From a virus: a stretch of 28,345 bases of DNA. Location of the stretch: IMG/VR virus record IMGVR_UViG_3300025030_000357, positions 1 to 28,345 of that record; one strand, written 5' to 3'. Each line of letters starts with the position of its first letter. Positions within the stretch are counted from its first letter, which is position 1. A model generated the notes under the pieces. The model made no database searches. It had not been told where the DNA came from and worked only from the letters and a program-made list of their open reading frames with translations. Made by a program: the position numbers and the translations under genes. Positions 1-28,345 of the stretch are shown here, piece by piece.

Positions 1-1452
1 CGTCAGCCGTGAGTGCTCGATGGTGCCCTGCTCATCTTGGTCAGGTCGATCGGCGGGGTACTCCGCATCGTAGAAACACACGCGACCACTCACGACGCAG
101 TGCGAAACGTGCGAGCGCTTGGCCTTGGACGAAAGCAGAACGAACCCTGCATCGACGTGGGGCGTGCCCATGCTCAAGCTGCAATGATCCGCTCGGATCA
201 ATCCGTTGATCGCGAACATCCCACGATCGGCCGTCGCACCCGTCCATGCGAAGTTGATGTCTTGCAGAACGAGTTGCCCGTCTTGGAGCGTGACCCCGTA
301 CTCCGTGGCGAGGAGCGAGGCCCCGTCGACCGTGATGGTCGGGCGTTGAAGTGTCGTCGCAGTGGCGTTCGTGTGCTTCACAGCCCCACGGATCGTGAGC
401 GTGAGCCCTCGGCCTGCACGAGGAGCGATGATCTGCGGCGCGGCCAGCGTGTAGGCGTGGCTCCCAAACACCACGATCTCCGCGCGCTCCGGGCGGTTCG
501 CGTCGACGATGCTCGCGAGGTGCGCAAGAGCGTCCTCCACCCCGCTCGCGCCGTTGAAGTCGCCGACATGCGTCACACCGTCCCCCACGGTGTAGGTGAC
601 GGTGTCGAGAGAGCGCAGGCTCTTCGTGCGCTCGAGACTGAGCGCGCTGTCGGGATCGAGTGGGCGGACCGGGCGAGAGAACCAATCCCACGTGCCCGAG
701 GCGTTCGCCCCCTTGATGTCCTGGATCTGGCGCGCGAGCGCGCGCAGCGCAGGATAGACCTCGTTCACGCCGACCGTGAGCCCTTCGCGTCCTGTCGAAC
801 GATCGAAGTCGCCGATGGCCCCTGCACCGTCCTGCGTCGAGCGCTGGTACGGCGCGTCACCCTCGAGCGCGAACGTGCGCACGTCCGTGATGTCACCGCC
901 GGCGACGACAGCCCCCGTCCAGTTCACGTCGGCTAGATCGATCCACTCATCGGATGGAGCACCGGTGAAGCGCAGCTCGAACCCTGGAAGGTGTCTCGTC
1001 GGCTCGTTGCTGATCGACTCGGAGTCGAGGCCCGGATCCCAGAACGCCCTGTTATCCGACACGCCGTCGGCGTAGGTGAAACGCATCTGGACGCGGTAAA
1101 CGGCGTTCGGTTGGCCGACGAAGTCGAGCGTCTGTTGGGCGTTGCCCTCGAGATTGCCGTCGTCGTCGTCGCCCCCGACGAGCTGTCCGAACGTGACATT
1201 CGTTCCGAGGTTCTCCGCGCCGAGTGCGAGCGACAGTGCTGCACCACCCCCACCGTTGTTCAGGCTCACGACGATGCGCGACGTGGGGGGCGCCTCCGGC
1301 TCGACAGCGAACCCCCGCACGAGATAGTTCTCGCTCTCGCCGAGAAGCAGCTCTCGAGCCGTGCGACGGAACTCGCCGAGGACGAGGAAGTTCTCGGCTA
1401 CCTTGTCCGGGATGTCGACGCGCTCTTGCGCGGTCCACTGCACGATCCTCAT
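1..1452 (-). CDS. Tail fibre protein with beta-helix-like region (3' end cut by window edge)
   Basis: A single frame stays open from an ATG at 1452 to base 1, giving 484 residues with no stop inside the window. The first 40 residues (MRIVQWTAQERVDIPDKVAE...) and a following block holding NRAFWDPGLDSES (about residues 133-145) look like the conserved N-terminal attachment region of a family of phage tail proteins, recognised from memory. From about residue 280 the sequence turns into short beta-rich turns with regular G, T, V and D spacing, as in right-handed beta-helix (pectate-lyase-like) fibres. It would bind the cell surface and may degrade or grip polysaccharide; no catalytic residues can be assigned. 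The gene follows the gpI-like gene by 15 bases. The SD is weak (AAAGGA, about 11 bases upstream). Being the last gene visible in the adhesin block supports a receptor-binding role. Confidence 0.8.
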   Translation of the reverse strand, partial: MRIVQWTAQERVDIPDKVAENFLVLGEFRRTARELLLGESENYLVRGFAVEPEAPPTSRIVVSLNNGGGGAALSLALGAENLGTNVTFGQLVGGDDDDGNLEGNAQQTLDFVGQPNAVYRVQMRFTYADGVSDNRAFWDPGLDSESISNEPTRHLPGFELRFTGAPSDEWIDLADVNWTGAVVAGGDITDVRTFALEGDAPYQRSTQDGAGAIGDFDRSTGREGLTVGVNEVYPALRALARQIQDIKGANASGTWDWFSRPVRPLDPDSALSLERTKSLRSLDTVTYTVGDGVTHVGDFNGASGVEDALAHLASIVDANRPERAEIVVFGSHAYTLAAPQIIAPRAGRGLTLTIRGAVKHTNATATTLQRPTITVDGASLLATEYGVTLQDGQLVLQDINFAWTGATADRGMFAINGLIRADHCSLSMGTPHVDAGFVLLSSKAKRSHVSHCVVSGRVCFYDAEYPADRPDQDEQGTIEHSRLT

Positions 1453-1467
1453 AGGGTGTGGATCCTT

Positions 1468-2508
1468 TCACATCTTCACGGACACGTCCACCCGTGTACC
1501 CGCCGGCCGCACTTGGTCCAGCAGGCACCTCACGGCGCGAAGAGGGTCCGACAGGTACGCGTAGCGGTCTTGATCATCACGGATCGTTTCGTCGTCCGCG
1601 AGGTAGTGATAGGAGATTGTCGGGTCGGCACCATAGGCCGTATAGTCCACCAGAACCGCCGTGCCGATGGCACCTGGACTAGCCCCCAAGGTGATCACAT
1701 TGGTCCCTGGTACGAACACACCGCCACCGGCGTAGAAGTTCGTGACCCCGTCTCGCCGACCGCGTCGCGTCGGGATCGTGTCCAAATAGACGCCGTTCAC
1801 GGTGCGGAGCTGGACGGGCACTCCCCCGAAAGACACTTCCACCGCGTTGAGCCCGGTTGTCAGCTCCGGGTGGCCGCCTGTCAGGATGAAGCGCCCGCGA
1901 ACGCTCGTCGCGAGCGCCACCTCGATCGCCACGAAGATCTGATACGGGTCCGAGACGAGTCTCTCCCAGATCTCATAGCTCGTGGTGTTCCCCATCAAAG
2001 CCTCGAGCACAGTGTCGAAGGCGTCGACGGTGGTCTTCGGAAGGTACCCCAACGCTCGGATGATTCTCCGCCACGTCGTGTCACTAATACCCGGGCATTT
2101 CCGAAGCCCGAGATTCCGCCCGATCACGTTGAGATCTTCTCCGATCGCGAAGTCCACGAAGAACCCGCGTCGAGTCAGATCGATCGCAGAGGTGTTCTGC
2201 GCCAAGTCGATCACGAGCGCCCCGACGGGGTGTGCGATTGCCTTCGTACCGTCGACGGCCCGAGTCAGACCCGTGAAGGCGAAAGGGGCGGCCGACGTGC
2301 GGCCCGTTGCAGTGACGATCTCACCATTGATGAGCAGCCGAGCGTCGCTCGCTCCATCGGTGTACTCACCGAACCGAAGCGTGCTTTCTACGGCCATTGA
2401 GCCCACTTCCGCGGCCGTGAGCACAGAGTCGAGCCTCGTCACAGCTCGCCCTCCGGCTAGGTTCACCTCGCCGAGGATGCCGTCCAAAATGGCGCGTAGA
2501 AGCCCCAC
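1468..2508 (-). CDS. Putative baseplate wedge / gpI-like tail protein
   Basis: 346 residues. The start is GTG, chosen because GGGAGGG lies about 5 bases upstream and the upstream gene's TGA is just before it. Residues about 120-190, with the stretch VIGRNLGLRKCPGISDTTWR and then LGYLPKTTVDAFDTVLEAL, resemble the helical core of gpI-like proteins, which link the baseplate wedge to tail fibres. Residues 1-110 contain a beta-rich piece (LLINGEIVTATGR, GLTRAVDGTKAIAHPVGA) typical of fibre-attachment segments. The C-terminal half is beta-rich and ends VSVKM. It sits after the IPT/TIG gene and before the beta-helix fibre, which fits a fibre-attachment role. The gpI assignment is from pattern memory only; plain 'tail protein' is the safe alternative. 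Confidence 0.6.
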   Translation of the reverse strand: MGLLRAILDGILGEVNLAGGRAVTRLDSVLTAAEVGSMAVESTLRFGEYTDGASDARLLINGEIVTATGRTSAAPFAFTGLTRAVDGTKAIAHPVGALVIDLAQNTSAIDLTRRGFFVDFAIGEDLNVIGRNLGLRKCPGISDTTWRRIIRALGYLPKTTVDAFDTVLEALMGNTTSYEIWERLVSDPYQIFVAIEVALATSVRGRFILTGGHPELTTGLNAVEVSFGGVPVQLRTVNGVYLDTIPTRRGRRDGVTNFYAGGGVFVPGTNVITLGASPGAIGTAVLVDYTAYGADPTISYHYLADDETIRDDQDRYAYLSDPLRAVRCLLDQVRPAGTRVDVSVKM

Positions 2509-2509
2509 G

Positions 2510-2935
2510 TCACCCTCCCGACAGAATGCGAGGCCCTACAGACCAAGGAAGCGACCATTTGCTGCGACAGCTCACCACGGGATACTCGTTCGCGTGCTCC
2601 CGTACGTCGAGCGCGTTGAGGAGATCTACGACACCGCCCGATGTGGTCACACGAAGATCATACACGCCATCGTCGAGCGCCGGCATTCCGACGTACGCCC
2701 GATTCAATGACACGTCGAAACGAGGATCGAAGATGTATCCGGTCCCTACAGCCGCCCCTGCCTTGCGGATCTCCACCTCCATGTCGTCGGCGAAGTTCGT
2801 GCCGAGGATCAAGACAATCGTACCCCCCTCTCGATCGACGATCTCGGGGGACACACCGATCAACGTCGGCGGGGGTGCCGCGGAGCCCGACCCCCACGGC
2901 CCGCCAGCTCCCCACGGTCCTGTACCCCAAGTCAT
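2510..2935 (-). CDS. Small IPT/TIG-domain virion protein
   Basis: 141 residues. The N-terminus is a Trp/Gly-rich repeat, MTWGTGPWGAGGPWGSG, a style of N-terminus I associate with small phage tail-region proteins. Residues about 22-110 match an IPT/TIG immunoglobulin-like fold: PTLIGVSPEIVDREGGTIV, then LILGTNFADDMEVEI and DGVYDLRVTTSGG, with the classic 'G.NF' turn. Such domains sit on tail fibres and capsids and bind surfaces or other subunits. The C-terminal 30 residues are basic and unassigned. The start overlaps the previous stop as ATGA, indicating translational coupling. The role is inferred from the fold and the location in the adhesin block. Confidence 0.7.
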   Translation of the reverse strand: MTWGTGPWGAGGPWGSGSAAPPPTLIGVSPEIVDREGGTIVLILGTNFADDMEVEIRKAGAAVGTGYIFDPRFDVSLNRAYVGMPALDDGVYDLRVTTSGGVVDLLNALDVREHANEYPVVSCRSKWSLPWSVGPRILSGG

Positions 2936-3234
2936 TGGCTACCATCTGGCGCGATCGGCGCCGGCTCAAAGTCGTCGGTCACGTGCGAGCCCGCCTTGCG
3001 GCGCGCACGTCCGGCAGCCTTCTCCGACGCCGTGGCGGCTCGCTCGACGAGCCGCGCTCCGGGCTCGCATCTGCGCGTCGTGATCGCGTCGGCCGTGGTC
3101 GGCTGCTCAAGCTCGGTCACGACCTCGCGCGCAAGGTACCCCAGCCGACCGGCCAGCTCAGTCGCGAAGTCGGCGTCAGCGACGATCACGTTGTCCACGA
3201 TCCCGTCGGCCTTGATCAATGCGAAGCGTCCCAT
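2932..3234 (-). CDS. Small fibre-associated protein, function unknown
   Basis: 100 residues. The start is well supported by AAGGAGGA about 7 bases upstream. The N-terminus, MGRFALIKADGIVDNVIVAD, resembles a common family of short phage proteins encoded next to tail-fibre genes ('FALI..G.V.NVI.AD'). The C-terminal half is charged, with a basic run KAAGRARRKAG near residues 72-82 that may be disordered. It follows the glycine-rich fibre gene by about 13 bases and its TGA overlaps the start of the IPT/TIG gene (ATGA). A fibre chaperone or small fibre component is plausible, but no function can be assigned from sequence. Confidence 0.7.
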   Translation of the reverse strand: MGRFALIKADGIVDNVIVADADFATELAGRLGYLAREVVTELEQPTTADAITTRRCEPGARLVERAATASEKAAGRARRKAGSHVTDDFEPAPIAPDGSQ

Positions 3235-3247
3235 CGTCGCTCCTCCT

Positions 3248-4282
3248 TCAAGCCCAGTACTCGAGGATCACGATCCCGTCGGAACCCGCGCCGCCAGCGG
3301 CGCCGCCGCCCCCCGCGCCTCCCGTGCCCGAGCCCGCACCGCCACCGCCGCCACCGCCGCCACCACCGCCGCCGCGGCCGTTCGTGCCGGCTGCACCAGG
3401 GGTGACCGGCGAGGAGCCGGCAACGCCGTCACCGGCACTGTTCGCCGCACCACCGACGCCGCCGAGGTAGGCACCTCCCGACGTCGACGTGGCCGCGGCC
3501 TCGCTGCCCTGCGCGATCTCGTCGCCGAACCCGCCCACCGCGCCACCGCCACCGCCGCCGCCACCGCCGTGCGTGCCGCCGCTCTGCGCGCCACCGTCTG
3601 TGTACCCCGGATAGTCGGGGTTGTTGTTCGTCGAGAGGATCGGCCCGCTGATATAGGCGACGAGCGGGCCGCCCTGCGAGCCATTGACCCCAGCGTTGCC
3701 TCCGCCGCCGCCGTTGAGGGATCCACCTCCCGCCGAGGCCATGTTTCCGTTGACGCTGGACGCCGCCGCGGTCGAGCCGTTGTAGGACGCCGCGCCGGAC
3801 GATCCCGATCCGGTGCCTCCGGCACCTCCGGCCGCTCCGCCGGCCGCTCCCGCCGTGCCGCCTAGACCCTGGCTGCCACCGATCGTGGTGTCTGCCGCAC
3901 CGGTCCTGCGGGCCGCACGCAAGAGCTTCGTCGCGCCACGCAGGATCTCGGTGTAGCCACCGTTGCCGCCGCTGTTCCCCGCTGCTCCGGCCGCCGTGGC
4001 GGCGCCTCCGGTGCCTCCGGCTCCGACGGTGATCGTGAGCGTCTCGCCGGGCACCACGGGGACGAGTAGGTCGCGGACGGAGGCCGCTCCACCACCGCCC
4101 GACCCTCCACGGCCGCCGCCGCCGCCGCCAGCGTTGGCGCTCGCGCCCGCACCACCGCCAGCTCCGGACGCACCCCCGCCGGCGCCCGGGCGGATGGCGG
4201 CGACCACGATCGACGTGACCCCACCCGGGACGACGAAGGAGCCGGATGCCGTAAAGGTCTTCTGTATGCGGTTCTTCGCCAT
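3248..4282 (-). CDS. Glycine-rich tail fibre / adhesin
   Basis: 344 residues, more than a third glycine by eye. The N-terminal domain (MAKNRIQKTFTASGSFVVPG, then VTSIVVAAIRPGAGGG) is the usual opening of glycine-rich phage fibre domains. It is followed by ETLTITVGAGGTGG and long Gly runs, one of about 12 consecutive glycines near residue 310. The C-terminus ends GSDGIVILEYWA, the typical closing strand of these domains. Glycine-rich loops of this kind form polyglycine type II sandwiches in T-even gp38-type adhesins, so a receptor-binding tip is likely. ATG at 4282 is preferred over the adjacent in-frame GTG at 4285 because GAGGTGA lies about 7 bases before it. It follows the Ig-type fibre gene by 10 bases. 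Confidence 0.8.
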   Translation of the reverse strand: MAKNRIQKTFTASGSFVVPGGVTSIVVAAIRPGAGGGASGAGGGAGASANAGGGGGGRGGSGGGGAASVRDLLVPVVPGETLTITVGAGGTGGAATAAGAAGNSGGNGGYTEILRGATKLLRAARRTGAADTTIGGSQGLGGTAGAAGGAAGGAGGTGSGSSGAASYNGSTAAASSVNGNMASAGGGSLNGGGGGNAGVNGSQGGPLVAYISGPILSTNNNPDYPGYTDGGAQSGGTHGGGGGGGGGAVGGFGDEIAQGSEAAATSTSGGAYLGGVGGAANSAGDGVAGSSPVTPGAAGTNGRGGGGGGGGGGGGAGSGTGGAGGGGAAGGAGSDGIVILEYWA

Positions 4283-4292
4283 CACTCACCTC

Positions 4293-6101
4293 TTAGAGGA
4301 GCCACCAGTTCGTGCCATCGAAGAGCACGTACCAGGTGCCGTAGTCGGCCGCGAGTGAATAGCTCGCCGCGACGCCCTCGATGCTCTCGGCGCCCACCCT
4401 CGCGAGCGTGGCAGGCGCGACGCCGAGCCCGCCGGTGCAATCCTTGATGATCAGGTGCCAGCCCGTTGGCGCCCCCGCCGGCAGCGTGAGCGTGATCGCC
4501 GCCGCTGTGATGCGGATCACTCGGTCGCCGAGCAAGATCGCGTCGTTCACCGCGACAGCTCGCGGCGTGAGGATCGTACCCCGCGTCGGGTTGAGATAGC
4601 CGCGGTGCGTCCAGGTCGTCGTCGCCGCAGCCGGGGCCGAGGTGATCGCGGCTGCCGTGGTTGTACCGATGTTGATGTCACCGTTGGTTGCGCCGGTGCC
4701 TGCATTCAGGATGAGATCCGCACCGGGACCAGCGCCAGGGGCGCCACCGGCTGCACCGCCCTGACCGGCGGTGATAGTGACATCTGCGCCAGGGCCGCCG
4801 GCCACTGCGCCATCACCGGGTCCGCCGCGGCCACCCGTGATCTGAAGGCCACGTGCATTCCCACCGACGAATGTCTCATCTTGAGTGCCGACGACGAACT
4901 CGACGTTACCCCCTGTCCCGAACAGCCCGGTTTCATACAAGTGGAACCCATCACCGAACGACACCTCCTCGAACGTGATCCCGAAACCAGTGGCACGGGC
5001 TGTGATGTTCAGCTCGTCTTCTCTGATTTCGATCTGCTTCAGCGCGTTGATCGAGATGCCGATACCTCCAGAGCCACCCCCAGCGGTCGGGTAAAGTCCG
5101 TTTGAGAACTGATCGAGTGCGATACCTGGAGTGGCTTCTGCGCCCGCAAACGTTGATTGGACGTTCACCCCCGTGTTGAGGATCAATGGACCCTGATTTC
5201 CACCGACGTTGATGCCAAGTCCGGCGATCCCGGATCCGAGCACGTTGGGAGACACAGTGACCACAGCGCCGCCTGAACTAAGCGACACATCACCCGCGTA
5301 ACCAACCCCGAAACCGCCATCGGCACCAGGCTCACCACCGAGCAGAATGACGGCTCCGCCGTCATCTGAAGGAGCTGCAACGCCAGCCGCACCTACACCG
5401 CCGATCGCTATCACGCGACCGCCGACGCCCGCGGCTTGCGGAAAGATGGCGCCTGGAGGAGGTGGGGTCAGATCGCCGGCCGAGCCGCCAAGGTAGAGGT
5501 CACGCCCCGCGGTCGTCCCGTCGCTTGGGAGCGGATTGACCGTGATGTCGTTGCCGCCCTGGATCAGTCCGCCGTCGAGCGTGATTTCACTCCCACCATT
5601 CACGATCGTGACGGGGGTGCCGACGACAGACGTGTCGATCTGCTGGCCGTTGTCGTATGCGTCTTGCAGCGCGATCCCCGGAGCGAGCATGAACCCGTGG
5701 ACGTCCCGGATCGCCTCCTCGCGTGCCGGTGCCCAGCCCGCTACCGCATCGAACTGCCGCGTCTCTCCGGCGGCCGGTACGCGCCAGTCGTACGGCAGCG
5801 CGAGACGGATCGCATAACCCTGTTCGTCCGCGTCGTCGGCCGTCGTCTTCAATGCGTCGACGTACGTGATCAACCGGATCAAGTACGTCCCGGCGATGTC
5901 CGGAGTGAACGACGTCGTCGACAGTACAGTGCTCGACAGAGCCGCGGCAGAGCCGATCGGCTTATAGAGCATCTCCCACGTCCAACCCAGCACTCCAGTG
6001 TTGTCGAAGTTGCTGAGCGTGACGGGCGCTCCGAGTGACCCGTTGTCGACGGATCCGGTAACCGGTCCACCGCCGTCGTCGATAACGATCTCTGCGCTCA
6101 T
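4293..6101 (-). CDS. Large tail fibre protein with N-terminal Ig-like domain
   Basis: 602 residues. Residues 1-100 look like a PKD/Ig-type domain, with GWTWEMLYKPIGS, TTSFTPDIAGTYLIRLITYV and a run of aspartates. The middle is a long Gly/Ala-rich beta region with repeated GGxGAD motifs, such as GGPGADVTITAGQGG and GAGPGADLILNAGTGATNGD, often seen in fibre shafts. The last 100 residues (ILLGDRVIRITAAAITLTLP, then WHLIIKDCTGG, ending DGTNWWLL) match a C-terminal domain shared by many fibres. It directly follows the baseplate J gene by 7 bases with GAGGA as SD. The role in host contact is inferred; the exact receptor is unknown. Confidence 0.8.
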   Translation of the reverse strand: MSAEIVIDDGGGPVTGSVDNGSLGAPVTLSNFDNTGVLGWTWEMLYKPIGSAAALSSTVLSTTSFTPDIAGTYLIRLITYVDALKTTADDADEQGYAIRLALPYDWRVPAAGETRQFDAVAGWAPAREEAIRDVHGFMLAPGIALQDAYDNGQQIDTSVVGTPVTIVNGGSEITLDGGLIQGGNDITVNPLPSDGTTAGRDLYLGGSAGDLTPPPPGAIFPQAAGVGGRVIAIGGVGAAGVAAPSDDGGAVILLGGEPGADGGFGVGYAGDVSLSSGGAVVTVSPNVLGSGIAGLGINVGGNQGPLILNTGVNVQSTFAGAEATPGIALDQFSNGLYPTAGGGSGGIGISINALKQIEIREDELNITARATGFGITFEEVSFGDGFHLYETGLFGTGGNVEFVVGTQDETFVGGNARGLQITGGRGGPGDGAVAGGPGADVTITAGQGGAAGGAPGAGPGADLILNAGTGATNGDINIGTTTAAAITSAPAAATTTWTHRGYLNPTRGTILTPRAVAVNDAILLGDRVIRITAAAITLTLPAGAPTGWHLIIKDCTGGLGVAPATLARVGAESIEGVAASYSLAADYGTWYVLFDGTNWWLL

Positions 6102-6108
6102 GGGATCC

Positions 6109-7497
6109 TCACGTCAGAACGATCGCGGCCGCTGTGATACGCGCGACCTGATAGGCCAGGATGATCTGATCAGCCACGGGGGGTGTCGAGCCAGTCAGCT
6201 CGATGAATCGGAAGTTCGCCATCCCTTCGACCGCCATGGCGCGCTCGACGATCTCCGCAGAAATGACGTGCTCGCCGATGTCCAACGTGTTGATGTAGCT
6301 CTGAATCACTGCGGCCACGTTCGTCAACACCGTCGCGGTGTCGAACCCGGTGCTCACCGTGATCGCCGCTTCTACATTCTGGTGCACCGTCAGCGGAGCT
6401 TTCACGAGCACCATGACCCCTGCCGCTCGGACCCCGGGGTAGCTGATCGCATTCGTCGGGTCTCCGTCGATCACCTTCTGCGTCTGTTGAATCAGACCGG
6501 TGTAGTAGCGGTATTCTGCGGTGACCACATCCGCGGGAGCGAGTGCCGCGGCTAGCTCCACCTGACCCAGCGCTGGATTCAGTTCGTAGTCCGTACCACG
6601 CACTTGCAACATGCCATTGATCCACAGCTCGAACGCTCCATCGTCTCGAATCGGGCGCGCGGTCGTGAAGAGGTTCAGCTCACCCCCGAGAGCCGCCGCG
6701 AGGAGCGTGTCAGGAGCCCCCAGGTAGGTCACTGAATACTCTTCCACGCCACCCGTACCGTCGTCGATGTAGAGGTCGACGAGACCGCTCGGCGTGATGC
6801 CCTCCACCACCTTCGCGAAGAGGACTCGGCGGCCATCGGAGAGGCGCACGTTTCGTGCGAAACCCTCGAGCGCCGTCACCGTGCCCCGCGAAAGCGACTG
6901 CACGTATGATTTGAGTCGGGCCCGGAACTCCCGATCGCTCTCCCGGTCACGCCCATTTTCGAGGCTGACCGCGTTCGTGACCGCCGTGACGCCTGCGACG
7001 CGCGAAACGAACTTCACGATCGAGGCGCCGTCGACGTTCGCGCGCTCTCCGGCCTCCAGGGCGACGACGTCGACGGGGGCCGACGAGGTGTTGCCCGCTG
7101 TGATCTGGCCCGCGGCCGTCGTGCGGTACTTGACCAACCCGTCTTGATCCTCGGCCGCGACGATGGTCCCGATCGGGATGTTCGTGATCCCCGCAACACC
7201 CGGGCGGATGAACGTCACCTCTCCGGTGGCGAAGAGAGCTGCACGACGCACGATCGAGGCCGGCTGGATCTCCGCTGCACGGCGGTCGAGGTCCGATCCG
7301 GTAGCGGTCTCGATCGAGAAGAGCTGCCGGAGGCGAGCGAGCTGAAAGTAGACCTCGGCGATCTCGTTCGCCGCCGCGGCGAGCACGTGATACACGCCGC
7401 CGTTGCGCTCCAGCCTGGAAAGCCCAGATCTCGCCACAACTCGCGCCGCCATGGCGCGCAGGATCTCGATCCGGTTACGAGGTCGGAACACGGGCAT
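6109..7497 (-). CDS. Baseplate J-like protein (T4 gp6-type wedge)
   Basis: 462 residues, close to the usual length of the baseplate J family. The N-terminal helical part (RNRIEILRAMAARVVARSGL, then YFQLARLRQLFSIETATGSD with LDRRAAEIQ) is typical. It is followed by a beta-rich block (IGTIVAAEDQDGLVKYRTTA) and the family feature NGRDRESDREFRARLKSYVQ (about residues 181-200). The C-terminal region SYINTLDIGEHVISAEIVER matches the end of J/gp6 proteins. These proteins form the iris or ring of the baseplate wedge around the hub and drive sheath contraction signalling. The gene starts after a 2-base gap behind the LysM-gp25 gene, with GGAG about 8 bases upstream. A strong family call; it marks the end of the baseplate block. 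Confidence 0.9.
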   Translation of the reverse strand: MPVFRPRNRIEILRAMAARVVARSGLSRLERNGGVYHVLAAAANEIAEVYFQLARLRQLFSIETATGSDLDRRAAEIQPASIVRRAALFATGEVTFIRPGVAGITNIPIGTIVAAEDQDGLVKYRTTAAGQITAGNTSSAPVDVVALEAGERANVDGASIVKFVSRVAGVTAVTNAVSLENGRDRESDREFRARLKSYVQSLSRGTVTALEGFARNVRLSDGRRVLFAKVVEGITPSGLVDLYIDDGTGGVEEYSVTYLGAPDTLLAAALGGELNLFTTARPIRDDGAFELWINGMLQVRGTDYELNPALGQVELAAALAPADVVTAEYRYYTGLIQQTQKVIDGDPTNAISYPGVRAAGVMVLVKAPLTVHQNVEAAITVSTGFDTATVLTNVAAVIQSYINTLDIGEHVISAEIVERAMAVEGMANFRFIELTGSTPPVADQIILAYQVARITAAAIVLT

Positions 7498-7499
7498 GA

Positions 7500-9329
7500 C
7501 TACGCTCCACCGCTAGCACGACCGAACGGGAGAACGAGCGTCACATCGCTGTGACTCCCCTTCACGATCGGTTTGATTTCCTGGGTCAATACATCACCGT
7601 CGAGCACCACCTCCGACTCTGAGATCCCTTCGATCCTGCTGTCCGACAAGATGGCCTCTCGCAGGTTCAACGAGGCTAGCACAACGTGCTGGATTGTACC
7701 CTTGCGACCCACGTTTCTGTTGATCCCAACGTCCGGCAAGAACGTAGTGGAGCCACGCTCCGTGAAGATCGACACAGCCGTACCCTGGACCACGTTGGCG
7801 ATCCCTCGCGCATGCTCGGCATCCCCTGCATCTCGAGGCGGGACGCGGAAGTCGAGCACCCCCGTTCGGTTCAAGAGATCCATGTCGATCGCGAGGTCGA
7901 CACCATAGAGAGCGTCATCAACACTCACGTAATCCGCGCTGGACCCTCCGGATCCGCCGGTCCCCTCACGCGTCGGGATCAAGATGTCATCCCCCGGCGC
8001 CAAGAGACCCGGCCCGCCGCCCGGTGCCAGGTACGGGGCCCGCAGATCATTCACGATCACGATCAGCTCCGGCGAGCAGTCGTGCCGTGCTCCGAGGCTC
8101 TCCAGCGTGTCGGTGCGTGTGAGACGCACGGTGCGCACGCCGCGGTAGGCCGACAGATCGAACCCCGCTTCGCTCTCAGACCCTCGAGTGGCCCGAGTGC
8201 GTGAGCCAATCGTTGCGCCAGCGGTGCCGTCGACGAGGTCCCGCTCCGTGAGATCTCGTTCTCCACGGTAGGGTTGGAGCACATCGCTGGGGGGCGCCGC
8301 AAACCGCTCCGGGAACGCCATGATCCTGTTGAGAGCATCCTCCATCTCGCGCAAGCTGCGGGACGCCTCCCCCTCCGGTCCCTTTGTAGAGTCGATGAGG
8401 TCTACCGCGAGGTAATCAGCAGCATCCGCCACCTGATCTGCAACGCTGGCCGCAAGCCGAAGGGGGTATTGAATGAAGGTGTCGCTGATCGCCGTGCTGG
8501 CGATCCGCATGGGGTATTGCGTGAACGTGTCGATCGTGCCCGAAGTGGCCGCCGAGACGGCGTTCAAGAGCTGCCCGACGTTCACGAGAATCGTGTTGAT
8601 GTTGCCGATCTTACGCCGGATGAGACCGACGTTTGCGCTGACCTCGGCGAAAGCTGCGCGCGCGTCGTTCAGCCCGTTCGAGATCTGCCGCGTCGCATCC
8701 GTGAAAAGGTCGCCCGCGTTCTGTGCGTTGCGCCGACGCAACTTCGAGATCAGAAACGCATCCCCGATCGCTTGCGCCGTGATGCGGTAGTAGTACGTGA
8801 GCCGACTCATTTTGTAGTCTCGCGGCGTCACGAACTGCGGCTGCGCCAATATGAAGTGATCATCATCCCGGAGAACGTGCAGGATGAGGCGAACGTACGC
8901 AGCCGATCCAGGGCTCTGCTTCAAAAGCGAATATCTGCGGAACATGTCTCGCAGATCCTTGAAGTGGTCTGAGCCCGTCTGCGGTTGGCCGTTGTTCTGC
9001 GCACCCTCGAATGCGGTAGCAGCTCGCTTCTGCGCGCCGAACGTCCCCTCGATCGTGATCGTCCGTTGAATGATCCCCACGCTCTCATCGACGACGGTGT
9101 TTCCTTCGGTCGGCGTGAGCACCGAGGCATGGGGCTCTGTCAGCTCGTAGTGCTGCGGGTTCAGCACGAGCACATGAACCTGTAGAGGTTGCTGCTCTCG
9201 GATGTCCACCAGCTCGAACACGAATCCGTTCGCGAATCCTTGCACCAGATCAGCCGCGGGGGCATCCGCGCTCCCTGGCATCTGGATTGTGACTCGTCCG
9301 TGGACGAGCGGCAGACTTCCGAAACCCAT
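7500..9329 (-). CDS. Baseplate protein with LysM-like and gp25-like domains
   Basis: 609 residues in at least three parts. Residues 1-200 are beta-rich, ending in a DUF-like block with LTYYYRITAQAIGDAFLISK. Residues 200-395 are mainly helical and carry a short duplication, DTFTQYPMRIAS and DTFIQYPLRLAA. Residues about 399-453 look like a LysM domain (RTDTLESLGARHDCSPELIV, then the closing LLAPGDDILIP). Residues about 474-603 resemble the gpW/gp25 wedge domain (DLNRTGVLDF-type opening, QGTAVSIFTERGSTTFLPDV, then NLREAILSDSRI). In T4, gp53 (LysM-like) and gp25 are separate neighbours in the wedge, so here they appear fused. It most likely organises the inner baseplate and starts sheath assembly. 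GGAG lies about 8 bases before ATG. Confidence 0.8.
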   Translation of the reverse strand: MGFGSLPLVHGRVTIQMPGSADAPAADLVQGFANGFVFELVDIREQQPLQVHVLVLNPQHYELTEPHASVLTPTEGNTVVDESVGIIQRTITIEGTFGAQKRAATAFEGAQNNGQPQTGSDHFKDLRDMFRRYSLLKQSPGSAAYVRLILHVLRDDDHFILAQPQFVTPRDYKMSRLTYYYRITAQAIGDAFLISKLRRRNAQNAGDLFTDATRQISNGLNDARAAFAEVSANVGLIRRKIGNINTILVNVGQLLNAVSAATSGTIDTFTQYPMRIASTAISDTFIQYPLRLAASVADQVADAADYLAVDLIDSTKGPEGEASRSLREMEDALNRIMAFPERFAAPPSDVLQPYRGERDLTERDLVDGTAGATIGSRTRATRGSESEAGFDLSAYRGVRTVRLTRTDTLESLGARHDCSPELIVIVNDLRAPYLAPGGGPGLLAPGDDILIPTREGTGGSGGSSADYVSVDDALYGVDLAIDMDLLNRTGVLDFRVPPRDAGDAEHARGIANVVQGTAVSIFTERGSTTFLPDVGINRNVGRKGTIQHVVLASLNLREAILSDSRIEGISESEVVLDGDVLTQEIKPIVKGSHSDVTLVLPFGRASGGA

Positions 9330-9350
9330 GAGCCTATCCTACTCCGAGCG

Positions 9351-9623
9351 CTATTCGAGTGCACCGCTCAACACGCGGTCCGCGGCGGGGCCATCGGTGT
9401 CGACCCCTCCCGCACGTTGCAGCGCCACATCTGTGGTTTTGACCCGAACGTCGGCGAAGCTGGCCAGGTGGGCCACGACGCCCTGGGCAACCGCCGCACA
9501 GGTGCGCTTCCTGTCGGCATCCTCTTGGCCTGTGACAGCACCGAACTCGGCAACGATCGCATCATAGATGGCCCGGGCCATCGTCCCCGGAGCGACCGTG
9601 CTCGTACCTGCGACCATCGTCAT
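9351..9623 (-). CDS. Small baseplate-region protein, function unknown
   Basis: 90 residues between the spike and the LysM-gp25 gene. Residues 14-30 predict a helix (TMARAIYDAIVAEFGAV); the rest is mixed, ending RAGGVDTDGPAADRVLSGAL. The gene starts shortly after the spike's TAG stop, without a strong SD (only GAAG-like purines), so translation may depend on coupling. A second in-frame ATG two codons later is equally possible. Its place suggests a minor baseplate component or assembly factor. No family is recognised with confidence. Confidence 0.65.
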   Translation of the reverse strand: MTMVAGTSTVAPGTMARAIYDAIVAEFGAVTGQEDADRKRTCAAVAQGVVAHLASFADVRVKTTDVALQRAGGVDTDGPAADRVLSGALE

Positions 9624-9629
9624 ATTCGT

Positions 9630-10613
9630 CTATTTCTTCGCCTTCGCGAGGTCTGAGAGCAGCGCAGTCCCCATCGAGGACAACGTGTCGACTTGGGGCG
9701 CCGCCGGTACTCCGGTACTGCCCCCCATCGGCACGGTGTGCGTGTGCGTGTTGAACTTCGCGCTCCAGAAGGTATTCACCTTGTCGATCTCCGTGTTGTA
9801 GAAGGTGCGGAAGCTGTCGCCGAGCACGATCCGCTCGTCGGCCCCCTCGCCGAGGTCGACCCGCACCTGACCTCCATCCTTCCACACCTCGAGCACGTCA
9901 ACGCCGTCCATCTCCACCGTGAAGCGCTCCGACTCCTTCACGCGGATCCGCACCTGGCCTCGACCGCTCGCAGGGTCCTCGTCGACCTTGTCGTCCGTGG
10001 CGCCGACCGTGTCGAGGAGGACGTCACCGGCGTCGCTGACCCGCAGCTCCACCCCCGCGTGCCGCGTGTAATGCTCCCGGTCATGCGGCGTGCCTCGCTC
10101 GCTCCCGCCGTTGCCCTCCTCCCACCCCACCCCCTCGATCACTTCGCGTCGCGACTGACTGTGTGGGTAGGCTCCCGTCACGATCGGGAATCGAAAGTCA
10201 CCTTCGAGGAAGTCGACGAGAACCACATCGCCGTCGACGTCGTCGAGGACCGTGGCGAGACCAAGGAAGGTGCCGCGTCGAGAGAGCACGGCGTCGATGT
10301 TCAAAGGCTGATTGTTCGACAACGTGCGCGTCGTCTTGCGCGGCACCCACGGCGAGGCATCGTTCCGGCCGATGCGCGACATGATGGGCACTCGAGTGAG
10401 CTTCGCGCCGGAGCGCACGAGGACCACGTCGGCCTCGACGGCGAAACCTAGGTCACTGCGCCCGTCGCTGTCGGATACGTACGTCTCGATCACCACTGCG
10501 CGGTAGGGTCCGCGTGTCGTCTCGTAGGGGCGCGGCTGCCCTCGCACGCGCATGTCGAGCCCCGCCTGGTAGACGACCCCTTGCGGGCCGCGCGTTGGGC
10601 TGTACCGGCTCAT
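9630..10613 (-). CDS. Baseplate spike (gpV-like, OB-fold, HxH tip)
   Basis: 327 residues. Residues about 105-152 form the OB-fold seen in phage baseplate assembly protein V and T4 gp5: RGTFLGLATVLDDVDGDVVL followed by VDFLEGDFRFPIVTGAYPHS. Residues 185-265 are beta strands with short DG and GD turns, like the triple-stranded beta-helix of such spikes. The C-terminal segment carries NTHTHTVPMGG, with H290 and H292 forming the HxH motif that coordinates a metal ion at spike apices in P2/phi92-type proteins. Function: central membrane-piercing needle at the end of the tail tube. Start ATG overlaps the hub stop (ATGA) with GGAGGG upstream. The zinc- or iron-binding inference rests on the motif only. 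Confidence 0.85.
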   Translation of the reverse strand: MSRYSPTRGPQGVVYQAGLDMRVRGQPRPYETTRGPYRAVVIETYVSDSDGRSDLGFAVEADVVLVRSGAKLTRVPIMSRIGRNDASPWVPRKTTRTLSNNQPLNIDAVLSRRGTFLGLATVLDDVDGDVVLVDFLEGDFRFPIVTGAYPHSQSRREVIEGVGWEEGNGGSERGTPHDREHYTRHAGVELRVSDAGDVLLDTVGATDDKVDEDPASGRGQVRIRVKESERFTVEMDGVDVLEVWKDGGQVRVDLGEGADERIVLGDSFRTFYNTEIDKVNTFWSAKFNTHTHTVPMGGSTGVPAAPQVDTLSSMGTALLSDLAKAKK

Positions 10614-12484
10614 GGCAAGCCCTCCAGGGGATCCATGCTGGCGTCGTCGAAATCGAGCCCGGAGATCCCGATCGGCTCGCCGCTCTCGAGTGCCTCTTGA
10701 TCGAGCGTAGACTCGTCGCTCTCGAACACGACGGGCTCTAGCTGGACGACGTGCTCAAACACGACGGGCTCTAGCTGGACGACATGCTGCTCTCCACGGA
10801 AAGCCCGACCTGCGTCCACCTCTGACGGGGAGGGCTGATCCGATTCGTCCGGTGTCGTCGTATCGGGATCGGCCTCGGTCACCCCTTCGCCGGGGAGCCC
10901 CCCATCGACGATCTCTGCCTCTGCCCCCAGCTCTTGCACGTAGGCAATCTGAAGGTTGGCCAGCTCCGACATAAGCTCGTCGGGGGGCGCCGCGGGTTCC
11001 GCGGGCACCGCGACGGCGGGGGCCGGCTGCCGATCCAGCTCTGCGTACACCGCGCGGAGGTGATCTTCGTCGGCGTACTCACCCCGTGTCAGCGTGAGCG
11101 TGGTCTGCCCGGCTTGCCCGTATGTGTACGCGTTCACGACCCCCTCGACGTAGTACGTGATCACACCATCATGCCGGTGCTCTCGCACACGGTGCCCGAT
11201 GCGGATCTCCGGCCGCAGTCGCGTTGTGGCGATCGTTCCGCTCAACTCCAACGGGGCCGGCGCGTACCAGTCGTGCAGACGACGCAGCCAGTTACCAGCG
11301 AGCTGCGCGAACTGCGTACCTCTCTCCCGAGAAGAGATCGGAAGAAACGGCGTGCCTTGCTGCCACTTGCGCAGCCCGTACTTCTCGATGCTGGCGATGT
11401 TCCAGATTGGGATCGATCCCGGGCGTCCAGTCTGCGCGCCGTGTTGCTGGAGCACCCCTTGCAGCTCGATACCTTGCCGGCCAGCGAGGTCCATGATCCA
11501 ATAGTTGAACCGATGTGCCGGGCCGCCCTTCGCGACCTGTCTCGCGTTGACGTCGGACAGCTCCAGCTCGTGCGTGAGCAGCCGATCCCACCGCTGTGTA
11601 TCGCCGAGCACCTTGAACGGCTTGCGACGCAGATAGATCGTGGGAACGAGCCCAGATAGCGCGTTCTTGGGTTGCCCCTGAGCTGGGCCCATGTCGAGCC
11701 ACAGCTCGTTTAGCAGACCGTTTGCGTACTCCTGGAGTAACGACCACAGATTCTTGCCGTCTTGGTCAGGGGCGACGAGCGACGCGTCCGCATAGAACCC
11801 GTCGATCTCTTCGTCCTTGCACCCGATCCTACGCCGCAGAATGTCGTAGAACGCTCCACTACCGAGCCCGGGCGGGAGCCTCCACGGTTGAGTCGTGCCC
11901 TCGTAGTTTCCCACCCAGGCGTTGATCAACGCCTCGACGAAACCACCGGGCGGGCCGGTGATGTTCCCTGAGAGGCGCTGGAAGATCCCGGCGATACCGA
12001 CGACAGCCGCTTGATCGTAGATGTTGACGAACGCCTGCGTCTGCTCGAAGATCTTGCCGAAGTCTCGACCTGAGATCGTGTAGACCTCCGCACGTTCACC
12101 TTGGGCTTGTCGCGACGTGTTCTCCGAGACGGTGTCGATGATCCCGAGCGTTCCGTCGATCACCTCCCCGTCGCACACCCACTGGATCAGCACCCACGCG
12201 CCCTCCGGGTCGCTCCACAAGCGCGTCCAGCTCTCCGCCACGCCCGTCCCACGGACGGCCGCAGACGACGCCCGGTGCACCTCCAGCGGCTTTTTCACAG
12301 TGATCGAAAACGCCCCCGCGGCCCCACCGAACTGTTTGCTCGTCTGGGCTCCGACGATGTACCCGAACGCCGGATCGAAGCCATCGACAGAGCCCGAGAA
12401 ACCGTCGCGATCGAAGCTGTAGAACGTGAGCCGCACACGCGTGTGCGTGGCCTGCTCCTCGTAGACTTGCCTCGCGCCGCGCAT
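10610..12484 (-). CDS. Baseplate hub protein (gp27/gpD-like)
   Basis: 624 residues. The N-terminal part has a hub-type beta-barrel opening (FGYIVGAQTSKQFGGAAGAF then SITVKKP), followed by WVLIQWVCDGEVIDGTLGII and a central mixed domain. Near the C-terminal third, RIGHRVREHRHDGVITYYVE resembles the second tube-like domain of gpD/gp27 hubs, which close the tube and seat the spike. Residues about 505-624 are acidic, proline-rich and low-complexity, with an exact 11-residue tandem repeat (HVVQLEPVVFE twice). I see no peptidase, lysozyme or CHAP motif. Start chosen at ATG (TGATG junction with the tape measure stop); an in-frame GTG at 12487 is the alternative. The spike follows directly, as expected. 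Confidence 0.8.
   Translation of the reverse strand: MRGARQVYEEQATHTRVRLTFYSFDRDGFSGSVDGFDPAFGYIVGAQTSKQFGGAAGAFSITVKKPLEVHRASSAAVRGTGVAESWTRLWSDPEGAWVLIQWVCDGEVIDGTLGIIDTVSENTSRQAQGERAEVYTISGRDFGKIFEQTQAFVNIYDQAAVVGIAGIFQRLSGNITGPPGGFVEALINAWVGNYEGTTQPWRLPPGLGSGAFYDILRRRIGCKDEEIDGFYADASLVAPDQDGKNLWSLLQEYANGLLNELWLDMGPAQGQPKNALSGLVPTIYLRRKPFKVLGDTQRWDRLLTHELELSDVNARQVAKGGPAHRFNYWIMDLAGRQGIELQGVLQQHGAQTGRPGSIPIWNIASIEKYGLRKWQQGTPFLPISSRERGTQFAQLAGNWLRRLHDWYAPAPLELSGTIATTRLRPEIRIGHRVREHRHDGVITYYVEGVVNAYTYGQAGQTTLTLTRGEYADEDHLRAVYAELDRQPAPAVAVPAEPAAPPDELMSELANLQIAYVQELGAEAEIVDGGLPGEGVTEADPDTTTPDESDQPSPSEVDAGRAFRGEQHVVQLEPVVFEHVVQLEPVVFESDESTLDQEALESGEPIGISGLDFDDASMDPLEGLP
10721..10786 (-). repeat. 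33-bp tandem duplication inside the hub gene
   Basis: Two adjacent 33-base copies (10721-10753 and 10754-10786) differ at only two bases. Both differences are synonymous (CAC/CAT and TTC/TTT), so each copy encodes HVVQLEPVVFE. The repeat lies in the low-complexity acidic C-terminal tail of the hub, residues 567-588. Confidence 0.95.
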
Positions 12485-14502
12485 CACTCCACCGTAAGAG
12501 CGCCCGCCCCGACCGGATTGACGCTCTCGAGGGCTCGGGCAGCAGCGGTAGCCTCGTCTGCTACGCCTTGGAGGTGTCTGACTGCTGCGGCCGTCCCCTC
12601 CGCCCCCTCTAGTGCGGGGAGCCCCATGGCTATGCGGTTCGCGTTTGTACGTCCGAGGGCTTGCTCGCGAGACTCGCCACGGCGGCCGGTGATCCGCCCG
12701 TCGCGAGCCGCCTGTAGCTCGACGGCTTGGCGCGCCTCTTCCGCAGTGATCGTACGTCTCTGATTGTCCTGTACCGCTTGGTTGACCTCTCCGACGAAGC
12801 TGCGGTTTGGATCCGTCAGGATGCCGAAACCCTCCGCGGTGTTGCGCTCATACTCTGCCGCTGCTTCATCCCCCATGGCCCACCGCACCACGGCGGTCCC
12901 TGGGGCCGCGACCGCCTCCCCGACCCCTGCAACCCCTTCGGCCAACGCTTGCGTTGCTAGCTGTCCGAAACCGCCTTGCTCGAATGCAGTAGCAAGCCTC
13001 TCCATTGACCCGATCAATCGGTTCATGACGGGGGTTATGTGCTGCATTCCAGTGCGCATTACGCGCACGTCGAGGTTCTGGATACGCTGCGCGTTGTTCG
13101 CCTGTCCAGCGCCGACAGATTGCCGTTGTAATGCGAGGTTGCCGGAGAAACGACCTGCGTCGAATGCGCCACCGGCGCTGGATCGCCGACTTGCCACAGT
13201 GTCTTGCGCCAGCGATTGATTGAACGACGCGTCATTGACGTTCATGCCGTTCTCGAACAACTCCCTGGACTGCACCGCCGACATGTCGACGCCGAGGCCC
13301 TCCATCGCAGATCGAATCAAGAAGGCCCCCGTGTCGCCGTCCGAAGCCATGCCTCGGATAGACTGCACGAACGCCTGCATCGCTTGCGGGTCACGGCTCT
13401 CCAGCCGCTCGAGGGCCTGCTGGTATGAAGTGCCACTCCCGAACCCGGCCGCGCGTAGAGCGAGCCCCTGCGCAAAGCCTCGACCTCGTCCGGCGCCACC
13501 CATCCCCTGTCCGAAGCTGCTCGCGAACCGTGAGCCCGCCTCACCCTGAAACGACGCACCCGAGCTGGTGAACGCGGTGAAGAGCTGCAACACGCTGCTC
13601 GGCGCGAGCGGGATGCCCCGCGATCGCGCTTCTTCTGCGAAGCTCGCCACGCCTTGCAGATATTGATCGAGGCGTGTCTCCCGGATCCCCGAAATCAGCC
13701 CTGCGCCGACAGCCTCTTCCATTAGCGCCGATGGGTCGTCCACGCGACCTCCCGACGTCTCCATCGCGCCGACGACGCCGCCTGCTCCGTTCACGCCGAG
13801 GAGCTGCGAGAGCGCGAGCTGCGTCCCGAAAGAACCCGAGAGCCGAGAGCCTGTGAGCCCGCTGCTGCCGGCGAACTGCGCCGCCAACCCAGGGATCATC
13901 CCCGGGGCAAGTCCGTACCCACCTACCCCCTTAGCGACCATGTGATTCATGCCGCCGCGGCCGACGCCCGTTTGCCCGAAGACGGCCGCCTGCGCTTGTT
14001 GCTGTTGCGCATACTCGTTGTAGAGCCGGACCGACGTTTGTGCGGCCGCGCCGAGCGTGCCGCCGATGTAGGGGATGGCCCCGAGCGCCGACGCCACCGC
14101 GCTTCCGCCGACGGCCCCCGCTGCAAGCCCACCGACACCAAGGGCCGTCTGCGTCATCTGCTGCCGGATGAGCTGCCGGGTGCGTTCCTGCTCGCGTTGC
14201 AGGTCACGGGCTCTGCGTTCCTCCGCCCGCTCCCGACGCGCATCCTGCGCCTGCTGGTGCGCGTTTGTACCGCCGGCGCCACTGCCGGGAGCCCCCACAG
14301 AGGCGGCACCCGCCGGAACCCCGCCGACGCTCCCGCCGAGCTTCCGCACCTTCTCGAGCTGCGCCACGATGCGCTTGAGCGAATCCTCGTAGCGGTTCAG
14401 CGCCTTGGCGTCGAACGCGCGCTCCAACGCCTTTGACAGGCCGACCACCTGACGATCGTCGACGCCGATCTCGATCACCGTCTTGTGGCGCGTCTCCGTC
14501 AT
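12484..14502 (-). CDS. Tail tape measure protein
   Basis: 672 residues. Identified by position (after tube and chaperone genes, before hub) and composition: a basic helical N-terminus (residues 20-55), a Gly/Ala/Pro spacer, a charged coiled coil at about 82-115 rich in R, E and Q, then a hydrophobic glycine-rich segment at about 119-153 (ALGVGGLAAGAVGG...IPYIGGTLGAAA) typical of tape measures. The rest is Gln/Ala/Gly-rich helix. The length sets tail length; at roughly 1.5 angstrom per residue this predicts a tail near 100 nm (estimate), shorter than that of Twort-type phages, whose tape measure is about twice as long. ATGA overlap with the upstream stop. No lytic domain is visible. Confidence 0.85.
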   Translation of the reverse strand: MTETRHKTVIEIGVDDRQVVGLSKALERAFDAKALNRYEDSLKRIVAQLEKVRKLGGSVGGVPAGAASVGAPGSGAGGTNAHQQAQDARRERAEERRARDLQREQERTRQLIRQQMTQTALGVGGLAAGAVGGSAVASALGAIPYIGGTLGAAAQTSVRLYNEYAQQQQAQAAVFGQTGVGRGGMNHMVAKGVGGYGLAPGMIPGLAAQFAGSSGLTGSRLSGSFGTQLALSQLLGVNGAGGVVGAMETSGGRVDDPSALMEEAVGAGLISGIRETRLDQYLQGVASFAEEARSRGIPLAPSSVLQLFTAFTSSGASFQGEAGSRFASSFGQGMGGAGRGRGFAQGLALRAAGFGSGTSYQQALERLESRDPQAMQAFVQSIRGMASDGDTGAFLIRSAMEGLGVDMSAVQSRELFENGMNVNDASFNQSLAQDTVASRRSSAGGAFDAGRFSGNLALQRQSVGAGQANNAQRIQNLDVRVMRTGMQHITPVMNRLIGSMERLATAFEQGGFGQLATQALAEGVAGVGEAVAAPGTAVVRWAMGDEAAAEYERNTAEGFGILTDPNRSFVGEVNQAVQDNQRRTITAEEARQAVELQAARDGRITGRRGESREQALGRTNANRIAMGLPALEGAEGTAAAVRHLQGVADEATAAARALESVNPVGAGALTVE

Positions 14503-14906
14503 CCGAGGTTCCGGTCCGGGGCCGTGGCAGCCAGCTCGATCGCGTCGAACTCCGGATCGCCTGTAAGGTGTGGTGTGTCAGCTAGGGCGCGAGCTTCCTC
14601 GCCTGTTCGCACTTCCACTTGAGGATCTTCGATGCCAAGCCGCTCTGCGTCTCTGTCGCGTCGTGAGCGGCGCTTCCACGCGGCGACGCGTTCCGACTCG
14701 ACGGCATCCGCGGCCTCGTGCAGTAGGATGTGCTCGAGGGCTTCATCGAGACGAAGTTGCAAGAGTCTTTCGTCGTTGAGGGGGAGCCGGTGCCTCCTCG
14801 ACCACATCAGCATCGTCCGCTTCACCGCTTCCGCGGCGGTCCGATCCGTTCTCTCGAGCCAGCTCTTCGCCGCCTCGAACGTCACCACCCGCCTTCGAGC
14901 TGCCAT
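14499..14906 (-). CDS. Tail assembly chaperone candidate, second frame
   Basis: 135 residues, starting inside the preceding chaperone gene and overlapping it by about 160 bases in the +1 frame. The protein is charged and helical (TFEAAKSWLERTDRTAAEAV, then RLPLNDERLLQLRLDEALEH), as expected for the T-part of lambda G/GT-type chaperones that bind the tape measure. Its ATG has no good SD at normal distance: AAGGAGG lies 24 bases upstream. It may therefore be made by ribosomes shifting from the upstream gene (a TTT C site sits directly before the ATG) or by independent initiation. The fused product would be about 262 residues, near the size of lambda gpGT. It stops as ATGA at the tape measure start. 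Confidence 0.7.
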   Translation of the reverse strand: MAARRRVVTFEAAKSWLERTDRTAAEAVKRTMLMWSRRHRLPLNDERLLQLRLDEALEHILLHEAADAVESERVAAWKRRSRRDRDAERLGIEDPQVEVRTGEEARALADTPHLTGDPEFDAIELAATAPDRNLG

Positions 14907-15288
14907 GAAATCGACGCTCGTAATCGGTCACCTCCTTGTACAGCGCCGATAGCGGCGTCCCGTCGTAGAGGTTCCAGACGTCCCACCAGTCGGGCAGGTG
15001 CTTCGGATCGAGCGTGACGGTGAGGTACGCGATCTGCTCGACGATCGAGAACCCGTTCAGGTCCGCGGCCGCGCCCAAGGGGAGATAGTTCGCCTTGAGC
15101 TGCGCCATCTTCACTTGGTCGCCGAGGTTCGGCACCTTGTAGACGAACGTGTGTTGATAGCGCTTGCCGCGCGTACCGACGACGTCGAGGTGGATCTTCG
15201 TGATCGGGGGAAGCCCGTCGTCGCCATCCTCCGACTTCTTCTCCCTGTTCGCCTCTTCGAGCACCTTGCGGGGATCTGCGAGTGTCAT
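14743..15288 (-). CDS. Tail assembly chaperone candidate, first frame
   Basis: 181 residues between tube and tape measure, the standard place of the gpG-like chaperone. Residues 1-125 look folded: THFVYKVPNLGDQ-type strands around residue 48, QLKANYLPLGAAADLNGFSI, LPDWWDVWNLYDGTPLSAL. After about residue 128 the sequence becomes charged low complexity (GGEELARENGSDRRG, then EEAPAPPQRRK), where the overlapping second frame takes over. This is what one expects of a gene with a frameshifted long form. SD is moderate (AAAGG about 9 bases before ATG). No direct family match is recognised; the role comes from position and the two-frame arrangement. It would bind the tape measure before tail polymerisation and is absent from finished virions. 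Confidence 0.75.
   Translation of the reverse strand: MTLADPRKVLEEANREKKSEDGDDGLPPITKIHLDVVGTRGKRYQHTFVYKVPNLGDQVKMAQLKANYLPLGAAADLNGFSIVEQIAYLTVTLDPKHLPDWWDVWNLYDGTPLSALYKEVTDYERRFHGSSKAGGDVRGGEELARENGSDRRGSGEADDADVVEEAPAPPQRRKTLATSSR
14931..14937 (-). promoter_or_regulatory. Strong internal Shine-Dalgarno in the first chaperone gene
   Basis: The minus strand reads AAGGAGG inside coding sequence. It is 24 bases from the ATG of the overlapping frame, too far for normal initiation. It is 6 bases from an in-frame ATT at 14924-14922 and about 20 bases from the TTT C candidate shift site. It could promote rare ATT initiation or pause ribosomes before a frameshift; a chance match is also possible. 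Confidence 0.4.
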
Positions 15289-15308
15289 GGTCCGGACCTT
15301 TCAGCTAC

Positions 15309-15333
15309 GCGCCCCGGTGAGCCGCCGAGGCGC
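15309..15333 (-). other. Intergenic RNA hairpin between tube and chaperone genes
   Basis: The transcript can form a 9-base-pair stem (GCGCCTCGG with CCGGGGCGC, one U-G pair) around a 7-base loop, just after the tube stop codon. No T-run follows, so it is not a standard terminator. It may act as an RNA-stability or attenuation element that keeps the abundant tube message separate from the low-demand chaperone message. Function inferred only from structure and place. Confidence 0.45.
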
Positions 15334-15338
15334 AAGGA

Positions 15339-15773
15339 TCAAACGATCTCGCTCTCGTCCATCACGCGGATCGCGACGAACTCCACATCGGTCAGCACGA
15401 TGCCACGGGCCCCGATGTTCTGCGTGTAGCGCGAGGGCTTCACGCGTTGGATCGTCGCGACGATGGTGCCCGTGACGGAGTCCTCGATGGTCGCCGTCAT
15501 CTCGGGGTGTCGCAGGATGTCCTCGAGACGCGGGAAGAGCACGACGCCGTCCCGGTTCTTGATCGGGTTCGTGATCACCCGGACCATTTGAGCGGAGAGC
15601 GTGCAGCGGTACGCCGTCGCGACGTGCTCCGCGACCTCGAGCTGATCGAGCACCTCGACAGGATCCTGTTGGATCTCCTCGGAGAAGGAGACGTTCGTCG
15701 CGTACATCACCTTCACGCCATTGATCGTGAAGCGTGCACGCGCGCCTGAGAGAACGAGCCCTCTTCCAGACAT
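15339..15773 (-). CDS. Tail tube protein
   Basis: 144 residues, close to the 140-residue length of Twort/SPO1-type tube proteins. Start chosen at ATG because AAGGAGC lies about 8 bases upstream; the longer frame upstream has no such signal. The sequence has the compact beta-rich pattern of tube subunits: ARFTINGVKVMYATNVSFSE, LDQLEVAEHVATAYRCTLSA, GTIVATIQRVKPS, GIVLTDVEFVAIRVMDE. Tube monomers stack as hexameric rings inside the sheath and carry DNA at ejection. The normal partner gene, the sheath, lies just upstream, separated only by the HNH endonuclease gene. The tube SD lies within the last codons of that endonuclease gene. Confident by pattern and position. Confidence 0.85.
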   Translation of the reverse strand: MSGRGLVLSGARARFTINGVKVMYATNVSFSEEIQQDPVEVLDQLEVAEHVATAYRCTLSAQMVRVITNPIKNRDGVVLFPRLEDILRHPEMTATIEDSVTGTIVATIQRVKPSRYTQNIGARGIVLTDVEFVAIRVMDESEIV

Positions 15774-15775
15774 AA

Positions 15776-16240
15776 CTAGCTCCTTGTCGCTCTTGCTCGC
15801 CAGCCAGGGGGTCGACGCTCGTTGACAAGCGCAACACCTAGTGGTTGTTTCAAAACTTCGATTCGATGCTTCAAGGTAGCGGGGTCGAGTCCTAGCTCTC
15901 GTGACCAAGCAGCGAGTGTTTGCCGCCTACCGTTGTGTTCTATCCACCGAGTGTTTCGGCGGTTCTCTTTCTGCTGCAAACTCGTGGCCCAGCGTACGTT
16001 ACCAGGAACGTAGCCTTTTGAGTTGTCGATGCGATCGATTTCATGTTGCGCAGATGGTTTCAGACCGATGTGAGCAACAAACAAACGAGGGTCATCAATC
16101 CACGCCTGGTGTATCTCCACACCCAGGTACATTGGATTGCGGCGTACACGGTTCTCCATGGCCCGGAACGTGTCGAACTCCATGGTCCCACTAAGACCGT
16201 GTTGGCGTTGGTCACGCCCAAGTTTGCTGCCCTTCTTCAC
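15776..16240 (-). CDS. HNH homing endonuclease
   Basis: 154 residues. Starts at GTG overlapping the sheath stop as GTGA; no strong SD, so it probably depends on sheath translation. N-terminal residues 14-34 (HGLSGTMEFDTFRAMENRVR) match the usual opening of this family. Residues 66-86 hold the core HEIDRIDNSKGYVPGNVRWA, with H66, D69 and N81 as likely active-site positions, followed by N93-R95. Residues about 98-138 look like a modular helix-turn-helix DNA-binding unit (LAAWSRELGLDPATLKHRI). Compared with typical relatives the 'YGGRGIxVCxRW' part is diverged (YLGVEIHQAW), so activity is not certain. Base composition is AT-richer than its neighbours (about 53% GC by hand over 15841-16200, against 65-70% in sampled flanking lines), supporting recent arrival. 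Confidence 0.85.
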   Translation of the reverse strand: MKKGSKLGRDQRQHGLSGTMEFDTFRAMENRVRRNPMYLGVEIHQAWIDDPRLFVAHIGLKPSAQHEIDRIDNSKGYVPGNVRWATSLQQKENRRNTRWIEHNGRRQTLAAWSRELGLDPATLKHRIEVLKQPLGVALVNERRPPGWRARATRS

Positions 16241-18507
16241 GCTGTCTGTCTCACCGCAACTAGGTGAACGGTTATTGGTATGAAGTTGATCGGGAGCACC
16301 GGGGCGACCTCGACCGACACCGGGAACACGTCCCCGACCTGCTCGACCTGAAGACTCCGCCACGCGACGATGATCTGGTCGTTCACGAGACGGTTCAGCG
16401 TGTCCGCCGCGAGCCCCTTGATGCTCGCGGCGGAGCCGGCGAGCCCCCGCTGGCCGATGCGCTGTTCCAGCGCTCGGCGCAGCTCGTAGACCGCGTAGTT
16501 CGCGGCCGCGTTCGCCGACATCTCCGTGAAGACGACGTTGTCGTCTGCTAGGTGCGTCGTGATCGAGCGCACCCACCGGATCCCGAGGGCGTCGACCTTC
16601 TCGGAGAACATGAGGCCCGCGTCGATCATCTCCTCGGCGTCGTCCTCGACCGTCCAAGAGCTGTCGCGGCGGACGTCCGTCACGAACGGGCGCTTGCGCG
16701 TGAGCGGCTCGCCGACGGGGCTCCCCGCCTGCATGCCGGCGGCCAGCGCCGCGTAGATGAACGGCGGGAACCACTCCTCTTCGAGCGTGTCGGGGTTCGA
16801 GCGCTTGCACTCCTCGGAGATCGCGGAGATGTGCCGCGTCCCGAGCGCCTGGATCTGCGACTTGATGTTGCTCTTGGTCTCGCCGGCTCCAGGCGACGTG
16901 CCGATTCCGACGTAGCCGTTGGCCTCCGAACGCCCGCGGCCCGCACGGTAGACGAGGTGTGTCGCTAGCAGCGCATGGACGGCCGTGTCGTTGGTCAGCG
17001 GCACGATGATGTTGACGCGGCGAGTCTTGAGCAGGTCGAACGCGTCTTGCCACTCCGTAGCGCTCACGACCCCCTCGGAGCCGCCCGTGAGGAAGATGGC
17101 ACCGGCCGTGTTCGCCGGCGGTGCCGTCGCCCCCGTGGCCGCAGCAGCGTCGAGGTACGAACTCTCGTCGGTGATCTTGTCGACGATCGCCATGAGGTCA
17201 CCGAGGAACTCGTAGGCGGCGCCCATCACGCTCTGCGACGTGACCGCGTCGAGGTCGGTGCACTCGTAGGTCGTGGGGTTGCTGACGCTCGTCGTGGCCG
17301 TGAGGCCGTCCTTGCCGTTCAGGTAGTCCGCGAGCCGCTGGATCGTCGTGTAGACGCTCAGGGAGGCCGTCAGAGCGGTCACGGAAACCGTGACGGTGCG
17401 CGCGGCCGCGACGTCGCCGAGCGCGATCACGTCGATGCGGCCGAAGGCGCTCGTTCCGACGACGGGAACAGCCGCACCATTCGTCATGTCGAACCGGCCC
17501 GACACCGCTGCCCCCGTCGAGGAGATGCCCCACACCGCGACGTCGACGGCGGCATTCACGTCGATCGATACCGTGAGCACGCCCGCGGCCGGCGCGTTCG
17601 TGACGATCGCCACACCGCGCGTGAGCGTCGCTGGCGCGAGTGAGAAGAGCGTGGTCGGGATCACGGTGTCGGTGACGAGAATCGTCCCGATGCTCGCCGC
17701 ACTCTTGACCGCGCCGAGCACCTTCGCGAAGGTCAGGAGACCCGGGACTGGCGTCACGCCGTTGAGCGCGATGACCTCGGAGATCGGCACGTTCAGAGCG
17801 TCGAGCCCGTACACCCGGACGGTCTGCGTGGTGTCTCCGGCGTCGCCGCTCACGACACGCACGAGACCGGGGACAGCGATGTTCGCGGTACGCTCCGTGA
17901 CGAGACCTGCTTCGGCCTTCGTCGCCGCGAGAGAGAACGTCGTCGCGTTCTTCGTCGCGCGCACCGTGCTGTACCCGTCGACACCGGGCGTGTAGAGCAG
18001 GTCGAAGATCGGGTCGCCGCCGACGTCGTCGAAAACCTCCGTCTCGTCCTCGAAGACGATCGTGACCTTCTTGCCTTGCGTCGTGCCGGTGGCGACCTGC
18101 ACGTTGATCTGGTTCGTGAAGAGCCCCCAATCGACCGAGGTGAGCGTGATCGAGTTGCCGCCGCTGCCGTCGAGGAGCGTGATCGACGACTGCACGGCCG
18201 GGTTCACCTTCACCGCCACGATCCGCTGCGCACCGCCCGGCACTGCGTCGTCGAGCGATGGCTCGAACGCGAACTGCCCCGCGGTGCGCAGGTTGCCCGA
18301 GCGGTAGGCGGCCAGCATCTTCCCCGGCTGCGTGTAGTCCGAGTAGGTGCTGTCGACGGTGAGCGGCTTGCCGCCCTCGGCCGTGCCGATCAACGCCACG
18401 ATGCCGACGGCCGACGCGCTCACGCCCGCCAGCTCGCTCGCATCGACCACCGCTGCGGCCTGCGGGACGTTGATCCGACGCCCCCCGAAGAAGATTGACG
18501 TCGCCAT
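16237..18507 (-). CDS. Tail sheath protein
   Basis: 756 residues, longer than T4 gp18 (659) and Twort-type sheaths (about 590). The C-terminal block is diagnostic: VFPVSVEVAPVLPINFIPIT followed by VHLVAV, the strand that links neighbouring subunits. Other sheath landmarks are the N-terminal VPQAAAVVDASELAGVSASA, GIGTSPGAGETKSNI and the helical ELRRALEQRIGQRGLAGSAA near residue 680. The extra length lies between about residues 120 and 400, in beta-rich repeats rich in V, T and A that probably form protruding surface domains. ATG is preceded by GGAGG at 6 bases, a strong site fitting a high-copy protein. It contracts around the tube to drive infection. The HNH gene starts on its stop codon. Confidence 0.92.
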   Translation of the reverse strand: MATSIFFGGRRINVPQAAAVVDASELAGVSASAVGIVALIGTAEGGKPLTVDSTYSDYTQPGKMLAAYRSGNLRTAGQFAFEPSLDDAVPGGAQRIVAVKVNPAVQSSITLLDGSGGNSITLTSVDWGLFTNQINVQVATGTTQGKKVTIVFEDETEVFDDVGGDPIFDLLYTPGVDGYSTVRATKNATTFSLAATKAEAGLVTERTANIAVPGLVRVVSGDAGDTTQTVRVYGLDALNVPISEVIALNGVTPVPGLLTFAKVLGAVKSAASIGTILVTDTVIPTTLFSLAPATLTRGVAIVTNAPAAGVLTVSIDVNAAVDVAVWGISSTGAAVSGRFDMTNGAAVPVVGTSAFGRIDVIALGDVAAARTVTVSVTALTASLSVYTTIQRLADYLNGKDGLTATTSVSNPTTYECTDLDAVTSQSVMGAAYEFLGDLMAIVDKITDESSYLDAAAATGATAPPANTAGAIFLTGGSEGVVSATEWQDAFDLLKTRRVNIIVPLTNDTAVHALLATHLVYRAGRGRSEANGYVGIGTSPGAGETKSNIKSQIQALGTRHISAISEECKRSNPDTLEEEWFPPFIYAALAAGMQAGSPVGEPLTRKRPFVTDVRRDSSWTVEDDAEEMIDAGLMFSEKVDALGIRWVRSITTHLADDNVVFTEMSANAAANYAVYELRRALEQRIGQRGLAGSAASIKGLAADTLNRLVNDQIIVAWRSLQVEQVGDVFPVSVEVAPVLPINFIPITVHLVAVRQTA

Positions 18508-18510
18508 GGC

Positions 18511-18750
18511 TTACCTCCGCTCCCTCTCACAGAAGATCTTGAACTCTGCCTGCCACTCGGCGGCAGAGAGCTTGCGCGTGCGCGTCTCACGGCTCTCGAG
18601 ACGCACGACGTGCAAGAACGCCTGTTGCAGCGGATCCCGGCTCCCGCGGAAGTGATTGGCCGCTGTGATCTGCGGCTCTCTCACCGCATCCTGTACGGTT
18701 TTCATCGGGGGTGTGTTCTCCGGAACGGGGTTCCGCGGGCGCTTACTCAT
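18511..18750 (-). CDS. Small neck/tail protein, function unknown
   Basis: 79 residues from ATG at 18750. The frame stays open further upstream but that part lies within the tail-terminator gene. The start overlaps the terminator's stop (ATGAGTAA, 8 bases), pointing to coupled translation, with GAGGG about 10 bases before it. The protein is hydrophilic and basic with no visible membrane segment: PRNPVPENTPPMKTVQDAVR, then QQAFLHVVRLESRETRTRK and a C-terminal EWQAEFKIFCERERR. Twort-type phages also have a small gene just before the sheath, which supports it being real. No function is recognised. Confidence 0.7.
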   Translation of the reverse strand: MSKRPRNPVPENTPPMKTVQDAVREPQITAANHFRGSRDPLQQAFLHVVRLESRETRTRKLSAAEWQAEFKIFCERERR

Positions 18751-19540
18751 CTTCATCACCCTCTTCACCCTCTTCACCCTCAGTGGGTGTGACTCCACCC
18801 CGCACCCCATCCACTACCACATCGTTCATGAACACTCCAGTGATGCGGTAACCGGACGAGTCCAATCGTAGCAGCGGGACCGAGCTAAGGCTCTGACAGC
18901 TTAGCCGAACGACTCGCACGAACATGTTCTCGGGGATGTACCCCTCGTCGGGCTGTAGCTCTCCCCCGGACACGTGCGGATCGACGATCCCTGCCTTGAG
19001 CATGAACGGCTTGGCCGCGATCAGGATCAGCTTGATGAAGTGGTACAAGTACGAGCAAACGACGGGGTGCTCTGCATAGCAGAAGATGTTGTACGTCTGC
19101 TGAAAGTGGGCACCCACGTACTCCGAATACGGCCCACTCTCGTCGGGCAACGTTTCCCCGACGTAGTCCGCCAGATAGCCCGAATCGTTCTCGCTTTCCT
19201 CGCCGAGCACGACCGACACGATCGGAGGGTCGATCGTCGTGCGGGGGTATCCGAGCGTGACAGTGGGTGGACGTCGCTGGAGGTTCGTCACGAACTCGGC
19301 GCGCTCGGCCTCTCCCGTCAATGGATCGAAGAAGTGCCGGAACAGTCGCGTGGTCTCTGCCACATTGGCTGGGTTTGAGAGCTTCTCCAGCTCGATGCGC
19401 AGCACCGAGAACAGGATCCGCTCGACCATGATCACGCTGGTGCGAGCCTGCGCGAGGTCAGGGCCGTCGAAAAACGACTCCACGGTGGCCCCGAAGTCGG
19501 CACCGGGGTTACGAGCCTCGAGAACTTCCTTACGTCCCAT
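18743..19540 (-). CDS. Tail terminator / neck protein candidate
   Basis: 265 residues between the gp10-like protein and the sheath, the usual place for the tail-terminator that caps tube and sheath. The middle has a conserved-looking pattern: PPIVSVVLGEESENDSGYLA then YVGAHFQQTYNIFCYAEHPV and a hydrophobic helix SYLYHFIKLILIAAKPFML (residues 163-181), followed by FVRVVRLSCQSL. This matches, from memory, neck proteins encoded just upstream of the sheath in SPO1/Twort-type phages. The C-terminus is acidic (EGEEGEEGDEDE) and encoded by a 9-base repeat. The start lies within the preceding gene (11-base overlap) and has no clear SD, so coupling is likely. Function inferred from position and pattern. 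Confidence 0.7.
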   Translation of the reverse strand: MGRKEVLEARNPGADFGATVESFFDGPDLAQARTSVIMVERILFSVLRIELEKLSNPANVAETTRLFRHFFDPLTGEAERAEFVTNLQRRPPTVTLGYPRTTIDPPIVSVVLGEESENDSGYLADYVGETLPDESGPYSEYVGAHFQQTYNIFCYAEHPVVCSYLYHFIKLILIAAKPFMLKAGIVDPHVSGGELQPDEGYIPENMFVRVVRLSCQSLSSVPLLRLDSSGYRITGVFMNDVVVDGVRGGVTPTEGEEGEEGDEDE

Positions 19541-20330
19541 CGCTGCTGCTCAGAGAAGCGGCCACCAAGCGCATCGCGATCTTCTCGATGTGCTTTTGGA
19601 CCCGCGGTGCAAACCGTCGAGGAGAGACGCCCGGGTGGAACCAGTTTTGCCGGAAGTTGCCGTCCTCGTCCTCCCCCATAGTGACAGATCGAGAGATGGT
19701 GCGGAAGGTCTGATAACTCGATTGCGTCGCCCCTTCGTACTTCTTCTCCTTGCGCACCATACCCATATAGATCGGGGTGGCGTGCCAGGGCTTCTCATGA
19801 CGCGTTAGGATCGCGCGAGCAGCTTCCTTCATCGGCATGTTCGGGTTCAGACGGCCGCCCCAAAGCGTCTTTGCTGCACGGGTCGAAGATGCGGGGCGTG
19901 AGAGCGTGGCCTGAAGTTGCTTCGCCACTTCGTGAATGGCCTCGGGCATCACACGCCCAACGTTGCGCCCGCCTGTTCCCGGAGTGCCGTGGCGGAACGG
20001 GATCACGAGGTAGGGACCTTTCTTCCCCTGCTTGGCCTTCGGCGACTTGAGCATCCACTCGCGCATGTCGCCGCCAGGGAAGCCATTCTCGACGAGGTTC
20101 GGTAGAGTGCCCACCAGCTCGATGAATGCCTTGTTGTCCTTGTAGAATACTTGGATCCCCGCCGCATAGTCGCGCGAGGTGGAGGTCAGCTCGGACTGCG
20201 CGAGCTTCTTCCAAAACTGCACGCCGGCGGCCCCGATCCCCTGCATCGCACGCGACAGGTCAGGGCGACGCGGCATCGCCCCCGCGACCGCGGTGACGAG
20301 CTTGTCGAGGTCGATGCGAAGCAACGTCAC
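19530..20330 (-). CDS. Tail completion protein, HK97 gp10-like
   Basis: 266 residues, starting at GTG that overlaps the previous stop as GTGA. The N-terminal helix and the pattern NLVENGFPGGDMREWML (residues 78-94) are typical of gp10-type proteins: an E-x-G turn, then basic/helical residues. Residues 205-234 carry YQTFRTISRSVTMGEDEDGN and then NWFHPGV, the aromatic 'W.HPG' motif that marks this family in many myoviruses. The protein bridges the neck and the tail and is needed for head-tail joining. Neighbours on both sides are neck proteins. A good family-level call; the exact place in the virion is inferred. Confidence 0.75.
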   Translation of the reverse strand: MTLLRIDLDKLVTAVAGAMPRRPDLSRAMQGIGAAGVQFWKKLAQSELTSTSRDYAAGIQVFYKDNKAFIELVGTLPNLVENGFPGGDMREWMLKSPKAKQGKKGPYLVIPFRHGTPGTGGRNVGRVMPEAIHEVAKQLQATLSRPASSTRAAKTLWGGRLNPNMPMKEAARAILTRHEKPWHATPIYMGMVRKEKKYEGATQSSYQTFRTISRSVTMGEDEDGNFRQNWFHPGVSPRRFAPRVQKHIEKIAMRLVAASLSSSDGT

Positions 20331-21208
20331 AGCCCACCCGTAACAGGCGCGACGACGTCTTTCGGAAGGTTCGCGTCGAGCACGAAGTCCAGGTACGCAG
20401 CACCTTGGATCGGATGAGAGATGATCCGATCGACGTTCTTCGCTGACTTGCGTCCGCTCGTGTCATCTCGGAGCGAATGCGGAACGCTCTGAATGACCCA
20501 CACGGGGTGGAACTCGTAACGCAGACTGATCTTCGTGCCGTCGGGCACGAGTGCATGCCCGACAGCAGTCCACTCGATCCACCCGTCTTTCGTCAGGCGG
20601 TAGTGCACGTCGCGCTCGAGAAACACGGCCTCTGAACCGATCCACACGACGATGCGCGTCACGTCGAGGATTCGATAGCGTGCCGTGTCCGTGTTCATCG
20701 GGAGCACACTCCGGATGCCACGTCGATTGCCCTTCGTGAGCACTTCGTTGAAGGTGGAGACCGAGTCTCGCATCTCCAGGCTGTCACGAAACCCGAGGCG
20801 GTGCTCCGGAAGCACTGTGACGGAGCACTTCCCGTCGAGCCACATCGAGAACTTCTCGAAGATGCGCGTGCCCTTGTCGAACTGGACCATGTGCGCCTGG
20901 ATTGCCAGCGGGTCAATGTAGTAGAAGCCTGACCCGTCGCACAGCGTGCAGTTGATCGCCGCCTGGTTCGTCGTGTCGTCCATGCGCGGGCAGAGCATCG
21001 CCTTGCGCCAAATCACGTACTTCCCATGCTGTGCGATTGCTCGACGGAACTCCTCTTCGCGGAAGTCGGCCCGCGTCTTCCCTTTCGGTGGTGCCAGTGC
21101 GGCCGTTTCTACCGGAGGTCCGGATGGACCTCCGGGACGACGCGGCAGCTCAGTGCGAGGTACCTCCACCCGTCGATCCGGGTTCGTGCTGGGCGCCGGG
21201 GGTTTCAC
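20327..21208 (-). CDS. Neck / head-tail connector protein with Cys motif
   Basis: 293 residues, starting at GTG that overlaps the first neck protein's TGA (GTGA). The first 45 residues are proline-rich and probably disordered. Residues 73-95 contain C73, C87 and C90 in the arrangement C...INCTLCDGSGFYY, like half of a zinc ribbon; a fourth ligand is not obvious (C128 or a His are possible). The rest is beta-rich, with TDTARYRILDVTRIVVWIGS and WIEWTAVGHALVPDGTKISL. In SPO1/Twort-type phages two neck proteins follow the capsid block in this order, so this is the second. It likely seals or adapts the portal to the tail. Connector function is inferred from position. Confidence 0.7.
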   Translation of the reverse strand: MKPPAPSTNPDRRVEVPRTELPRRPGGPSGPPVETAALAPPKGKTRADFREEEFRRAIAQHGKYVIWRKAMLCPRMDDTTNQAAINCTLCDGSGFYYIDPLAIQAHMVQFDKGTRIFEKFSMWLDGKCSVTVLPEHRLGFRDSLEMRDSVSTFNEVLTKGNRRGIRSVLPMNTDTARYRILDVTRIVVWIGSEAVFLERDVHYRLTKDGWIEWTAVGHALVPDGTKISLRYEFHPVWVIQSVPHSLRDDTSGRKSAKNVDRIISHPIQGAAYLDFVLDANLPKDVVAPVTGGL

Positions 21209-22284
21209 GCTACGACCATCCCGCCCACGCGCTTGTAGTACCGGCGGAGCTGCGGCATCTGCTCCTTGATCTGCTTCAAGTATTGAATGATGCGCGCTCC
21301 GAAGCCCGCATTTGTGGCCGACGACGTCGTGCCGACGTTCTGGCTCAAGCCGTCCAGGCTCAAGCTGATCGTTGCGATACCTGCACCGGCGATCAAGTCG
21401 CCGAAGATGTTGAATGGTCCGATGCTCGCGAACATCCCGATGATGTCGATGATATTGCGGGGGATCTTCCCATCCTCGAAACCCGCCGTGTAGGTGATCT
21501 CGAAGAGCTGCGGAAGATGTTGCAGTCCGTTGTAGATCGCCGGGAGGAACGAACCCCCCTGCCCGATCAGCATCTCGGATAGGGTTCCCGCTGTAGGGAT
21601 GATCTGAATGTGGCCCTCGGCCGCGTTCAACCGGAACCACTCGGGGGGAAACTCGACGACGTTCTGTCCGCTCGGATACTGGACCCTAAACTCGCTCACC
21701 TCGATCACTGGATACTGATCGAGCTGCAAGAACTGGAACGCGTTGAAATCCTGAATGTGATAGTCGTGCTTCTCGACGAACTGTGTCGGTAGGATTGAGA
21801 TGTCGATCTGGTGCTCCAACCACCGGATCGCCGTCAAGATGTAGTGCTCGAACGTCGAATCGGGCATCGGCTCGCCCGCGTCGTTCGTCAAATCCACCCC
21901 GAAGAGGTACCGCGCTTTCAGCTCCGGCACCGACAGGATGTTTCGCAGAGCCAGGCCGACACCGGCGATCGAGTCGGATGCTTCCGTCAGCTCTCCGCTC
22001 TTCGTGTTCAGGTACCGGACACGGTAGTAATAGCTCGGGTCTCCCGATCGATCGCGCCACTCGTAGGCGATCTTCGCTGGCTCCAGCGCGGGACGATCAC
22101 TTGTGGAAGTCGCTTCCGTCCATGTGAGCCCCCCGTTGATCGAGCGCTCCACGACGAATCGATCGAAACCTGACGCGACCACGTCGGCGATGTCCTCGTC
22201 GACGATCGCCACCTTGATCACCGTGCCCTTGGCCTCGGTGGTCAGGTTCGTGTTTTCGACCGCTGTGATCGGGAAGTGGGACAT
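21205..22284 (-). CDS. Head completion / neck protein, with N-terminal FN3-like domain
   Basis: 359 residues. Residues about 125-330 resemble, from memory, the first neck protein of Twort/SPO1-type phages: YLFGVDLTNDAGEPMPDSTF then RWLEHQIDISILPTQFVEKH, PPEWFRLNAAEGHIQIIPTA and, near 299-325, AGAGIATISLSLDGLSQNVG. These helices bind the portal to the tail. Residues 1-105 are a separate beta domain with FVVERSINGGLTWTEAT and YYYRVRYLNTKSGELTEASD, the pattern of a fibronectin-III fold; I do not recall it in the Twort proteins, so it may be an addition. ATG has GAGG about 8 bases before it and follows the 30-residue gene by 3 bases. Connector role is well supported. Confidence 0.8.
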   Translation of the reverse strand: MSHFPITAVENTNLTTEAKGTVIKVAIVDEDIADVVASGFDRFVVERSINGGLTWTEATSTSDRPALEPAKIAYEWRDRSGDPSYYYRVRYLNTKSGELTEASDSIAGVGLALRNILSVPELKARYLFGVDLTNDAGEPMPDSTFEHYILTAIRWLEHQIDISILPTQFVEKHDYHIQDFNAFQFLQLDQYPVIEVSEFRVQYPSGQNVVEFPPEWFRLNAAEGHIQIIPTAGTLSEMLIGQGGSFLPAIYNGLQHLPQLFEITYTAGFEDGKIPRNIIDIIGMFASIGPFNIFGDLIAGAGIATISLSLDGLSQNVGTTSSATNAGFGARIIQYLKQIKEQMPQLRRYYKRVGGMVVA

Positions 22285-22287
22285 AGA

Positions 22288-22380
22288 TCAGCCCTCGGCC
22301 GTCTCATGCAGCGCGTACCCCGCGAGCGCGCGGGGAGGCTGCGGGAGCGCGTGCGAGCCGGTGTTTTCAGTCGAGTCCAT
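22288..22380 (-). CDS. 30-residue hypothetical protein
   Basis: A very short gene between the 113-residue gene and the neck protein. Reading starts at ATG one base after the upstream TGA, with GGAGGG about 6 bases before it, and stops TGA just before the neck-protein ATG (TGATCTATG). It encodes MDSTENTGSHALPQPPRALA followed by a short tail ending HETAEG. The good SD and perfect tiling between neighbours argue that it is translated. No fold or family is visible; it could also act as a leader that couples the neck protein to upstream translation. Confidence 0.6.
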   Translation of the reverse strand: MDSTENTGSHALPQPPRALAGYALHETAEG

Positions 22381-22381
22381 T

Positions 22382-22723
22382 TCAGAACCCTCCGCGCGGC
22401 GGTCCGTGCGTCCACGTCTCGCGGTCGTCCAGGTCCGCGTGAGTCGTCGACGCGTCGATCACTACGCGCACGCCGCCGACCGTCTCTGCGCGCCCGGCGA
22501 GCGCACGGATCGTATCGTCGATCTCGATCGCGGCGCGCCCGTCCGGGTGCACGAGCGGCAGCGTGTGCGTCTCGGTGTAGGCGGGCGGCGAGCCGATCGC
22601 GCGATGGTAGCCGGGCTCCCCGTCCACGTGCGTGCGAGGGTAGCCGAGGGCGCGATCAATCGCGGCGAGTTGTCGGTAGATCGCAGGGTGAGTTGCGCTA
22701 GGGTAGATGCGTACCGGTCTCAT
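22382..22723 (-). CDS. Small structural-region protein, function unknown
   Basis: 113 residues from ATG with GAGGAGG about 5 bases upstream. Mixed helix and strand: RIYPSATHPAIYRQLAAIDR, a Gly/Pro/His stretch (HVDGEPGYHRAIGSPPAYTE), then LPLVHPDGRAAIEIDDTIRA and GGVRVVIDAS, ending in a hydrophilic tail. Eight or more histidines are unusual for its size. It stops one base before the 30-residue gene. The location between the Ig/lectin protein and the neck proteins suggests a minor head or neck component, but no family is recognised. Confidence 0.7.
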   Translation of the reverse strand: MRPVRIYPSATHPAIYRQLAAIDRALGYPRTHVDGEPGYHRAIGSPPAYTETHTLPLVHPDGRAAIEIDDTIRALAGRAETVGGVRVVIDASTTHADLDDRETWTHGPPRGGF

Positions 22724-22733
22724 GCTCGCCTCC

Positions 22734-24614
22734 TCATGGCAGCCCGTACATGGCGCGAACGATCGTCTCGACCGCGGCGATCTGGGTGAGAATGCCCGCG
22801 GTGATTCCGGTGCCGCCCGAGCCGGTCAGGATGACGTCCGCGGCCATCGCGCCCGTGAAGCCGGACGACGAGGCGCCTACGATGTCCGCGAGATTGCCGT
22901 ATCCGCCCGACGTATTACCGTTGAACGTCTGCGCGAGCAGATCGTTGACCCCGTTGAACCTAACGTTTCCTTCGTTTGTTGCCAACGTCGAATCGTTCGT
23001 GCACGTGACGCACGCCGCGGTCGCCATTGTGTGCGCGTTGCTGCGGGGCCCGGAGATGTTAGTCCCGTCGCGGAACTGCGGGATGATTGAATCGGTGAAA
23101 TCGTTGACGACGATTCGATGGTGTCCCGCCGCAGCATCCGCACCGCGCGAGGCGACACGTCGTGTTAGCGTGTCAGAGTCTTTCCACACGACGATCCGAG
23201 CGATCCAGTCCATCGCGCTCAGATCGTACGCGGCAGAGGACATATTCAGCGAGCTCGTGAAGACGAGCGCCGGCCGCGAGCCGTCGAGCCCCGTCGCGTC
23301 GCGGGTCGGGCGCTGCGCGTCGGTGCCCTGCGTGAGGTTGCGCGCGTTGCCCGACTGATCGAGCCAGACGCTTGCTTTCGCGCCCACGAGCGTGAGGTCG
23401 AGCGCGTCGGTGCGCACGAGACGGAGCGCCTGCACGAGGCTCGGGGCCGCGGCGAGGATCGCCGTCGCGCCATTGATCGTCACCGCCGCCGAGTCCGCCG
23501 AGGTCGTGCCGCCGGGGCCGGTGGCGTTCTCGCGCACGACGGCGGCGAGGCCCTCTTGCGCGAGAAGGTACGTGTACGCTTCGACCGTCGCAGCCGACTG
23601 AGCAGTCAAGACGGCGATCGCATTGACCAAGAGGGTGTAGGTGCTGCTCGTCGCGCCGACCACGGTGCCCGCGCCGACCACGGGCGAGCCGCCCGCATAG
23701 GACGTGCCGCCAAGCGTCGGGGCTGCGGAGAAGTAGGGTACGATCGTCTGCGGGTTGCTGGCGGCGGCGACGGTGGTCCCACCCGGCCCTGTCGCGGTCA
23801 CGTTGCAGGCGAGCACGGCGCCGGGGTCCGTTGTCCCGTTGACCGTGTAGGGCGCTGCGATCTCGCCGCCAATGTCCACGCCAGCCCGCGTCCACTGGTA
23901 TCCAGAGGCCGCGCCGCCGAGCACGGTACCTCCGCCACACGTCAACACCTGGCCCGTCGCCGGTGTGCCGCTGATCGAGGGCGCGACCGAGAAGTAGGGG
24001 CGGATGGTCTGCGGGTTGCTGGCGGGAGCAGTCGTCGAACCGCCAGGACCCGTCGCAGTCACGTAGCACGTGAGGGCGGCGCCGGGATCGGTGGTGTTGT
24101 TGACGGTGTACGGCGCGAGAATCTCCCCGCCGATGTCGACGAGCGCTCGCTTCCATTGGAAGGCCCAAGAGGTCGCACCAGCCGTCGTGCCCTGATCGCA
24201 GGTGAGCACCTGGCCGGCGGCCGGCGTGCCGCCAAGCGTCGGGGCCACTGAGAAGTAGGGCTTGCCGATCGCGGCGTTGACCGTCTGGCTCACGGAGCCC
24301 GCGCTGCTCAATGCGGTCTCGATGTAGCTGAGCTGTAAACCAGCTCCGGCCGATGTACGCGTAAACGTGAGTCCCACCGCACCGACAATAGGCACACCTG
24401 CGTAGGTCCAGATACGCGTAACAGCAGGCACAGGCACGCCTGAGTACGTCCCGGGAGTCGCCGTGACCACCGTGCCGACGGACCCGTCGTCCGGCGTGAG
24501 CGAAGGCGCTGTGAGGGCCTTGGGTGCGACGAAGGGAGGCACCTGAAAACGCGCTCGAGCCGGCAGATTTGCCGGAATATGGGCGCTTCCACGTATGCGC
24601 CCCGAGCCCGTCAT
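22734..24614 (-). CDS. Head-region surface protein with Ig-like repeats and lectin-like C-terminus
   Basis: 626 residues. ATG at 24614 is used because GGAAGG lies about 7 bases upstream; a longer frame would run into the previous gene. Residues 36-116 hold an Ig-like domain, then two near-copies follow (about 119-205 and 207-292), each opening with PYFSVAP and each with two cysteines 44 residues apart (C139/C183, C226/C270), as in paired beta sandwiches. A diverged fourth copy spans about 294-381. Residues 395-626 resemble a concanavalin/LamG-type domain (KASVWLDQSGNARNLTQGTD then GSRPALVF). It sits in the head module, so it may decorate the capsid and bind glycans or surfaces; a fibre role cannot be excluded. 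Confidence 0.75.
   Translation of the reverse strand: MTGSGRIRGSAHIPANLPARARFQVPPFVAPKALTAPSLTPDDGSVGTVVTATPGTYSGVPVPAVTRIWTYAGVPIVGAVGLTFTRTSAGAGLQLSYIETALSSAGSVSQTVNAAIGKPYFSVAPTLGGTPAAGQVLTCDQGTTAGATSWAFQWKRALVDIGGEILAPYTVNNTTDPGAALTCYVTATGPGGSTTAPASNPQTIRPYFSVAPSISGTPATGQVLTCGGGTVLGGAASGYQWTRAGVDIGGEIAAPYTVNGTTDPGAVLACNVTATGPGGTTVAAASNPQTIVPYFSAAPTLGGTSYAGGSPVVGAGTVVGATSSTYTLLVNAIAVLTAQSAATVEAYTYLLAQEGLAAVVRENATGPGGTTSADSAAVTINGATAILAAAPSLVQALRLVRTDALDLTLVGAKASVWLDQSGNARNLTQGTDAQRPTRDATGLDGSRPALVFTSSLNMSSAAYDLSAMDWIARIVVWKDSDTLTRRVASRGADAAAGHHRIVVNDFTDSIIPQFRDGTNISGPRSNAHTMATAACVTCTNDSTLATNEGNVRFNGVNDLLAQTFNGNTSGGYGNLADIVGASSSGFTGAMAADVILTGSGGTGITAGILTQIAAVETIVRAMYGLP
23739..24260 (-). 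repeat. Tandem Ig-domain duplication (two copies of about 87 codons)
   Basis: Residues 119-205 and 207-292 of the surface protein are near-copies: both have PYFSVAP, GxVLTC, DIGGEI, APYTVN, TTDPGA and VTATGPGG at matching positions, so the DNA here is an in-frame tandem duplication. The N- and C-terminal Ig units around them are more diverged. Confidence 0.85.
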
Positions 24615-24615
24615 C

Positions 24616-25002
24616 TCAGACCTTCCGCCCGTGATCGATCCGCGTGAAGTAGACCGTGTGTGCGGCACCCGCGGCCGCCACGATCCCGGCGAATCGATCG
24701 TTGTATCCCTGCCTCACGTTCAGCTCGAACACGTACACCCCCTCGGGATCGACAGGGAATGAGGGCACGGCTATCGTCGCAGTGATCGTGCCCGCGGCGA
24801 CGAACTTCCCGAAGCGGAGCCAGCAGCGCGCCGTGGGCTTCCCGCCGGTCCCGAGGAGCACCTGGATCAGGTACCTTCCAGGCTCGATCGCTCCGTCGGC
24901 GTCCGTGATCTGTGCAGATGCCGCGTTGGTGATCTCGAGCTTTCGCGTGATCCCCAAATCCGCGGCGTAGAACGCCATCAAGTCGTCGCCACGTGCACCC
25001 AC
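24616..25002 (-). CDS. Small head-region structural protein
   Basis: 128 residues, starting at GTG supported by AAGGAGG about 6 bases before it. The protein is beta-rich and compact: LEITNAASAQITDADGAIEP, GRYLIQVLLGTGGKPTARCW, VYVFELNVRQGYNDRFAGIV and AHTVYFTRIDHGRKV. It resembles small decoration or head-fibre-type subunits in size and strand pattern, but no family motif is certain. It sits between the poly-proline protein and the Ig/lectin protein, and the next start follows within a couple of bases. Decoration or stabilisation of the capsid is plausible. Confidence 0.7.
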   Translation of the reverse strand: MGARGDDLMAFYAADLGITRKLEITNAASAQITDADGAIEPGRYLIQVLLGTGGKPTARCWLRFGKFVAAGTITATIAVPSFPVDPEGVYVFELNVRQGYNDRFAGIVAAAGAAHTVYFTRIDHGRKV

Positions 25003-25017
25003 GACAGCCTCCTTGCT

Positions 25018-25665
25018 TCACTCGTCGAAGAGCGCTTTCTCCAGCGCGGCGCGAACCTCTGACTTGAGCATCTTCGTGAGATCCGGGATCTCGTAGTCCT
25101 TGGCACGGTATTGCTCCGCGATCCGCAGCAGCTCGGCCTTCGTCTTTCCCTCCAGATCGGGGCCGTCTTCCTCGACGCTGGACTCGACCTCGGCGGCGAG
25201 CACGGGGGGTGGCGGGGGCGGGGGCGGGGGTGGGGGCGGAGGTGGCGGCGGCGGCGGCGGCAGGGTCGACTCGACGACGAGCGCCGACGGCGGTGTTTCG
25301 ACGGCCGGGGGCTCGACGATGGGCAGCTCCGGGGGCGGGCCGGCGCTCTGGACGGCCGGCGGCAACGGCGCAGCAGGTCCCTCGAAGTCGAGGCTCTGCC
25401 GCTCCTGGACGTCGGCGCGCGCCGTGCCGGCGGCGTTCGCCTCGCGCACTAGCCGCCGCGCGTGCTCCTCTTCGTCGAGGTGCGCTGGTCGCGAGAGCAC
25501 CTCCCCCAGACTGGCCCCGTCGATCGGCTGCCACCCGGGCGTGCCGCAGAGCCAGTTGCCGAAGTCGCTCGGCACCTCGAACACCCCGCACGCGTCGCCT
25601 CGATACACCGCCCTGTTCGGGGCGGCCAGGTCGCACAGTGCCAGGTTGATGTTACGCACCTTCAT
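25018..25665 (-). CDS. Poly-proline protein with C-terminal HeH-like segment
   Basis: 215 residues. ATG has GGAGG about 8 bases upstream. Residues 1-60 look folded (NINLALCDLAAPNRAVYRGD, GNWLCGTPGWQPIDG). Residues 95-135 are Pro/Glu-rich. Residues 136-154 are 19 consecutive prolines, encoded by mixed CCG, CCC, CCA and CCT codons, so it is not simple slippage. Residues 171-215 (EGKTKAELLRIAEQYRAKDY, then EVRAALEKALFDE) match a helix-extended-loop-helix (HeH, LEM/SAP-like) segment, often nucleic-acid or protein binding. It is the first gene after the capsid terminator, so it is probably a minor head protein. Translation of the proline run should need elongation factor P. Confidence 0.75.
   Translation of the reverse strand: MKVRNINLALCDLAAPNRAVYRGDACGVFEVPSDFGNWLCGTPGWQPIDGASLGEVLSRPAHLDEEEHARRLVREANAAGTARADVQERQSLDFEGPAAPLPPAVQSAGPPPELPIVEPPAVETPPSALVVESTLPPPPPPPPPPPPPPPPPPPVLAAEVESSVEEDGPDLEGKTKAELLRIAEQYRAKDYEIPDLTKMLKSEVRAALEKALFDE
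25204..25260 (-). repeat. 19-codon proline tract
   Basis: Nineteen consecutive proline codons in the head-region protein: five CCG, then a mix of CCA, CCT, CCC and CCG. The DNA is GC-extreme and strand-asymmetric (G-rich on the plus strand, with several runs of five or more G), so it can form quadruplex-like or other secondary structure on that strand. Confidence 0.9.
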
Positions 25666-25679
25666 TGTCCGGTCCTCCG

Positions 25680-25719
25680 TAGCAGAAATGGGCGAGCGAG
25701 CCTTCCGCCCGCTCGCCCA
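25680..25719 (-). terminator. Hairpin terminator candidate after the capsid gene
   Basis: A perfect 10-base-pair stem (TGGGCGAGCG with CGCTCGCCCA, 11-base loop) lies in the 97-base gap just past the major capsid stop, the largest gap in the window. It is followed by a weak U-run (TTTCTGCT). It may end or lessen transcription after the highly expressed capsid gene, or stabilise its message. Read-through must feed the genes beyond, as no promoter is visible after it. Confidence 0.6.
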
Positions 25720-25762
25720 CTCTACCAGGCCGAATCACCAGGGACTAGGCGAGAAGATCCGA

Positions 25763-27196
25763 TCACGCGCTGCCGAGGCTGCCCGGCGCTCGACCGACGT
25801 TCTTCACGACGATGTTCTTCTGCGGCGTGTACATCTTGATGCAGCCGTAGATGACCTGCGCCCAGCGGATGCTGGTGTCCACCGCCGCGAGCGGGATCCT
25901 CGTCATCGGGAGAAGCTGCGCCCACGAGAACGACGCTTGGTTCTGCTGGAGGACGAAGCCCTTGCTCGTGCCGGGGATGTCCGCGTTCGTGTCGGTGATC
26001 ACCTGCGTGACCCCCGACCGCGCGACGCGCGTCATGAGCGCGCACGTGGCCGCCGCGCCGCCGAGCGTGCTGCGGTAGATCTCGTAGAAGGTCGTGCCCT
26101 GGCCGCCGTCGGCGACCGTGAACGTGACCTGCTGGCCCGCGAGGACCGCGACGCTGGCGCTCGTCACAGGTAGCGACAGGCCGAACCGGTTCCCTGCCAC
26201 GACCTTGTAGATGTAGGTCCCGGCGTCGGCCGCGCCGAAGCTCGAGCCCGCGCCGCCGGCGGCCGGTGGCACCGTGATCGCCGCCGCGAGGGGGCGCTTG
26301 CTCGTCGAGCCGAGGCCCGCCGCGAGCGCCGTGGGCCCGTCCTGGATGAAGACGTGGTCGTGGAGGTTGACCTTGCCGTTCTGCCCCTGGAACGCGGTCA
26401 CCTGCGCGCCGAGCACGCCCGGCTGCGGGGCGATCGCGAAGCGCTGGCGGTCGTAGACCTGCTTCGCGAGGTCCGCAAACGCACCCGTGGCGAAGTACGC
26501 GTCGGTGCCCACGCCGAAGTTCTGGCGGATCATGAGCATCATGTCGTTGAGGCGCTCCTCGGTGAGCGGACCGCCGCGGAGGTCGACGACGTTCGTCGGC
26601 GCGCCGTCGGTGATCGACTTCTCGAGGCCGTCGAACTGCTCGGGGATGAGCGAGGAATCGCCGAAGAAGAGCGCGTTCTCGAGGTTCTTCAGCAGCTCCA
26701 TCGTGCGGTTCATCGTCTCTTGCGCGATCACGTTGCCGTGCGCTGCGCGGACGGTGTTCATCACGTGAGTGACGCGGCCCGTGATGCCGAGGTACTTGAT
26801 CAGCACGGTGACGCGCTGGTAGGTCGAGTCCTCTTCCTCGGGGAGATCTCCCTCGGTCATGAAGCCGAGGTTGAAGCGCCTCGTGCCGCCGCGGCCGTAG
26901 GAGGTCAGGCGGTTGAACTCCTCGACGGTGTTGCTCGCCGGGACCTTCGGGATGGTCTTGAAGAGCTTGATCTCGTCCATCTCGTAGGTGAGGTTCTTGA
27001 GCGTCGACTCCAGGCTCTCCGTGCGGAGGGGGAAGCCCTCGCCGGCGGAGGTGCCGGGGTTGTTGACGTCCGAGCCGGCCGCGAGGGCCTTCTGTAGCTG
27101 CGCGAGCTGATCCGGCGTGGACGTACCGAAGCCGTCGCCGTACCCCCCCGAGCCGAAGCCGGCGTAATCGCGCGCCGAAACGTGTGCTCCGAGCAT
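25763..27196 (-). CDS. Major capsid protein (HK97 fold)
   Basis: 477 residues. ATG has GAAGGAGA about 6 bases upstream. The pattern matches, from memory, the SPO1/Twort-type capsid protein: NALFFGDSSLIPEQFDGLEK (about 174-193), then LTEERLNDMMLMIRQNFGVG and TDAYFATGAFADLAKQVYDR, the P-domain spine helices. Residues about 300-415 form a beta-rich insert (YIYKVVAGNRFGLSLPVTSA, EIYRST) like an FN3 or Ig domain, also present in the Staphylococcus phage K protein as I recall it. The C-terminal block is AQLLPMTRIPLAAVDTSIRW then CIKMYTPQKNIVVKNV. The N-terminal 60 residues are Gly/Ser-rich and may be cut at maturation. It forms the icosahedral shell; the putative scaffold gene is just upstream. Confidence 0.9.
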   Translation of the reverse strand: MLGAHVSARDYAGFGSGGYGDGFGTSTPDQLAQLQKALAAGSDVNNPGTSAGEGFPLRTESLESTLKNLTYEMDEIKLFKTIPKVPASNTVEEFNRLTSYGRGGTRRFNLGFMTEGDLPEEEDSTYQRVTVLIKYLGITGRVTHVMNTVRAAHGNVIAQETMNRTMELLKNLENALFFGDSSLIPEQFDGLEKSITDGAPTNVVDLRGGPLTEERLNDMMLMIRQNFGVGTDAYFATGAFADLAKQVYDRQRFAIAPQPGVLGAQVTAFQGQNGKVNLHDHVFIQDGPTALAAGLGSTSKRPLAAAITVPPAAGGAGSSFGAADAGTYIYKVVAGNRFGLSLPVTSASVAVLAGQQVTFTVADGGQGTTFYEIYRSTLGGAAATCALMTRVARSGVTQVITDTNADIPGTSKGFVLQQNQASFSWAQLLPMTRIPLAAVDTSIRWAQVIYGCIKMYTPQKNIVVKNVGRAPGSLGSA

Positions 27197-27246
27197 GTTC
27201 TGTCTCCTTCGTTCTCTGTTGGTCTACGCGTTGGTGCGCGACGTGA

Positions 27247-28143
27247 TCAGTGGTAGCTCTTGGCGAGGTTCTGCTCCGACGGCGAGCAGCCCTTCAAGAA
27301 GTTGGTGACGGCCGAGTGCGTCTCTTGGTCGTAGACGCCTCCGCCCTCGAGCAGGCCGATCAGCTCGAACGTGCGGCGGCCGCCGATCTCGCGCATCCCC
27401 TTCTCGAGGTTCATGTACGAGAGCGTCGAGAGCACCTCGCTCTTGTTGAGCTGCTCCGAGGGTGCTCCGGTCTCGCCCGGCATGGCCTTGTTGAGCGGCT
27501 GTGCCGTGCCCGTGACGCCACGCTGCACCGGGACCGGAGCGTGCTCCAGCACACCGAGCTTCGCGCCGAGATGGTTGATGACCTTGGCCTGGCTCTTGAC
27601 GAGGTTGCCGATCTGAGAGACCGCCGCCGCGAGCGCCTTGTTGACGCCAGCCTGGCTCTGCTGGCTGCCGAGCATGCTCTTCGTGAGCGCGTCGATCCTG
27701 TCGCCCACGGCGGTCGTGAGGCCGTCGAGGTAGGGCGAGATGTCGACCATCTGCTGATCGTCGCCGAGCTGATCGCCGAGCTGATCGCGGAAGCTCTTGG
27801 CGAGGTTGCCCTGCGGCTCGCTCTTGAACGCGGGCGGACAGCCGCCGCCTTCGCCGGACTCGTCGTCGTCCTTGCCCTTGCCCTTGCCGCTCATGAAGGC
27901 GCTGAACGCCGCGATGAGCCCGCTGGGGAGACCGGCCGCCTCCATCTTCGCGATCATCATCGAGTCGAGCGTGCCCGAGTCGCTCCACGAGCCCTGGCCG
28001 CCGCCCTGCTTGCCGCCCGAGCCGACCGTGCCGCTGTTCTCGATGCCGCCCTTGCGGAGGTCGGTCGCGTCGGCCGCCTTGACGAGCTTCGCCAAGAGCC
28101 CCTCGAGCTTATCCACGTCGACCGTCTCGTTCTGTTCCGCCAT
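27247..28143 (-). CDS. Putative scaffold / prohead core protein
   Basis: 298 residues. ATG at 28143 chosen: GGAGA lies about 8 bases before it, and the longer in-frame start would lie inside the preceding gene. The protein is hydrophilic, with a short helical N-terminus (VDKLEGLLAKLVKAAD), a Gly/Ser linker, an acidic patch (KDDDESGEG) and a helical segment at about 160-200 (NKALAAAVSQIGNLVKSQAK...GAKLGVLE), a coiled-coil pattern seen in scaffolds. A 12-base tandem repeat gives GDQLGDQLGDD near residue 123. NLAKSF and NLAKSY recur at residues 113 and 292. It lies directly before the capsid gene, as scaffolds do. No family match is recognised; the role is inferred from position and composition. 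Confidence 0.6.
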   Translation of the reverse strand: MAEQNETVDVDKLEGLLAKLVKAADATDLRKGGIENSGTVGSGGKQGGGQGSWSDSGTLDSMMIAKMEAAGLPSGLIAAFSAFMSGKGKGKDDDESGEGGGCPPAFKSEPQGNLAKSFRDQLGDQLGDDQQMVDISPYLDGLTTAVGDRIDALTKSMLGSQQSQAGVNKALAAAVSQIGNLVKSQAKVINHLGAKLGVLEHAPVPVQRGVTGTAQPLNKAMPGETGAPSEQLNKSEVLSTLSYMNLEKGMREIGGRRTFELIGLLEGGGVYDQETHSAVTNFLKGCSPSEQNLAKSYH

Positions 28144-28162
28144 GATGGTTCTCTCCAGTTTC

Positions 28163-28345
28163 CTACGCGGCCTCGGCGGGCCGCATCGCGAAGTTGACGA
28201 TCTGTTCTGCTGCGCCCCTGGATAGCCGAGGCTCCAGCTCACACAGCAGATCCAGGGCTTCCGACTTCGTCATGCGCCTCTTCTTCCGGCGCTTCTTGTC
28301 GGGCGGGGGATCCGCCTCGAGTGATTGTGGTACGAGCGGGACACC
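28163..28345 (-). CDS. C-terminal end of an unidentified gene (5' end outside window)
   Basis: The frame is open from the window edge to a TAG, giving 60 residues. They contain a strongly basic cluster (KKRRKKRRM at residues 17-25) followed by a helix (SEALDLLCELEPRLSRGAAE) and a short tail NFAMRPAEAA. In SPO1/Twort-type order the gene before the scaffold and capsid genes is the prohead protease or portal, so this could be the tail end of one of these, or a small protein starting at the in-frame ATG at 28273. The visible part does not decide. Confidence 0.6.
   Translation of the reverse strand, partial: GVPLVPQSLEADPPPDKKRRKKRRMTKSEALDLLCELEPRLSRGAAEQIVNFAMRPAEAA

What the first reader, a model, noticed from the sequence alone, without database searches (positions are those of the whole stretch)
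15776..16240. HNH homing endonuclease wedged precisely between tail sheath and tail tube
The gene starts on the sheath stop codon (GTGA) and its last codons contain the tube gene's Shine-Dalgarno. Nothing of either neighbour is lost. GC by hand is about 53% (15841-16200) against 65-70% in two sampled lines of flanking sequence. The family pattern is clear (H66, D69, N81) but the usual YGGRGI block is diverged. A free-standing endonuclease at the sheath-tube junction may target the same junction in competing phages and so affect co-infection.
Basis: partly seen in the sequence, partly recalled or inferred. Interest (0 to 1): 0.7.

Follow-up and report, generated by a model that had tools for sequence, protein, structure and literature searches.

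The report
HNH homing endonuclease between tail genes
A small, probably selfish DNA-cutting gene sits exactly between the tail-sheath and tail-tube genes of an uncultured bacterial virus; most relatives have an empty gap there, one carries the same kind of gene, and the closest carries an RNA-guided-type nuclease instead, so the gap looks like a repeated landing site for mobile nuclease genes.

Summary
A 154-codon HNH gene (15776-16240, minus strand) starts on the sheath stop codon (GTGA) and ends in the tube leader (AAGGAGCTAG). Both neighbours are complete. It is the lowest-GC 465-nt stretch of the 28-kb record (54.6%). It belongs to PHROG 3377 (E 1.6e-27); a confident model shows a beta-beta-alpha core plus a C-terminal helix-turn-helix part. 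Of 56 relatives in which both genes could be placed, 54 have an empty 9-76 nt junction. Two are filled: L037 carries the gene's closest found homologue (52% identity, same GTGA start); L023, the nearest phage by sheath, carries an IS605-type TnpB. A distant phage (L085) has another HNH gene directly after its sheath gene. The last 14 sheath codons beside the insert are synonymously recoded with rare codons; donor-flank co-conversion would explain this, but so would an open translation start. Best reading: a free-standing HNH homing endonuclease at a junction that mobile nucleases enter repeatedly. Cleavage, target and any effect on co-infection are untested. New member of a known kind; the HNH/TnpB alternation at one junction is the most interesting part.

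The parts
15776..16240 (-). HNH endonuclease gene, 154 aa, GTG start, TAG stop
   Evidence: PHROG 3377 E 1.6e-27; model pLDDT 87.9
16237..16240 (-). GTGA: start of the HNH gene overlapping the stop of the sheath gene; the same GTGA start is used in L037
15776..15785 (-). AAGGAGCTAG: Shine-Dalgarno of the tube gene plus TAG stop of the HNH gene; also present in the empty junction of L007/L008
16240..16281 (-). Synonymously recoded last 14 codons of the sheath gene (ATA CCA ATA ACC GTT CAC CTA GTT GCG GTG AGA CAG ACA GCG)
   Evidence: lowest codon adaptation of 742 sheath windows, none of 3843 windows in other genes as low; alignment with relatives
15962..16045 (-). HNH core, residues 66-93 (beta 67-70, beta 82-85, helix 87-91; invariant R70, Y77, N81, W84, N93)
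15851..15946 (-). C-terminal DNA-binding part, residues 99-130, helix-turn-helix-like; weak match to the I-TevI DNA-binding domain
16237..18507 (-). Tail sheath gene, 756 aa, intact
   Evidence: PHROG 279 E 1e-53
15339..15773 (-). Tail tube gene, 144 aa, intact
   Evidence: follows the sheath in relatives; PHROG 985 5e-8, PHROG 290 tail 0.0014, DUF2001 tail tube 0.068; same position annotated 'major tail protein' in phage Dolphis

Best explanation
A free-standing HNH homing endonuclease gene that inserted between the sheath and tube genes without damaging either. It uses the sheath stop region as its own start (GTGA) and takes its stop from the tube leader, so it is probably read by coupled translation on the late tail-gene message. 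Its nuclease core plus C-terminal DNA-binding part would cut HEG-less relatives in a mixed infection, in or near the sheath/tube genes. Repair from the carrier's copy would then install the gene with its flanks. The recoded end of the sheath gene would be the co-converted donor flank, which also shields the carrier. Shown: the gene, its precise placement, empty and differently filled junctions in relatives, foreign composition, intact conserved residues. Inferred: expression, cleavage, target site, homing, self-protection.
For: Family: PHROG 3377 HNH endonuclease 1.6e-27 and PHROG 374 1.7e-20. Fold: model at pLDDT 87.9 with beta-beta-alpha core; best structural neighbour PacI, an HNH nuclease, Z 6.3 over 96 residues, plus weak Gme HNH nickase and I-TevI DNA-binding domain matches. 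Mobility: 54 relatives have an empty 9-76 nt junction, as do the isolates PHB04 and Dolphis. The closest homologue found, L037 (52%), lies at the same junction with the same GTGA start, and the pair is a supported clade 99/98. Other relatives sit in unrelated contexts: beside DNA polymerase, helicase, sigma factor, portal-region genes. None of 50 HNH-bearing viral records has this sheath family. Foreign composition. Rare-codon recoding confined to the sheath end. Codon-position differences between the two HNH genes of 0.38/0.31/0.66 fit purifying selection.
Against: No activity data. The window protein lacks the YGGRGI block, has V32 in place of the nearly invariant C32, and lacks the second C-terminal repeat of L037, so it could be weakened. 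Sheath identity (56%) and HNH identity (54%) between window and L037 are alike, and both sheath and tube trees put window, L023 and L037 together with weak support, so one old acquisition with later loss or replacement is not excluded. The recoded flank may instead help translation of the HNH gene: mRNA around its start is the least folded of 12 compared.
Confidence: 0.72

Rival explanations
1. A decaying homing endonuclease: it homed in the past but has lost activity, and persists as a short in-frame gene.
For: Missing YGGRGI block, V32 for C32 and missing second DNA-binding repeat compared with L037.
Against: Intact frame, all invariant residues present, two cyanophage homologues also lack YGGRGI, third-position excess of changes, confident compact model.
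Confidence: 0.17
2. A resident phage nuclease with a role in the phage's own life cycle (for example packaging or recombination), kept vertically and lost in most relatives.
For: Window and L037 HNH are about as similar as their sheaths; window, L023 and L037 group weakly.
Against: 54 of 56 related junctions lack it, and phrog_3377 occurs in only 5 of 62 sheath-bearing records including the window. Composition is foreign. The nearest phage has a TnpB there instead.
Confidence: 0.07
3. The recoded sheath end reflects selection for an open ribosome-binding region for the HNH gene, not co-conversion or self-protection (a rival for that one step, not for the whole).
For: Window has the weakest predicted structure at the HNH start (-12.6 against -16.4 to -24.4 kcal/mol).
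Against: L037 also starts its HNH on GTGA but has no such recoding (sheath end GC3 0.79) and strong structure (-24.2).
Confidence: 0.4

Closest known systems
Free-standing mob (HNH) and seg (GIY-YIG) endonucleases of phage T4
   Same: Free-standing nuclease genes in gaps between conserved phage genes; replacement of one such gene by another at the same place is known there (SegH and Hef for mobC and mobE, cited in PMC2988022)
   Different: None of T4's listed in that review lies at the sheath-tube junction; the HNH subfamily and neighbours differ; activity is shown for several of T4's and not here
PHROG 3377 HNH endonucleases (e.g. Synechococcus phage MA01 CDS after DNA polymerase, Pseudomonas phage D3 orf78)
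   Same: Sequence family, DRIDN..GY....N.RW motif and C-terminal helix-turn-helix; the MA01 gene also overlaps its upstream gene by 4 bases
   Different: Placed beside replication or other genes; 46% identity at best over 113 residues
gp210 intron HNH endonuclease of phage PhiPA3 (PMC11620839)
   Same: HNH nuclease proposed to act on a co-infecting relative
   Different: Intron-encoded and experimentally shown to nick PhiKZ DNA; the window gene is free-standing and untested
IS200/IS605 TnpB in L023 (PMC8612924 for TnpB as RNA-guided nuclease)
   Same: A nuclease gene of a mobile element at the same sheath-tube junction in the nearest relative
   Different: Unrelated protein, RNA-guided type, opposite strand, preceded by a ribbon-helix-helix gene; no TnpA seen in the insert

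Membership tests
HNH endonuclease (PHROG 3377) | Significant profile match | tested here: met
   E 1.6e-27, residues 11-128
HNH endonuclease (PHROG 3377) | Conserved core residues of the family (R70, Y77, N81, W84, N93) | tested here: met
   All present, invariant in 35 sequences
HNH endonuclease (PHROG 3377) | YGGRGI block and C32 (common, not strictly defining) | tested here: inconclusive
   Block deleted and C32 is V in the window; the family members L014 and L016 lack the block too, so its absence does not exclude membership
HNH endonuclease (PHROG 3377) | Beta-beta-alpha metal fold like solved HNH nucleases | tested here: inconclusive
   PacI Z 6.3 over 96 residues, Foldseek E above 1; secondary structure order fits
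Free-standing homing endonuclease | Own gene in an intergenic place, not inside an intron or intein | tested here: met
   Both neighbours complete and uninterrupted
Free-standing homing endonuclease | HEG-less alleles exist in relatives | tested here: met
   54 empty junctions among 56 placed
Free-standing homing endonuclease | Site-specific cleavage of the HEG-less allele and biased inheritance | not testable with these tools
   Needs enzyme assay and phage crosses

The most novel reading that the evidence does not exclude
The sheath-tube junction is a homing hot spot in this phage group, where protein-guided HNH nucleases and an RNA-guided TnpB replace one another, each cutting junctions that are empty or held by the other, with the sheath end recoded to escape cleavage.
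Probability: 0.25. Interest if true: 0.65.

Novelty: new member of a known kind. Interest (0 to 1): 0.42.

Why it matters
It adds a conserved tail-gene junction to the known landing sites of phage homing endonucleases and offers a set of natural alleles for one site (empty, HNH, TnpB, recoded flank). With these one could test directly whether unrelated nucleases compete for a site and whether carriers protect themselves by silent recoding.

Tried and rejected
DNA-level search of the phage collection with 14000-17500 found nothing. A scan with the HNH protein alone found no viral relative; a profile was needed. A tube-profile scan of bacterial genomes found no prophage or host, so the host is unknown. 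Rfam found no known guide RNA in the L023 insert; no match is not evidence of absence. Low GC3 at the tube start was rejected as a signature because empty relatives share it. Two independent HNH gains were considered and not claimed: the trees leave one origin for window, L023 and L037 possible. Synonymous divergence at the sheath end is raised against most relatives but not extreme; the rare-codon content is the stronger signal. No sequence-profile match in solved structures. A null model made of artificially recoded sheath sequences was not run; natural relatives were compared instead.

Full report
What is there. The window is a 28,345-base virus record. On the minus strand, a 154-codon gene at 15776-16240 lies between a 756-aa tail sheath gene (PHROG 279, E 1e-53) and a 144-aa tail tube gene. 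Its GTG start overlaps the sheath TGA, and its TAG stop lies in AAGGAGCTAG just before the tube ATG. Sheath and tube align end to end with those of relatives. The gene has the lowest GC of any 465-nt stretch in the record, 54.6%, and GC3 0.555 against 0.904 and 0.855 in its neighbours.

What it encodes. It matches PHROG 3377 HNH endonuclease at 1.6e-27. AlphaFold2 gives mean pLDDT 87.9 with a beta-beta-alpha core and a C-terminal helix-turn-helix part. The best structural neighbour is the HNH nuclease PacI (Z 6.3, 96 residues); the Gme HNH nickase and the I-TevI DNA-binding domain match weakly. Foldseek E-values are above 1, so the fold evidence supports the sequence family but does not stand alone. 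All seven invariant residues of a 35-sequence alignment are present; the YGGRGI block is missing and C32 is V.

Relatives at the junction. Sheath and tube searches of IMG/VR gave 77 loci, some of them the same contig. In 54 distinct contigs the tube follows the sheath after 9-76 nt; some of these contigs are near-copies of each other. Two junctions are filled. L037 has a 197-aa HNH protein, 52% identical, also starting on GTGA, and with GC3 0.75 against 0.94 in its sheath. L023, whose sheath is nearest to the window (74%), has a 1501-nt insert with TnpB (OrfB_IS605 4e-29, Cas12f1-like TNB 1e-19) on the opposite strand and a ribbon-helix-helix gene. L085, a distant sheath relative, has a third, different HNH gene starting on its sheath stop, but the next gene there is a DUF2793 protein, not a tube. 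The isolates PHB04 and Dolphis have empty junctions.

Is the junction special? Across 61 sheath-bearing records (2.54 Mb, window excluded), phrog_3377 was found four times and, in the 50 records scanned for it, OrfB_IS605 once; three of these five lie directly after the sheath gene. With about 900 bases per gene junction, the chance of three or more of five is about 1e-4, or 0.003 for two of four if L085 is left out. Only two nuclease families were counted and the records are not independent, so this is a rough figure.

History. The two junction HNH genes are sister sequences (99/98). The sheath tree puts window and L023 together (100/100), and L037 joins them with weak support (38/64); the tube tree does the same (37/78). 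One gain with later replacement by TnpB in L023, or separate gains, both fit.

The recoded flank. The last 14 sheath codons keep the family's protein sequence (IPITVHLVAVR) but use rare codons (ATA, CTA, AGA). Their codon adaptation is the lowest in the sheath gene, and none of 3843 windows in other genes is as low; recoding starts abruptly after ATC AAC TTC. Co-conversion of flanks in homing is documented for T4 (PMC2988022). The alternative, an unfolded start region for the HNH gene, fits the window but not L037.

How it would work. By analogy with T4 (PMC2988022) the product would cut HEG-less relatives in mixed infection and be copied in by repair. Free-standing enzymes usually cut at a distance from their own gene, so the target could lie within sheath or tube rather than at the junction itself. 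A published survey finds such genes near structural and replication genes and notes that some loci accept different nucleases in turn (PMC10448857). The case fits that picture; an HNH gene and a TnpB alternating at the same tail junction I did not find described in the papers searched, a limited search.

Verdict. Observation confirmed; interpretation partly supported. A new member of a known kind at a junction that seems to attract mobile nucleases. Effects on co-infection remain a hypothesis.

Noticed in passing
L023:6269-7769: TnpB gene with a ribbon-helix-helix gene and no visible TnpA between sheath and tube. If its guide RNA reads out past the tnpB stop, it would run into the sheath stop and last codons (inference).
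   Followed up: partly
L085:6865-7680: Zinc-ribbon plus HNH gene starting on the sheath stop in a distant, AT-richer phage; the next gene is DUF2793, not a tube gene.
   Followed up: partly
L014:1-3900: Synechococcus phage MA01 has two DNA polymerase CDSs separated by a small gene, with a PHROG 3377 relative between the second one and a recombination protein, overlapping the polymerase CDS by 4 bases.
   Followed up: no
window 16237-18507: Only the C-terminal half of the 756-aa sheath (370-756) is in the best matching stretch to PHROG 279; the N-terminal half may hold a large added region shared by this phage group.
   Followed up: no
window 20327-22284: Two long minus-strand ORFs overlap by over 400 bases; one start is probably placed too far upstream.
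   Followed up: no

Follow-up and report, generated by a model that had tools for sequence, protein, structure and literature searches.

A hypervariable slot in an SPO1-type phage head module carries an immunoglobulin-repeat and concanavalin A-like protein, a candidate virion-surface adhesin

Why does a phage encode a string of immunoglobulin (Ig)-like repeats with a concanavalin A (ConA)-like domain among its head genes, and where would such a protein act? The question is raised by P0001, a 626 aa protein present in single copy in the record of an uncultivated, SPO1-related phage, of 28,345 bases and 65 % GC, the whole of which is called the window here. A sequence-only reading had placed the gene between capsid and neck genes, and the family profiles agree: the major capsid protein (MCP) lies on one side, adaptor and stopper on the other. 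The assigned genes of the module are all on the minus strand, in the order scaffold, MCP, g215, g128, P0001, g113, adaptor, stopper and sheath:

27247-28242, minus strand: probable scaffolding protein, start not fixed (phrog_15087, E 0.0061; conserved upstream of the MCP in relatives)
25763-27196, minus strand: MCP of the SPO1 type (phrog_752, E 7.3e-94; Pfam SU10_MCP, 1.4e-11)
25018-25665, minus strand: g215, with a small N-terminal domain, a proline-rich linker and a weakly SAP/Rho_N-like C-terminus
24616-25002, minus strand: g128, a small protein conserved among these phages and frequently present as a tandem pair; it bounds the slot upstream
22734-24614, minus strand: P0001, Ig-repeat and ConA-like protein
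22382-22723, minus strand: g113, a 113-aa orphan of no family; remainder of the slot
21205-22284, minus strand: head-tail adaptor, counterpart of SPO1 gp6.3 (phrog_772, E 3.2e-59; phrog_442, 4.3e-5); downstream border of the slot
20327-21244, minus strand: probable stopper or virion structural protein, start not fixed, within the reading frame 20327-21640 (phrog_1004, E 6.5e-23)
16237-18507, minus strand: tail sheath (phrog_279, E 1e-53)

The phrog_752 MCP, the phrog_772 adaptor, the phrog_1004 protein and the sheath follow each other as in a Herelleviridae-type (SPO1-like) head module. SPO1 and phage 812 of the Herelleviridae show the same order of MCP, gp6.2-like gene, adaptor, stopper and sheath; the relation of the window, a 28 kb fragment, to SPO1 is based on this head module. 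Adaptor and stopper of phage 812 are gp96 and gp97, respectively (PMC12886913), and by analogy of position the phrog_1004 protein is probably the stopper. The MCP matched 632 phage records, with an identity of at most 35.3 % to the 30 isolates listed of these 632. Between MCP and adaptor, the genomes of SPO1, Morganella phage Mecenats66 and Thermus phage Cumys hold no more than one or two small genes, whereas the window has four. Of these, g215 resembles SPO1 gp6.2 in position and, by eye, in layout; homology of g215 or g128 to gp6.2 was rejected, as no significant sequence match was obtained. The g128 family is an orphan in the PHROGs (one of 16 members matched one family, E 0.64) and found no relative among PDB sequences (best E 1.4); a g128 query from an internal start also retrieved no relatives. 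Three details of the module were noted in passing: residues 302-409 in the C-terminal part of the MCP match phrog_19622 (1.5e-4) and look by eye like an inserted FnIII-like domain, the g215 linker contains a run of 19 prolines (25204-25260) within a GGC/GGCGGG repeat, and the N-terminus of the adaptor (21205-22284) is about 115 aa longer than that of SPO1 gp6.3, the extension resembling an FnIII-type sandwich by eye. Among the open-licence titles and abstract beginnings listed, none described an Ig and ConA protein from an SPO1-like head module.

The reading frame of P0001 runs from an ATG at 24614 to a stop at 22734. One base separates its start from the stop codon of the preceding gene, and a GGAAGG-like site lies a few bases before the start. 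The GC content at third codon positions is 0.81, below that of the MCP (0.95) and the sheath (0.90), so that very high abundance of the protein is not indicated, although this evidence is weak. Five parts were distinguished:

24267-24530, minus strand: Ig-like unit 1 (aa 29-116), AlphaFold2 pLDDT about 87-96; aligns with Ig domain 1 of phage phiXF1
24003-24266, minus strand: Ig-like unit 2 (aa 117-204) with Cys139/Cys183, from sequence and AlphaFold2
23739-24002, minus strand: Ig-like unit 3 (aa 205-292) with Cys226/Cys270, from sequence and AlphaFold2
23469-23738, minus strand: degenerate unit 4 (aa 293-382), without cysteines, similar in sequence to units 2 and 3
22737-23465, minus strand: ConA-like domain of LamG/AbfB type (aa 384-626), AlphaFold2 pTM 0.81, VIA and profiles

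Between units 2 and 3, 62 of 87 residues are identical (71 % protein identity), with an alignment score of 331 against a maximum of 63 in 500 shuffles. Despite the lost cysteines unit 4 is a real repeat, because its scores against unit 2 (110, shuffle maximum 60) and unit 3 (106, maximum 69) were reached by none of 500 shuffles. For unit 1, similarity to unit 2 (14 of 500 shuffles reached the score) and to unit 3 (6 of 500) is not clearly above chance, and similarity to unit 4 is at chance (175 of 500); a local tblastn aligned it with Ig domain 1 of Xanthomonas phage phiXF1. The proposal that the two central copies arose by recent duplication had to be given up: the same codon is used at 29 of the 62 identical residues, with 29.1 expected from codon usage, and the DNA is identical at 177 of 261 positions. 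Synonymous sites thus look saturated, which points to an ancient duplication or to maintained similarity.

An AlphaFold2 model of P0001, calculated with a 54-row alignment, presented three confident Ig sandwiches over residues 28-295, most blocks of ten residues having a mean pLDDT of 87-96. The cysteines of the protein are at 139, 183, 226, 270, 535 and 538; the pairs 139/183 and 226/270, each 44 residues apart as described earlier, fall in the modelled strands 136-139, 180-189, 223-226 and 267-276. The near-invariant tryptophan 154 lies within the modelled strand 149-156, and a Cys-Trp-Cys succession is the usual layout of Ig domains. This first model had no confidence from residue 305 to about 590, the pLDDT staying under 50 for most residues of 305-587, probably due to a mixed alignment, and the ConA part was refolded alone. 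Of the three to four Ig-like units initially counted, three are thus backed by a predicted structure, while the fourth did not obtain a confident model and is a putative Ig-like domain by its sequence.

The relatives of the Ig part bear on its possible place on the virion. Two PDB sequences were related, 9ncf_S ("Immunoglobulin-like domain protein", E 7.2e-6) and 9c2d_S (E 2.8e-5); the latter is labelled "tail protein", yet is actually gp20 of Shigella phage Sf14, a Hoc-like capsid decoration protein. A match in Stenotrophomonas phage Moby (E 1e-3) is annotated as capsid decoration protein. Foldseek retrieved strings of Ig and FnIII domains, with Hoc of RB49 (3shs, E 7.5e-6) ranked 33rd after numerous Ig proteins of animals, and the VIA alignments of the string spanned residues 27-296. 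Human CD22, a sialic-acid-binding protein among these matches (VIA Z 10, rmsd 11.8), was taken to share the Ig fold only. In the sources as far as available, Sf14 gp20 is an Ig decoration protein with an N-terminal capsid-binding domain of 118 aa (PMC11821841), the capsid-binding domain of T4 Hoc is C-terminal (PMC10385173), and Hoc, pb10 and N4 gp17 are Ig decoration proteins tied to adhesion (PMC7602432). P0001 has tandem Ig-like domains like Sf14 gp20 and T4 Hoc, but differs from them in the additional C-terminal ConA-like domain and in its position in the interval between MCP and adaptor. Its matches cover only residues 125-355 of Sf14 gp20, and no Hoc-type capsid-binding domain was recognised in P0001, where only some 28 residues precede the first Ig unit and the C-terminus is ConA-like. 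P0001 is not filed as a member of the Hoc type because this domain is missing; a short or unrelated capsid-binding segment is possible. The suggestion that P0001 decorates the capsid as other Ig-bearing proteins do became plausible through the match to Sf14 gp20 and through the LamG/ConA or head-decoration domains in the slots of relatives (below); the missing counterpart of the capsid-binding domain of about 118 aa, and the mostly tail and fibre families named next to ConA relatives, argue against it.

The ConA part (aa 384-626, 243 aa), folded alone with a 48-row alignment, yielded a model with a pLDDT of 76.6 and a pTM of 0.81. Model and profiles support the early recognition of a concanavalin/LamG-like domain behind the Ig units, and the predicted ConA-like jelly roll is a fold of the carbohydrate-binding type. 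Foldseek and VIA found AbnA domain 4, the GH54 enzyme AbfB, the tailspike of cyanopodophage Pan3 and trypanosomal sialidases; Z was about 18 for AbnA domain 4, AbfB and the Pan3 tailspike (VIA Z 18.4 to AbnA as well as to the tailspike), and the best solved fold relative is a tailspike protein. In BFVD the fold matches included many phage proteins, several of them named ConA-like or LamG-like. By sequence, profiles of the ConA family matched AbfB (E 3.4e-6) and pappalysin-2 (E 0.0022). ArabFuran-catal was matched by 14 of the 48 family members and Laminin_G_3 by 12, while the domain of P0001 itself had no Pfam family match, including neither of these two. Aligned to the profile, the AbfB segment VDMENN, which we take to hold the nucleophile E221, the catalytic glutamate (own numbering of AbfB), faces the consensus lkatdnn; this would hint at a non-catalytic module, although the match is weak there (i-Evalue 1.2). 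Binding domains of clostridial neurotoxins in the fold lists share the common fold and suggest nothing on toxicity. Sugar binding by P0001 would be in line with the predicted fold, although a fold alone is no demonstration. The LamG domains of a Pseudomonas jumbo phage have been proposed, in the available part of that report, to act in the contact to the cell surface (PMC8541153).

Phage proteins with 21-26 % identity to the ConA part are KBS-S-2A CPKG_00053, S-SRP02 p007 and CL131 gp26. They are ConA-like as P0001, but have only 253-287 aa and lack the Ig part; they have the fold of AbfB and AbnA domain 4, which is also the one predicted for the C-terminus of P0001. CPKG_00053 is encoded between the genes for the adaptor Ad1 and the head closure protein Hc1, with other genes intervening. 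A further comparison is gp76 of phiCbK, a proposed head filament with a ConA-like domain and a gene nearer to head than to tail genes (PMC3556154). Unlike P0001, it has 2,799 aa, is glycine-rich and was undetected in virions, and the text available mentions no Ig domain (PMC3556154).

ConA relatives occurred in at least 73 viral loci, and 88 of their neighbours, when scanned, matched 118 PHROGs; among the 25 most frequent of these families were 13 of tail, minor tail or tail fibre, three of virion structure, nine unnamed and none of the head. These families, the Pan3 tailspike among the top fold matches and a match of the Ig part to phrog_3995, a "tail protein" (E 7.4e-5), would fit a receptor-binding protein of the tail-fibre or tailspike type that is merely encoded in the head module. 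We consider this improbable, as phrog_3995 covers the Ig repeats only and the "tail protein" 9c2d_S belongs to a capsid, while about 4 to 23 kb separate P0001 from sheath, baseplate and five unassigned genes beyond them. It also has to face an Ig and ConA gene next to the adaptor gene in a second phage. Both profiles, Ig and ConA, coincided in two open reading frames among all loci compared, that of the window and that of IMGVR_UViG_3300050821_000207 (L161). On the whole contig of the latter (L185) the gene is directly upstream of one for a 231-aa protein with a Pfam match to SU10_adaptor (2.6e-11). Order of the domains and adaptor-side location are those of P0001; differences are a second LamG-like part seen by eye, another phage type and a 5' end cut by the contig end. 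Hence, an Ig and ConA gene is located at the adaptor gene in a second, different phage type. A collagen-like protein, recognised by eye, is encoded further downstream on this contig. In another locus (L177:2621-6437) the two halves are neighbours, a ConA-like gene (563 aa) directly preceding an Ig-repeat gene (704 aa); this record matches P0001 in the Ig part only (E 5.2e-14).

The arrangement on the second contig slightly lowered our estimate for the fibre and slightly raised that for a whisker or collar fibre of the neck, in which P0001 would surround adaptor or stopper with the Ig string projecting. The slot directly precedes the adaptor gene, a weak match of the Ig part in Stenotrophomonas phage Marzo (E 7e-4) is annotated as "whisker protein", and the related phage 812 presents a putative neck-whisker density around its adaptor, which the available text assigns to no gene (PMC12886913). 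We regard this location as unlikely, though to be taken seriously, for the slot contents seem to vary more than one would expect of a fixed structural part, and one relative (L015) has small genes only in its slot, so that a whisker would not be a constant component.

This variability emerged from a scan with the MCP, which detected 21 viral loci and one genome contig (L186); the latter belongs to a metagenome bin labelled Gammaproteobacteria, which is weak evidence of the host. The pairs L003/L004, L010/L011 and L017/L018 were identical over the shared stretch and each was counted once, six loci ending before the adaptor (L005, L006, L008, L009, L013, L014) and two distant ones (L021, L022, MCP 45-46 %) were left out, and for L019 and L020 additional contig pieces were joined to complete the locus. 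Twelve distinct phages with a complete slot resulted, the window included. Identities of the relatives to the window were 69-78 % for the MCP and 56-68 % for the adaptor, while the slot, its length taken between the last g128 and the adaptor (in L015, between MCP and adaptor), ranged from 1.2 to 14.2 kb. Seven phages have two copies of g128, four have one and L015 has none. None of the other 11 complete slots gave a tblastn match to P0001 at E 1e-3. Relatives of P0001 were absent from the results for all 15 related records searched whole, an empty result that alone is no proof of absence, and no close relative of the entire protein was confirmed in viral_contigs (158 pattern stretches) or genome_contigs (40 stretches).

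Other slots carry other large proteins. L017 encodes a 1033 aa protein with Laminin_G_3 (8.7e-11) and the same ConA profile as P0001 (3.9e-11), and L186 a 449 aa protein with Laminin_G_3 (2.7e-15). In L007:11449-12342 a g128 copy lacking the last segment continues in frame into a LamG-like part, for which the Laminin_G_3 match (E 0.0055) falls below the Pfam cut-off. LamG/ConA domains are thus present in at least three of the other 11 slots, one of them weak; this is a lower bound, because only part of the slot reading frames was compared with Pfam, the others scanned showing no ConA match. A 753 aa protein in L020 has a domain of the head-decoration family phrog_2647 (7.1e-21). The L019 phage has three tandem paralogs of 573, 581 and 550 aa (L187:7609-12753), 52-57 % identical and without a Pfam match, in a slot of 14 kb.

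Further kinds of cargo were also observed. Patatin-like phospholipases are encoded in L002:6842-7816 (Pfam 6.1e-32) and L019:18647-19398 (2.2e-24), and downstream of the L007 fusion gene come a gene for a PAS histidine kinase (Pfam) and two reading frames that resemble response regulators by eye. A 301-aa slot protein in L012:12700-13605 is weakly similar to Hint domains of intein-like self-processing (Hint_2, E 1.1e-5, below the Pfam cut-off).

The clearly non-structural patatin and histidine kinase genes count against a virion-surface role of P0001. With patatin-like and two-component genes in the same place, P0001 might be an accessory protein outside the virion, e.g. released or displayed on the infected cell; we find this very doubtful, as no signal peptide was noticed by eye and the ConA part resembles many phage proteins. 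We rather see in P0001 a binding protein of the virion surface, a reading in which we have good confidence. A position on the capsid, rather than at neck or tail, appears to us about evenly balanced, and the same weight is given to the complete proposal of an exchangeable surface adhesin that is made together with the head and most likely sits on the capsid. In this proposal the N-terminal segment of about 28 residues would anchor the protein to the head, with the capsid shell as the most likely site, the four Ig-like domains would form a stalk, and the ConA-like domain would point outward and bind the target, most likely sugars in the envelope of the host or in the matrix surrounding its cells. 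Virions might thereby be kept near hosts before the tail receptors engage. Mucus as target was dropped, no evidence on host or habitat being at hand.

P0001 is probably one of many interchangeable surface adhesins and, as a variation on a theme already known, not without precedent. New here is its position, a hypervariable slot between the conserved g128 and the adaptor in which the cargo turns over between related phages. Ig-bearing capsid proteins are leading candidates for phage attachment to surfaces before infection, and a slot with cargo turnover between relatives of 69-78 % MCP identity and with recurrent lectin-like domains would offer a natural series of head adhesins for comparison. 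More tentatively, and with limited confidence, the head of this phage group may have a slot dedicated to display, with g128 as a docking base on the capsid into which each lineage plugs its own large surface protein: Ig and ConA, LamG, head-decoration-like or tandem paralogs. If this were true, the g128-LamG gene of L007 would be a natural display fusion, and g128 a testable base for protein display on SPO1-type capsids.

Two observations concern the tail side of the window. A 141-aa protein encoded beyond the baseplate genes (2510-2935) carries an IPT/TIG (Ig-like) domain, the Pfam match (E 1.4e-4) passing the cut-off, and the tail gene at 10610-12487 includes a 33-base repeat of 2.1 copies with 94 % match (10721-10788).
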